This document shows positions 1 through 64,000 of a stretch of DNA of 64,000 nucleotides, piece by piece. The translations under genes and the position numbers were made by a program. The notes beneath the pieces are model-generated. The model was not told the DNA's origin. It saw only the letters and a program-made list of their open reading frames with translations, and ran no database searches. The DNA lies in NCBI GenBank assembly GCA_963281255.1, contig OY725503.1, forward strand, positions 372,001-436,000, given 5' to 3'. Source of the DNA: Aphrocallistes beatrix. Its lineage: Eukaryota > Porifera > Hexactinellida > Sceptrulophora > Aphrocallistidae. Each line of letters begins with the position of its first letter. Positions within the stretch are counted from its first letter, which is position 1.

Positions 1-631
1 TGTAGCTGCATCCGAAAAGATACATTTAGAACAAATGTTCACCGAATTGGGAATCAATTTTACAAGTCACAAAGATTTTAAAGGTACAGAAATCGAATAC
101 CAGGTAACTCAATTTGTCCAAGGCCTCAAATCGAAAAGCCCTTCCTCGATTTTTATCGCGATTTGTTCTCACGGTGGGAAGTGTGATGAGATTTCAGGGA
201 TTAATGATATAATACATGCAGACAATGTAGCTGAAAATAAATACGATTTCACCACTTTAAATAAAATCGAAACAATAATCTCAAACCAGGAAAGTCTGAT
301 AAGCATACCAAAAGTTCTGCTAATCCAATCATGTACTGGGGGGAAAGAAGAGTATGAAGCTGACAGTAATCCCACACCCGGCCAATTCCAAAAAATTGCT
401 ACTTCAACGAGTGATACAGTGATTGTATTCAATACTGGACTGGATGATTACGCATGCGAGAAGGAGCATGATTATTTTAAAATGTTAAGCGAGAGTATAG
501 GTACATACAGAAACGAACACCATCTTTTCGATATTCTAACCATTAATGCTGCAAAATTTTCTAAGACTCCTTATGGTGAACACCTACCATCTACAATCCA
601 ATCGACTCTACAGAAATTTCTCTATGTTTGA
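1..631 (+). CDS. Class A caspase-like protein, 3' exon only (5' end outside the window)
   Basis: The reading frame is open from base 2 and ends at TGA 629-631, giving about 209 residues of a p20/p10 caspase fold. The start is cut off by the window edge; the first in-frame ATG (35) lies inside the domain and is not a credible start. The His motif (ICSHGG) and the Cys motif (QSCTGG, where ordinary caspases have QACRG) are visible. In the p10 part, the Arg-containing loop plus GSW/GSVF motif that shapes the Asp pocket is replaced by YACEKEHDYF. The sequence is closest to the catalytic exon at 3911-4647, with near-identical stretches such as ATSTSDTVIVFNTG. By family knowledge caspases are Cys proteases that cut after Asp; by inference this one is either inactive or has another specificity. 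A class B gene begins 311 bp downstream. Confidence 0.85.
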   Translation, partial: VAASEKIHLEQMFTELGINFTSHKDFKGTEIEYQVTQFVQGLKSKSPSSIFIAICSHGGKCDEISGINDIIHADNVAENKYDFTTLNKIETIISNQESLISIPKVLLIQSCTGGKEEYEADSNPTPGQFQKIATSTSDTVIVFNTGLDDYACEKEHDYFKMLSESIGTYRNEHHLFDILTINAAKFSKTPYGEHLPSTIQSTLQKFLYV

Positions 632-941
632 TGACATTTCTTCCCTATAGTTTGTGTATGATAAGGACTCTACTCTATTATTATTTCTTAACATTTTTAT
701 TTCAAAACTCCATAATTATTTCAGTATATTGTATGTTGTATTAAGATTTCTTTATAGGAATTCATCATTATATTTGAATTAGTAGAAGGAGGCATAATTG
801 CAAATGAAGTTCATGCATTTAATTATACTTTATTTTAGATAAATCAGGATTTTTGAGATGGAACGTGATAAGTTAGTCTTTTGATATATTTCTGCTTTAA
901 TTCTATATATTTAAGCACATACTTAGCGTTGAATCAGAATA

Positions 942-1802
942 ATGGCAGTTAAACCTAAAGATTCACCTAAAAGCACTCTTTCTGGTAAGTAATAGCGTTG
1001 CTAGCCATTTTATATATTGAGATACAACTTGCAAATTGAATGAGTTGTCTTGACACGGTTATCCTCACTTATAGACTTGAATTACGAATTGAAAGTTACC
1101 GATGGCAAAATTGGACATGCTCTTATCATAGTTAACCAAAATTTCCCTGAGGAGAAAGACAGGCGAAAAGGAGCTGAAAAGGACACGGAGAACTTAAAGA
1201 AAATGTTTAATTTATTAAACATTCAGCATTTTAGTATAACCGACTTAACCTCGCAACAAATGGAAGAAGAGATTAAAGCATTCGCTACTAAAGCAGCAGA
1301 TGCTAATCCTTCTGTTATCTTCATCGCCATATCCTCACACGGCCATTCTGATCATATTTTCGGTGTTGAACCTGAATTGCATGATAGCATAACTGGAGCT
1401 AAAATCCAAGAACTATTAAAAGCATATCCTAAATTGACCGGAGTACCCAAAGTTCTTATCCTACAAGCATGTCGGGGAGATAAAGTGCAGGAACGAGATC
1501 AGCCTGCCCCTGAAATAACTCCAATAGATGATAGAGATCTTGTCGATTTTGCGGTTATTTCAAAAGATACACTGATCGTATACCCTACTTCTCTCAATTA
1601 TTCTGCATTGCGCTATACTAAAACAGGTAGTTGGATGATAAAAGAATTGTGCAAGTGCATAGAAATGTATAAAAACGACCTCCATCTCACTGAAATACTC
1701 ACCATATGTACTTATGCCACAATAATTGGTCATAAGGATACACAGACTTGTACATTTAAGTCTTCTCTCACTAAATTTCTCAGTTTCAAAGATCTTAAAT
1801 GA
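942..1802 (+). CDS. Class B caspase, short N-terminus, 256 aa
   Basis: Two exons fit exactly: 942-984 (ATG GCA GTT..., ending in a phase-1 G before GTAAGT) and 1075-1802 after ATAG. Together they give 771 nt, or 256 aa plus stop. The protein has no large prodomain, only a 14-residue tail rich in Lys, Ser and Pro. The caspase features are intact: HALIIVNQNF beta strand, ISSHG (catalytic His), LILQACRGD (catalytic Cys) and a p10 with ALRYTKTGSWMIKEL, matching the Arg + GSW substrate-pocket signature. The Arg just before the first strand in many caspases is His here. It probably acts as an effector-type Asp-directed cysteine protease in the cytosol. A further intron (1804-1921) starts one base after the stop codon and would lie in the 3' UTR. 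It lies 311 bp downstream of a class A gene. Confidence 0.85.
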
Positions 1803-1803
1803 A

Positions 1804-1921
1804 GTAAGTTAATTATTGGTTTTATTGAAATCATTTGAATGAGTTTGCATGCAATGTCTTCATTGTGTTATGGAGATTTAGCAATAATCAAATTATTTTT
1901 TATTTTCAATATTTTCTTTAG
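1804..1921 (+). other. Probable 3'-UTR intron of the class B caspase gene
   Basis: The donor GTAAGT begins one base after the TGA, and a TTTTCTTTAG acceptor ends at 1921. The two other class B genes have an intron at the same place (9816-9905 and 16893-17052), which makes this more than chance. It is too close to the stop codon to be expected to trigger nonsense-mediated decay. Confidence 0.5.
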
Positions 1922-3020
1922 GTCATTAGAATTCTCTCGGAACATGGGAAGAACTGAATTAGTTAGTGGAGAAGTACTATGTAAATAGCTATGTACAATT
2001 TTGTGTATAAAAAAGTAATTTTGTGTATACTCAGGATATAGATTTAGTTTATTTGAGTTATACAGGAATATAATGTACATATTGTATTTAATGATCTGTG
2101 CAGTGGTGTAACCAGGGTTTTGATTTAACAACATAACTTAATATAATTGGTTAGTAAGGACTCAATACACATAAACAAGTTAGAATCACTCTCTAAGCTT
2201 GAAATTTGATTAAACTAAATGGGAAAAATTCAAACCCCATTTGAAGATGTATATTTGCAAATGCCCTACGAGTCACTTAATGGAGTTACACTATCCTCTG
2301 TCGATTGAAATCATTTAATGCAAAATTTCAAAATTTAGAACGTCATATTAATTAAGTTATTAGAATTAATTGAGTTATGTCTGAGCCCTATTAACCAATT
2401 ATATTCCTTTCAATAGAATAATAGAACCTTGCGATTTCATTGGTTAGCATAAATTATAGACATTTTTCCATCTCAACCAATCAGATTTCAAGTTTAGAGA
2501 GTGATTATATAAGTTCATACGTTGCATTGTGTTATGTTCTATTCCGATTAACACAGGCATAACCAAGGTGGTGCGCGGTGGTGATGTGCAAAACCCCGCG
2601 CACCACTTTGAAGAGGAGACGCACCACCAAAAGTCTAGAGCTGGCAACGCCATTGCTGATTAACCAATCATATTCAGCTTCAGCTGTAATACGTATATAA
2701 TCTCACTTCAATTTCATTGGTCAGCAGAATTTTGTTATTTTTTGAGGCAAGGTGTAAAATATGAATACAGTGTTACTTAAATGATCTTATTATTATAGCT
2801 TAGTCAGGGCTGGGGTTGGTTAACCGATTTTAGGGTTCGGTTATTTTGGTTTCCTCCAGGTCGGTTAACTGGTTAACCGATGTCAATATTAATTGGTTGA
2901 AAAATGGATTTTTAGTACAAGCGAAGCGCGCTTGTACTATGCTAATAGTACCAGTCTGCTTTAACATATATCTCTGATCTAAATAGGTTTTGTTTTAGAA
3001 TAATTAGAATAACCTATCGG
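1922..3020. other. Intergenic DNA with inverted CCAAT-containing repeats
   Basis: I see no gene. Short stretches with ATTGGTTA/TAACCAAT recur between 2390 and 2740, alternating in orientation, and an unusually GC-rich palindrome (GGTGCGCGGTGGTG... CACCACC) lies at about 2570-2630. The 3' end has a short palindrome of the ACAAGCGAAGCGCGCTTGT type (2918-2938), which recurs at 10.1, 57.6 and 63.1 kb. Confidence 0.5.
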
Positions 3021-4647
3021 ATGGCGAGTAGTGATCGTTCCAAGAAGATAGCAGATAAACTCGGGAGAAAAGTAACTGATATCTTGGGAGAAGAAGAAGT
3101 TTATAAAGATGAGCTCCTATTTGCATTGGAAGATTTGAAACTTTGTGATGGAGAGGAATTTCTAAAAGCGACGCCAGAACAACTTCGAGATTTAAAGCTG
3201 CCTGTTGAAATTATCAAAGGACTGGGAGAAGCACAGAATCGTTATAGAGGTTTCTATCAGATTACTGGTGAAAAGGGTGTGAAACCTCCTCATTCTTCAA
3301 AAGGTATTTCTCACTTGTTCTTATTGATCGTACAAAATGGTCCCTTTTGAGGCTAAATTGGTCAAAAGTGGCCAGATTGAAACCGGACCAACTGTACCAG
3401 TAGGGCGTAGCCACTGGTACAGTTGGTCCGGTATTGGTGTTAGATAAGAGGAGGCAACCCTAACTCCCGGGAATTAAGAATGCCTGAGTGGTGATTTTAT
3501 TCTTGAATCCTGTTTGTAGAGCCTCTCGAGACAGACAGTGGACTTAGATGCTCAGTCGGAGACTCTCAAAGAGCTCCCCCAAAAGGTAACTCCACTGTTA
3601 TAATGTAGAAACATTTAATCCTGATTTAGTATAGCTCGAGTATAGGTAATGGCGTATGACATTAAATACGTTTAATTTCTTCACTAAGTTCTACGCACAA
3701 ATAATTACGCAGCAATTTGAATGTTTCTTTGAGCATTCCTAATTTACGGGACGGCATCCCGTCCCGTAAATTAGGCATCTTAACTCGTCCCGTCCCGTAT
3801 ATTAGGTACCTATATTTTACGGGACTGTCCCGTCCTGTAAATTAGGCATGTCCGTTCCTTTCCTTATTGTAATATTGTTATTCATAATTTTTATTTTATT
3901 TTCGCTTTAGTTCGTAATGAAATAGTTCTTAAAGATCTTCCTTCTCATCGCTACGATATTGATAAGAATAGGCGAGGCTTAATTATCATCAATGAGGAAT
4001 TCAATATTTTGAATAAAAGAACTGTAGCTGCATCCGAAAAGAAACATTTAGAACTAATGTTCTCTGACTTGACAATCAAGCCTGAAATTCGCGAAAATTT
4101 AAACGGTCCAGCTATTGAAATCGAAGTTACTAATTTTGCCAAAGATATCGCATCAGACAAACCTTCTTTGATTTTCATCGCGATTTGCTCTCACGGCGGG
4201 AAACTTGATGAGATTTCAGGGATTAATAATATGGTATCTAGAGGCGATAACGAAAAGTACGATTTCACTACTTTACAGCAAATCGAAGGAATATTCTATA
4301 GTCAGGAAAGTCTGATTGGTATCCCTAAAGTCTTTTTGATCCAAACATGCTTTGGAGGGAAAGAAGAGGTTGAAACCGATCATTCGCCCGCAAAGTTCGT
4401 GTTCCCCAAAATGGCTACCTCAACGAGTGATACAGTGATTGTATTCAATACTGGACTGGATGAATACGCATGCGAAAAGGAGCATGACTTTTTTAAAACG
4501 TTGAGAGAGAGTGTAAGTGCATATAGAAACGAGCACCATCTCATTGATATTCTAACCATGAATGCTGGAAAAGTTTCTAGAACTTCTTACGGCAAACATC
4601 TGTCATCTACCACCCAATCGACTCTACAGAAATTTCTTTACATTTGA
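3021..4647 (+). CDS. Class A caspase-like protein with N-terminal helical (SAM/death-fold-like) module, 361 aa
   Basis: Three exons join in frame: 3021-3303, 3520-3585 and 3911-4647, all junctions phase 1 with GT-AG ends (1086 nt, 361 aa). Residues 1-85 form a small charged helical module beginning MASSDRSKKIADKLGRKVTD; its second half (EEFLKATPEQLRDLKL...) resembles a SAM or death-fold helix bundle but I cannot assign the family. A 22-residue linker exon follows. The catalytic exon carries GLIIINEEF, ICSHGG and LIQTCFGGK, so the His and Cys are kept but QACRG is altered. The p10 part has YACEKEHDFF instead of an Arg + GSW motif. The module exon is nearly the same as that at 5382, while the catalytic exon resembles that at 1-631, so this gene looks mosaic. 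Likely a caspase-related signalling protein or pseudo-caspase. Confidence 0.82.
3733..3852. repeat. Palindromic repeat of the CTAATTTACGGGACGG family, in an intron
   Basis: Outward-facing copies of CCTAATTTACGGGACGG and CCGTCCCGTAAATTAGGCAT form hairpins across about 120 bp in the last intron of the 3021-4647 gene. Relatives lie at 5000-5242, 26086-26204 and 33691-33904. Confidence 0.7.
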
Positions 4648-5381
4648 TTACATTTCTTTACTACAGTTTGTGTGATATAATTTAGGACATTTTCTTTACC
4701 TATGTTAATTCTTTAATTAAGAGAATATAATTATTTCTAGTGTTGTCTAGTTTCGTGATGTTCGTTGTACGACTTACTTCTGTCCAGACGTTCTATAAAT
4801 TAATCGTTTTCTAACACCTTTGACATTAGTTCATGTTTACGATAGAACGAGATCGCATCAGTTATTACTATAAAGTATTCTACTTTGTTGACTTGAATTT
4901 CACACTAGAATACACACACATATATGAATGGGAGCAATCGATTTGGACAGTTGACAGCCTGTCCAAATTCAATCAGACAGTTGACAACGAAATTCGGACA
5001 AATGCATGGGCATGCCTAATTTCCGGGACGGGACAGGTTAAGATACCTAATTTCCGGGACGGGATGCCGACCCGTCCCGGAAATTAGGCATCTTGACCAG
5101 TCCCGTTCCGGAAATTAGGCACCTTTTCTGTCCCGTCCCGGAAATTAGATACCTAGATTTTCCGGGATGGTCCCGTCACGTCCCGTAAATTAGGCATCTT
5201 AACCCGTCACGTCCCGTAAATTATGCATGCCCCAAATGCATGAATACTTTTTGGCCCACCTTTCAAGCATCCATCGTACTTCGTTATACCGAGTTACCAA
5301 CATGCGTTCATACATCTCTAATTAAATAGGCTTTTATTTTATTTAATACAGCTTGTGCTTTTGTGTGTAATAACCTATCGG
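4648..5381. other. Intergenic DNA, mostly a palindromic repeat
   Basis: No gene is supported. The short open frame at 4833-5087 runs into the palindromic element at 5000-5242 and has no family resemblance. Confidence 0.5.
5000..5242. repeat. Palindromic MITE-like element, CTAATTTCCGGGACGG family
   Basis: Several copies of a 17-20-bp unit around CTAATTTCCGGGACGGGA and its reverse complement are arranged head-to-head. The outermost sequences (CAAATGCATGGGCATGCCTAA and its approximate inverse) form imperfect terminal inverted repeats. No coding capacity. Confidence 0.7.
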
Positions 5382-7886
5382 ATGGCGAGTAGTGATCGTT
5401 CCAAGAAGATAGCAGATAAACTCGGGAGAAAAGTAACTGATATATTGAAAGAAGAAGAAGTCTGTAAAGATGAGCTCCTGTTTGCATTGGAAGATTTGAA
5501 TCTTTGTAATGGAGAGGAATTTCTACAAGCGACGCAAGAACAACTTCGAGATAAGCTGCCTGATGAAGTTATCGATGGACTGAGAGAAGCACAGAATCGT
5601 TATAGAAGTTTCTATCCGAATATTGGTAGGAAAGGTGTGAAATCTCATTCTCCAGAAGGTATTTCTTACATGTTCTTATTGAGAGAACAATAGGCTTAGA
5701 ATATTTTATTTTTTTGTCTTGTAGATGATATCGATACAGACAGCAGCTGTATACGCCCACAAGGAGCACAACCACGAATTCCCTCTCAAACCCCTGTCTC
5801 AAAAGGTAACTCCGCTGTTATAACACAAAAATTCCATCCTTTTTAGACAATTCTTGAGTCCGAGTATATATGGAGTATGGCACGTCCATGCTCGTTCCTG
5901 GAAAATCTATCGGACCCAATTGCACCAAATTTGGATAATTTTTATATTGGAGATTTGTACCTGGGTGCAAAAAGGTCTATTGGCCAATCAGAATCCATGG
6001 ATTTTTACATTACAATTAAGTTAAATCCATGGATTCTGATTGGATTTTATTGACCAATAAGACTAGACCTCAGCTGTTATATGACAGTTTTACTACCTCT
6101 ATTACTGATACCATGGATAAACACATACTATGACAGATTTACTATCCTAGCGATTGTATCATTGTTCCAATTATTCATTGGCTGGTCATTCCACAGAATT
6201 ACTTGTTTGGGTTAGGTGTTGTCATTTTGGGCAGTTATACGCAGTTGACTAAAATTTGAATTATCATAGTACATGGCGCAACTTTTTGATTCGATACAGT
6301 TTTTAACAAAGTTATTGAATAATTGGAACTATGATATAATCGCAATGGCAGTAAATCAGTCATAGTATGCTATGCATACTGTCCAACCCTCCCGATATCG
6401 TTTGTCTATCCTCCCGACGCAAGTCCCGCCTGGAGCTATATACTCCCGATTTGACCTATTTTCTCCCTATTTAACCTGATATTCTACATTGTTAATTCAA
6501 TATTTTCCTCAACTTTAAGACAATAAGCAATAATCCTTACTATTAAAACTCGATTAATGTTTGTTTGTATATAGTATGTTATGGACCAAAGTGTAAATTG
6601 GCCAAGATTTAACCAAGATTCACAAATCTTGGCCAATTTACACTTTGGTCCATAACATATATACAAACAAACATTAATCGAGTTTTAATATATATATATA
6701 TATATATCTGTAATGAAGAAACTGCCAAAGCAGATTTTTGGCATATGGGAGTTTTTTGTTCATCCATGGCATCAGTATAGAGGTAGTAAAACTGTCTTAC
6801 AACAGACCTAATCCAATGCATGTAGCATATAATAAGCTTGTATAATCACCAAGAATGGAAACAGCACTGCTGCTCACAGTAATCCGAAAGTGTGTGCTGT
6901 TAACAGCAAATTTCATATTCTGTTTGGAGTGCATTAGTATGCATTTTAGATTTAAAACTATCTAGGTTTGGCAAATTTAAGTCGATGTATCTAATGTCAA
7001 TTCAACATATCTGGAATTTGCTCATATTTTTTCAAGAAGTGTGTCCGTTAGAAAAATATACATATTTTGTATATTGTAAGAACATTGAGTTTATGATACG
7101 TTATTTCTAGCCAGGACAAAACTACCTTCTGACATGTTCTACGACTTGAAATCAGGGCCTGGGAATGGATTAATAATCATCAATGAGAAATTTAAATACC
7201 TCACTACCAGAAAAACAGCAACGAACGAAGAAAAGTGTTTGAAGAATATTGCTTGCGAACTCGGAGTTGAGATAAAACCTAAATATATATGTAGAGATCT
7301 AACTGCCGAAGGAATAGAGAAAAAAATCGGAGAATTCGCAATGGAATTTAGTACTCATAATAGTCCGTTAATCTTTATTGCAATCTGTTCTCATGGTGGT
7401 GAAGGAGACAAAATTTGTGGCATTGACGACCCATTCCCAGTCCCGGGAAATAAGCTCCAACCTGATTTTCTACTCGTGAGTAAGATTGAGGAGATGTTGG
7501 CCGGTTATGTAAATTTTATTGATAGAGCGAAAATATTTTTAATTCAATCTTGCCGAGGGGGTAAGGAGAAAACGGATATTGAAACGGATAGTGATACCCT
7601 GAAGTCCCAGCATCCAGAATCGTTCTCAACTTGTACAAGTGATTTAGTGATTGCGTTTGCTAACGGAAAGGATAATATGACATGTGACCGTGAAGATGCT
7701 ATCTTCTTAAACGAGTTGAATGAATGTTTAAAAGCTTTTAAAGATGTATTCAACTTTAATGAAATAATGACAATTTGTTGCCGACAATTCGCAGAAAAAC
7801 ACGCTAGGAAAGATATTACTTGTACTTTTCAATCCACTCTCCTGCGATCTCTGTTTCCTGGAAAAAGTGACAAGCAAAGCATGTAG
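5382..7886 (+). CDS. Class A (divergent) caspase-like protein with N-terminal helical module, 377 aa
   Basis: Three exons join in frame with phase-1 junctions: 5382-5658, 5725-5805 and 7111-7886 (1134 nt, 377 aa). The start is the ATG of MASSDRSKKIADKLGRKVTD; that exon and the bases just upstream (AACCTATCGG) are almost the same as in the gene at 3021, pointing to a recent copy or conversion. The linker exon codes for DDIDTDSSCIRPQ. The catalytic exon is much more diverged: GLIIINEKF, ICSHGGEGDK and LIQSCRGGKEK keep the His, Cys and CRG, but p10 (FANGKDNMTCDREDAIF) lacks the Arg + GSW pocket motif. The second intron is 1.3 kb and filled with hairpin repeats. The protein is probably a caspase-related regulator; activity on Asp substrates is doubtful. 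Confidence 0.8.
5974..6069. repeat. Near-perfect hairpin in an intron
   Basis: GGTCTATTGGCCAATCAGAA at the left is matched by TTCTGATTGG... ATTGACCAATAAGACTAGACC at the right, with AATCCATGGATT in both arms. It is non-coding and MITE-like. Confidence 0.7.
6541..6690. repeat. Long, almost perfect palindrome in an intron
   Basis: The two arms, each about 70 bp, are nearly exact reverse complements, from TATTAAAACTCGATTAATG to CATTAATCGAGTTTTAATA, with a short loop around TAACCAAGA. A (TA)n tract follows at 6689-6709. Confidence 0.85.
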
Positions 7887-8039
7887 ATTTGTGGTACTTC
7901 CGCTTAGATTTGCGAATGCATTTATCTGAATTCTTAGTTGTCCCTGCTATTATTTCCTGAATTCTCTACACTAAAATTTCTAATGGTGTATATTCTATTA
8001 AAACATATTCCCTTTAAATTACATCGTCCTATCACGTAA

Positions 8040-8326
8040 TATTTGTCCGCCAAATATTTCTGACATTTTTTTTCCCGTGAAAAAAAAATTTTGGCCAAGG
8101 TAATATTTCAGTCCGCACCGGACTACAAAATTCAGCTATTTCGTTCCAGAGCTATTCTGTTATTATTACTCTGTCTATCAACAAATAACCTGTCTCCGTA
8201 CTAAACTCGATTTACTATACATTAAGTTGCCTAAAAAGAATGCTCCATCGCAAGTAGGAATATTCCTTCAGTATATTATTAACCGTAGTTTTTAACTTTG
8301 TTGTGCAATTCACAATTGTAATTAGA
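8040..8326. other. Intergenic spacer between class A and class B caspase genes
   Basis: The spacer from 7887 to 8326 is AT-rich with an A-tract (8080-8092). I see no further gene, repeat or clear promoter element in it. Confidence 0.4.
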
Positions 8327-9798
8327 ATGTCGGAAATTGGCAGCATTCGTAAGAAATTGGGCAGACGAATAACTGACTTAATGGATGACGAGGATATCCT
8401 AAACGACAAGGTGTTATTGGCTATGGCCAACGTGACTAAAGATTCTTTCTACGATATTGATTGTTCAGATATTATGGCTACTTCAGATTTCAACAATGAC
8501 GAGCTTGCTGCGCTGAAAGAAGTACAGAAGCGTTATCATGACTTGTACCCTAAACAGGAAATTTCTTTTACTCCCGGACAAAAGAAACCACCTACACTAA
8601 GTAAGTTTATAACTTTTGTAGAGTGCTTTAGTGAGTTGGGAGTGGGAAGGATGTATCGAAAGAGAATAGGAAGTTGAGATCGATTTTTCTTCATTGTACT
8701 CTGATAGTAGTATTTTGAATACCATTTGGCATTATCTATATCAGATCTTAAGGGACAAGGCGAATTTGTACCCCCACTCCCTGTTATTTCCTGTCTACCC
8801 ATATGATGATAGTAGTTCATCAGAATAGAGGTATTAATCTTCAAGTATTTTGTGTATTACTATCCTGGGCTCCTGAAAATTATAATGTCTTATTTTGTTC
8901 GAATGTTGCTGGATTTAATCGTTTAGCATTCTTGATGTTTTAATTGATGTTTTTAGAGAAAATAATTCGTAATCCAACTCTGGATCTCTCTGAAACTATA
9001 GATCCAAGCTTCTACTATGAATTAAAAGGAAATAAAATAATAGGACACGCACTTATTATAATCAATGAAGAATTTCCACATTTTGAAAGGCCTAAACGAG
9101 GTGGAGCTGATAAGGATGGCATCCACTTAAATGAAATGTTTGCTTCGCTCAGAATCAGTTGTACCGGCTTTACAAACTTAAACTCTGAAAAGATGGCAAG
9201 AGAAATTGAGCATTTCGCTAAAAATGCTTCTGAGAGTGGGACTTCAGTTATCTTTATAGCTATATCCTCGCATGGCAATGCTGATAGCATTATAGGTGTT
9301 GAACATTCGGATGAAAAACCCGATCTTATCTCTGTAACTAAAATCCAAGAATTGATCAATATTAAAGGTTTAGATGGAATACCAAAGATCCTCATCCTAC
9401 AGGCTTGCCGTGGAAGCAGACATCAAAAAAAAATGGCAATAATAGACAAGAATGATTCCAACGCCAACACATCAGAAGGTACAGATTTGGTGCCATCAAG
9501 CGCAAAAGAAAAAATGGAAGAGATAAAATTTGGGGTTGTTTCAAACGATACCCTAATTTTATTCCCCACCTCTCTTTATTTTGTCTCCTTTCGAAGCACG
9601 ATAGATGGATCTTGGATGATTAGTGAGCTAAAGAACTGTATTGACGAGCATAAAGAGACTCATCACTTTATTAACATCTTGACGATCTGTTCAAGGGGGA
9701 TTTTACAGAAATACTCTAAACCAACCAATCCTGAAAATCCTGAAGAAAAGCAGACTTGTACCTATAAGTCCACGCTTACGAAATTCTTGAAGTTTTAG
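8327..9798 (+). CDS. Class B caspase with N-terminal helical module, 371 aa
   Basis: Two exons, 8327-8600 and 8957-9798, join in phase 1 (A before GTAAGT, TTTTTAG acceptor; 1116 nt, 371 aa). The first exon (MSEIGSIRKKLGRRITDLMD...) is a diverged relative of the helical module in the two class A genes upstream, here on a canonical caspase. The catalytic part shows HALIIINEEF, ISSHG, LILQACRGS, a 40-residue Ser/Asn/Lys-rich p20-p10 linker, and SFRSTIDGSWMISEL with the Arg + GSW signature. The domain order therefore resembles an initiator caspase (adaptor module then protease). It lies 441 bp downstream of a class A gene on the same strand. A 3'-UTR intron follows the stop codon (9816-9905). Confidence 0.84.
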
Positions 9799-9815
9799 AC
9801 ACTAAGGGTAGAAAG

Positions 9816-9905
9816 GTAAGTATTGAATTGAACCTGTAATGTCTGAAAATTTAAGAACCGAGATGTAAAATTTGTTGACCTTAACAATATTTTCTCTTTT
9901 TTTAG
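9816..9905 (+). other. Probable 3'-UTR intron of the class B caspase gene
   Basis: AAAG/GTAAGT starts 17 bp after the stop and a TTTTTTTAG acceptor ends at 9905. The position matches introns just after the stop codon in the other two class B genes. Confidence 0.6.
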
Positions 9906-11911
9906 ATCTAAAGCGATGAGCTATCTATCTATCAATCATTATATTTCACTGACTTTGACTGTTTATATATTATACCTTCCTACCTGTGTAACTCTTGCTA
10001 GACACCACACATGACTTTGTATTCTAGTTTTATGTTTGATTGAGATCTTACTCTTATTGTAGCCTTGTTTATTAACCGAAAAAGTTAGTAAATAACGAGA
10101 AAATTTAGAATATTAGTAAATACAAGCGCGCTTGGCTTCCTTTCGCTACGCGGCTTGCAGACACTGTGTCCGTAGAGTTACCCAGTGGGCGCTTGGGGAT
10201 ATTAGAGAAACAATACGTCGCTTTCTTGTTATCTACTAAGTATGCTGAATTGTCATCTATCTGCAGTTACTTTAATGAAATCAGAACTGCAGCAGAAAAT
10301 TTAAGTTCGTGATAAATATAATTTACTTTTCGTATTAAGTCAACTAATCCGGAATGCAAGGTCAATTTGAATCTACAAAGTTCACATACTAAACTTGAAT
10401 AATCAACTAATTTCAGTCCATGTCGTTAGCAACAATTAAAATGTGTTTTATGCTATGATCAATCAATTCGATCATAAAATAACTTTTAACAATCAAATTG
10501 TAGACTCAAAATCGCTGTATTCCATCATTTATATGAATATAATCGTGTGAATCGCATTATAAAAGTCTAATAATTGATTGGTTCTCACATGACCAATGAA
10601 TTTCAATCACAAATAGTCCTTTTGATTGTATGCATAAGTCACTACTTTTGATCCTAATGCATTTGCATTATAAAAAAACCGAATTTCATTAGTCAGCACA
10701 ATTTGTTACTACCTATCTCGGCGAGGTCTGAACATCTCACTTAGATCTTCAAACTTAATCTTAGACTCATTATTATTTACCTGTATGCCAAATTTCACAT
10801 TTCTAGCATCGTTCCTCAATCAATTCTGCACAAACAAACAAAAAAAACAAAAAATTGCGTTTTATTAATATATAAATAAGATCATGAATTAAGTATAAAA
10901 CATACCTGCGAATTCCTGATGTTAACAGTTCAAAATCAAATACATAATCGAGTTAAAATCTTTAATCTCGTCATCTCTTATTTATACAAACTCAGTAGCT
11001 GAGACTTGCAGTACACAGTGCATACAATCATAGGCAGGTGGAAACATCCGAGATTGAAATCTCATTGGTTCAGATAAACCAATCAATGATCTTTCTTTTA
11101 TAAAGTGAATATCCTTTTGGTTTAAAAATAAATACAAATTTTATCTGGCTGTGAATTATTAAACCAAAAGGATATCGATTACATTTCTAAAAATAGAGAT
11201 TTCGAGGTTGACAGATAACAATTCTTACTCAATAAAGTTCCTTGATTATTTGATCAATACGGTTAATAATTACTTTAAGTTTAATCGATAAAACAATTAA
11301 CGTAGAGGTCTTTCTATTCCCTGATCAAATTTCTGTTGAACTTCATTTTCTGCAATCAAAATATTATCACTTCTACTGGAATGATATCTGAGGCGTAATT
11401 AAAATATGCCAACTTTTTTCTGCATATATAGTATATATGTGTAAGAAACACGATCAGATAAAGCATGCATACACTTAAAAAGCTCGTATTAATTCTAAGT
11501 TGAATTGATCATCATATATGTGCAATGTTAAAACTTTATTATCATACTTAAAACAGTTTTAAACAGGTTTTATATACTGACACTTGTAAGGAACTGACTT
11601 TCTTCTGACTTTGTCTGAGAACAGACATGGCCATTTCACATTAATCAACCTGGATTAACTAATAGAGGTGACTCCGCTTAATCGGGATACTTTGGTCCCG
11701 GATATTTTGTCCCGAATAAGCGGAGTTCCCAATTAACCGATGAAATTTAGTATTATATTATATGTAAAGGAACCATTCCGTTCCTGGAGACTTGTCCCGA
11801 TTAAGCGGTTGTCCCGATTAAACGGAGTTGACTGGATATTATTTATTGTTAGGTTAACACTATAATCCTAATTTCCACTTCGATTGACTAGAAGAAATTA
11901 GCTTTTGCAAC
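9906..11911. other. 2-kb AT-rich intergenic region with repeats
   Basis: No gene is visible. It holds a GC-rich copy of the ACAAGCGCGCTT element (about 10121-10195), an inverted repeat ATATCCTTTTGGTTTA/TAAACCAAAAGGATAT (about 11109-11177) and a CTCCGCTTAAT-type MITE (11669-11832). The rest is unique AT-rich sequence. Confidence 0.5.
11669..11832. mobile_element. MITE with ACTCCGCTTAATCGGGA termini (pogo/Tigger-like)
   Basis: GACTCCGCTTAATCGGGA at the left end pairs with TCCCGATTAAACGGAGT at the right end, with internal copies of the same motif. The same ends occur at 12831-12960, 38497-38796 and 43537-43695; in the last the element is bounded by TACAGT...ACTGTA, as expected for TA-inserting Tc1/pogo-type elements. 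It has no transposase. Confidence 0.65.
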
Positions 11912-14900
11912 ATGGCATCATCACCTCCAAGATTCAGTTTAGGAGATAAAGTATACATATATGTAGAGCCGATAGAGTTCAGGAGACTTCAGAAAAATCC
12001 CCTCAAATGGAGTCCGGATATGGAGAAGTGTATTGGTCAAGTAGGAATGGTTATTAAGATGCAAGATGCTGGTTACGTTGAGGTATTTGAAATCTTGTTC
12101 CTCAGCATACTGATTAGTGTATTAATATAGGTATCGTATCTCACAATGTGACGCAGGAATTTGACCTAAAAATTTCGAAGTAGGAAAAAGACCTAAAATG
12201 CCACACAGTATCCCCTATTACGAATAAAAATGCCACTTTCACACTCAATTGAACACTATTTCAAACACAAAATACCCACTTTCTCTCTCCCTCCAATTTT
12301 AGGTCAAATTCCTACTTCGAATTTTGGTCATTTCCCTACTTCCCAAATTTCTTTAGGTCAAATTCCTACTTCGATTTTAGGTCATTTTTCTGCATCAGTT
12401 TTAGGTCAAATTCCGATTTGATTTTAGGTCAATTTCCGCGTTCCCCTCACAATGTATCATTCATATAGAAGCTTATCACTCGGGAGAGAATTCTATTTCT
12501 CGGATTTAGAAGTTTAACTGTGTTTAGGTTAAATTTCCAATTGGAAATCTGGAACTTCATCCTAACACGCTCTTCAAGATGCAGAACTTTGAAATTGCAG
12601 ATGACGTATGGATTCCAACTGATACAAAGTCTCATATTCACCTCCAAAAGAACTACGGAGGTTGGTCACGGTCCATGGATGGAATTCTCGGGCATCAAGG
12701 TGTGGTGGAGAAAATCCTTCCGAACGGAGCTGTTCGTGTTCAGGTTTCAAAAAGAGGATTCAACTTCAGTCCGATGGTTCTACGCAAGGCGAGTTGAAGT
12801 AGAATCTATTTTTAGCAACCCTTTGTATATACAATCAACTCCGCTTAATCAGGACAAGTCTCCAGGAATGGAATGGTTCTCATACATAGAAGCTAAATTT
12901 CATCGATTAATTGGGACAAAATAACCGGGACCAAAGTTCCCGATTAAGCGGAGTCCCTGTATACGATTCCATAATAATCCGTGTGTCAAAGTGCTAGATG
13001 TCCCCCTCATTTTGCCCCCCCCCCCCGTACTCAGAGTTGCACGCGGGCCGACTTTTCTTACCGGAAATCTTGGCGGGACTCCCCAAGATGACAGCCGAGA
13101 CGATATTTTTAATTATCACGAGGTACCAATTAAGGAATACTTCCGTAAATGGAACTTTGTTAGTTTCCACTTATTTGTGTTTGCAGAAACTCACTCCCAT
13201 AAAAGGATTCCCTATGTGTCTCTCTATAGTTAGTAACCTACAAAGCGGGACAAAAATATTTATGCGGGCTTCTTGCGGGCCGCGGTTACAAATTTCGGCC
13301 CGCGTGCAATTCTGCCCGGACTGCACTAGGGTGAGGAGTCCGAGATACCGCTGGCACTCTCACACCGGATTAGTATTGGGACCAATTCTATTTATAGCAA
13401 ATATCCGCAAATATCTTAATTTAATTAATTTTTTCAATGAACAGCTAGTGACTAAGACAGATGGGTTCGCTGAAGGGGATCGAGTTAGGATCATTGACGA
13501 TTTGGTATCTTTCAAGAAATTCCAGAATCCCTGTGGATGGGTGGATAAAATGGAAAAGGCAGTTGGACAGGAAGGAAAGGTTTCAAAAGTTATTCATAAC
13601 ATTGGGGTACGAGTGACTGTAGTAGGCAATTCTTGGATGTTTGATTCTCGATGTCTTGAACATCCGAAAAACATCTATCGCAAATATCCATCTGGTGAGT
13701 AGTTAATTAGCTGTTCTATAGTAGCTAAATAAATGTGTTTATTTTATTTTTTTGTAGAATCAGATGTTTCTACCGATTCCATGACAAGATTTAGAGCGAG
13801 CACTTCCTGTAATAAGGTTCATCCTGGAAAGGCAGACAGAGGTGAATTTTATTAATGTTATGAACCAATATATATTAGGGTACTCCAACAATTAATAAAG
13901 TTTGAATCTTTAGAAGAACACTCTCAAATAGTTTACCTTGATCCTTGGATTCCTCGATCACCAAATATTCACCATTAAAAATTAAAGCAATTTGGACATG
14001 ATTTAGTGGTCGCGCAAGGTAGGCTTCCCTTCATGCAGATTTATAATGGGATCTGTCCGGTTTGAGGTTTAAAATTGCAAAAGAAGTACTTGATATTTTA
14101 AAAAATTTTTATTTTTGAGATATTTGGGGATGGTTTTATATCAACTAATAATACATTTTAATGGCCTAAAATCTACAGTTCGGAGATATTGGTGAAAACA
14201 GTTGGGAAAGGCCTTCATACTTGAAATTATTAATGATCCAAACTGTTTCACCAATATCTCCGAACCGTAGATTTTAGGTCATTAAAATGTATTATTAGCT
14301 GATATAAAACCACCCCCAAATATCTCAAAAATATTTTTTAAAAAAATATCAGAAGTACTTCTTTTGCAATTTTAAGCCTCAAACCAGACAGATCCCATTA
14401 TAATATGCACGAAGGGAAGCCTACCTTGCGCGACCACAAAATCATCTCCAAATTGCTTGAATTTTTTATGATGAATATTTGGTGATCAAGGATCAAGGAC
14501 TTTTGAATTTTTGGAGTACCCTAATTATGTATATATATCAATGCAACATTTTTTTTAAACGTAAAAAAATTTTAGATTTGAACATCTTTATGTCAAATTT
14601 ATTGAACAAGCTGAACGTTCTTTGTTTTAGATTTTGAAATAGTAAAAGATATCTCGCATCACAGCTACGAATTCGATGATAGAAAAGAAAAGAAAGGCTT
14701 AATCATCATCAATGAAACGTTTAAATACTTAAATAAGCGAACAGTAGCCGAAACAGAGAAGAATTATTTATTCAAATTATTCCTCGGTTTTGAAATCAAA
14801 TTCGATTTTCACGAAAATAAAACTTCCAAAGAGATGGAAAATTTGATTGATGAATTTGCCAGAAATTTCAAACGTGATACAAATTCGCTACTTTTTGTCG

Positions 14901-15379
14901 CCATTTGTTCTCATGGTGGAAAAGGTGACAAAATTTCTGGGATTAACGATGATCTTGTTGGAAGTGACAAAGATCCTGATTTCACATGTTTAAACAAGAT
15001 AGAAAACATATTTTCAAAACACGAGGCTCTGTTCAGACAACCGAAAGTCTTTCTAATCCAGACATGCCAAGGGGGCAAAGAGAAAAATCCTGAAATTGAA
15101 TGCGACGGCCTTCCCCCAACTAGGAAGCTATATGGATATGCCACTTCAACCAGTGACACAGTTATTGTATTCAACAACGGTGAAGATAGTCAGTTTTGTG
15201 AACAGAAAAAAGGTCCAATTTTCTTCGAAATGCTGCATGAGTGTGTAGTTGAACATAGAGCGAGACACCACTTCACTGATATTTTGACTATTAACGCACG
15301 AAACGTCTCCAAAGCTTTTTCAAGTAAACACCCTACCTGCACTTACCAATCTACCCTTCAGAAATTCCTCAAAATCTAG
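11912..15379 (+). CDS. Three Mind bomb-type SH3 repeats fused to a class A caspase-like domain, about 504 aa
   Basis: Exons 11912-12082, 12528-12788, 13445-13694, 13758-13841 and 14631-15379 join to one frame (1515 nt). Repeats 1-3 start GDKVYIYVEPIEFRRLQ, DDVWIPTDTKSHIHLQ and GDRVRIIDDLVSFKKFQ. Each has the Trp...Met...GqvG.V core and a closing strand typical of the SH3 repeats in Mind bomb E3 ligases. Repeat 1 is completed across the first intron (YVE/VKFPIGNLELHP). A 28-residue linker exon leads to the catalytic exon, with GLIIINETF, ICSHGGKGDK and LIQTCQGGKEK; the p10 pocket motif is degenerate (SQFCEQKKGPIFF). The second intron would use a GC donor (AAG/GCGAGT); a GT/AG choice (12792/13461) is also in frame and gives 500 aa. 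A class B gene starts 235 bp downstream. SH3 repeats of Mind bomb bind ligands of the E3; by inference they recruit targets here. Confidence 0.78.
12165..12440. repeat. Tandem/inverted repeat of TTTTAGGTCAAATTCCTACTTCGA
   Basis: At least four direct copies of a unit around TTTTAGGTCAAATTCCTAC occur at 12298-12440. An inverted copy (GGAATTTGACCTAAAA... TCGAAGTAGG) lies at 12162-12185, giving a hairpin-forming element. It lies inside the first intron of the Mind bomb SH3/caspase gene. Confidence 0.7.
12831..12960. mobile_element. MITE with CTCCGCTTAAT termini, intronic
   Basis: CAACTCCGCTTAATCAGGAC at the left is the approximate inverse of CCCGATTAAGCGGAGTCC at the right; family as at 11669-11832. 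It sits in the second intron of the SH3/caspase gene. Confidence 0.7.
13867..14540. repeat. 670-bp foldback element inside an intron
   Basis: The left arm (about 13867-14205) and right arm (about 14235-14540) are long imperfect reverse complements. Matching landmarks include TAGGGTACTCC/GGAGTACCCTA, GCGCAAGGTAGGCTTCCCTTC and its inverse, and ATCTACAGTTCGGAGATATTGG with its near inverse. It has no open frame of note and would form a very long hairpin in the pre-mRNA of the SH3/caspase gene. Confidence 0.85.
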
Positions 15380-15613
15380 AACGATTTTGGCCTCACAGAA
15401 AGTTGTTCATGACTGAATATCAGAGCATTAGACTGTATAGCCTTGATTGGAGAGACGAATGTATTTTGTATATATTGTTTTTTAACTTTTTACAAGTGCT
15501 TTTGAAACTAAATTACTAAGTTTGTAACTTATTTTGAAGTAATTAAGTCTAAATATTACATTTTTTTAATTTATTAACCATTTTAACCAAATACTTAGTA
15601 TTGATTAGAAGTG

Positions 15614-16885
15614 ATGGCACATGGACAGAAGCCTCCACCGAAATCATCCAAACTTCCTGGACATGGTAAGTACCCATTGGTTTGTCTAGGATTTTCTAGT
15701 CTGGCACTTTTTTTGAATGTGATAAAGGTTATATGGCACCCAAACAGGGGTTTATCTTGAAATTCGAGGTGTGGTGGTAACCCGCCGCCTAAATCGGATC
15801 ATCCTTCAAGCACCTTGGCTTCTCGGACGATACCAGGCTAGCACCTATAAGCATAGGCGCCGAACCCGGGGGGCTCGTGCCCCCCCCTGGATTCGACGAT
15901 GGCCCATAGAGGCAATACAAGTTTTAGGGCTATAATATAAAATAATATAAAGTAAACTAGGTAATATTCTAAATTTTCATGCTCCTAAACAATTTCGTGC
16001 TTAAAATCATAGTCTAAAGGAGCGTCTTGTGCTCCTAAGTAATCCTTGTACGTCCCTGACAAATTAAGTTTATTTTAGGGATGAATGCGATTACACAAGT
16101 TTTTGTTTTTGTTTTTTTTAGATTCCGCTTCGTTGCAAGACTCAGACATGGATTACAAATTGGAATACACAAAATCAGGAAGAATTGGTCGTGCACTTAT
16201 CATCATAAACGAAAAGTTTGACGACGAAAGTTTCAATCCACCTGAAAGAGCAGGTGCCAAAGTCGACAGAGAACACTTGGAAAAAATGTTCACTTTACTT
16301 CGCATTGAATACTTTAATTGCACCAATTTAACTGGAAAGGAAATGGAAGATGAAATTAAAAAGTTCGCTGAAAAATCTGTGGATGCTTCTGTCATATTTT
16401 TGGCTATCTCTTCCCATGGTAACGAAGACAACATTATAGGTGTTGGGCATGTACCTACAAAAGATGATTTTCTGTCTGTGACCAAAATACAAGAAATATT
16501 CAATCAGTTCGACAAGTTGAATGAGATACCTAAAGTTCTGATATTACAAGCGTGTCGAGGTGGGGAAAAGCAAGAAGTAGATGCGGCTACACATTTACCA
16601 GTCGATCCGAATCCAATCGATTTTTCGGTTATTTCAAAAGATACTTTGATCATTTTCCCAACTTCGCTTCATCATCCGGCTTTTAGAAGTGCGAGAGATG
16701 GAACTTGGTTGATAGAACGTTTGTACAAGTGTGTGAGTGAATATAAAGAGACGCTTCATTTCACTGAAATCATGATTGTGTGTACGCATAAAATAATACA
16801 GAATTATCAAACCAGAACAAAAGAGACGCAAACTTGTACTTTCAAGTCTTCTCTCACTAAGTTCCTTCGATTCAAGGATGTATGA
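15614..16885 (+). CDS. Class B caspase, short N-terminus, 271 aa
   Basis: Exons 15614-15665 and 16122-16885 join in phase 1 (816 nt, 271 aa). The short first exon codes for MAHGQKPPPKSSKLPGH, a Lys/Pro/Ser tail like that of the gene at 942. The protease part has GRALIIINEKF (with the Arg seen before this strand in classical caspases), ISSHGNEDN, LILQACRGG and AFRSARDGTWLIERL, so all visible catalytic and pocket signatures are present. It lacks a large prodomain and most likely acts as an executioner-type caspase in the cytosol. Its first intron carries a GC-rich insert around 15770-15905. A 3'-UTR intron (16893-17052) follows the stop. It lies 235 bp after the SH3/caspase gene. Confidence 0.86.
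15765..15910. repeat. GC-rich insert in a caspase intron
   Basis: A block with GGTGGTAACCCGCCGCC, an ATAGGCGCCGAACCCGGGGGG/CCCCCCCTGG core and higher GC than its surroundings interrupts the intron. The ATAGGCGCC motif recurs at 27264. It is probably a repeat insertion; I cannot name the family. Confidence 0.4.
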
Positions 16886-16892
16886 GAAAATG

Positions 16893-17052
16893 GTGAGTGC
16901 TTCTTTGTCTAATAGTAATCTTGATAAGTTTAGGAATTTATTTGTTGATTAATTTCGTTTTCACGAAATCAAGTTTTTTGAAATGTAATTTCACTGCTTT
17001 CTTAAATCCTCAAATTATTAAAAATATCGTATATTAACTGTTTTATTTTTAG
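16893..17052 (+). other. Probable 3'-UTR intron of the class B caspase gene
   Basis: ATG/GTGAGT begins 7 bp after the TGA stop and a TTTTATTTTTAG acceptor ends at 17052. The same intron position is seen in the other class B genes. Confidence 0.6.
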
Positions 17053-17224
17053 GTTGAGAGCTCTCCTTGAATCATTGGTAGAACTATGCCACACAGAAGT
17101 GGCCGTATTTAGTCAGAATTAATGTTTGTACCTAGTTTTGTATCTTTTCTGTATGAGTGCTCAAGTAATTTTCATTTCTTTATATCTTATGTATTTGGAA
17201 TATTTAATAATACCATACATAACA

Positions 17225-17370
17225 AATGTCCATATTTTGACGGGACATCCCACTTTTTCGCTCTTCTTTTGAGATAATTTTGTGTCTCGCTTTTAAGAAT
17301 AGTCTCCACAGACTTACTTTTCTATTATGTCCCGCGAAATTCAACGCTGCGTCCCGCTTTTATCATGACT
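17225..17370. repeat. Diverged inverted repeat with GCGGGACATCCC-type motifs
   Basis: GACGGGACATCCCACTTTTTCGC and TGTCCCGCGAAA... GCGTCCCGCTTTT recall the element at 26745-26920, which has AGCGGGACATT units. It lies just upstream of the giant FN3 gene and might be part of its 5' flank. Confidence 0.4.
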
Positions 17371-17437
17371 CAAGTTGTCATGTATGTATACAAACAACTT
17401 TTTTTTAAAATTTTCTTATTTCCGATCTAGCACGTAA

Positions 17438-20400
17438 ATGGGAACTGGTTGTTCCGTTGCTAGGGCAGCTCCTTCGACTATTTCCTTAGGCAGAAGACCT
17501 GATTGGCTAGAACTAGAACCACATCAACACCCTGTCAACCTATCAGATTCCAGAGATTCGAACGATATCAAATTAACTGTTTTGGTTAATGACAGTGTAC
17601 TGTGGTCCTATTCAACCGGGTTATACACGAAGTGGAGACTTGTCGAAGTATTTAAAAGTGGCACTCAATATCTTCCCATAGAAGGTGGAGCAAATATTGT
17701 TCTGGATCGTGAACACAGCGAGATTGAAAGTGTTTTTCATTTCCCGGTTAGGATTATTTTTGCTGTCATTCCCAATGCAATCGAATTTTCACCGAATACT
17801 TCGATTTCATTTTTTGTTAGAATCCAAGTTGCTCCTAGAAATCCTATGAAATGTGCCGTTACTGAATCTGGATTCGAATTTCCTTCTTTGGTCGGACAGA
17901 TTGGGCTAGCAATGGTATTCTATTGGAGACAGTTAGACTTTGCGATCTCAATTGGACAAGGTGAAGTTAACTTTGAGTTCAATATCTTCAAAATAACTAA
18001 CCGGTATGACTCAGAATTTGGGAGATCTGGACAGATTATTTTCACACCTAACAGAACAGGTGTCATCACTTTTGCCGTTTGGAAAGGAGAAGATGAAACA
18101 ATCGATATTTGTAGCTTGCGCACTCGCCAAACGACACTTTCACACCTTGTTGAGGTGAGAAAAAGTCAAATATCACCTCTTGTATCAGAGATAACATCCG
18201 GCACCTTAGTTCTATTCCATCTTAAAGATACCAATATTGCATTTTCAGATGAAAATTATGAAGATATAAGCGAGAAAATATATCCTCCTTATTTCTATAG
18301 AACCTTCACAGAAACAGACATTCATAAGTTCGTCACAATAGATGACCTAGAGCCCCAGTCAGGGTTAATATTTGTGTTACCTACTTTCACACAGCACAAA
18401 ATCAAGTACACTCGTACAGAGTTTGATTCCATCGTTCTTCAGTGTAAAACAGGTGATACTCTTTGCTTCACAAATGTAGCCAATGAGAATAGTACAAAAT
18501 TTACAGTTAAATCTACGCGAAATGTACACTCGAATCTCCACGAAAGTTTCAACTTACAAGAAGAATTGATTAACAAACATTTTCAAAGCGGTTATATCGA
18601 ATTTAGAGTTGTTAGCATGGGCGTGCACATCTTCATGACAGAAGAACACAATTTCTTAGTCGTAATAGCATCACAAAGTCCCAAAATACACAACGTAATG
18701 GTAGATAACAGAGGATTTAGTCCGAATATAGTTAACATCACTCTGCATGATAGAGTGCTATGGTTTTGGGGCGGACAGAGTTTATTGCATAACATTGTTC
18801 AGGTCACGTTTAATGGTGATTCAATAGAAGCAAGCATGGAGCCATTGTATAGTGGTGTGCCTTCTTCTAACAATGGATTCCATAATCAGTTTGAAAAGGT
18901 TGGTAATTATTATTACATTAGCGAGGGGCATAGTGAATCAGTCAGAGGAGAAATTATAGTTTGGCCCACACCAAAAGTGCATATAATTCCTTGTACAGTC
19001 GATTTAGCTTTGCAACCGACTTGTATTGAAGTTTCAGTAAACGATTGGGTAGTATGGATCAGTCAACCAGGATTCTCAATCGAGATTGAAGTCGATAGTG
19101 TTGTTGCATTGGATATAGATTCCTATCTCACACGAATGAACTCGATCTGCTACGCTTTTAATGTACCTTTAAGCGGACTGATAAGATTTAACTTTAAAAT
19201 CTCATTTGCTGGTTTAGCGGAAAGACTTGAAATTCCATTCTGTGTCGTTTCAGATGAAATCCTAGCTTCGAATACGATACTTTTCCCTTTATCGCTCTCT
19301 GATACTGAGAGATGTGTAGAAAATGGTGATTGCCTCCTTTTAAATTCGAATAAGGAAAGGAGAATTGACATTCAACTGAATTATCCTAGCTCTGTAGATT
19401 CTGAACCAATCTTGATACCATTAGACCCGTTTGAACGCATCCTCTTAACCTTTTGGAAGCAAGGCTTGTACAAACTGACACACTCAGATTGTTCTGTCAA
19501 TGTCAACGTAGGTGATAATGTCACAACTTCTAAAACACCTTTATTACTCCCGCCCATTTTCAATGAAATTAGTTCTGGCCAATCTTTAGAGCTAGAATCA
19601 GACTGTGAAACTGCTATCTTCACGTTGGACTGTTCATACCCGAATCTTGGGCGACCAAACACTCAGATTCTTTCTGAGCCTCGTGTCACATTCCACAAAG
19701 AGGGATTATACATAGTAAGGACATTGGGAATGAATGGCAGCTGTCTTAACAGTAGAGTCCATACAACAGGACCAATTCTCGTGACTAAACCCGGTCGGTT
19801 TTCCTATCGACCCAACTTCTCTTTTGAAGTTATCTCTCACACGAGTGTGCTCTTTAGCTGGGATTACGCTCGTAGAGATGTTGAGTCTATTTTTCAGCAT
19901 TCATTGATCCACAATGAAATCCCTGTGATACCAGAATCTGTCAACACTTGCATTCTAACCGATCTCACTCCAGAAACTGAGCAACAAATCACACTCGAAA
20001 TTTCACACTTTGAAAGCCACAAACTGCTAGCTAGCATCCAATACTCATTCCACTTCCCACTTTACTGCGACACAATTGCGCCCATTATAACCATAGATAA
20101 AGATCCCCCAAGCAACTTAGCACGAATATCCTGGGACAGACACATCCACACTATCCCTATAGTGGGTGAGTACGCAGTGTATGTTGATCGGCAATTGAAC
20201 TGTATCTTCTCGGCGGTTTTGACAGCTGGATCAAATGACCGCGGGGACGAAACGAAGTGTGTGGTTCTTCTAGAAGATTTGGAAGAGGGGGAGCTGTATT
20301 GTATACAGGTTGCTGCGATAGCGAAAACTTTCGAAGGTACAATGCATAATTTCAAGTCTCAGGAAATTATGTTTAATAATCTGAATAGCAAAAGTTTAAC

Positions 20401-23400
20401 TTCTGAAGAACCTAAATTGACGTCCACTGATTTTGATAGTCGAAGTGTTAGCATTGAAAGTGATGTTTCTGGTGAAAGTGTGGGAGAAATTTCGAAAGCT
20501 ACAAGCTCAACTGTTTCCTTACTATCAGAAGATTCGATAAAAACTTTGGAAAAAAGTGATGAAATACATTTTGAAAATAGCTCAAATGGAAGTGCGATTG
20601 AAACGGTCGAAAATCCAGTTTTGACACCTAGTAACCAATCAAATGTTTTAGAATCTGAGTCGCTAAATAAGAACTGCCGGGTTGAACTAGGTGTGAAAAG
20701 TATGGCGCTCGATTTTATAGAAGTGTTCTGGCGCCTGGTTGACGACACACAGGAAGTAATGAATGTGAACTTGGATAGCTTAGTCCTATTCCTAAATAAG
20801 ATTCAGATATACTCCACTTGTGAGAATTCAGGTACTTTTAAACTCAGTGACTTTCCTATCGGGGCAATCAACCATTTAGCTGTGGAGGCACATTTCTACG
20901 AATACAGTATAAACCCGACTCGATGTTCCAGTGAGATTTTCTTTGCCAAACCTAAAGTTCGGCTTCCCGATTCACTTGTTTTGAAAGAAACGGACACTCA
21001 ACTCAAGAATTCGATCGAGTTTAAGTTCAAAAATATCCCAAGTGTGTGCTTAAAATATTTAAAGTTAAAGTATAAACCGGAAATTGGAAATTTGGGTGAA
21101 ACTTTGAAGTCATTTTTTTCCAATGTTGAATCTATCTGTTATACTTTAAGAGAGGAAATTAATGATGGAGAAGAAAATACATTTTCTAACACGATATCGC
21201 TAAAAGATAAATATTCAGAGATAGCATCAGCAGAAAACCCACGCATATCGATATCTACGAGCAAGAAGCTACTCACCTTACATCACTGCAATCCAGGACA
21301 TACGTATAAACTTGAAATGATGCTAATCTACTCAGAATCTGAAATACAGGCATCTGGAAAAAGGTATTACATCTTCCCTTTTGAGTCTGAAATCGATCCA
21401 ATTGAAGCTATTTCCGCTGCTCCACCAACTCTTCACAAACCGATTCTCTCATCTCTAACTAGATCTGGCATCCGGATTGAATGGAAGAAACCGTTCATTG
21501 TGAAAGCTCCGATAATTGGATTTGTTGTATGCATTGATGGAACTCCGATCGGTGATGTTTTAGATATTTCAGTTCGGGATTTCCATTACACAACTCCTAA
21601 GCCTGGAAATACATACAAATTCACCATCAAAGCATTGACCAATCATCCATGCGGGAATTCAAATGGGATTTCTTATGTTGAACTCCAACCAATCAGCAGT
21701 TACGATGCCTGCTTTTTAAGTCCACCTTTAGAGGTGTTATTTGAAAAAATTATGCCACTCCCTCGCATAACTAGTTTCACACCTTGCGTAGGAACGAGTG
21801 TGAAGGTAGAATGGAATGTAGAGGATCTTCCTGATGTCTTCTTAACACCTGATTGTTTTACTCTGTCATGGCAACCAGTTGGCTCCCCTTTGGAATGTCG
21901 AATTCAAAAAAGTATCCTCTATCGAGAAACGTCCAAGTTTTCTTATAAACTACTAGGACTGACCCCTTGGACAGAATACGAACTCGAAATTTGTTCGTAC
22001 GCCAAAGATGGAAATGTGAAGGGAAATTTTATTACAACAAAATGTAGACCACATGTATTCACATCAATCGGTCCACCCGTATCTCCTACTCACCTCAAAA
22101 CGGAATCTGTTTGGTTCGATAAAATTCGGACGGTTTGGGGCCCCATCGATCAGAAATTCGTCGAAATGGTCCCATCCCATATTTGGGCTTTTGTTTACTA
22201 TAAAAATAAAGTGTTTGTTCGTCTAAAGAAGATAAACAACAGTGAGAACTATTTTGAAATGGAAAACTTGAAACCTGATACTCTATACTTAATTGAGTTT
22301 TACGGCGTTTTAGACAGTTTGAATTTGCAATTTGCTGAGAGTAGCGATCCAATTGAAGGATATGAAATGAGAAATAAGATTCTACTTTCACTACATTCCT
22401 GTGTCTGTTATGAAGTTAGAACTTTGTCGGTCGATTTTGATATATCGCTAGACGTCGTTTTTGCTGCAGAAAATACTTTATTCATTTCATGGAGTGAGGT
22501 GGTCTTCACAAAAGGTGTGAAAATGTTGTCCTATTCTTTGGAATGTGGAACTGATGACACTCTAGATGATATACAATTCGAAGATCTATCTAAACAGAGA
22601 CAAATATCAACACTTTCTCCCGAGACGAATTCTCACACCTTTAAAAATCTTATTTCCGGTCTATTATACAAAATACAACTGAAAAGTCAACTAATAGAGT
22701 CAGATTCAGATTCAAATTCCATTCCGTACACAGTGTTACTAAGAGAGACCAGGTTTCGTTTGCCCGCCCCGCCAGAAAAACCAATTTTCTTCCTTTCAGA
22801 AATAACCACATCCACAGTCCTACTCACTTGGAACAAAAGTCGATCCCATTTCGCGACAGATTCTAATATTAGAACAGCGTTTAATGGTTATAATCTCTTT
22901 GTTAACGATATTTCACACCGAATTCTGCAGAGAAACACTACGAAATACAGCTTTTGCGTGAAGAAACCAGAAGTGTTGAAGATAAAGCTAATTGCTCTTG
23001 GAACAACTCTCTGTCAGACGAAAAGTGATAAAAAACTTGTGTTTGATGAAACGAATGAATCTGAAATAATGAATGTTGATTTAGATTCATTTTGGAATCA
23101 TTTTGAGTCATTTTCAATTCATTTTATAAAACTAGAAGATTTGCTTATTTCAGATTCGATTGGTGGTTACGTGGCAGTGAGTTGGAAACTGAAACAGGAA
23201 TTCATTCCTTATATTCTGACGATAAAATTGATTTGGTGGCACAATTCAAATGAAACCCAGAACGAAATTATGCTTCCATCAGCGCAAACAGAGTTTCAAA
23301 TCGAAAAACCGATCCCAAAAGATATCTATTCCGCTCAACTCTATCTCAATTTTGAAGATAATTCAATATTTTCGCCGGTTTTTAAGTGTCAAATTCCATC

Positions 23401-25921
23401 TCGACCTGAGAATCCAGTAATAGAGGTGTCTAATTCGAGAAGTGAGAAAGGTGTTACTTTAAAGTGGCACGAACCGAGACAGTATAGCGACATCCTTGTC
23501 ACTGGCTATCAGGTGTATAATGATGACGTCATAATCGGACCTGTTTTGCATTCAAATAATTTAGAAGCGTTTTTACCTTTGAAACTGACTGCAAATTACC
23601 TTTTAAAAATTGAGGCTTTAACTGCACAGCCAAACATTTCAAAAATATTCTCAAACACCATTGAAACTAGGCCCAAACCACTGAAAATCAGACATAAAAT
23701 GATTGAAATTTGCATTAAAGAAGTCAGATGTCAATCCATTGAAATCGGATGGTACTATCTACACCCGAGGGGTACACAGCCCAGTCATTACCGAGTAGAA
23801 TGGAGTAGCATTCATAAACCAGTTCCAAAGATCGCCATCCTACCCAACACAATATCCTCGTATACCATACGTGAATGCGTGCCTGGGAAAGCCTATTTTA
23901 TCTATGCCAAAGCTGTTGGGAGGGAAGAGAGAATAATTGTCACTTCAACGCAGTTGAAAGTACAAACTTCAGCTCCACCAGGGAATCCACAGCTAAACGT
24001 CCAATCACTTTCTTCCAATGCAATAATATTACACTGGAGACGTCCCACTGAATACGGTGTGGCCAAAATTAGCAGCTATAGCCTATTTATAGATAAGGAG
24101 TCTGTTGAAATTGAAGGGAGTGCAAATTCCTTTGTTTATGATACGTTACCATGTAAATCACATACTTTTAAGATGCTAGCTAACACTGATCGTTTAGTTG
24201 GCACTTCGAGACTTTCAAACACTCTCATCGTTTCCACTCCAGGCCTTAAGATACCGGTACCAACACAAATTTCATCCGGCAAACTGGATTCGATCGCCTT
24301 CTCATGGGATTCAGTTTCGGAAATAGGGAATGTTAAGCTATTTAAATTGGATGTTTTCTGTTCACCGAAACTAAATGAAGATGCCATAGCACAAATTCGA
24401 GATATCTATATAGTTCATCCAGGCTGCAAATGCCATGTGGATATGACCAGTAAGAATGGTGATATGTTTCATTCTCTGATTGATCAATCAGAATACGTTG
24501 TCTTCCTCAAAGCTACTGACACTGAAGGCTGTGAATACTTCTCTGACATAGTCCAAATGTCAACCGCAGAAAAAATAGAAGCTCCGAATGTCAATTTCAC
24601 AAATTTAAGTTTGGACAAACAAAATAAAATAAAAGCTGAGCTTATCGAGCGTATCAACGAGAGAGATAACCTCCAATTGAAATTATGCTGGCAACAGACA
24701 AAACCAGCTGACGTTCGGACAACAAAGGGACAGAAGATTGCTCAAGAAATCGCTGAACTCTCTGGTGCTCTATTTTCCATAGAAAATAGTATTTTAAATC
24801 GTTTGAAATATCTGAAATCCCAATCCTCGCTTATTTCAGTTCACTTGAAATGGGACGCCATCTTGGAGACGTGTGAAGTGGCAATATGTGGATATGAGGT
24901 GTTAGTCAACGGGTGTAGAGAATCTCTTCTATCTAAACAACAAACAAACTGTACTGTTGAAGTAAACAGGACAAAATTATCTGAAACTGTTTCCATTTCT
25001 CTCCGTGCTCTAACAGATCACCCAATCGGACCAGGTGAGGAATCTGAAAAGTTACTATTCGATTGGGATTCTGATTTGGGAAGTTTTTCATATTTTTGTT
25101 TGAATAATATTCACTCAAAAGATGGTGGTTGTCTGTATTTGCAAACTTTTGATGGAGAAAGATCCATCAAACTTGTCTCAAGCTTCAAAGATTTGATAAC
25201 TCGCGGACATTTCCAATCTCAAACCCATCCCACGAAAACTAAGGTTTGGAATTTATTCCAGAATCGATTTGAGACTTTTCCACTTCGCTTGCATTCTGGC
25301 TCGCTTGATTTTGTCTTATTTTGGACGTTTTGGTGTGAACCGTCACAGAATGCTCTCGAGTTCTTTGTGAAATTCGCGAAACGGAATTCTGAATTTATGA
25401 AATTTACTTGTGTTTGTGTGAATAGTGGTGACAAACAAGATGAATTTTCACACCAATCGCAGCTTATTGACTATCTACAATCACAGTTCTATGACTCATC
25501 ACCTGTAGAATTTGTGTGTGGGTGTGGTGACAAAGTTTCTCCAAATCCTACACGAGTATTTTCCATTTTCGGCGTCCCGACCTTCGCTATTTTCCACCCA
25601 ACAGGAACTTTAGGATGGATAGGCCGACACACTTCGAAGGATTTTCAAGATTTCGAATCGTTTTTTACTCACACAGCTAACACAGTTTTTAACGTTGGTT
25701 GTGAGGTAGAAAATTGTGATTATTGTGTGCAGAAGAATCTCTATCGATCGATTTCCCATTCCTATTCGTTCCTAAGCGAGAAATCTCGGTCGATTTATTC
25801 GATTGCTTCGTGTCGAACAACTTCTGCTACTTCAACTTCAAAGCTGAGAAATTCTCAGAAAGTATCGAGTGTTTACAGTAGCAAACAGAAACCGAAGATC
25901 TACCAAACCCCGAAAAAGTGA
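17438..25921 (+). CDS. Giant intronless cupredoxin-like / FN3 / thioredoxin-like protein, 2,827 aa
   Basis: One uninterrupted frame of 8.5 kb starts at ATG in MGTGCSVARAAPS, where Gly2 with Cys5 is a plausible N-myristoylation/palmitoylation signal and there is no signal peptide. Roughly residues 40-800 contain several beta-rich domains of cupredoxin type, e.g. RGFSPNIVNITLHDRVLWFW followed by HNIVQ and YYYISEGH. Residues about 800-2480 hold many FN3-like domains, recognisable by IRIEWKKPF, LTWNKS, LKWHEP and LHWRRP strands and PGNTYKF-type turns. The last 300 residues look thioredoxin/TlpA-like (FVLFWTFWCEPSQNALEFF, VPTFAIFHPTG), but the active site has a single Cys. The C-terminal 80 residues are Ser-rich. 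I do not recognise a named orthologue; a scaffold on the cytoplasmic face of membranes is one possibility, inferred only from the acylation motif. Confidence 0.85.
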   Translation: MGTGCSVARAAPSTISLGRRPDWLELEPHQHPVNLSDSRDSNDIKLTVLVNDSVLWSYSTGLYTKWRLVEVFKSGTQYLPIEGGANIVLDREHSEIESVFHFPVRIIFAVIPNAIEFSPNTSISFFVRIQVAPRNPMKCAVTESGFEFPSLVGQIGLAMVFYWRQLDFAISIGQGEVNFEFNIFKITNRYDSEFGRSGQIIFTPNRTGVITFAVWKGEDETIDICSLRTRQTTLSHLVEVRKSQISPLVSEITSGTLVLFHLKDTNIAFSDENYEDISEKIYPPYFYRTFTETDIHKFVTIDDLEPQSGLIFVLPTFTQHKIKYTRTEFDSIVLQCKTGDTLCFTNVANENSTKFTVKSTRNVHSNLHESFNLQEELINKHFQSGYIEFRVVSMGVHIFMTEEHNFLVVIASQSPKIHNVMVDNRGFSPNIVNITLHDRVLWFWGGQSLLHNIVQVTFNGDSIEASMEPLYSGVPSSNNGFHNQFEKVGNYYYISEGHSESVRGEIIVWPTPKVHIIPCTVDLALQPTCIEVSVNDWVVWISQPGFSIEIEVDSVVALDIDSYLTRMNSICYAFNVPLSGLIRFNFKISFAGLAERLEIPFCVVSDEILASNTILFPLSLSDTERCVENGDCLLLNSNKERRIDIQLNYPSSVDSEPILIPLDPFERILLTFWKQGLYKLTHSDCSVNVNVGDNVTTSKTPLLLPPIFNEISSGQSLELESDCETAIFTLDCSYPNLGRPNTQILSEPRVTFHKEGLYIVRTLGMNGSCLNSRVHTTGPILVTKPGRFSYRPNFSFEVISHTSVLFSWDYARRDVESIFQHSLIHNEIPVIPESVNTCILTDLTPETEQQITLEISHFESHKLLASIQYSFHFPLYCDTIAPIITIDKDPPSNLARISWDRHIHTIPIVGEYAVYVDRQLNCIFSAVLTAGSNDRGDETKCVVLLEDLEEGELYCIQVAAIAKTFEGTMHNFKSQEIMFNNLNSKSLTSEEPKLTSTDFDSRSVSIESDVSGESVGEISKATSSTVSLLSEDSIKTLEKSDEIHFENSSNGSAIETVENPVLTPSNQSNVLESESLNKNCRVELGVKSMALDFIEVFWRLVDDTQEVMNVNLDSLVLFLNKIQIYSTCENSGTFKLSDFPIGAINHLAVEAHFYEYSINPTRCSSEIFFAKPKVRLPDSLVLKETDTQLKNSIEFKFKNIPSVCLKYLKLKYKPEIGNLGETLKSFFSNVESICYTLREEINDGEENTFSNTISLKDKYSEIASAENPRISISTSKKLLTLHHCNPGHTYKLEMMLIYSESEIQASGKRYYIFPFESEIDPIEAISAAPPTLHKPILSSLTRSGIRIEWKKPFIVKAPIIGFVVCIDGTPIGDVLDISVRDFHYTTPKPGNTYKFTIKALTNHPCGNSNGISYVELQPISSYDACFLSPPLEVLFEKIMPLPRITSFTPCVGTSVKVEWNVEDLPDVFLTPDCFTLSWQPVGSPLECRIQKSILYRETSKFSYKLLGLTPWTEYELEICSYAKDGNVKGNFITTKCRPHVFTSIGPPVSPTHLKTESVWFDKIRTVWGPIDQKFVEMVPSHIWAFVYYKNKVFVRLKKINNSENYFEMENLKPDTLYLIEFYGVLDSLNLQFAESSDPIEGYEMRNKILLSLHSCVCYEVRTLSVDFDISLDVVFAAENTLFISWSEVVFTKGVKMLSYSLECGTDDTLDDIQFEDLSKQRQISTLSPETNSHTFKNLISGLLYKIQLKSQLIESDSDSNSIPYTVLLRETRFRLPAPPEKPIFFLSEITTSTVLLTWNKSRSHFATDSNIRTAFNGYNLFVNDISHRILQRNTTKYSFCVKKPEVLKIKLIALGTTLCQTKSDKKLVFDETNESEIMNVDLDSFWNHFESFSIHFIKLEDLLISDSIGGYVAVSWKLKQEFIPYILTIKLIWWHNSNETQNEIMLPSAQTEFQIEKPIPKDIYSAQLYLNFEDNSIFSPVFKCQIPSRPENPVIEVSNSRSEKGVTLKWHEPRQYSDILVTGYQVYNDDVIIGPVLHSNNLEAFLPLKLTANYLLKIEALTAQPNISKIFSNTIETRPKPLKIRHKMIEICIKEVRCQSIEIGWYYLHPRGTQPSHYRVEWSSIHKPVPKIAILPNTISSYTIRECVPGKAYFIYAKAVGREERIIVTSTQLKVQTSAPPGNPQLNVQSLSSNAIILHWRRPTEYGVAKISSYSLFIDKESVEIEGSANSFVYDTLPCKSHTFKMLANTDRLVGTSRLSNTLIVSTPGLKIPVPTQISSGKLDSIAFSWDSVSEIGNVKLFKLDVFCSPKLNEDAIAQIRDIYIVHPGCKCHVDMTSKNGDMFHSLIDQSEYVVFLKATDTEGCEYFSDIVQMSTAEKIEAPNVNFTNLSLDKQNKIKAELIERINERDNLQLKLCWQQTKPADVRTTKGQKIAQEIAELSGALFSIENSILNRLKYLKSQSSLISVHLKWDAILETCEVAICGYEVLVNGCRESLLSKQQTNCTVEVNRTKLSETVSISLRALTDHPIGPGEESEKLLFDWDSDLGSFSYFCLNNIHSKDGGCLYLQTFDGERSIKLVSSFKDLITRGHFQSQTHPTKTKVWNLFQNRFETFPLRLHSGSLDFVLFWTFWCEPSQNALEFFVKFAKRNSEFMKFTCVCVNSGDKQDEFSHQSQLIDYLQSQFYDSSPVEFVCGCGDKVSPNPTRVFSIFGVPTFAIFHPTGTLGWIGRHTSKDFQDFESFFTHTANTVFNVGCEVENCDYCVQKNLYRSISHSYSFLSEKSRSIYSIASCRTTSATSTSKLRNSQKVSSVYSSKQKPKIYQTPKK

Positions 25922-26085
25922 TTTTTTTCATTTTTCACGCACTTTTTAAAAATTTATTATCTCAATAATTTTTTAACAATTCAGTTTTTATTTATTTATT
26001 TATTTACTTACTTATTAGGATTATTTTCTTTTCCATTGTCGCTTTCCTCCACGATTCGTTTCATAATACGTATTTACCTACTATA

Positions 26086-26204
26086 CGGGCATGCCTAATT
26101 TCCGGGACGGAACCTTCAGGTACCCAATTTCCGGGACGGGACGAGTCAAGATGCCTAATCTCCGGGACGGGATGCCGTCCCGTCCCGGAAATTAGGTATG
26201 CCCC
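26086..26204. repeat. Palindromic MITE-like element, CTAATTTCCGGGACGG family
   Basis: GGGCATGCCTAATTTCCGGG at the left end is the inverse of CCCGGAAATTAGGTATGCCCC at the right end, with two further internal units. Confidence 0.8.
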
Positions 26205-26744
26205 TACTATACACAAAAAATATTATATGAATGAGTAGCCTGAAAACTATATTGTTAATTTCGGATTAAATGATTGATAATCATATCGTGTCAGCACTCA
26301 TATAAACTTCAAATCTTGATAAGATTGTTCAACTTTGCTCTAATAAACAGCTGACATACTTGTAGTTATAATCATAATACTATCCTTCAACTGCACTAAA
26401 ATGAGATTCTTGAAGAACTCCGCATATTCAATCCATTTATAATAGACAGAACTTGTATGGCAGCTTACAATGGAATTCTTGAATCCTTGTATGCGAACAC
26501 GCGCGAGATGAATTGAACAAGAAATCATATAAATAAGCACAGACTATCTAACATAATCCCCAGCATTCAAGTTGACTGGTTGCCTACCACCAAAGTTGAA
26601 ATAGTCGTGTCCCGAACGCTTGTTTGTTCCGTCAACAAACTTAAGAAATTAAAATTTATGACTTTAGTACGATTCTATGTAGCTCTGTCATTTGTTACAA
26701 TGTTTGTTCTTTCACCTGCATACATGTCAACTTCTGCAAAGAAA

Positions 26745-26920
26745 AAAGCGGGACATTAGTAGTATTTAGCGGGACATTGAGCTATTTAGCGGGATATAGC
26801 ATATTTGTATTAGTCCTATACACTGAAAAGCGGGACAATTCCACTTTTTGGAACGTTTTCGCGGGACATTACTTTAACATACGTCCGAAAATGCGGGACG
26901 TCCCGCCAAAACAGGACTAT
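26745..26920. repeat. Interspersed AGCGGGACATT repeat
   Basis: Motifs AAGCGGGACATTAG, TTTAGCGGGACATTGA, TTTAGCGGGATAT and CGCGGGACATTAC recur about every 25-60 bp, ending in the palindrome GCGGGACGTCCCGC. Confidence 0.55.
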
Positions 26921-27260
26921 TGGCAAGTATGCACCCACGATGAATGTAAGAGCTTAACGGCCTGCCAATACTATAAATACTAGAAACTGTGGAGTGTAAT
27001 CTCGAAATGTCTGTTCACCCAAATGTTTGAATTTGCCACCTCTGATTTTTCAATACAAGATAGTTCATCTTTCTTTCGTGATATATATAAAACGGAGATT
27101 CTAACATTCCAGATTTTCATTTCATTAGGCTTAAATGTATGTAATCCTAGAAGTTTGACACAGAAGACCAAACCTGGTATTTGTTGAAGGTCTATTTATA
27201 AAAATTATACTTGGAACAAGGAATTGTCCAGGGGCATGTTTTACGTCCAATCGTGTTTAG

Positions 27261-27620
27261 GACATAGGCGCCAAGTGTGGGTACATGGGGGGGGGGGGAG
27301 GGGGGCTAAGGTACCCGGCAGTGGAGCAGTGGAGGAATGGCAGGACTTCACACAAACTTATAGGTTACAACTAAACCCCAAAATTATACTAATTGAGTCT
27401 AAATATATATCCCAATTACATTTGTATTCCACTATAGTCCGAGATTTTCTTTTCCCTAGGTGACAACAATAGCTGTACATATATCGATATTTGAGCGTCT
27501 AAGATTTTAAAACGATTTCAGGGTGGCTACCTCCCCAGACCCCCCTTACCATAGCTCGCTTCGCTTGCTCTTAGCCCCCCTCAGGTTTTATTTGATTTTC
27601 CAAAACTTGGCGTCTATGGT
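27261..27620. repeat. Putative insertion with ATAGGCGCCAAG / CTTGGCGTCTATG ends
   Basis: GACATAGGCGCCAAG at the left is an imperfect inverse of CTTGGCGTCTATGGT at the right, about 360 bp apart. The interior has a G12 run (27287-27298) and a GCTCGCTTCGCTTGCTC motif. It may be a non-autonomous element; the ends are short and the call is weak. Confidence 0.4.
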
Positions 27621-28271
27621 TTAGGAGCGTGATAATTTATAAGTTTGATACTTTGAACTATCGTACACTAGATTATTAAATATCACTTTGAGGAGGAAAT
27701 ATTTTAGTAATCACGCTCATTACCTACCTTCTACCTGATACAGTTAAACAAACCTCTAACAATGGCGCAATCCAATATGTTTACAAGAAATGTATTAAAT
27801 TATCTGTAAATTCCCCTCCATTCTACTGTCTCGGTAGGAAGGACTTTAGTATTATGCCATAATGTTAAATACTTTATCATCACATTGTGGAAGGAAAGCT
27901 TCATTTAAATATTTTAATAATTTATGAATAAATGGAAATTACTCTATTCATTATAATTTTGCCTTCACTATATGTTTTAAAAGTTTCAACAAAATCTTAC
28001 AATTTACGTAAACATTATTCTCAAATTAACCTAAAACTTTTCAAATAATCGAAATGTTTTCTAGACATTTCTAAATTATTTATAAACGATGCTTTACTAC
28101 TTCAGTGGTTTGATTGTTTATAGGCTATCTATATTGAAGATATAAAGCTTCAATCTAAATACATTCAAATAAAATAAAAATTTTCTTTCAAAGAAGTTAT
28201 ATTTTTAAACTTTAAAATGTTTCAATACTGGTTATATATTTTGAAATATTTCGAAGTATTCCGTAGCTTAG

Positions 28272-30143
28272 ATGGGGAAAAGAATCAAAGCGAAGTCATC
28301 GAGGCAAAACACAAAAAGTACAGTTAGAACTAGTCTGAAATTCAAGTCCAAATCGACCAACAAACAGGCAAGAAATAAAAAGTTCGATAGTAAGAAGACT
28401 AAAAAGCTGTTCTCGCATAAGAAACCCCAAATCTCCACCGCAAGGAAAGTGATCAGCTCGTCGAGTCTGGATTCAGATAAACCTGAACTGAATGACACAA
28501 CGAAACTCCATCGCCGAACCATAAAAAGACCACTGCATCTGAAAAAGTCCGCCAATTCTACTTCAACACAGAAATTGCCTAAAATGCAGAACTTAACTCG
28601 TAAACAGCGTAAACAAATTCGACAACAAAACAAACCAAACTTTGAATTGGCTAAATCGAGTAAGAATTCTTGGGAGAAATTGCGTCAAAAGAACCTTGAT
28701 AAAGCAAAACGTGAGTTATTAGTGGGAGAATTATTACGAAATTTGACTGACAAACTCGACTCATTCGTGTTACGCCATGATACTAGTCGTGTCATCCAAA
28801 CGATGGTTAAATATGGAAATGATGAACAGAGAGCGCTCATTCTTGAACAAGTGAAGAAACAATTCATTCCCATCTGTAAAACGCGCTATTCAAAATTCCT
28901 AATTCCTCGCTTTCTGAAATGTAGTAACTCAACACAAAGAGCTGAGATTATACAGTTGATGGGCGGTCATGTGCGGGAATTGTTACGTCACAGTGAAGGC
29001 GGGAAACTAATCGAGTCAGCCTATAACGATCACGCGAATAAGGAACAGAGACGTGAAATTATGCTGGAAATATTCTCCCCCGAGTTTATTCATATTAAAC
29101 CTCGTCTCTACTCACTGTCAGAGGTGGTGGAAGGAGATGAAGTGAAGCGAGGGAAAATCTCTAAAAGCCTAAAGGAGTACCTTGTATCCATGGAAACGAA
29201 ACCGGTGTGGGGGTATTCTGTTGTGCATACGGCACTAGTGGAATTCTTCTCAATCGCTTTGGATCAAGATCGGACCGATCTAATCCAGGTTTTGTCTAAA
29301 AAATGTGTCGAAATGGTTCACACTCGAGATGGGACACTTTCCATGATGCATTTTATCTGGCATGGAACGGCGAAAGATCGAAAAGCGATATTAAACAGTT
29401 TGAAACCCTTCCTTAAGAAGATTTGCACAGAGGAACATGGCTACCTCTCTCTCCTTTCTATCTTCGATTCCGTCGATGACACTGTCCTCGTAGCGAAGAT
29501 ATTCCAGAATCTGAATCAAGACGCCTTCACCGAGATTTTAACCAATCAGCATGGTAGGAAGATATATTTTTACATCGTCTCTCCTCGCAATCCTAAATAC
29601 TTCCACCCGGATATTATGAAGGTGTTAACAAAAGGTGACGGAAATGCCACCAGTAAGAAGTCACGTGCCATCCGGTATGAAGAGTTGCAGAATAAGATCC
29701 TACCCAATTTCGCCTCGGTCCTAGTGAAAAATGTTGAACCATGGATCTTGAGCAAATCGAGTTCGATCCTCTACCTTGCTGCTTTAGATTCACCCAATGT
29801 GAATTTAGATCTTCTCAAATCATCCCTGGTTTCTGTTTTGAAAAACTCCCCTGAGTTAGTCGAACATGATTCAGTGCACACAATACTTATCACTGCTTTC
29901 AAACGTGATAGAATTGTGTCGCCTGACGAAACCACTTTCTTTAGTCTTGTTCTTGAACAGATAGGCCTGTCAGAAATGGCGAAATGGGCTGGGACCAATC
30001 GAGGTGCTTTCGTTCTTGATTCTGCCATGTCGCTAGCTGACTCTGACACGCGTGTGTCCATGTGTGATGAAGTGTTTGGCGGCGATTTTGTGCCACCGAA
30101 TACGAAAGGTGTATCCCTCTTGAGAGCCACAATTCAATCTTGA
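28272..30143 (+). CDS. PUM3: PUM3 / Puf6-like pumilio-domain protein, 623 aa, intronless
   Basis: The frame begins with a Lys/Arg-rich, nucleolar-targeting type N-terminus (residues 1-130) and continues with the LTRKQRKQIRQQNKPNFELA segment. Next come pumilio/armadillo helices (ELLRNLTDKLDSFVLRHDTS, VIQTMVKYGNDEQRALIL, ELLRHSEGGKLIESAYND) and a C-terminal part like the CPL domain (HGYLSLLSIFDSVDDTVLVA). Length is close to human PUM3 (about 650 aa). The family binds structured RNA non-specifically and acts in 7S rRNA processing and large ribosomal subunit maturation in the nucleolus. The ATG follows AGCTTAG and no upstream in-frame ATG is needed. The gene is a single exon, as are both neighbours. 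I am confident of the family, less so of one-to-one orthology. Confidence 0.9.
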   Translation: MGKRIKAKSSRQNTKSTVRTSLKFKSKSTNKQARNKKFDSKKTKKLFSHKKPQISTARKVISSSSLDSDKPELNDTTKLHRRTIKRPLHLKKSANSTSTQKLPKMQNLTRKQRKQIRQQNKPNFELAKSSKNSWEKLRQKNLDKAKRELLVGELLRNLTDKLDSFVLRHDTSRVIQTMVKYGNDEQRALILEQVKKQFIPICKTRYSKFLIPRFLKCSNSTQRAEIIQLMGGHVRELLRHSEGGKLIESAYNDHANKEQRREIMLEIFSPEFIHIKPRLYSLSEVVEGDEVKRGKISKSLKEYLVSMETKPVWGYSVVHTALVEFFSIALDQDRTDLIQVLSKKCVEMVHTRDGTLSMMHFIWHGTAKDRKAILNSLKPFLKKICTEEHGYLSLLSIFDSVDDTVLVAKIFQNLNQDAFTEILTNQHGRKIYFYIVSPRNPKYFHPDIMKVLTKGDGNATSKKSRAIRYEELQNKILPNFASVLVKNVEPWILSKSSSILYLAALDSPNVNLDLLKSSLVSVLKNSPELVEHDSVHTILITAFKRDRIVSPDETTFFSLVLEQIGLSEMAKWAGTNRGAFVLDSAMSLADSDTRVSMCDEVFGGDFVPPNTKGVSLLRATIQS

Positions 30144-30558
30144 TTGCTTATAGGCTGATATAGTTTTAGTATAAATACAGTTCTCACGAATAATTTTATT
30201 ATAAAAAAGTGGGGTGATTTAACTGAGAAATTTTAGTGATTGATTAGAGAGAATTGAGTAGATAAGAGAAACTTTTCGAACGGTTTCTCCTGTCGATTGT
30301 CAAAAATATCTATTTTATTAATGCGCATCTACGAATCCTTGCGAACAAATTCTTATCTAAATTTAGACTCTGTTGAGTCAACAAATTTATTTATGTATAC
30401 TTTGGTGTAATCAATTTCTCCCCAATAATTTACCCCATTTCCGATTGCTATATCTACTACTACTACCTTAGTGAAACTTACCTTCTACTCCATGTCACTA
30501 GCCCAAACCTCTAACTACTTCATCAACAAACATATCTAATTATACACAGAAAGACATA

Positions 30559-31206
30559 ATGGCAGATGCAAACGAAGGGATTCAGTCACGAACGACCAAC
30601 CTCTGTTTAGCGGGATGTGGATTTTACGGAGCTGCGAGTATGGACGGGTTCTGCTCTAAATGCTATAAAGAACGGATAAAAACCCGCGAAGACCAACAGC
30701 TAGCTTCATCCGTTGCCTCCTCAACTACAACTGACGTCACCACGGTTTTAGGCGCCAGTAAACCCATTATGGGCGCTAATAACCTAAATTTAGGCGCTAA
30801 TAATCCAAATTTAGGCGGTAACAACTCGAATTTGGGCGCCAATAATCCAAATTTAGGCGCCAATCACCCTCAATCAGACGTACGGAATCCCTTAGATATC
30901 ATTGAAGATGACATAATCGACAACGAACTCCCGCCCTCCAAGATTCAAGAACATATCACAGAAATGGGCGCCAAATCAGACCAAGAGCTAACACCTGAGC
31001 CACAGAAGAAGAAACGTAATCGCTGTGACGTCTGCAGCAAGCGAGTCGGTCTGACAGGATTCACGTGCCGATGTAAACGTTTATTTTGCTCTGAACATCA
31101 GTACCCTGATGAACATGCCTGCGAAATAGACTACAAAAAGCTGGGAAGAGACCAACTCAAAAAGGCTAACCCAGTGGTCGTAGCTGAGAAGATCAGAAAA
31201 CTCTGA
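30559..31206 (+). CDS. A20/AN1 zinc-finger protein, ZFAND5/6-like, 215 aa
   Basis: Residues about 14-40 form an A20 zinc finger ([21 protein letters not shown]), and residues about 154-193 an AN1 finger ([18 protein letters not shown] ... [13 protein letters not shown]) with the full Cys/His set and the conserved C-terminal tail [17 protein letters not shown]5/6 proteins bind ubiquitin chains through A20 and take part in proteasome and NF-kB-linked signalling. The linker holds five copies of a 7-residue unit (GANNPNL type; 21-bp repeats at about 30766-30875). The gene is a single exon. The family is clear; ZFAND5 and ZFAND6 cannot be told apart here. Confidence 0.93.
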
Positions 31207-32757
31207 TTCGTGTGGGAGGGGGACAAAGGCAAGGGGGGGGGGGGTTGGCAGCAGATGTATGTAACGTCCACACACCCAATGATATGTGTCTTTAATGTTA
31301 AATTACTCTGATATGTGCTAGTCTGTGAACATTTTGTGTACTCCTTCCTTTGTGTGAGCGTGTGGATCTAAGTTAGGCTCATCTATTTTTACCAGATTAT
31401 TTTTAGTATCAGGGTAGTAAGGTACATCACTTAATTAAGCTTGATTGGATTTGTGAATATTTTGGATATTTAAAGGACTTCGGTCGGACAGACTTTGGGG
31501 ATCACTAGCCAACCGATTGGCCTCTAGGGGGTGTTAAATCCCCCCCCCCCCTTTTCGATCGGTTTACCAAATTTTCTGGGAGTTCACCTAAAATGGACAT
31601 TTGAGATATAGTCTTCCCTCATTCTTTATAATTGACTTCAAATCACTAACTCTCTCGTGATACAATAGTGTACACAGAATTGTATAGTGATGTCGTGAAA
31701 TACTTTGTGATTGATTATACATTAACAATTAGTTGTGGTGCTGTACTAAAGCCTTTATGCCACTCCCGATTCCACCCTCTCCAATCCGAACACGTTTCCA
31801 CAACACATTTCTCTTTTTCTTTAAAATGTGTTGGTATTAGCATGATTCAAGGAAAAAGTTTAATAGTTACTGAGAAGGACAAATTTATCTTAATTCCATC
31901 CCTCCTCCACTTGTCAACCACTTGTATGGGTAAGCTTAGAGGCCACAGATATGATGTATCATCCATTATAATGGTAGCTACTCTCAAGTTCAAACTATTC
32001 ACTCAAAAAAACATGATCATTCACTTTCCTTCAAACTACTTTAGAACAATATGATACATCTGTAATAATATAGATGTGTAATGGATATTTGACATATACC
32101 TTATACCCTATTTCTGACATCCTATTGTTAACTCCGTACATTCATATGTTACGCTCTTACTGCAATTATGATTTTAAAACCGCAGGAAATTGTCATTTCA
32201 AATCTTAATGGATCGAATTCGGATGCTAATCTCACCATGACTACGCTACATGTGTTCAAATATGTTTCAAATTGTCTAATGGGCTGAATGATTTTAAAAG
32301 AATTGTGGCCCTTATGATTTAATCAAATATAGATTCTGTTTTTTGTTAATTTCATACAATTTCGAGATATTTCAACCGATACTGTCACGCTCTTATCTCA
32401 TCAGCTGAGTTCCAAATCGATTCCATTTTCCTCCAAATATGACTTTCGTTTTCTCATCGATTATTTTGAGGTCATTTGTTCTTCGAAGAAATGAGAGAGA
32501 AATTGTGACAATGAAATATCTATTTTCGTGAACCAAGGATACTCTATAATATAAAACTTAAAATGATTTCATTTTGACACCTTTTGATTGGTTACCATTG
32601 TCCTCGCCGTCATTACTCCACCAATCAGATTGCTAACACTGATCATCCCCTTGAGTTCGCGTAGCCATTTCTGAATCTAGAAATCCATGGTGTCTGTAAT
32701 ATAGAATTAACACAGCAAATACTATTGGACTAATTTCAAACTTATTCCAGTGAGACT
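31207..32757. other. Intergenic region with homopolymer runs
   Basis: Contains G12 (31233-31244) and C12 (31540-31551) runs and otherwise unique DNA. An open frame at 31668-32054 lacks an ATG start, a family match and splice-compatible neighbours, so I do not call it. The last 200 bp probably carry the promoter and 5' UTR of the EF-hand gene. Confidence 0.45.
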
Positions 32758-35700
32758 ATGAGCCGTACAGAGGGCATCTATCTTCCGAGGTTACCTCCTG
32801 CCCATATAAGGGTAGGCACACTCCCTGTGACAGCTCAGAGCTATTCCTGGCTGAAGGAACAGACTAAGGAACTTGAGAAAGGACGGGACGACCCCTTGTC
32901 CGCTCTTATCCCCCCTGAACCTGCGCATAAGGGGTTCCTTGGCAGTCCCAGATACGATCTCCCTCCGAACGTGTTCTCAGACCCTGTCATGTACGAAGAA
33001 GTGTTTGTGAAAGAACTGCCGATAATGAGAAGGTACGTTTATGAGAGAATTCAGTGTGGTAGGAATAGAACGAATGATGTCATTATTGACATTTATTCAT
33101 CATGGTTCCTAGTTAATTACAGATCTCATTGCTACTTGAAATCTATTTAGTAATTTAGATTAGTGTACCATGGATACATATGTTGCTCCTAATGTGTAAA
33201 ATTGCAGGCCATTTTGCCATATTTATTAATTGGTCTCTTTATTGTTATTTACCAGAGATTCACAAACAAATAATCGGATGAGAAAAAGAGAGAAAATGCT
33301 CCCAAAATGTGTTTTAAAATGTGCCACCCCTGGAAATGTTTTTGAATCTATCTGTTTTCAATCAACAAATCTTTGATCAGAATTTATTCAACTACAAACT
33401 AAGATGTTTAACATCTTTTAACAAAATTTTAAATCTGATTGGCTACTTTAGGCTTCCAATCAACGTATCAAATCACCCCCTAACCTACAACACCTACAAC
33501 AGTCTCCATGATCCTCATTGTAGAGAATTCTTGCTGCAGAGTCGTGTTTTCCGTCAGCACTTGGAACGCCAGGGTTTCCTAACCTCTGACATGAGGGTAG
33601 TAGCTGCCCCAGGAGAGCAGAGACAGAGAGTTAGAGCTCACGAGTTGCTAGAACGCAGGGAGGTGTTAGTTGAGAAAGTGAGTGTTATAAGGGACATACC
33701 TAATTTACGGAACGGAACCATCCGGGAAAATCTGAGTACCTAATTTATGGAACTTGGAGGAATGGTTCCGGAATATAAATGCCTAATTTACGGAACATTC
33801 CGTAAATTAGACATTTATAATATCCGGAACCATTCCTCCAAGTTCCGTAAGTTAGATACTCAGATTTCCTGGAATGGTTCCGTTCCGTAAATTAGGTTTG
33901 TCCTGTTGTAAGTTAGAGTGTGTTAACCAACCTGTCTGTATTGTTCTACTAATATATCCCTGGTTCTTACAGTTGTATTGTTGTTCATTAACTCTAGGAA
34001 TTACCCAGAAGTGAGAAAAATACTTTTCTTATGCAGAATGTTATTTATCGATTTAGATTTGTTAAAATTTTATGATATTTGGAAAGTATTCTGATGAGCT
34101 GTTTAATACTTGGGTCAGATAACTGCTAATTTCTTCGAAATTTCGTGTTTTACTAAGAATTAATTTCTTTAAAGTTACGTGAGAGGAATGAAGACAGGAA
34201 AATGAAATTCAGACAAAACTCCCCGAAACTTCCCAAAATCCTGAAATGGTCTCGAGACAAGAGTGAAACCAGAGATAAACAGAAACAGTTTAATATTGAA
34301 AAGCAGAAAAGCAAGAAAAGACTGAGAGAAATCGAAGAACAGAATCGCATCAGAGATTTAGCAATGAAGGAATGTGAGTTGAGATATCTAAACTTCTAAA
34401 CTTAGAATCTGATTGGCTGAAATAAAAAATGTTTAAAAATTTTATTTTTTAGCTAAAAGAATCGAAGCTCTGATTGAAAAGCTAAAATTAGAACAGGAGT
34501 TACACAGAATTGAGAATGAGAAGAAGTTGCACAAGATAATGAAGGAAGATTATGAGGTATGTTGTACCATGGATATTTATAATTGAGTGTTCACTGAACT
34601 AAACTAATCCATTACCTCAGTGCTACATACTAACGGGATTCTATTGTACATATTTAGCGTCGCTATGCAGATAATAAGAGAGGAAAGGAGATAGCATTCT
34701 GGAGAATGGAATCTGACAAAATTCATAACAGAATTATTCACATGTCTCTCTTGAATTGGCACAGAATCTCTCCAGATGAATTCCTTTCTACCAGACGAGA
34801 TACACAGGTTGCTAGGTAAACCATCTTTGAATAAACAAACAAACAAACAAACAAAGAACAAACAAGCAAATGTATTGATAAGACTCAGTTATTTTAATTA
34901 GTCTATTTATAGCTACTTGTCAGAGGATGAGTTGTTTATTGGAGATGAGAAAGAAGAAATTATTGAGAAAATTCTCTCTGGTAATTCCTCTCTTTTCTAG
35001 CAATTCTTTAACGAAAATTCCAACGTTTTAGACTCAGCACTAATCTCAACGATTAGATTATAAACTGATTGTATGCATAGAAATATCCGAAGCCTCCATT
35101 TCTCCTCTTCCTCTTGAGCTGAAGGAAATACTTGATAAGCCTGAAGACACCAGGGATGAGTTTGTATCGGAACTAACACCTACTCCTTCAGTTCCTGAAA
35201 CAGAACTGGAATTGGAATCATTGCCGATTGAGTTGATACCTGAAATAGAACCTACAAGAGGTAAGATTAAAGACTTTATAACTGAAAACTCCCTCCATTA
35301 CTGCCTGATCCCTCCAGTTAGAGAAAAGAATGGATCAGTTAGAGAACCCTTCTAATCCCAAATCCTCTTCTAGATTCAGTTGAGCTGATACCATCAGATA
35401 TCCCTAGACTCGAAGTAGACAAGACAGCAGATGAGGTAGAGAGTGAGTTGGACCGTCCGTCCGAAACAGACGGCTACACAGGGGAAGAAGAATCCCCTTC
35501 GAAGCTAGAACTCTCTCACTTGTCCCCGGTAGAGAAGTTCTTCTACATAATGAACCAATCGTTTAGCTCTGTAGACCCTGATGGCACTGGGAGTATTCTC
35601 ATAGAAGGGTTGATTCAAGTTCTCAAACAGCCAAGCTTAGGTAAGAAGTGTATTCATACTCAAATATTTCAGCGGTTGCTATGGTTACTGTGGGATATTT

Positions 35701-38700
35701 CACAATACATTCCCTATTCACTTACTAGAGCTGTTCTATCTATCTATCGATACTTCTTAGTGTGATTCCTATACTTTATATATAATCTATGATCCTATGG
35801 TATGGTGGAGATAGTTCGCAAAAAACAGAAATAGTTCGACTTTCCAAAAAAGGAAATAGTTCGCAAAAAAACCCACCATTAATCCTAATGATAAAAAGTC
35901 GAACTATTTCCTAGATCCGTAATTCGAACTATTTCCTTTTTCGAAAAGTCGAACCATTTCCGCATTACCGATCCTATATAATAGTATAGGTGCACACTTC
36001 TGAAATTTGTTGATCCAGCCGACTGGCCTAACAACAGTTTAAAATACTTTTTTCGAATTTTTTTGTGATGATGAGGCATTTTATGTATATTTGCACCTAA
36101 CCCCGATTTAAAATTTGCTAAATCATAATGATTACGCAGCATATTTGATTTTCTTTTGATTATATCTCGAAAATATTCAACCTATCGGTTCCATATAAAT
36201 ACCAGAGGTACACTATGGTTGTCTAGGCCTATTTCTCTCTGATGAAGAACTGCACTATATCGGTGGGCAGCTAGGAACAAACCGTTTCCAATCCATCACC
36301 TACAGCACAATCCTGCCTTCTCTACCCCAGTACCTCATCTCCATCTATCAGCAGAGATCTCAGCAGCAATTACTCACGTACAATTACTCGTTTGAGGAGC
36401 TTTGGTGTCAAATGTACCATCCTGATACAGGATACATCTACTTCAATAAGTTCTCGAGTCAGGTTAGTTCTTCTATAGAGATCTTAGCCTGATCCAACTA
36501 GGATTGTCACCCGATTCCTAAGAGTTGAAATCCGTTTTGACATTTTATATATTATCTGTATTTTCAGTTATTCAATTAGCTTCTTTGTTATACATTGGAA
36601 TAGTGTTTGGATTTGATATTAATATTAATCACTAATGTCGAAAATAGGATTAACGATGGAATATCGTTGTGAGGAAAGAACGTAGGAATTATCCAATAAC
36701 AATTTGTAAGAGAAGTTTTTGCTTGATACTATTTTCATTTTGCTTTTTGGATGTGAAGACTCAAAATTAACTGAAATATATCTATTATTAGAATAAATAT
36801 ATACATTATTAAAGGAAATAATTGCAGTTGTTAATGATTATATACAGTCGAACCTGTATAATCATACCGTTGGGAAACGAAAAAACTGTCGGATGACTAA
36901 ATTGTTGGATTGTACAGTGCAATTTCTACTGACCAACGCCAGTTATATTAGAAAACTCGTATTATTGAGGTTCTACTGTACTCTTTATTAAACTTAGGTG
37001 ACTGATGAGAGACCTGAAGATTTCAGGCCTTCCCTGAAAGACGATCTATTCGAGGAAGTGATCGTGGATATGATTTTCTTAACAGACTCGCGTCAAGATG
37101 GAGTTATAGACCAGGACGAATTCAGCAATTTCCTTGCAGTACAGTCTGAATCAGGGCCTTTGACCCCTACTCAGCTCTCAGATTTGAGAGACAAATTCAT
37201 TGCAGTGTCCAGTGTCACTCCAGACGGTGTCTTCTATATCAACTACAGCGAGTTTGTGCCATTAGCCCACCAGCTGATAGCCTACCTCTACCAGAATAGA
37301 GTTCCCAGTTCCACTGTATGGGTAGAGCTTCCTAGCACCAAGGTGTGTATGATGTTAATTATATTAGCGAACCCGAAATGTTGAAATCATAATGACTTAG
37401 CATTTATAGAAGATCGGATGGATAGGTGCGAATCTATATACTATAGAACTGCATCTTCTCAAAAAGTTTTTTAAAAAACTGGCTTGAGAGTATAACGGAA
37501 ACAATGAAATTTTAATGAATACAGTAGAGTCTCCCAAAACGGATAATCCCTCCACAATGGACAAACCTCGTGGAACGGAATGGATTTACTATTTACAGTA
37601 GATATTGAATATAGTGATAATTCTAAGGGGTTTGAGGTACCCCAGTCGATAACATTCCGTACTAATTCTATTGGATATATTGATACAGTCAGGGTCGCTT
37701 AATATGAACATTCGTTTATTATGAACTAACCTCCTTGTCCCAATTTCATTTTTAGATAGGATTTGTATTGAACCAAGTTCGCTTAATATGAAGTATCTCT
37801 ATTATGAACAGATTTTTCGGCCCCTGGTGGTTCACAATAAGCGACTCTGGCTGTATATTGGATATAGTGATAATTTGACCAAAAATTCCCTGTTCCCAGC
37901 ACTATCACTATATCCAATATATACTGTACGTATGTAATAGTTAATCACTCTCCGAGAAGCAGACATCTCTGTACAAAGGACAAAACCATGTCTCCAATGT
38001 GTCCGTCATTCGGAGAATCCACTGTATTATCTCTCCATGAAAATAACAATCGTGTTTTATGATCAAAATGTTATAACTTGAATTTTTTAAGGTTAATTCT
38101 TTCTGGTTCAACAAACTCACAGGACAAACCAGCCTGACACGTCCGAAGTCCGTAGAGTCGGGAGAGAACCGACGGACAGCCCTGGGGTCCAGGCCACAGC
38201 CCCTGCCCGCTATCGTGGAGGTGGAGAGTCGTCCCACCTCCACCGTCCCCACCCCTCCCCATCCTGACTCTACTCTCAACTCGCTGTCTCCTACCCCACC
38301 ATCCCTGGTCCGGAGACAAACTCCGAGACGCGCAGCTAAGCAGGCGAGAGACGAAAAAGATGAGAAAGAGCGACTTAAAGTATGTACAACTCAGATTGAG
38401 TATTCTTCTATGATGGACTTAACTGAATAAGCAAGAAATAATAGGATAGTACGATGTGTAGAGAATAAGGCCAAGCAATTGAGAGACGAAAAATATGCGA
38501 CTCCGCTTAATAGGGTCACATCGGTTAGAGGACTTTTGCCTCGATTAAGCGGAGAACCCTATTAACCGAAAATAATTTAGATTAACCGGACAAAAGTATT
38601 TGAACACTTGATTCTTTCCCATCCAAATAGTACTGTTTAATCGGGTCAACCGCTTAATCGGTCCACTTTTGGTAGGACCGGAATAGTTCTCACACATAGA

Positions 38701-39041
38701 AGCTACTACGAAATATTTTCGGTTAATAGGGTTCTCCGCTTAATCGGGGCAAAATGTCCTCTGACCGATGTGACCCTATTAAGCGGAGTCGACTGTAAGT
38801 GTGTTTTATTTTTATGAATTCGATTCAATGTTTGTTGTTTGTTTAGATCACTCCAAGCTCTTCAGACAGATCAGCTGATCAGGAGATTGAGGTGAGGCTA
38901 GCCTCCAAACTGTCTTCTCTCTCCACTCGCTCTGAGCCAATCAGAGAAGAGGCTGATGAGCCTATCAACACCTCCAAACTAGAGAATTTAGGCGCCATTA
39001 CGATGCAACCTGCTGTCACCTTAGCAACCCAAATTGTATAA
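32758..39041 (+). CDS. 12-exon EF-hand / coiled-coil protein, 846 aa, unrecognised
   Basis: Exons 32758-33032, 33452-33677, 34175-34373, 34453-34556, 34658-34815, 34913-34980, 35081-35260, 35374-35640, 36227-36462, 36998-37342, 38092-38379 and 38847-39041 join with matching phases and sum to 2541 nt, exactly 847 codons with TAA. The N-terminal third is Arg-rich; exons 3-5 form a long charged coiled coil. Exons 6-8 are Glu/Pro-rich and acidic. Exons 8-10 carry EF-hand-like motifs: VDPDGTGSILIEGL (imperfect loop) and TDSRQDGVIDQDEF (complete calcium loop). The C-terminus is basic and Ser/Pro-rich. The build (coiled coil plus EF-hands) is common in axonemal and centrosomal proteins, but I cannot name the family. 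The first intron of exon 2-3 carries a 214-bp palindrome; later introns carry several MITEs. Confidence 0.82.
33691..33904. repeat. 214-bp palindrome, CTAATTTACGGAACGG family, intronic
   Basis: The arms are near-perfect reverse complements: GGGACATACCTAATTTACGG at the left, CCGTAAATTAGGTTTGTCCT at the right, meeting around CCTAATTTACGGAACATTCCG. Related to the CGGGACGG elements but with AACGG in place of GACGG. Confidence 0.9.
34831..34866. repeat. (AAAC)n microsatellite
   Basis: Six to seven AAAC units in the intron after exon 5 of the EF-hand gene. Confidence 0.8.
35802..35973. repeat. Inverted repeat with GAAATAGTTCGAC units
   Basis: GGAAATAGTTCGCAAAAAA and AGAAATAGTTCGACTTT copies on the left face AAGTCGAACTATTTCC and AAAGTCGAACCATTTCC on the right. 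It is non-coding and intronic. Confidence 0.75.
36842..36980. mobile_element. TA-flanked MITE, TACAGTCGAACCTGTATAAT ends
   Basis: TACAGTCGAACCT at the left is the inverse of AGGTTCTACTGTA at the right (two mismatches); TA flanks both sides. It sits in the intron before exon 10 of the EF-hand gene. Confidence 0.7.
37519..38026. mobile_element. Composite of nested TA-flanked MITEs
   Basis: An outer pair of ends (TACAGTAGAGTCTCC at 37519 and GGAGAATCCACTGTA at 38026) encloses at least one complete element with its own ends, TACAGTCAGGGTCGCTTA at 37684 and TAAGCGACTCTGGCTGTA at 37855. The nesting shows successive insertions into the intron before exon 11. Confidence 0.7.
38497..38796. mobile_element. 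MITE with CGACTCCGCTTAATAGGGTC termini
   Basis: The left end CGACTCCGCTTAATAGGGTC and right end GACCCTATTAAGCGGAGTCG are exact reverse complements over 20 bp. Interior copies of GCTTAATCGG suggest an inverted dimer. It lies in the last intron of the EF-hand gene. Confidence 0.85.
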
Positions 39042-39395
39042 TGGAATGCTGGTAACCCAAACACTTATTTTTGTATCTTGGATTTTATTTATTTATCTTT
39101 TGAACTAATATTTCGTATATTATTGGAAATCCTTTTTATTCACAAATTATTTTAGTTTTTGATTTTTTTCACCGTCGCGCGATCCTTAATTGTCCGATTT
39201 CTAGCAAAGTTGAAATGCAGACTCTGTTCATGGTGTAAATGTATATTTGATATTGATTTCCTGAATTTCATCATTTCAGTGTTTATAATTAGAATATTTT
39301 CATTTCCACCTTGTGTCGAAAGAGGTAAATTAGGATTATTTTATCAGAAAGGTTTGCTCAACTTTGAATTTACGATTCAACTATTTTGACAAGAC

Positions 39396-40625
39396 ATGGC
39401 TACTCCTAATGCACAGGAACGCGACAGATTCCTGAAACACGTGAGTAGAGTGAGAGAGGAAATAGGAAGGAAGTTCTTTATAGCTCATCAGGTGCTAGAA
39501 GAGAGAGAGACCGAACTGCTATCAGAGTTGGATCAGCTAGAGGAGCGATACAGGGGAGATGCTATTGCTGAACAGATTGAGGACTTGGAAAGAGTGAAAG
39601 AGGTTGAGTTGTCTACATCAAAAGTAAACAAAAACAAAGATATAATAATACAACACGTTTCAGAGTTGGATGACGATGTGAGGAAGCTAAGGGAAGATTG
39701 GGAGAAGGAGAGAGCTAGCATGAGGAGAGGAGAGTTGGTGTGGGATGCAGAGTTGGAAGCTAGATTGAGTGAGTTAGGAGAGATTAGGGTGAGTTCTGTT
39801 TCGCACTATAAGGAAATAGAAAATCCACTGATCGTAGCAGGTACTAACAGTTTAGAGATATCTAAGTCAGCTGGAGTGTTTTATTATCCTTCTTCAATCG
39901 CTATTCATCCTGAAACTAACGATGTTTACGTATGCGATAAATGGAATGATCGTGTCCAAGTCTTTACCAAATCTTTGGAGTTCTCATTCGATTTCAGTGA
40001 AAATATGTCTTATCCAGATGGTATGTGTATCAGTAACAACTCAGTGTATGTTACACAGTATGGCGGTCATTGTCTGAATGAGTACACTGCTGAAGGGAAA
40101 TTCTTGAAGTCAGTCGGGAAATGGGGGAAGAAGAAACTCCAGTTTGTCTATCCTTGTGGTGTTGCTGCCTCCAACAATGAAAATATAATTTATATATGCG
40201 ACCATGGCAATAGTAGAATTCAATGTTTGAACTTGAATCTTACATTCAATTCCATCATTTCAGATATTCCTTTTCCTCTCGACATCAAGATAACAGCTGA
40301 GGAGATAGTAGTGCTGACAGGAGTTTGCATTCGTTACTATAATTACACATATCAACATATCAGGAAGATAATTCTACATGGAGAAGGTGGGCATCTGACT
40401 ATTTCATTCCATTTCTGTCTGGATGTTGAACAGAATATTCTAATAACTGATCGGCAAACTCATTGCGTCCTAATATTTACAAGCAAAGGAGAGCTGATGC
40501 ACAAGTTCGGTAGAGAAGGAACAGGAAGAGGGGAATTATATAAACCTAGAGGAATAGCTGTCGATTCTGAAAATAAAATCATAGTAGCTTCTTTTAATCC
40601 TAACTTCTGTCTTCAGATTTTCTAA
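39396..40625 (+). CDS. Coiled-coil / NHL-repeat protein (TRIM-NHL-like without RING), copy 1, 409 aa
   Basis: Single exon from ATG in MATPNAQERDRFLKHV. Residues 1-140 are a heptad-rich coiled coil (EEIGRKFFIAHQVLEERETE...). Residues about 155-409 form an NHL-type beta-propeller: SIAIHPETNDVYVCDKWNDR, GVAASNNENIIYICDHGNSR and GIAVDSENKIIVAS are NHL blades. TRIM-NHL proteins normally add RING and B-box fingers for ubiquitin ligation; neither is present in this exon and I see none upstream. It may be a substrate- or RNA-binding partner. The 40 bp before the ATG (TTTACGATTCAACTATTTTGACAAGAC) are conserved in all three copies. Confidence 0.85.
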   Translation: MATPNAQERDRFLKHVSRVREEIGRKFFIAHQVLEERETELLSELDQLEERYRGDAIAEQIEDLERVKEVELSTSKVNKNKDIIIQHVSELDDDVRKLREDWEKERASMRRGELVWDAELEARLSELGEIRVSSVSHYKEIENPLIVAGTNSLEISKSAGVFYYPSSIAIHPETNDVYVCDKWNDRVQVFTKSLEFSFDFSENMSYPDGMCISNNSVYVTQYGGHCLNEYTAEGKFLKSVGKWGKKKLQFVYPCGVAASNNENIIYICDHGNSRIQCLNLNLTFNSIISDIPFPLDIKITAEEIVVLTGVCIRYYNYTYQHIRKIILHGEGGHLTISFHFCLDVEQNILITDRQTHCVLIFTSKGELMHKFGREGTGRGELYKPRGIAVDSENKIIVASFNPNFCLQIF

Positions 40626-41631
40626 CTCTCTCTCTTAGTGCGACTCTTCATTAGTTATTCGTTAGGAATCGATTATGTTTATTCTTAGCTGACCAAAATT
40701 TTCTATTTACTCCATGTTCCCATTTTTGTTTTTGTTATTTGAATAGAATATCTAGTATGTTTACCTAAATATTTATCTCCTCTGTTATATAATTATCCCT
40801 CGCCTGGCTAGGTCTCAAAAGTATAAATAGAGAAAATCCCACTTTCATTTTCACTTTCAACATTCCTAGCCAACCGCGGGTTAATTAATCGCGTTATAGA
40901 TTCTGTTGTTGCTAATCCCAATTGGCTTAGAAAGCCAACGAATTTGATAAAATATCCAATTTTCTCATAGTGTCCAGATAATTCCTGATTTAACTACGAC
41001 ACATGAATTTTACTGTACATGGATCTTAGCTCGCTTGAACTGAGAACTGGCGGACACATCGAAATTCTAATTTCATTTCTTATTTATAAGCTCGGAAACC
41101 TAGAATTTCTATTTTTGTGTACATTTACGTACAGAGAACTCGGTTAGTACGTACCCTACATAGGAATCTATATAATAAATTAATTCTGGTTCATAGAAAT
41201 GAGTACGTACTTTCTACTGTATATAAAAGTGGCAATGACGTCATAATTCCGCGATGAGTGGCTTTTGTTTACTCCAGTGTGCCTAAGATCCGCTTTATGT
41301 GGTCAGTTTCGATCGATTCTTTCTAATAATTATTCTATTTTTGGTAAATTAATTGATAGACAATCCTAGTTACCAAAATAATGTATTTTTTATAAATAAA
41401 CTGAAAATTGTTAGATAATTCACCATCCTACGTACATACTTATGCGTGTTGTTTCGCAGATACACATGACACGTGCTAGTTAGTAGTAATACGTCAAGAC
41501 AGGGACTAACTACGTACGTATTAGGCTAATAGAAACTTCATTTAAAAAGATAAATTAGAAGTTTATTCTATCCGAACAACAGTTCTACTAAACTTTGAAT
41601 TTACGTTTCAACTATTTGGAAGTGACAAGAC
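40626..41631. other. Intergenic region duplicated with the NHL gene array
   Basis: The stretch 40745-41100 (ATAGAATATCTAGTATGTTTAC..., AATCGCGTTATAGATTCTG...) recurs after the second NHL gene at about 42975-43240, showing that gene and 3' flank were copied together. No other gene is seen. Confidence 0.7.
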
Positions 41632-42867
41632 ATGGCTAGTCCTTATGTACAAGAAAGTGACATATTCCTGAAACACGTGAGGAGAGTGAGAGAGGAAATA
41701 GAAAGGAAGTTCGCTAGAGCTCATCAGCTGCTAGTGGAGAGGGAGACCGAACTGATATCAAAGTTGGATCAGCTAGAGGCGCGATACAGGGGGGACGATA
41801 TTATCGAACGGATTGACGGCTTGAATAACCTGATAACTCAGTTTTCTAATTTAAAGCTAAACCCAGACAAAGACCTAGTGGTAAAAGAGGTTGCAATGTT
41901 GAATGACCGTGTGAGGACGATAATGGAAGATTGGGAGATGGAAAAAGCTAGCATGAAGAGAGTAGAGTTGGAGTGGGATGCACAGTTGGAATCTAGATTG
42001 ATTGTGTTAGGAGCGATTAGGGTGAGTAATTTTCCGGACTACAAGGAAACTGGGAACCCAATAATCGTAGCTGGTAAACACAGTTATGAGAAATCTACGT
42101 CAGCAGGAGTGTTCTGTAATCCTCGCTCAATCGCTATTCATCCAAAAACAAACAATATTTATGTGTGCGATCATGGAAATAATCGTATCCAAGTCTTTAC
42201 CGAATATTTGGAATTCCTATTGGCTTTCAGCAGTGAGAAGATGTCTTTTCCAGATGGGATGTGCATTAGTAACAACTCAGTCTATGTTACACAGTATGGC
42301 GGCCATTGTCTGAGTGAGTACACTGCTGAAGGTGAATTCTTGAAATCTGTCGGGATATATGGAAAGAAGAAACCCGAATTTGCTTTCCCTCGTGGTGTTG
42401 CTGCCTCCGAAAAGAAAAAGAAAATTTACGTATGTGACAGTGAAAATAATAGAATTCAATGTTTGAACTTAAATCTTACATTCAATTCAATTATTTCTTC
42501 TATTCCTCATCCTATCGACATCAAGACAACAGCTGAGTGGATAGTAGTACTGACGAGAGGAGAACATTGGATCTGTTACTATAACTACGCTCATCAGCTG
42601 ATTAGGAAGGTAATTCAACGTGCAGAAGATAGAAATGTGACTCAGCTATGCCATTTCTGTCTGGATGCTAAACAGAATATTCTAATAACAGATTCGACAG
42701 CTAATTGCGTCATAATATTTTCAAGCAATGGAGAGCTGATACGCAAGTTCGGTAAATATGGGACAGGAAAAGGAGTGCTCTTTACTCCTACAGGAATAGC
42801 TATCGATTCTGAAAACAGAATCATTGTAGCTTCTCAGAATCCTAACTTCTGTCTTCAGTTCTTCTAA
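41632..42867 (+). CDS. Coiled-coil / NHL-repeat protein, copy 2, 411 aa
   Basis: Single exon from ATG in MASPYVQESDIFLKHV. The same layout as copy 1: coiled coil to about residue 140, then NHL blades (SIAIHPKTNNIYVCDHGNNR, GVAASEKKKKIYVCDSENNR, GIAIDSENRIIVAS). It is the most diverged of the three, especially in the coiled coil. No RING or B-box. The propeller probably binds protein or RNA. It lies between copies 1 and 3 on the same strand, so the array arose by tandem duplication. Confidence 0.85.
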   Translation: MASPYVQESDIFLKHVRRVREEIERKFARAHQLLVERETELISKLDQLEARYRGDDIIERIDGLNNLITQFSNLKLNPDKDLVVKEVAMLNDRVRTIMEDWEMEKASMKRVELEWDAQLESRLIVLGAIRVSNFPDYKETGNPIIVAGKHSYEKSTSAGVFCNPRSIAIHPKTNNIYVCDHGNNRIQVFTEYLEFLLAFSSEKMSFPDGMCISNNSVYVTQYGGHCLSEYTAEGEFLKSVGIYGKKKPEFAFPRGVAASEKKKKIYVCDSENNRIQCLNLNLTFNSIISSIPHPIDIKTTAEWIVVLTRGEHWICYYNYAHQLIRKVIQRAEDRNVTQLCHFCLDAKQNILITDSTANCVIIFSSNGELIRKFGKYGTGKGVLFTPTGIAIDSENRIIVASQNPNFCLQFF

Positions 42868-44357
42868 CACTCTCTCCAACTGTTCCTACTCTAGTTATTC
42901 GTTAGGAATCATGTTGACTCTTTCCTTTCCTAAAAATCCTGTTTACTCCCTGTATCCTGTTTTTGTTTTTGTTATTTGAATAGAATCTCTAGTATGTTTA
43001 CCTAAATATTTGTCTCCTCTGTTAATCGCGTTATAGATTCTGTTGGTGGTAATCCCAATTGGCATAGCGAGTTAAATCAACGAATTTGAGAAAATATCCA
43101 ATTTTCTCAAAGTGTCCAGGTAATTCTTGATTTCATTACGACACATGGTTTGTCCTATAAATAGAACTTAGCTCGCTTGAGTGAGACTGGCAAACACATC
43201 GGAATTCTAATTTAAGTCTCTTATTTATGCTCGAAAACCTGGAATTTATAATTTCTGTACATAACACGTGCATATAAAATTGGGAATTACTTCATAATCC
43301 AGCAATGAATGAGCTTTTTTCCGAGACTCGACTTGCTTGAACAAGTCACCAAATACTCCGTCCGGTGTGCCAAAAGTCTTATTGTGACTGGCACTTTGAT
43401 CAATTTGGAACCTCAGTAAATGATTTAATTGCCTAGGATTGTCTGAATTAATTTTGCAATATGGAAGGATAATGATCATAAATAACTTAGTATTTATTTA
43501 CGACTCGAACTTTTAACAGAACTAATTTATGCTATTTACAGTCGACTCCGCTTAATAGGACCACATCGGTCAGAGGAGATTTCGACCTGATTAAACGGAG
43601 AACTGTGTTAACCGAAAATATTTTATATTAGCTTCTATGCGCGAGAAGAATTCGGGTCTTGCCAAAAGTGGTTTGATTAAGCGGAGTCAACTGTAAATGA
43701 CACAAAACTATTTATTTTAACTGTACTAGAATGCCCAGCACTTTTATGGCTTCAGTTACATAGGAAATGGCTGGGAGACATCCGCGATATCGCGGACACT
43801 GTATCCTCAGTGGACATTTAAAAGTTTGTTTTAAATAAATACTAAGTTCTTTCCTATCATTATTCTATTTTATTGTATCCAAGGTAATAAAATCATGAAA
43901 TTTACTGAGGTCACTCATTTGTATTAAGTTACCGCTCCAAGGTACCACCATGTAACTGGAAGAGAATATAAATAACGAAACGAATGCATTTGGAATAAAT
44001 CTATAAAGTAAACCCAATTTTATGGCTTCCCGCCCAAAATGGCTTAAACCGGAAACTTAGCATTTGAATGTTGGCTTTCGTGGGTTTTAACTTTACTATT
44101 TATATAATCTATCTAAATACTTTCATAACAGTTATTCGTCATGCATTCTTAGCTATCGTTATGTCTCATGAATGTGACATGTGATTGTTGATGGTAGTAC
44201 GTAATAGAGTACGTAATAGATGGTAGTGCGTAATAGACAGGCGTTGTATTAGGCTAATTGTAACTTCAGTTCAAAAGAGATAAATTGGAAACCGAGTTTA
44301 TTTTATCAGAACAGTTCTACTCAATATTGATTTACGATTCAACTATTTTGACAAGAC
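42868..44357. other. Intergenic region of the NHL array
   Basis: Begins with a copy of the flank seen after copy 1 (to about 43240) and holds a TA-flanked MITE (43537-43695). The remainder is AT-rich and shows no gene. Confidence 0.55.
43537..43695. mobile_element. TA-flanked MITE, TACAGTCGACTCCGCTTAAT ends
   Basis: TACAGTCGACTCCGCTTAAT at the left and ATTAAGCGGAGTCAACTGTA at the right are 19/20 reverse complements. The TA at each end suits a TA target-site duplication of a pogo/Tigger- or Tc1-type element. It is non-coding. Confidence 0.85.
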
Positions 44358-45593
44358 ATGGCTACTCCTAATGTACAGGAACGCGACAGATTCCTGAAAC
44401 ACGTGAGTAGAGTGAGAGAGGAAATTGGAAGGAAGTTCGCTAGAGCTCATCAGGTACTAGAAGAGAGAGAGACCGAACTGCTATCACAGTTGGATCAGCT
44501 AGAGGAGCGATACAGGGGGAATGCTATTACTGAACAGATCGACGACCTGAATAAACTGAGAGAGGTTCAATTATCCACGTCAAAAGTAAATAACAACAAA
44601 GATCTATTGATGCAACACATTTCAGAGTTGGATGACCGTGTGAGGAAGCTAAGGGAAGATTGGGAGAAGGAGAGAGCTAGCATGAGGAGAGTAGAGTTGG
44701 AGTGGGATGCAGAGTTGGAAGCTAGATTGAATGTGTTAGGAGCGATTAGGGTGAGTTCTGTTCGGGACTATAAGGAAATAGAAAACCCAGTAATTGTAGC
44801 TGGTAAACACAGTGAAGAACCATCTGAGTCAGCTGGAATGTTCTGTAATCCTCGCTCAATCGCTATCCATCCTGAAACAAACAATGTTTATGTATGCGAT
44901 GCTGGGAATGATCGTGTCCAAGTCTTTACCAAATCTTTGGAATTCTTAATTGATTTCAGTGAAGAGATGTCTTATCCATCCGATTTGTGCATTAGTAACA
45001 ACTCAGTGTATGTTACACAGTATTCAGGGCATTGTCTGAATGAGTACACTGCTGAAGGAAACTTCTTGAAGTCAGTCGGGAAAGAAGGAAAGAAAAAACT
45101 CGAATTTATCTTTCCCTGTGGTGTAGCTGCTTCTAACGTTAAAAACAGAATTTACATATGTGACAGTGAAAATAATAGAATTCAGTGTTTGAAATTGAAT
45201 CTTACATTCAATTCAGTGATTTCAGATATTCCTCATCCTCTCGACATCAAGATAACAGCTGAGGAGATAGTAGTGCTGACAAGAGGAGAACATTGGATTC
45301 GTTACTATAATTACACTCATCAGTTGATTAGGAAGATAATTCCATGTGAAGAAAGTGGGTATATGACTAACTCGTATCATTTCTGTCTGGATCTTAAACA
45401 GAATATTCTAATAACCAATGAGTTATCTCATTGCGTGTTCATATACACAAGCAAAGGAGAGCTGATGCACATGTTCGGTAGAGAAGGAACAGGAAGAGGA
45501 GAATTCGACACCCCTAAAGGAATAGCTGTCGATTCTGAAAATAGAATCATAGTAGCTTCTCATAATCCTAACTTCTGTCTGCAGATATTCTAA
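44358..45593 (+). CDS. Coiled-coil / NHL-repeat protein, copy 3, 411 aa
   Basis: Single exon from ATG in MATPNVQERDRFLKHV, very like copy 1 over the coiled coil (shared LDQLEERYRG and EKERASMRR stretches). The NHL blades are intact (SIAIHPETNNVYVCDAGNDR, GVAASNVKNRIYICDSENNR, GIAVDSENRIIVAS). No RING or B-box. AATAAA at about 45709 could serve as the polyadenylation signal. Copies 1 and 3 are closer to each other than to copy 2, so order along the chromosome does not follow similarity. Confidence 0.85.
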   Translation: MATPNVQERDRFLKHVSRVREEIGRKFARAHQVLEERETELLSQLDQLEERYRGNAITEQIDDLNKLREVQLSTSKVNNNKDLLMQHISELDDRVRKLREDWEKERASMRRVELEWDAELEARLNVLGAIRVSSVRDYKEIENPVIVAGKHSEEPSESAGMFCNPRSIAIHPETNNVYVCDAGNDRVQVFTKSLEFLIDFSEEMSYPSDLCISNNSVYVTQYSGHCLNEYTAEGNFLKSVGKEGKKKLEFIFPCGVAASNVKNRIYICDSENNRIQCLKLNLTFNSVISDIPHPLDIKITAEEIVVLTRGEHWIRYYNYTHQLIRKIIPCEESGYMTNSYHFCLDLKQNILITNELSHCVFIYTSKGELMHMFGREGTGRGEFDTPKGIAVDSENRIIVASHNPNFCLQIF

Positions 45594-45708
45594 CTCTCCT
45601 CCTGTACTCTACACTAGTTATTCCTAGTGCAAAATTTATATTTTGCTTACCTAAATTTCATTTTTACCTTTATATATCCTATTTTTGTCTAAGATCTATT
45701 TTGACGTA

Positions 45709-45714
45709 AATAAA
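45709..45714 (+). terminator. Polyadenylation signal AATAAA
   Basis: AATAAA lies 116 bp after the stop of NHL copy 3 and before the next gene. Confidence 0.5.
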
Positions 45715-45825
45715 GCATTGCCCCTCCCCTTAGGGGACTGCAAATCCTCAATAATCTCCTATCCACAACTGAATTTATGATATTAAATATACATATATAT
45801 TTCTATTTAAATCTACTAGCACTAA

Positions 45826-46710
45826 ATGCTGCTTTTATCTGTCTGTTTACTGTTGTTGTTTACTCCTGTCTGTGTCCCGTACAACTGTGAGGGCACATGC
45901 GAAGCCTTCGACGAGATGTCCAGTGGCTACGATGCCACCTGTACCAAATCAGAAGACTGTCTCGTACTGTCATGTGACACTCCGAGACAGGCTGCAACCT
46001 ACCATGCTGTAGTGCAACCACGTTTCCAAATATATCCATGCAATGACCCAGTCATTGTCAACTTCCAATTGCATGCCAGCTATAGCAGACAGACTTTCAA
46101 CGAGAATAGGAATATCACTGGTGACACGACTTTTCCTGAAACGCTTTATCTCCTCGGCAAGGCTTATACGGTGAGCATACATGTCAAGTTACGTCAACTG
46201 TCTGGTGATAGGATACTTTTAGGTGCTACAGGGTCGTTTAGCACTTACACTTACACACTGTTCCCTGATACTGTCATTCCAATCGACAAGAGTGGTTGTC
46301 CGGGACAGGAAGGAACGACTAAAAATACACTTTGTAATGTTGCTACATCAACTGTAGTTACGCCATCACAGCCTGGGAATATCAGTAATAACCAAACCGG
46401 AACTACAGGGACTCCTAGAATTGAAACTAGAACTACAGGAACTTCTAATATCCAAACTGGAACTACGAATGGAACTGTTAGCTTTGGCAGTAGTGGAGAG
46501 AACAGTACCATCTCCTTGTCACCTAGCACACAGAACAATGCTGGTATGATCGGGGGTATAGTGGGAGCAGTGCTGCTAGTGCTATTAGTTGTAGTTATAA
46601 TTGGAATAGTGTTGATACTCGTCTTACTGCTGCTATACAAACGCCGTCATGTTACCTTGAAGACCTTCAGGTACTCCAAGTTCTCATCTGAAGAGCTAGC
46701 TCTGAATTAG
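45826..46710 (+). CDS. Type I membrane glycoprotein, 294 aa, unrecognised
   Basis: Starts with a clear signal peptide (MLLLSVCLLLLFTPVCVPY). The ectodomain to about residue 165 has several Cys (e.g. NCEGTCEAF, CTKSEDCLVLSC) and beta-type sequence. A Thr/Ser/Asn/Gly-rich stalk follows (about 170-235), with N-glycosylation sequons (NIS, NQT, NGT, NST) and GTTGT repeats. A hydrophobic segment of about 30 residues (GGIVGAVLLVLLVVVIIGIV...) precedes a short basic cytoplasmic tail with KRRH and SSEELALN. It is a single exon. It looks like a small cell-surface receptor or adhesion protein; I see no named domain. It is on the same strand as the NHL genes but has no evident link to them. Confidence 0.75.
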   Translation: MLLLSVCLLLLFTPVCVPYNCEGTCEAFDEMSSGYDATCTKSEDCLVLSCDTPRQAATYHAVVQPRFQIYPCNDPVIVNFQLHASYSRQTFNENRNITGDTTFPETLYLLGKAYTVSIHVKLRQLSGDRILLGATGSFSTYTYTLFPDTVIPIDKSGCPGQEGTTKNTLCNVATSTVVTPSQPGNISNNQTGTTGTPRIETRTTGTSNIQTGTTNGTVSFGSSGENSTISLSPSTQNNAGMIGGIVGAVLLVLLVVVIIGIVLILVLLLLYKRRHVTLKTFRYSKFSSEELALN

Positions 46711-47554
46711 AGTTTTACTGTCTGTCTATTTTATTTTGAAGAATTTTGATTTTCATCCTATCTTGTCAGATAGTTTTGTGTAATACGTGTGTGCATGTCT
46801 TCTCAAAATATTTGGAATTTTAAATCCCTTTTTGACTGTCTTAAGTAACTAATATTAACTACCCTAAGAACATAGAAAGTCTGGTATGACAGTTGAACTT
46901 TTGGTGATGGAAGGATTTTGATTTTCATTCGTGAATTTCCTCCTAATTAATCGGTGAATGTTTCCGTTCCTGGAGATTTGTCCAAATTAAGTGGAGTTGC
47001 CTGTTACAATTAATTCAACCATAGGTGGTTACGTAACATGGATATGGAATGTGTAACTATCTAAAGGAGACTCCACAACACTTATAGAGTCAATAAATTA
47101 GCGATTATGGTGTTTGGAATTTCACACATTTCTCAAAAATTCTTCGCAATTCCTTGAAACTTGTGACTCGATAAATTTAGTTATTTAATCTCTGCCACCA
47201 CATTAACCTAAGGATGCCAGCTATTCTTTTAAGATAGCGAGCTCCTCAAGCTAACAGCTGATTTTAAACGATCAGAAAAGCAAGAGAGTTTGCACAGGAT
47301 TAGACACAAAATATTCTAATTCAAGCGTAAATAACAACAATTCACAATGAAACATTGTACGTAAATAGTTCCAACAGAGAGATAGAATTGGGGAATAGGA
47401 ATGTCCTTGTAGAAGAATAACACCAGTGAGAGAGCATGCTGTTCAGCATATACCTAAAGCAGTACATATACTCTAGAAATAACTATAGTATTTTATATCT
47501 ATAAAAGTTCTAAATATAATGTTCTTTCACACTTATGAAGAAAACGGAAATGCA
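46711..47554. other. Intergenic region between convergent genes
   Basis: Holds a decayed end of the CTCCGCTTAAT MITE (TTCCTGGAGATTTGTCC... ATTAAGTGGAGTTG, about 46960-47003). The region lies between a + strand gene and the 3' end of a - strand gene; no coding sequence is seen. Confidence 0.45.
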
Positions 47555-50500
47555 TTAAAATAGGAACAGCTGCTTCCTCAGCGTATCAATGGCTTCAGGA
47601 CATTGAAGACGATCCTTAATATCTATCATTAAGACTCTTCTACGAACTTCTATCATGATATCACTGAAATGATGATGGTCTTTTTCGGCTTGTAGTACAG
47701 TGCAGAAAGTACTGATAAAGACGCTCCCCTTCTTCTGGGTTCGATTGGATTCATATTCTTGTACAGTAGCATGTGCGATGTAAAAATCAACGTGGGTTGC
47801 AACTTTCTCTATGGCTGTTTTAGAAGTTGGAAACGGAAAATCTTTTGACTCTAGAGTTGCATTCTGAGAAATAGCTGTTGTAGGTGGAGCAGGCGTATTG
47901 GGTGGAGGGGACATTTCAGCATGGGGATCAGGCATCTCAAGTTCTCCTCGGTCCTTAGCTTCACCCCTGCATGCTTGTATAATAAATATTTTTGGTTTCC
48001 CACGTAGACCAGGACAATTATTTGGTGTGAAGTAAATTTGAATTTCATTAACATTGATCACTTCATTATCTGTTGTGTAAATCTCATTTTCCTCATTACC
48101 GTGGGACATTATTACACAGAAAAAGACGTCATAATCCTCGTGGTCCATAGTACTATAAGTCTTCAATTCTTTGATAAGTTCTGATTTAGATAAATCTTCG
48201 CATTTTCGCACTATGAAATTCATTTTATCAAATGTATAATGTAAGTTAGAAACATCATGTCCAGAACCTTTTCTCTCATCAAGTATCTCACTATCAAATG
48301 TTCGCATATTAATGATAAGGCAGATACCACAGGGATTGTTACGAATTGGATAGCGAATGAAACCGATCTCTTCTACAGGAATTTCTGAATGCTTGAAACC
48401 CAAAATGAACGATTCATATAGTTTTCTAACTTTGACGTTAGACTGAGTCTCTTGGTTATTCTTCAATACCTTGTAGAACTGATATGCCCAATTTCTTTTA
48501 TTTGAAATATTGTCGACTAAAAGTTCAGCTTTCTTAGTTCCATACAATCGACGAATTTTATCTGTCTCTTCTCCGCCAATTAAATCTTTTTTCTGAAGTG
48601 GTCTTAAGAGTGGCTCCACCTCCAACATCTCCAAAATCTGATTCCGATTATCTTTTAAAAACTTTTCCCCTAATTCACGAGGAATATTTTTGAAAGGATG
48701 GTGTAATTTGTTATTGTAAATTGCCCATGGGATAAATGTCTTATTAGTATTGCAGTAGAAGTGGGTTTCGTCAACTGAATGCGTTGAATAATTTTTAAAA
48801 TACACACAAGGTCTAAGTTTTTCTGAGAATTGTTTGCAAGGACATTCGAGGACAACTTGGGCAATTTTACCAGACAAAATCAGTTCTCTCTGTATATGTG
48901 CTGTCCATTCTTCGAGTTGGAAGATTAGAGAGTGAATGTCAAGACATGAATTCATGAAATCAATTCCTCTAAGTATAACGCGGATAAATGGTTTGTTTTC
49001 AGGAAGAAGAATGACCCAGGTAAGATTTTTCCATCGAAACTCCACACAATCGAAACCAAATTTTGGAGTTGACTTCTCAGTTTCGGCACTCTCGCTGATA
49101 CAGAGAGATAGGAGTGCGAAATAGAAAGATGTGGGTGCCAGACCATCTGAGAAGTAGAGGTAGAGAACTAGATCGCTGTCTTTAGGGTCTATTGGTATAA
49201 CTTCATTGAATAAATATGGAATGTAATATTCCTGTGAGTTTCCATGTCCATAAATTATAATCCCAAACTCCTTCAACAGCTGCACTATCTCAGCTTTAAC
49301 TTTAAAGAGGTTGTTTTCTATTAGAATTGCATCTAGAATATTGTCTGAAAGGATGGCTTCCTTCTCAGCTCTATCAATGTGTTGATCTACTCCTTTAAAA
49401 GATCTCAAATCTTTACAATATTTGGGTAAAACGATGTGTAAAATGACGTTTAACAGGTCTGAGAGAGATTTAACTATAATGTTTTTCCTAAAGAAGAACA
49501 CACCGATGGAATGGAAAAACTCCAGAATTTGTGCATAATCCATCCCACACCCTGTTTTATCCGCGAATTCTTTAATTTCTTTCTCTCCTATGACAGGCTT
49601 AGGTTCCCAAAGAATCTTCAATGCAAGGTCTAGCCAACGGATGGGTAGGTCGAAATCAAAACGAGTTAACTTTGCGTTTTTGTAAATATCTTTTTTCAAC
49701 ATTTCAAATTTTTCTTGTTCCCTATATTTTGCGCTTACAATGTGGAATTTCTTATCTACTATTGACATACAGTTACTTTTCCAAAAGAGCGAGTCTCTAA
49801 TTTCCTTGAAGTAACTATCAGCTATTTCTTGAGGATTCTCTATTTCATCGGATTTGGTAAAGACAATGATGATTCTAGATTTGCACTCTTCATCTTCAGT
49901 GGAGCTTGCTACAGAATAGATGGTCTGAATCCAGGTATTAATCATTTCGAGATAACTTACACTTATTTCACGCTTCTGAATTCTGTCATACCTTTCCCCT
50001 TTGACGACTTGTTCATCAAGGCAATTAGTGAGGTCGACAGCAACTATATACACAGCTCGAGGAGACAGGAACAGAGACTGCATACAGAATAGATAGGATT
50101 GTCCTGCTAGATCCCAAACTGTGAAAAAGTCCATTGGGTCCATCGTGTGCTCGTTTCCCCAATGTTCTCGAATTTTTCTCAACACTGGCAAATCTTGATA
50201 TTTCATAAGATCGGAATGTGACTTTTTTATTTCTGAATATGACTTTTTTGGTTCTGAATGGGTAACTGAGTGACTATTTGAATCAACACCGCTAACTGAT
50301 TCTTCGCTCACAGGCAAATCTGTTACGATTTTTCCATCGTCCTCTTTAGGGGAATCCAACTTAGATTCATCAGACGATTTCGATACTTTGACATTTTTTA
50401 CGGTTATTTGTGCTGCAATATCATCTCTAGTCTTTTGTAATTGTTCTTTAAAGTCTCCACTTTCGCCCCATTCTTTGTTCAGATTTGTAATAAGAATGTT

Positions 50501-51572
50501 AGTTTTTTCAATAAAGTCAGTTGAAATTTCTTTCTCGTCAAAATGTTGACCTTTCAACGCCTTCAACAAACACGTTTTTCCTGCTCCTTCCGACCCCACA
50601 ATCATCAGTCTAAAATACTTTAGCTCTATACTACCTACTTCACAAGCCATCTTGTATCCCTGGACGAATTCATCGCCTCTCTCTCTGATCTCATAAGGAA
50701 GATCTACGTCTAGAAGAAGTATAGGATGTGTGAAACATTTATCTGGGGGTGTAGAAAACTTTTGTGAATTGGGGAGTGACTTGAAATCAAGCATAAATTT
50801 TATTGATGCAATTGTACTGTGTCAATTAAGAATATTCATACTTAGCTGTACAAAGTAGGAATTGCAACCAATTATTTCAATTTGGGTTTACTAGCATTAT
50901 CGAGGCTACATACATAGAGTACGGGAACTAATGTGCATTATATTGAGTCAAAATATTCCATATTATTACTAACAAAAGGGGCTCGCTTTAGACGGACTTT
51001 ACGATCAAAGCATAGAGATACTTTACATCTGATCTCAAATACGTTCATTACGCATTGAAATTTATCAGTTTTGAATCTTTTAACAATGTAATTCCTACTT
51101 AGTGCAGCGCTAAGTGGGAACATTTCAAAACATGTAACTACCATCCTTGACAACCCAAAAATGCGCGTACACCAAGTGAGTATCGTCCATCACGGTGGAA
51201 AGACATTTTAACACTATTTCCCAATTGTATTGCTTACCCAAATTTGAGAGTTCTTCCCTGAATTTGGATGTGAAATCATGTTCTGACATATCTTGAAACT
51301 CTCTCTTATACGCTTCGAGCTTCTGGGCTACTCCGTTTAAATTGATGCTGTTCATTATTTGGCTTAGGTTTGTTAAATCTTTTTGAATAAAATTCTTTTT
51401 AAATAGCAATTTCATCGTATTTTCAAATCCGACTTTTCCATCACTTTCTCCTGAAGAGAAGGTCATACAAATCGCCTGTAATTGGAGAATGGATATTTCA
51501 CTCCTTAGCATTTCGATTAGGTTTTTGACTGATAAGCTCCATGGCACTGAAGTTTGCAAGATCTTAGTACAT
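47555..51572 (-). CDS. DED-ROC-COR-caspase protein, 5' end lost in an assembly gap
   Basis: On the minus strand, exon 51572-51238 joins exon 50709-47555 (phase 1, G/GTAAGC donor, TTCTTCTAG acceptor). The first exon codes for a death-effector-like domain (FENTMKLLFKKNFIQKDLTN...LEAYKREF). The second codes for, in order, a ROC GTPase (P-loop GSEGAGKTCL, WDLAGQ, FTKSD) and a COR-like winged-helix and dimerisation region (LPIRWLDLALKILW..., DLLNVILHIVLP). A complete caspase follows (MSHGNEENEI His motif, IIQACRGE Cys motif, Arg/GSVFI pocket motif). Compared with its + strand homologue at 56916-63004 it has about 70 extra Ser/Lys-rich residues between the P-loop and DLAGQ. The 5' end runs into the N run, where a CARD would be expected. 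Probably a GTP-regulated initiator caspase. Confidence 0.85.
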
Positions 51573-51772
51573 NNNNNNNNNNNNNNNNNNNNNNNNNNNN
51601 NNNNNNNNNNNNNNNNNNNNNNNNNNNNNNNNNNNNNNNNNNNNNNNNNNNNNNNNNNNNNNNNNNNNNNNNNNNNNNNNNNNNNNNNNNNNNNNNNNNN
51701 NNNNNNNNNNNNNNNNNNNNNNNNNNNNNNNNNNNNNNNNNNNNNNNNNNNNNNNNNNNNNNNNNNNNNNNN
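51573..51772. other. Assembly gap (200 N)
   Basis: A run of exactly 200 N interrupts the 5' part of the minus-strand caspase gene. The round length suggests a placeholder of unknown true size. Confidence 0.99.
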
Positions 51773-53526
51773 ATGAATGAAACATATACTTTATCCATGG
51801 TCCATATGGGGTTCTACCATAGTAAATTGTGTCGCGTGCCATCAAATTGTGTCATGTTCCACAATTTGGTGGCGGTGGTTATCAGGTTACGATGAAACCG
51901 ATTGAACCACAAGGCCATTTGAGTAAACGAAACAAAATCTCAGAATACTACGATATATCTCAAAATACCACGCAACAGTACTCACAGATTTTTTTCTATT
52001 TGTATTGTATGTCCTGAATAATGAGACGAATAAACATATTATTTAATAAGCATTCCAGGTCATGAAGCACAATACACTATTTAGAGCAGGGAAAACATAC
52101 AAGTATCACTACTCAAATGGAAAGTCATTGTCTAAATTAGAACTATGTAAATGATCGCATCATGATCACAGGTTGGTGTTGCCTCAGAATACCACGGTAC
52201 CTCAGAATACCACGCAAGTTGAATATCCATGGTTAATTTGACTAGTGCCTCAAAATACCACGGTGCCTCAGAATACCACGCAACAGGACTAACGCATGCG
52301 CCTCAGTCCTGACATTGAATGTACCATGGATGAGGTAGAGAACGGGAATGTAAAATTCCAAAATTCTACTAGCTTAGCTTATTAACTGATTCAATGGATT
52401 CAAATTGTGTATTTTATTATATTCCCAACCTTGGTACATTCGTATACATCAAATTCATCCTAAATTCTATTTATGAATTACTAATATAACAACTCAAACA
52501 TCCTTGTATATCATGTAATCAATGGAAAAAAGGTCTTCATAATGATTCTTTGCATTCTGCTCAATTTCTCATTCTATCTCTCCTTTATATTTCTTCCATC
52601 CCTCTGGTCTCTCTCTCTCTCTCTCTCTCTCTTCTCTGGCATTTGATATTTAACGCGACTAAATAAATAATAAGGAATAAATATAACAATAAACATGGAA
52701 TAATGATTTGAACGACGTTTAAAGTAAAAAAAATGTCAAATTAAGAAGTCAAAAGCAATTTTTTGTATATTATACTTGTGATAGAATAGAATATAAAGCC
52801 TGTGGTTCATTAATAATTCTCGTCCACTTCACTTCATCCCTAGTCCAAATTTTCAAGATTGATATTATGCCTTATTAGAGTAGGCTATAATATAATTAAA
52901 TAATGAGATAATGATAATGAAATGCTGTCCGTGTCCTCACAAGAGATATTTGAGGAACTGAAACAGGTTTACTATTAACAGCAGTGGCCTTATTATGCTA
53001 CTAGCAAGGCAGTAGGCACCAGGTTTCAAGTGGTCCGGCTGGGACAAAAAGTGTTCCAGTTGAAACTAGTCCGACTGTACCAAATGGTGCTTTTGGCATA
53101 AAATTCTTCAGAAGTGGTCAGATTGAAACCGGACCTACAGTACCGATGGCTACGGTCTTGACTAGTCTACAACTAACCTCTCGCTTCTAATCAAAACAAT
53201 TCCATGTTCATCATGAGTCTCGGTTTAAAAAAACATTCATCCATGCTATTTATAAATAAAAAAAGGGTTTGAAATGTCAAATAAAATACTAGTATATCAA
53301 CTGGAAAGATAAAATACTTTTTTATCACCTGCTTTCTTTATTGAACTATTTATTGAGGTGATTTGTTAGTAATTTCACAAATTTTGGTAGACATTTAACT
53401 AAATAATTAGAATCCAAAACAAATACATTCCAAAACTACGCATATATGTTGCTTATGACATTATTAATGTCGTAGATGGGATTACAATTGTGATTCTTTA
53501 AAAATCGTAATTCCCCTGGTGGTGAT
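51773..53526. other. Intergenic region with CCTCAGAATACCACG repeats and a (TC)n tract
   Basis: Variants of CCTCAGAATACCACG(G/C) occur at least six times between about 51938 and 52290. A (TC)n run lies at 52608-52632. Two stretches near 53040 and 53110 (GGTCCGGCTG, AGTGGTCAGATTGAAACCGGACC) resemble the sequence at 3360-3435. No gene is seen. Confidence 0.5.
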
Positions 53527-54210
53527 TTGCACCCCAGAGAGCGTCCTAGAGATCACCTCAGAGATGAACTCAGAGATGAACTCAGAGATCACCTCAGAGA
53601 TGAACTCAGAGATCACCCCAGAGAGCGTCCTAGAGATCACTCAGAGATGAACTCAGAGATGAACTCAGAGATCACCTCAGAGATGAACTCAGAGATGAAC
53701 TCAGAGATCACCTCAGAGGTCATCCCAGAGATCACCCATAAAAGTGTCCCAGAGACCACCCCAGAGATCACCTCAGAGATAACCCCAGAGATCACCTCAG
53801 AGATCACTTCAGAGATCACCCCAGAGATCACCTCAGAGATCACCCCAGAGATCACTTCAGAGATAACCCCAGAGATCACCCCAGAGATCACCTCAGAGAT
53901 CACCTCAGAGATCACTTCAGAGATAACCCCAGAGATCACTTCAGAGATAACCTCAGAGATCACCTCAGAGATCACCTCAGAGATAACCCCAGAGATCACC
54001 TCAGAGATAACCCCAGAGATCACCTCAGAGATCACCTCAGAGATCACCTCAGAGATCACTTCAGAGATAACCCCAGAGATCACCTCAGAGATAACCCCAG
54101 AGATAACCTCAGAGATCACCTCAGAGATCACTTCAGAGACCACCCAGAAAAGTGTCCCAGAGATCACCCAGGAGAGCGCCCCGGAGGGAAAAGGTAAATA
54201 TTTGTTTTAA
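53527..54210. repeat. 12-bp minisatellite (GAGATCACCTCA), open on both strands
   Basis: About 50 copies of a 12-bp unit, GAGATCACCTCA/GAGATAACCCCA, fill 53540-54170. On the + strand they read Glu-Ile-Thr-Ser/Pro, on the - strand Val-Ile-Ser-Glu/Gly. A one-base loss within a unit at about 53640 shifts the + frame. Degenerate end units (CCAGAGAGCGTCC, AAAAGTGTCCCAGAG) appear at both ends. GGAAAAG/GTAAAT at 54190-54195 could be a splice donor, so a coding exon is possible, but no start, neighbour exon or family supports it. Confidence 0.8.
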
Positions 54211-54396
54211 ATTAGTGAATTATCGATTAGATACTGCTAATGGGCTAATTTTAAGGCATCTCGCTTTTTAGTTATTGGTACATAATTATTGAATTTCTTC
54301 TAAACAAATCATAAAAAAGTTTGTATTGATTTAAGATTTTAATACTAGGATTGTGTGTGTGTGTGTTTTTATATGCATATTTTCGCACCATTTGAC

Positions 54397-54690
54397 GAAT
54401 TTTGAAAAATGTGCTAGAGACTAGCTTCCAACGGGTGACATGGGGTTTTTAGGGGTGTAGATTTCGAATATCATATTTTCAGATCTATATGATAAACTAT
54501 TTGTTTACTTTTGTTTACATTAGATACATGAAGTAAACAAATCTCAAAAATAGGCTAGAGACTTGCTTCCAACGTTTGACATGGGGTTTTCAGGGATGTA
54601 GATTTCGAATATGATATTTTCAAGTAAATTTGATGATCGATTAGTTTACTTCTGTTTACAATACACTACCCTACCAAAAGTATTCGTACA
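54397..54690. repeat. Two direct copies of a ~140-bp repeat
   Basis: The unit AGACTAGCTTCCAACGGGTGACATGGGG... GATTTCGAATATCATATTTTC... GTTTACTTTTGTTTACA recurs in tandem (from about 54411 and about 54552). Further partial copies lie at 55190-55290 and 58206-58299, the last split by the foldback element at 58300. Confidence 0.75.
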
Positions 54691-55994
54691 CCCCAATAAT
54701 TCCCATACAATTTGTATAAATCAGTAACAGTTGGACTAAATTTGGCTTAAAATACATATTCTACCCACTCGATTTACTCATTGTATAGTGTTTCAAATCA
54801 ATTACTCTATTTAAAAGTTAAATATTTTTGACCCGTGACACCTAGTGCCACCAACGCCATCATATATAGTGGCATTCATTTATGATATGTGGCACAATGA
54901 AGTAAATATTCAAATATTTATGTTTGAAGGAGAGTAATTGAGTTGAAAGACTATACAATGAGTAAATCGAGTGTGTAGGATTCCTATGGGAATGGGATGG
55001 GGATGGGAATTGAAATTTCATTCCCACGGCAACCCTGGTAATTAGACTAATTCGAATGCGTATTATTCGAATTTAGAATCTGATTAGCTATATCCCGTAC
55101 TTTTAGAAGTAACCATCTTCATGAATTCACCCATTTAGTACAATTTGTATGTGGAATAATGAAATGTTGAAATACTTTTGTCCCCTTGGTGTAGCTTCCA
55201 ACGTTTGATATGGGGTTTTAAAAGATGGTAGATTTCGAATATTATATTTTCAGATCAATATGATAAATTTTTGTTTACTTTTGTGTACAATCAGGGACGT
55301 AGTCACGCGTATATGCATTAACCCGACAAAAGTCATTGAACACTTCATTATTTCTCATATAAATAGTAGTAACTTTGGTATATATGTACATAAAGGAAAA
55401 CAGCTAAAATACAACAATTTCAAATACAAATACAATTACGTATTTGACCCAAGCCTGCATGTGGCACGCCTGGCACTCCAAATAATTTGAAAACGTTGGG
55501 TGAATAATTGAATATAAATATTCCACTAGGAGTAATTCGAATGTATTTTGAAAACTATACCCGATTAATTGTATCTCAAACTGTTTAGAAAAATTCGTCT
55601 TCATAAACAGTCCCATTTTAGTACTACTTAGGTCATTTCATAAGTGCTGAGTCGTTATCTGTATTCAGAAGTTATTGGAAATAGAATCTTTTCGATTTGT
55701 CCATTGTATTGCTCTGTGATAGGACAATTATTGTGGTTCCTGCATCCGATTCAAGTAAATCAGTTTAAGATACTGCCTTCGAACGTGAATTTTGAGTTCT
55801 CTAAGGTTGTATTTCATTTCTGAGCAAATTTAGACTAAAACTGATCCTTCCATTAAATTTACTTATAAAAATACATAAATATTGTTTTATTTAAAGTATT
55901 ATGGTTTTAGACTGGGGAATAAATTGTTTTTGAAATGGTATACTGACACTTTTGTCCCATTTTTAGGAGGGGAAAATTAGGAAAAATCCACTAT

Positions 55995-56333
55995 TACAGT
56001 ACACCCTCGCTAATCCGAACAGCTCTGTTCCAATGTTCGAAAAAATTGTTCGGATTAGTGAATTTATTCCGATTAGTGAAATAACACTAATTCAATAGGG
56101 CATTAATTATAATAAATTTGTATTGTTAGAAGATTAAGGATATTATTTCGCTATGATTGCTTATTTAACGAGGTTTCTCAATCTTATTAAAGATAAATTT
56201 AAGTTTATAAACGTTTATTCAAAGCATAGAGGCGAAAAAAATTATAGTATGGGCGTTCGGATTTTAAGAAGGAAGTGTTCGGATTAGCGAGGGTTCGGAT
56301 TGGCGAGGTTCGGACTAGCGAGGGTGTACTGTA
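55995..56333. mobile_element. TA-flanked MITE, TACAGTACACCCTCGCTAAT ends
   Basis: TACAGTACACCCTCGCTAATC at the left and GACTAGCGAGGGTGTACTGTA at the right are near-exact reverse complements with TA at both tips. Inside, GTTCGGATTAG units repeat near both ends. It is 339 bp and non-coding. The CAGT... TIR and TA site fit a pogo/Tigger-type non-autonomous element. Confidence 0.85.
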
Positions 56334-56769
56334 GTAGCAAAATTACTTTTTATCACAGGTTGTTGTACTGAACACCTCCCGTTCATTTCATGACACATAG
56401 GTTCTTAATTATTTGTTTGATCTTGTAATGATCTTATTCCACGAATTCAAAAAAATCACTTACTTTTTTTTCGATCCCTTAAGGAATACGATAGACAAAT
56501 CGAAAATATTATAATTCAACTAATACAGATAACGGCTCAGTACTTATGAAATGGCCTTAGTATTTGCATGTGAAATAAGTGTCGAAATACTTTTGTCCGG
56601 GTAGTTTATGTAGAAAAATGATATGACTTTATCATTAGGAGATAGGCTGGTTTATTTTCTAAATAGGCCCATTTTGATAGTAATTATGGAATATTTCTTG
56701 GTTAACAAAATACATTTACTTACTTGTCAATGTTTACATAATTCCTACTTGGTGCAGCGTTAAGTTGGA

Positions 56770-56915
56770 ATATTTCAACAGCATAAGTTATTCCAAAGTT
56801 TGTTGAATGGAACAATTACTACATCAATGAAATTTATGTATAATTTCAAGCTCCCCTCAGTTCACACAAGTGATCAACGACCCTGTTAAATATTTCACAC
56901 ATTCTCTACTTCTAG
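56770..56915 (+). repeat. Duplicated intron 3' end, copy 1
   Basis: The 146 bp before the CARD-DED exon match 59905-60050, the bases before the ROC exon, over almost their whole length (e.g. CATCAATGAAATTTATGTATAATTTCAAGCTCC and the polypyrimidine ...TACTTCTAG). Both end in a splice acceptor of the same phase. Confidence 0.85.
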
Positions 56916-59900
56916 ATCAGGAGATAGAAGCCTTGATAGAACTTACTAAGGGACTCAAGAGAAAAGATATCAAAAAGATACATAAGCGACTAATGGTACC
57001 AGAAAGTGTTTGTGATGACAAATGTAAAGTAATCGACTTTCTTGAAGCAATGAAAAAATGGGAATACTTCAGATCATACGTTTTCTACAGAGCCCTGGAA
57101 ACCATACGACCGGATTTAGTACCCACAGCAGTATATATCCCGTGGTTATGTAGTACTGTAAAGCCCACACGTCGAACAGAATCGCCATTGTCAGTCATAA
57201 CCTTAATCGAAATGCTAAGGAGTGAAATACCCATTGGTCAAATACAGAGGATTTATAAATCTTATAAGAAGTCTCCAGGAGAAAGTGATGAAGAAATTGG
57301 ATTTGAAAATACGATGAAATTGCTTTTTGAAAATAATTTGATCCAAAAAGATTTAACAAGCCTATGCCAATTAATGAATAACATCAAATTATACGAAGTA
57401 GCCCAGTCTCTCGAAGCGTATAAGAGAGAGTTTAAAGATGTGCCAGACCGTGTATTCAGATCCAATTTCAGGGAAGCATATTTGGGTAAGCAAATTGTAC
57501 AATAGAAAAGAGTGTCTAGATTCCATCGTACTAGATCAGTATTCTTCAACCTTTTCCTGGTTGTGGCACGCTTATATAATTATTTTTCCAAGTCATACCT
57601 TCATATGTTATAGTACAAGCGCGCTTCGCTTGCTTCCGCTGCGCAGATGGCGGAAACTGCGTGTCTGCAGGAGGCGTCTTTTGGCTCCTAAGTATACATT
57701 GGTTAATTGGATTTAGATGTGGAAATTATATTATCGCTTAATAGGAAGTAGTCTATTCGCTATCATTAACATTTGAATATAACATTTGAATGACATTTGA
57801 ATGTCTAACTATCGTGGTTTTCAAGATATAATCCCAACTGACCAAAACATGTTTCCATAGCAACACTGGAATGTTGCAACATTCCATGAAAATATTCAAC
57901 TTTTTCGTATTAACTCATTCACATCTCAGTTCTATGCGAAAAGTTTTACAATAAAAACACTTAGAAGTGCCCTTAAACGACCTCTGAAAATCACCAAATG
58001 TGTTACAAATATAACCTATTGTGCAATCATATGGTGACTGATCAAAATTTTAACAACGGATATGGGTACTTTGACACCATATTTATATATGCTGGTAATA
58101 CATTCCTAAGCTCTATTGCAATAATCTTCTACTGCATCCCTAGTCCAAAATCCACAAGTTACTGTGAGGCCTTACACACAGTAGGCTATGACAAGGGCCT
58201 TTAAGTGTTCGAATATCATATTTTGGGGTCTACATGATAAATTATTTGTTTATTTTTATTTACAATAGATACATAAAGTAAACAAATTTCAAAAATAGAT
58301 GGGTGTTACTTCAGCAGCGTATTCGCCTTAAATGTTAATAGTTAATAAATTAAATGTTATACTATGATTTTAGTCGATTGATCTGATGATACAACGTAGG
58401 GAGGTCTGGACGTTTCATAATCTCAGTTCAAATCCCGAAATATCCAGTGATGACTTAGCAATTTACCTTTTAATTTTTGTCACTGTTTTTCTTGAATATC
58501 TCAAAAGCTATACGAGCTATCGAATCTATCTTAGACACATATGTACTCCAGGTCTGGACGTTTATGTAGTTAAAATTTTAAGTCGATAAGTTAAGATTTA
58601 GCGAATTTATGGTCGATTCAATTTTTCATAGTTCATAAGTGTTACTTTAGCAGCGGATTCGCCGTGTCGCACTTAAATGCTAATAACTTTATGAATTTGG
58701 ATCCGATTTGAAATCTAATCATACCAACGTGTAGAGGAGCTCTGGACGTTTGTATTGTTAAATTTTGAAGCTAATAAGTTAAAATTTGGTGAATTTGTGG
58801 TCGGTTCAATTTTTTACTGGTTTGGCTCGCACACGAGTGTTAGAGGCGGATTCGAAGTCACACTTAATCGCTTATACTCGAAAAGTATTCGTTCTAGATC
58901 AAAAATAATTATACTGGTGGAAAGAAGAGAGTTGGTGTATTTTATTTTTAAGTTCAAATTTTTGAATTTTTACAAAACGAGTTATCAGTGACACATCAAA
59001 TTTAGGTCTCAGTTTTTGGTTAATATCTCGTGAAAGATTTATGATACAAACTTTTCCTTTAAACTACGTTTATTTCAGCCTTGGTATATTTTTGTTTCAA
59101 ATTTCAACTTAAAATATTAATTTTTGAACGAATTATTAATATTTGAATTTTACATTCAATAATGTAATATCACCGTAGTTGTATCTATCAGTAATATCTA
59201 CTTTTAATAACAACAGATCATATTTGTTTAATTCGGGTCCAGCACTAAATTTCCAGCCATTTGATATATATATTGACCATATTTGGAGAATGTTTAGGCT
59301 GGCCGTTCCTAGCAACGGCCAGAAATGTTGAAAAATATCGAGTGACCCCATATCGAGTGACTCCTTGTTCTTCTCGGCTAAGTTCAGTGAGTACGAATAT
59401 GCTAATTAGAACGCTCTAATATCTCATATGTGGAATATATGAAAGTTTTGTGGTAAGCCATAGTGGCAGGTATAGTTGAATGTGATAAAACTTTCATACC
59501 AATTTCATAAAGTTATTAGCATTTAAGTGCGACACGGCGAATCCGCTGCTAAAGTGACACTTATGAACTATGAAAAATTGAATCGACCATACATTCGCTA
59601 AATCTTAACTTATCGACTTAAAATTTTAACTACATAAACGTCCAGATTTCAAATCGGACCTAAAATCATAAAGTTATTAACATTTAAGTGTGACACGGCA
59701 AATACACTGCTGAATCCGCTGCTAAAGTAACACCCATCAAAAATAGACTAGAGAAATTTGTGAAAAATTTTAACATTTTTGTATACGTTAACCGCACAAA
59801 AGTCATTGAACACTTCATTATTTCTCATACGAATAGTGTAACTTTGGTATCTACATAAAGGATTAATGGAAGTCCGACAACTCGTAACATGACTACGTAC

Positions 59901-62900
59901 TTGTAAATTTCAACAACATAAATTATTCCAAAATTTGTTGCGTGGAACAATTACATCAATGAAATTTATGTATAATTTCAAGCTCCTCTCATTTCACAAA
60001 AGTGATCTACGACCCTGTTAAATATTTTACACATTCTATACTTCTTCTAGATCCAAATCTTCCTTGTGAGATCAGAGAGAGAGGCGACGAATTCGTCCGG
60101 GAATACAAGAAGGCTTGTGAAGAAGGTAGTATAGAGCTAAAGCTTTTTAGACTGATGATTGTGGGACCTAAAGAAGCAGGAAAAACGTGTTTGCTGAAGG
60201 CATTGAAAGGTGAAGAATTTGACAAGAATGAAATTTCAACTGACTTTATTGAAACAGCTTGCATTACTATTACAGATCCCAATAAGGATTGGAACGAAAG
60301 TATAAACTTTACAGAACAATTGCAACATGTTAAATCAAATTTTTCCGATATTAAGCATCAAGATTTTCCAGTGTTGAGAGAAATTCCCAAACATTGGACA
60401 AACAAGCACAAGATGGACCCAATAGACTTCTTCACAGTTTGGGATCTAGCAGGACAATCCTATCTATTCTGTATGCACTCTCTGTTCCTGTCTCCTCGAG
60501 CTGTGTATATAGTTGCTGTCGACCTCACTAAACGCCTTGATGAACAAGTCATCGTCAGAGAGGAAAGGAAAGACAGAATTCAGAATCGTGATAAAAGTCT
60601 AAGTTATCTCGAAATGATTAAATACTGGATTCAGACCATCTATTCTGTAGCAAGGTCGACTGAAGATAAAGAGTGTAAATCTAGAATCATCATTGTTTTT
60701 ACCAAATCTGATAAAATAAATAATCCTCAAACAATAGCTGATAGTTATTTTGAGGAAATTAGAGATTCGCTCTTTCGGGAAAGTAACTGTATGTCAATAG
60801 TAGATGAGAAATTCCACATTGTAAGCGCAAAAGACAGGAAGAAAGCAAAATTTGTGATGTTGAAAAAATATATTTACAAAAACGCAAAGTTAACTCGTTT
60901 TGATTCCGACCTACCCATCCGTTGGCTAGACCTTGCATTGAAGATTCTTTGGGATCCTAATCCTGTCATAGGAGAGAAAGAAATTAAAGAATTCGCGGAT
61001 AGAACAGGGTGTGGGATGGATTATGCACAAATTCTGGAGTTTTTCCATTCCATCGGTGTGTTCTTCTTTAGGGAAAACATTATAGTTAAATCTCTCTCAG
61101 ACCTGTTAAACGTCATTTTACACATCATTTTACCCACCAATTGTAATGATTTGAGATATTTTAAAGGAGTAGATCAACACATTGAAAGACCTGAGAAGGA
61201 AGCCATCCTATCAGACAATATTCTAGATGCAATTCTAAGATATAACAACCTCTTTAAAGTTAAAATTGAGATAGTACAGCTGTTAAAGGAGTTTGGCATT
61301 ATAATTTATAGAAACTCGAAGGAATATTACATTCCATATTTATTCAATGAAGTCATACCAATAAACCCTGAAGACAGCGATCTAGTTCTCTACCTCTACT
61401 TCCCAGATGGCCTAGCACCGACTTCTTTCTATTTCGCACTCCTTTCTCTCTGTATCAGCGAGTGTGACAAAACAGAGAATTCTCCAAAACTTGGTTTCAA
61501 TTGTGTGGAGTTCCAATGGGAAAATCTTACCTGGATCATTGATCTTCTTCCTGAACTTAAACCATTTATCCGCATTATAGTTAGAGGAATCGATTTCATA
61601 GATTCACGTCCCGACATTCATTCTCAAATCTTCCAACTCGAAGAATGGACAGCTCATATACAGAAAGAACTGATATTGTCTGGTAAAATTGCCCAAGTTG
61701 TCCTTGAATGTCCTTGCGAACAATTATCAAAAAATCTTATACCTTGTGTGTATTTTGAAAATTATCCAAAGGATCCATTTAAAGAACTCCACTTTTACTG
61801 CAAAAATAAGGAGAAATATATTCCGTGGGCTATTTACAGTAACAAATTATATCATCCTTTCAAATATATTCCTCCTGAATTAGGGGAAATGTTTGTAGAA
61901 CTTCATCGGACTAAGATTTTGGAGGTGTTGGAAGTGGATCCACTCTTAAGACCACTTCAGAAAAAAGGATTGATTAACGGAGAAGAGACAGCTAAAATTC
62001 GTAAATTGAATAAAACTAAGAAAGCTGAATTTTTAGTCGACAATATTTCAAATAGAAGTGACGATTGGGCATATCAGTTCTACAAGATATTGAAGAATGA
62101 TCAAGAGAATCAGTTTAACATCGAAGTTAGAAAACTCTATGAAAAGTTCATTTTAGGTTTCAAGCATTCAGAAATTCCTGTAGAAGACCTCGGTTTCATT
62201 CGCTATCCAGTTCGTAACAGTCCATGTGGTATCTGCCTTATCATTAATATGCAAACATTTGGTGGTAAGATACCTCAGAGAAAAGGTGCTGAATTAGATG
62301 TTTCTAACTTACAAAATACATTTGATAATCTAAGTTTCGAAGTACGTACATTCCCAAATCTTTCTAAATCAAATCTTATCGAAAAATTGATTTATTTTAG
62401 TGAAATGGACCACAAGGATTATGGCGTCTTTTTCTGTATAATAATGTCCCACGGTAATGATAAAAATGAGATCTACACAACAGATAATGAAGCGATCAAT
62501 ATCAATGAAATTCAAGATTACTTCACACCAAAGAATTGTCCTAGTCTACGTGGGAAACCAAAAATATTTATTATACAAGCATGCAGGGGTGAATCAAAGG
62601 ACCGAGGACAACCTGAGATACCTGATACACTCAATCCACCCAGTACACCTAGTACACCTAAAATACCTGCTCGAACTAGCGGAAGTATTTCTCATGATGA
62701 AAATCTAAGTTCAAAAGATTCTGATATTCCACTTTCTGAAAGAACCATGGAGAAAGTTGCAACCCACGTTGATTTCTATATCGCACATGCTACTTTTCAT
62801 GGATATGTATCCTATCGAAGCCGGTACAAGGGGAGCGTCTTTATCAGTACTTTATGTGAAGTACTACAAGTCGAAAAATACAACCATCATTTCAGTGATA

Positions 62901-63004
62901 TCATGATAGAAGTACGTAAAAGAGTCGCAATGATAGATCATTATGCTTATCTTCAATGTCCAGAAGGAATTGATACGTTGAGAAAGCAACTGTTTATATT
63001 TTAA
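56916..63004 (+). CDS. CARD-DED-ROC-COR-caspase protein, at least 1,174 aa (first exon not found)
   Basis: Exon 56916-57485 joins exon 60051-63004 (ATTTG/GTAAGC donor, CTTCTAG acceptor, phase 1). The first exon opens with a CARD-like bundle (EALIELTKGLKRKDIKKIHK...), then a DED-like bundle (FENTMKLLFENNLIQKDLTS...LEAYKREF). The second has a ROC GTPase (GPKEAGKTCL P-loop, WDLAGQ, FTKSD) and a COR-like region. A complete caspase ends the chain: catalytic His at codon 62450-62452 (MSHGN), Cys at 62582-62584 (IIQACRGE), and YVSYRSRYKGSVFI with the pocket Arg. The CARD-DED exon is phase 1-1, so a short upstream first exon ending in phase 1 is needed and I could not place it. By family knowledge ROC-COR modules are GTP-controlled dimerisation switches and CARD/DED drive filament assembly; combined with caspase this predicts an induced-proximity initiator protease. 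Confidence 0.86.
57605..57690. repeat. ACAAGCGCGCTTCGCTTGCT element
   Basis: GC-rich block ACAAGCGCGCTTCGCTTGCT followed by CGCTGCGCAGATGGCGGAAAC and GTCTGCAGGAGGCG. Copies lie at 10121-10195 and 63139-63205, with a short palindromic form at 2918-2938. It probably folds as a double hairpin. Confidence 0.6.
58289..58299 (+). repeat. Target-site duplication, left copy
   Basis: TCAAAAATAGA directly precedes the foldback element and recurs exactly at its right end (59737-59747). Confidence 0.8.
58300..59736. mobile_element. 1,437-bp foldback DNA transposon with 11-bp TSD (Mutator-like size)
   Basis: The ends TGGGTGTTACTTCAGCAGCG and CGCTGCTAAAGTAACACCCA are 19/20 reverse complements. Second-level arms at about 58555-58702 and 59500-59645 match over about 145 bp (e.g. 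CAGCGGATTCGCCGTGTCGC and its inverse). An exact 11-bp direct repeat flanks it, and the flanks rejoin to a repeat whose intact form exists at 54.5 kb. No transposase is present. TSD length suits Mutator-type elements (9-11 bp), but the superfamily is an inference. It sits in the intron of the CARD-DED-ROC-COR-caspase gene. Confidence 0.85.
59737..59747 (+). repeat. Target-site duplication, right copy
   Basis: TCAAAAATAGA, identical to 58289-58299. Confidence 0.8.
59905..60050 (+). repeat. Duplicated intron 3' end, copy 2
   Basis: Matches 56770-56915. It supplies the acceptor for the ROC-COR-caspase exon; the minus-strand homologue has a diverged version before its own ROC exon (50710-50800). 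Confidence 0.85.
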
Positions 63005-63409
63005 CCCATTTCCTTTGGGTTGTTTTCATTAGTATAGACATTAGTTTTAGTCATTTACTCAGGAGAACTTCTCTATATAGAATACTATTATTCATTTCTA
63101 GAGTATGTCTACCGTATTATTATATTATTATATTATTGATACAAACGCGCTTCGCTTGCTTGTGCTCCGCGGCTGGCGGACACTTTGTGTCCGCCAGAGG
63201 CGCTTTATGGGTCACATTGATTAATTACGGAAATAACATCCCTAAATACGTCTGTCCTACTGTTATAATCAACACCATTTTTTCGACGCGCCTAGACTCA
63301 TTTTTATATAGCAATTTGATATATGTTTTGTGCCACGCGCCTAAGTAGGCGTATGCCGCGCGCCTAAATCATACGCTTAATTATGATCCATGGGATCAAA
63401 TACGCACCT
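63005..63409. other. Intergenic region with an ACAAACGCGCTTCGC element
   Basis: Contains a third copy of the GC-rich ACAAGCGCGCTTCGCTTGCT element (63139-63205, with GGCGGACACTTTGTGTCCGCC hairpin) and several GGCGCGCC/CGCGCCTAAG motifs at 63285-63420. No exon that could complete the neighbouring WD40 gene is seen. Confidence 0.5.
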
Positions 63410-64000
63410 CTAGGCGCGCCCAGTACGCGTGGATGAAAGCCTGACTGGAATGGAGCGCACAAATTCCATACGCTTCTTGCTGTTGCTGGGAATCACCCGC
63501 CAAATCTTCACCATTCCGCCATTAGCCCCGGACAGCGCCAGGTCTGAGTTTGGAACAGCGCAACTGCTGACACCCCCGTGTCCCTCCCCCACGAAGAGAG
63601 GTCTCTTCTTGTCCACTGCACACAGACACAGACTCCCGCACTGAGTGCCTGCGAGGAACACGTCTCTGTCCAGGAAGTAACGCAGTCGACAGCCGAGGAG
63701 CGGACTGGAACCTGAGCTGGGTCTCTTCTGGGATCTTCCACACCCTGAGAGACCTGTCCAGGCCGCCTGACGTCACTGCCTCCCCGCGGACAGACTCAAT
63801 TCCTGTGATGGAGACTCGTGTCCGTAGAGTCTCTATATACGTCAGAGATTCTGCATTCCAGTTTGACAGTTGACAGCTGTACAGGTCACTGCTACCCTTG
63901 CGGAAACTAACACCTGTCACTGGCTTCTTGCACCTCTGAAGGTGTGAACGTGCCACACGTCTCCACATTCCACAGCTCCTGTCCGAGGAGAGGAGAGGAT
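63410..64000 (-). pseudogene. RRP9 (U3-55K)-like WD40 fragment with several frameshifts
   Basis: Minus-strand reading gives WD40 pieces in different frames: ELWNVETCGTF, PVTGVSFRKGSSDLYS, ETL, GGLDRSLRVWKIPEETQL, then SSAVDC, then LAGTQCGSLCLCAVDKKRPL and GANGGMVKIWRV. KIPEETQL and KKRPL match positions typical of RRP9, the U3 snoRNP protein that acts in pre-18S rRNA processing. At least four 1-2-base changes of frame occur in 550 bp, and the C-terminal blade is missing before non-coding repeats begin. The GC content is clearly higher than in the rest of the window. It is either a decayed copy or a badly resolved stretch of assembly. The 5' part lies beyond the window. Confidence 0.6.

Follow-up and report, generated by a model that had tools for sequence, protein, structure and literature searches.

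A predicted tandem DED-ROC-COR-CARD-caspase chain in the glass sponge Aphrocallistes beatrix

Introduction

Can a GTPase switch and the caspase that it might control reside in one and the same protein? In animal systems that have been studied well, the caspase is a protein of its own that a platform protein recruits. The question is raised by a gene in a stretch of 64,000 nucleotides of contig OY725503.1 from the glass sponge Aphrocallistes beatrix, which was analysed as a whole and is referred to as the window. The original prediction, made from the letters of the window, comprised two exons joining in frame and a sensor, a GTPase switch and a protease fused in the order CARD-DED-ROC-COR-caspase. 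Here, we examine this gene, designated paralog A, together with its tandem paralogs B, C and D, related loci in the genome and related proteins in databases.

Gene structure

The visible part of paralog A consists of two exons, each preceded by one copy of a direct repeat.

56772..56915, + strand: last part of the intron before the DED exon, with acceptor TTCTAG; first copy of the direct repeat
56916..57485, + strand: tandem-DED exon of 570 nt, phase 1 at both ends (symmetric 1-1), stop-free frame
57486..60050, + strand: intron between DED exon and ROC exon, 2565 nt, GTAAGC...TTCTAG
58553-58700 / 59499-59646: 148-nt inverted repeat within this intron, 98% complementary
59907..60050, + strand: second copy of the direct repeat, with the ROC-exon acceptor
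60051..63004, + strand: ROC-COR-CARD-caspase exon, 984 residues, residue 1 being the split codon from 60050
63002-63004, + strand: stop codon TAA of this exon

The DED exon has TTCTAG immediately 5′, GTAAGC immediately 3′ and no stop in frame. As the boundaries 57485/60051 are both phase 1 by reading of the sequence (split codon G/AT), the two exons join in frame, as had been predicted. In support of this, the donor TTGG/GTAAGC and the acceptor TTCTTCTAG/ recur at the same places and in the same phase in paralogs B and C, and the acceptor of the ROC exon is also common to paralog D. From ROC through the caspase, there is a single unbroken frame of 1013 aa. The two direct-repeat copies are 90% identical over 142 nt (56772-56915 and 59907-60045). 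To locate the start-codon exon 5′ of 56916, the stretch 54200-56915 and the corresponding stretches of paralogs C and D were scanned for short exons that begin with ATG and end in a phase-1 donor; no candidate was convincing or shared between them. No RNA gene exceeded the thresholds across the window.

Domain composition

The N-terminal exon encodes two helical bundles.

56915..57154, + strand: DED lobe 1, exon residues 1-80, charge triad D18-R65-P-D67-L68
57179..57454, + strand: DED lobe 2, exon residues 89-180

In the AlphaFold2 model (pLDDT 86.6), the exon folds as a tandem DED, and among the 50 structure matches listed rows 1-24 are DED proteins and row 25 is ASC. The model is a helical death fold, and its subtype is DED. 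The D/E-RxDL charge triad is a DED hallmark according to passages of PMC3877032 and PMC4558505. Lobe 1 has D or E at position 18 and R, D and L at positions 65, 67 and 68 in all ten aligned rows; lobe 2 has no RxDL on inspection of the exon by eye. A CARD as the first N-terminal bundle is not supported, given the structure matches and the charge triad. Thus, of the CARD-like and DED-like bundles originally assigned to the N-terminus, the DED stood, and the supposed CARD turned out to be DED lobe 1. The exon had no match to Pfam DED at E≤5, and profile comparison by hhalign to two DED-caspases gave E 5.8e-4 for lobe 2 and 0.047 for lobe 1 (lobe 1 shuffles 0.10 and worse). Across the genome, Pfam DED produced eight matches (best E 3.9e-6, none over the cut-off), seven of which lie within tandem-DED modules.

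The second exon begins with a GTPase domain and a region adjoining it.

60131..60904, + strand: ROC GTPase domain, residues about 28-285
60164-60187, 60443-60457 and 60698-60712, + strand: ROC motifs G1, G3 and G4 from a motif scan
60905..61849, + strand: COR-like region, residues 286-600

ROC corresponds to Pfam PF08477 (42.8 bits, cut-off 27), and its three nucleotide motifs, GPKEAGKT (G1), DLAGQ (G3) and FTKSD (G4), are those expected from the original reading. Structure prediction, which had been suggested as a check and yielded the tandem DED, modelled ROC poorly (pLDDT <50 for residues 24-224); much of residues 501-600 and p10 are also poor in the 3D model. The presence of COR immediately C-terminal to ROC has moderate support: hhalign to a Pfam COR-A protein gave E 5.6e-23 for whole A1 and 6.8e-6 for the COR part alone, as against 0.037 or worse in eight column shuffles, and a direct Pfam COR-A match was obtained in one of eight members (E 0.02). 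A ROC domain with G1, G3 and G4 and an adjoining COR would make paralog A a Roco protein, for which GTP binding, GTP hydrolysis and dimerisation through COR are predicted.

The remainder of the exon carries a CARD and the protease.

61874..62167, + strand: CARD, residues 609-706, Pfam stretch 615-686
62204..63001, + strand: caspase domain
62279-62281, + strand: Arg744, pocket
62450-62452, + strand: His801
62582-62584, + strand: Cys845
62591..62767, + strand: p20/p10 linker with the candidate self-cleavage aspartates EIPD, SSKD and KDSD
62816-62818, + strand: Arg923, pocket

The CARD matches PF00619 with 29.3 bits (cut-off 23.9), and its blocks in residues 611-680 reach pLDDT 79-87 in the 3D model. 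It is located between COR and caspase, which overturns the order first proposed; the predicted chain is tandem DED-ROC-COR-CARD-caspase. The caspase domain (PF00656, E 8.9e-53) is complete, as had been claimed. His, Cys (QACRG) and two pocket Arg align with caspase-3, the MSHG and QACRG contexts are intact, and we take these residues to have the roles of their caspase-3 counterparts. Caspases fill the structure-match list for the ROC-exon model, and the domain has the caspase fold. It is a predicted Asp-specific protease with candidate self-processing, cleavage of the linker being presumed. In a comparison of linkers, no [IV]QTD site was found in paralog A. The window holds six small caspase frames, and the QAC[RQS]G pattern is absent from three of them.

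NLRs of the genome

The DED exon matches 150 scored places in the genome, its own place included. A tandem DED lies at most 1.5 kb from 88 of the 94 NACHT matches that were scored out of 176 candidates; measured against the same 94, 62 of the 150 tandem-DED matches lack a scored NACHT in their vicinity. NACHT was present in both tandem-DED NLR frames scanned and in all nine matches of a search with an NLR query, which favoured NLR-sized proteins. Judged by sequence, NLRs in this genome usually have the tandem DED as their N-terminus, those at C11:4563636 and C11:4738845 being examples, and the tandem DED of paralog A is better read as a docking module common to NLRs. Pfam revealed no NACHT, LRR or NB-ARC in paralog A, which places it outside the NLRs and the Apaf-1/CED-4 proteins, and the sensor initially assumed within the chain is not borne out for this gene. 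An exon-by-exon search of the genome for NB-ARC (14 candidates scored) gave no match. One Bcl-2 match was under the cut-off, and a gasdermin search gave no match, which carries no weight as its controls gave none either.

Paralogs and related proteins

The genome contains ten ROC-caspase loci, paralog A included. Paralog B is located in the same window on the opposite strand.

47558..50709, - strand: ROC-COR-CARD-caspase exon of paralog B (stop-to-stop frame 47558-50821)
50710..51237, - strand: paralog B intron of 528 nt, matching that of paralog A in donor, acceptor and phase
51238..51572, - strand: visible 3′ part of the paralog B tandem-DED exon, abutting a 200-N gap (51573-51772)

The DED part of paralog B is 63% identical to the paralog A exon over residues 91-187. 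Paralog C is a pseudogene: its ROC exon is interrupted by a premature TAA, and its caspase match contains stops. In paralog D, G3 is altered, the pocket-Arg motif is missing and no DED exon was found. At the C7:525 kb locus, the caspase is split across two frames, and at a related locus a partial caspase-like stretch lies 5′ of ROC. Pfam detected CARD in four of nine scanned ROC-caspase frames and not in those of C1, C13, C18:3052 and two C7 frames.

Following the proposal to look for other proteins with ROC and caspase, we found NACHT, ROC and caspase combined in one chain in at least eight database proteins, seven of them in addition to the own copy. As the searches scored the 7995 candidates with most shared words, further relatives may have been missed. 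One member, a protein of 1736 aa from Oopsacas minuta whose record is named just 'Caspase-3-like', carries NACHT, Roc, CARD and caspase. All eight proteins have two P-loops, G3, G4, His, Cys and the pocket motifs; CARD is present in seven (precomputed Pfam), and LRR matches are weak. An [IV]QTD linker site occurs in seven of the eight, which are related sequences (shuffled chance at most 1.5% each). In a tree, paralog A falls into a tandem cluster separate from this sister group. The fusion of GTPase switch and protease in one predicted chain is thus found at ten loci and in a separate group of proteins.

Discussion

The anatomy of paralog A, with the kind of DED carried by NLRs, points to a short route from sensing to cell death. 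We consider it an even call that NLRs recruit the tandem DED-ROC-COR-CARD-caspase, an initiator-type caspase carrying its own activation platform. Tandem-DED NLRs would oligomerise upon a microbial or damage signal, and their DEDs would seed an assembly into which the tandem DED of the caspase is drawn by like-with-like contacts. ROC-COR might then serve as dimeriser or timer under nucleotide control, and a second contact surface could come from the CARD beside the protease. Adjacent caspase domains would cut their own p20/p10 linkers at aspartates and become active, resulting in cell death. These steps, the direction of signalling and the outcome are what we infer; observed are the anatomy, domain order, motifs and splice boundaries, the DED shared with NLRs, the NACHT sister group and its [IV]QTD site in seven of eight proteins. 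Several results weigh against this reading: the start-codon exon was not found in the scanned stretch, ROC is modelled poorly, the DED exon has no Pfam DED match and a weak profile match in lobe 1, lobe 2 lacks RxDL, paralog A lacks the [IV]QTD site, 62 tandem-DED matches lie away from any scored NACHT, and CARD is detected in four of nine ROC-caspase frames. The dN/dS between tandem paralogs and the defects of paralogs C and D and of the C7:525 kb locus count on the same side.

More tentatively, and with somewhat less than even probability, glass sponges might have placed apoptosome or inflammasome logic largely in cis. In the conserved core chain, NACHT would provide the platform and a Roco GTPase the switch; joined to a CARD and an active caspase, they would replace an Apaf-1-type partner. 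In the tandem cluster, NACHT would be swapped for the tandem DED of NLRs, and a small set of GTPase-gated caspases could receive input from roughly ninety or more NLRs with a tandem DED. If the cis reading is true, the GTP state of the Roco switch would be a gate on caspase activation.

It is rather unlikely that the main product is instead a ROC-COR-CARD-caspase devoid of the tandem DED, arising by exon skipping or from alternative acceptors used in cis or by a trans-spliced leader, with the protease under control of ROC-COR and CARD alone and no recruitment by NLRs. The gene would permit this, as the acceptors of both exons lie inside the duplicated stretch and the 570-nt 1-1 exon can be skipped with the frame preserved. 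Likewise in its favour, no tandem-DED match was found in paralog D or in the scanned stretches of the C7 and C13 loci, and a trans-spliced leader is known in a glass sponge, as noted in a passage of PMC10282587. However, three of the four tandem paralogs (A, B and C, that of B being half visible) retain the DED exon together with its frame and donor, and a further tandem-DED frame (C13:4702948-4703448) lies some 4 kb 5′ of the C13 locus.

An improbable reading regards the caspase domain as mainly a regulator or decoy in the manner of c-FLIP and the protein as a signalling scaffold. CARD and p20 do evolve fast (dN/dS 0.77-1.56 by pair, compared to 0.48-1.03 for p10), and the partial caspase-like stretch ahead of ROC at the related locus and the absence of QAC[RQS]G from half of the small caspase frames in the window fit such a role. 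Against it, His, Cys and both pocket arginines are intact in paralog A and their motifs in all eight NACHT-group proteins. Positive selection on CARD-p20 was considered and rejected: dN exceeds dS in all three pairs, not significantly (fraction of bootstraps with dN≤dS 0.058, 0.138 and 0.434).

To the same degree improbable, the tandem copies on C17 may be decaying duplicates of little function, the conserved NACHT-ROC-caspase elsewhere being the working gene. The state of paralog C is in line with decay, as are an overall dN/dS of 0.72-0.94 between tandem paralogs, which fits rapid diversification as well as weak constraint, and an excess of dN over dS that is not significant. In contrast, the paralog pairs comprise 943-978 aligned codons with 394-460 substitutions, for which about 20-22 stops per pair are expected without constraint, and A, B and D contain none; their open frames are thus not due to chance. 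Moreover, ROC-COR appears to be under constraint in A-D and B-D (dN≤dS in 99.6% and 100% of bootstraps; 92.3% in A-B).

An artefact, be it of splicing, of neighbouring genes run together or of chimeric assembly, has virtually no probability and was rejected. Nothing but the assembly gap in paralog B speaks for it; ROC to caspase share one open frame, splice boundaries are conserved, and similar fusions occur elsewhere in the genome as well as in database proteins encoded on different contigs.

The reading of paralog A as a caspase with its own GTPase platform, recruited by NLRs, invites comparison with known systems. In Apaf-1/caspase-9 and CED-4/CED-3, a CARD adjoins the caspase and a nucleotide-binding platform is coupled to it. 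Unlike these, paralog A has platform and protease in one chain, and ROC-COR (or NACHT plus ROC-COR in the sister group) replaces NB-ARC. LRRK2 and DAPK1 are Roco proteins, large chains of many domains in which, as in paralog A, COR comes after ROC. The output of Roco proteins is a kinase or TIR, the latter exemplified by the Roc/COR proteins of the sea anemone mentioned in PMC5094078, whereas that of paralog A is a caspase. FADD-recruited caspase-8 and -10, as outlined in part of PMC4558505, share with it a tandem-DED N-terminus and a catalytic caspase C-terminus; paralog A differs by ROC, COR and CARD in between and by a DED module of the NLR type. The NACHT-ROC-caspase proteins, including that of Oopsacas minuta, likewise combine ROC and caspase and differ in having NACHT at the N-terminus instead of the tandem DED.

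Amphioxus shortcut proteins (TNFR-caspase, LRR-caspase and DED-NACHT, from portions of PMC2575513) resemble paralog A in the direct fusion of receptor or adaptor parts to a caspase; the word 'GTPase' does not occur in the main text of that paper, and no ROC-COR switch appears in those portions. In bacterial conflict systems, caspase-like peptidases are coupled to NTPase switches, as described in parts of PMC7159879 and PMC8195603; these involve other GTPases or ATPases, often in separate genes, and are likened to paralog A by description. As to the supposed lack of any described protein of this kind, the literature matches listed (titles and abstract openings) hold no ROC-caspase fusion in the order of paralog A, and a term search of two papers on glass-sponge genomes (PMC10282587, PMC10280926) found neither 'caspase' nor 'NLR' in the main text. 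The Oopsacas minuta record and an NLR figure legend on Dysidea avara, which names caspase and COR among the domains drawn (PMC12909245, legend), qualify that claim. Apparently, an early-branching animal group couples known parts differently, with switch and protease in one chain and relatives in other database assemblies. Paralog A offers a compact system for asking if caspase activity can be gated by a Roco GTPase, and it suggests a downstream target of the NLR repertoire of glass sponges.

Results

Gene A is predicted to join a tandem DED, encoded by one exon, to ROC, COR-like, CARD and caspase domains encoded by a second. The ROC-to-caspase exon starts at 60051 directly after TTCTTCTAG, lies within an uninterrupted frame of 1013 codons (59963-63001) and ends with the stop codon TAA at 63002-63004. 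Pfam matches to Roc (42.8 bits, cut-off 27), CARD (29.3, cut-off 23.9) and Peptidase_C14 (8.9e-53) follow one another in this order, with a COR-like region between ROC and CARD. The original prediction of a ROC GTPase with three motifs was borne out by the Roc score together with GPKEAGKT, DLAGQ and FTKSD, as was that of a full caspase: an alignment with caspase-3 recovers the two pocket Arg along with the catalytic His and Cys. A direct Pfam COR-A match is weak (one of eight family members, E 0.02). The profile of these eight members matched a database protein carrying Pfam COR-A with E 5.6e-23 over 532 columns; the COR part alone, with ROC removed, gave 6.8e-6, while eight column-shuffled controls gave 0.037 or worse. 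Structure prediction had been proposed as a check of the domain calls. For this exon, AlphaFold2 gave a model of varying quality (mean pLDDT 56.2), with good confidence in CARD, the caspase large subunit and much of COR and poor confidence in ROC, the linker and the p10 end.

Gene A and its tandem paralogs (C17, the contig holding the window; window coordinates unless C17 is named)
56916-57485 and 60051-63004, plus strand: gene A, tandem-DED exon and ROC-to-caspase exon
47558-50821, minus strand: paralog B; first half of the DED exon hidden by a 200-N assembly gap (51573-51772)
C17:447-451 kb: paralog C; TAA in the ROC exon, stops within the caspase match
C17:439 kb: paralog D; same ROC acceptor as A-C

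Paralogs A, B and C have in common the DED exon, the donor TTGG/GTAAGC, the acceptor TTCTTCTAG and phase 1. Because of its interrupting stops, paralog C is a pseudogene. The stretch between A and D gave no tandem-DED match. The sequence ahead of both gene A acceptors is duplicated (90% identity over 142 nt), which would allow exon skipping or alternative starts. A scan of 54200-56915, and of stretches of C and D, revealed no convincing start-codon exon. One possibility is that a trans-spliced leader replaces the first exon; such a leader has been reported in Aphrocallistes vastus (PMC10282587). The intron of gene A contains an inverted repeat (58553-58700/59499-59646, 148 nt, 98% complementary), a possible foldback element that might account for the greater length of this intron compared with that of paralog B. 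Just upstream of the gene, a 12-bp tandem repeat of about 50 copies (53548-54148) keeps its frame open (E-I-T-S/P repeats).

For the ROC-to-caspase exon, dN/dS was 0.94 (A-B), 0.85 (A-D) and 0.72 (B-D). Two pairs, A-D and B-D, show constraint on ROC-COR, and in A-B it is less clear; CARD-p20 values among these pairs are near or over 1, without significance. No stops were seen between A, B and D, where about 20-22 per pair are expected without constraint. From these sequence comparisons we read the three copies as working genes that diversify fast, with weak constraint as a less likely reading.

Neighbouring frames in the window
1044-1799, 3841-4644, 7089-7883, 8944-9795, 14615-15376 and 16085-16882, plus strand: six small single-exon caspase frames in a row, 252-284 aa
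39390-40622, 41626-42864 and 44352-45590: three NHL-repeat beta-propeller frames

Three of the six small caspase frames carry the pattern QAC[RQS]G, and another caspase match crosses the left edge of the window. The region C17:338-448 kb holds 25 of the 58 caspase matches of the genome (100.5 Mb, 28 contigs; C17, 4.07 Mb). Elsewhere, caspase and NHL repeats occur in a single frame (L021, L024, L026). At 17438-25918 an open frame of 2827 aa runs without interruption and has fibronectin type III matches. Long single-exon genes are consistent with the A. vastus gene set, which comprises 19,578 genes and 12,409 single-exon transcripts (PMC10282587).

With the ROC-to-CARD part as query, ten loci were identified at which a caspase also matches (four on C17, two each on C7 and C18, one each on C13 and C1). 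C7 additionally holds a decayed copy (4236578-4237705), and C13 a short match with stops. Among the ten, paralog C is broken and the caspase at C7:525 kb is divided between two frames. Pfam CARD is detected in A, B, D and the C18:3319 kb frame and in none of the other five frames scanned. At C18:3319 kb, one frame of 1739 aa carries NACHT, Roc, CARD and caspase. In the ROC-caspase frame at C18:3052 kb (L014 2-1960), ROC is preceded on its N-terminal side by an additional, partial caspase-like stretch; the database protein P0038 clusters with this frame in the tree. On the plus strand of C13, a tandem-DED match (C13:4702948-4703448) in a 219-aa frame lies some 4 kb before the ROC-caspase locus and is possibly its upstream exon. 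In COX1 on the mitochondrial contig C28 (L045), TGA encodes Trp, AGA occupies conserved Ser positions and ATA stands where Ile is expected. This corresponds to the hexactinellid mitochondrial code and, with the Oopsacas minuta relative described below, suggests a glass-sponge host.

Two protein searches, each scoring the best 7995 candidates, gave 19 and 16 matches. Among the matches scored, precomputed annotation places NACHT, Roc and caspase domains together in eight proteins, and CARD as well in seven of these; rescanning two recovered all four domains in both. P0032 is identical to the C18 copy across the tree region, and the other seven differ. One of these seven, the best-named relative, is called Caspase-3-like and comes from Oopsacas minuta, a hexactinellid (PMC10280926). 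Both P-loops, G3, G4, His, Cys and the pocket motif are kept in all eight. The p20/p10 linker contains [IV]QTD in seven of these related, non-independent proteins (shuffled chance at most 1.5% each) and IQPD in the eighth; gene A has neither. A maximum-likelihood tree built from 23 rows groups the C17 copies with one more database protein in a clade (100/100) that is separate from the NACHT clade (99/99). Six other database proteins (P0009, P0011-P0015) combine a caspase domain with PF15009, which we take to be the STING family.

Discussion

The tandem-DED exon had 150 scored matches in the genome (181 candidates), including itself and two cluster paralogs; the frames comprise at least 900 aa in 90 cases and 170-300 aa in 44. 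For 88 of the 94 NACHT matches scored (from 176 candidates), a tandem-DED match lies no more than 1.5 kb away (reverse: 88 of 150). Tandem DED is therefore the usual NLR N-terminus in this genome among the matches scored. NACHT was found in both tandem-DED frames scanned, and the NLR-covering profile A2 C-terminally matches ribonuclease-inhibitor-type LRRs. An exon-by-exon search with prokaryotic controls gave no NB-ARC match in the genome; with this design, an intron-rich Apaf-1 gene might escape. At C19 420-900 kb, 19 tandem-DED matches have no scored NACHT match close by. Their frames measure 191-237 aa, and in two cases the match itself contains a stop; these could be adaptors or decoys.

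In Roco proteins, ROC-COR dimerisation depends on nucleotide. Given the observed gene anatomy and the roles of DED, CARD, ROC-COR and caspase domains elsewhere, the most likely mechanism is that oligomerised NLRs would present a DED surface recruiting the tandem DED of the caspase. ROC-COR would then dimerise in a nucleotide-dependent manner, CARD would supply further contacts and the caspase domains would be activated through proximity.

The original remark that no protein of this order was known agrees with our literature search for the fusion, which covered journal articles, few of them from subscription journals: among the papers listed, none joins ROC-COR to a caspase. This result is qualified by a figure legend in a Dysidea avara NLR paper that names CASc and COR (PMC12909245). 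One precedent comes from sea anemones, in which ROC-COR is coupled to TIR (PMC5094078), whereas gene A couples it to a caspase. The receptor-caspase fusions of amphioxus (PMC2575513) provide another.
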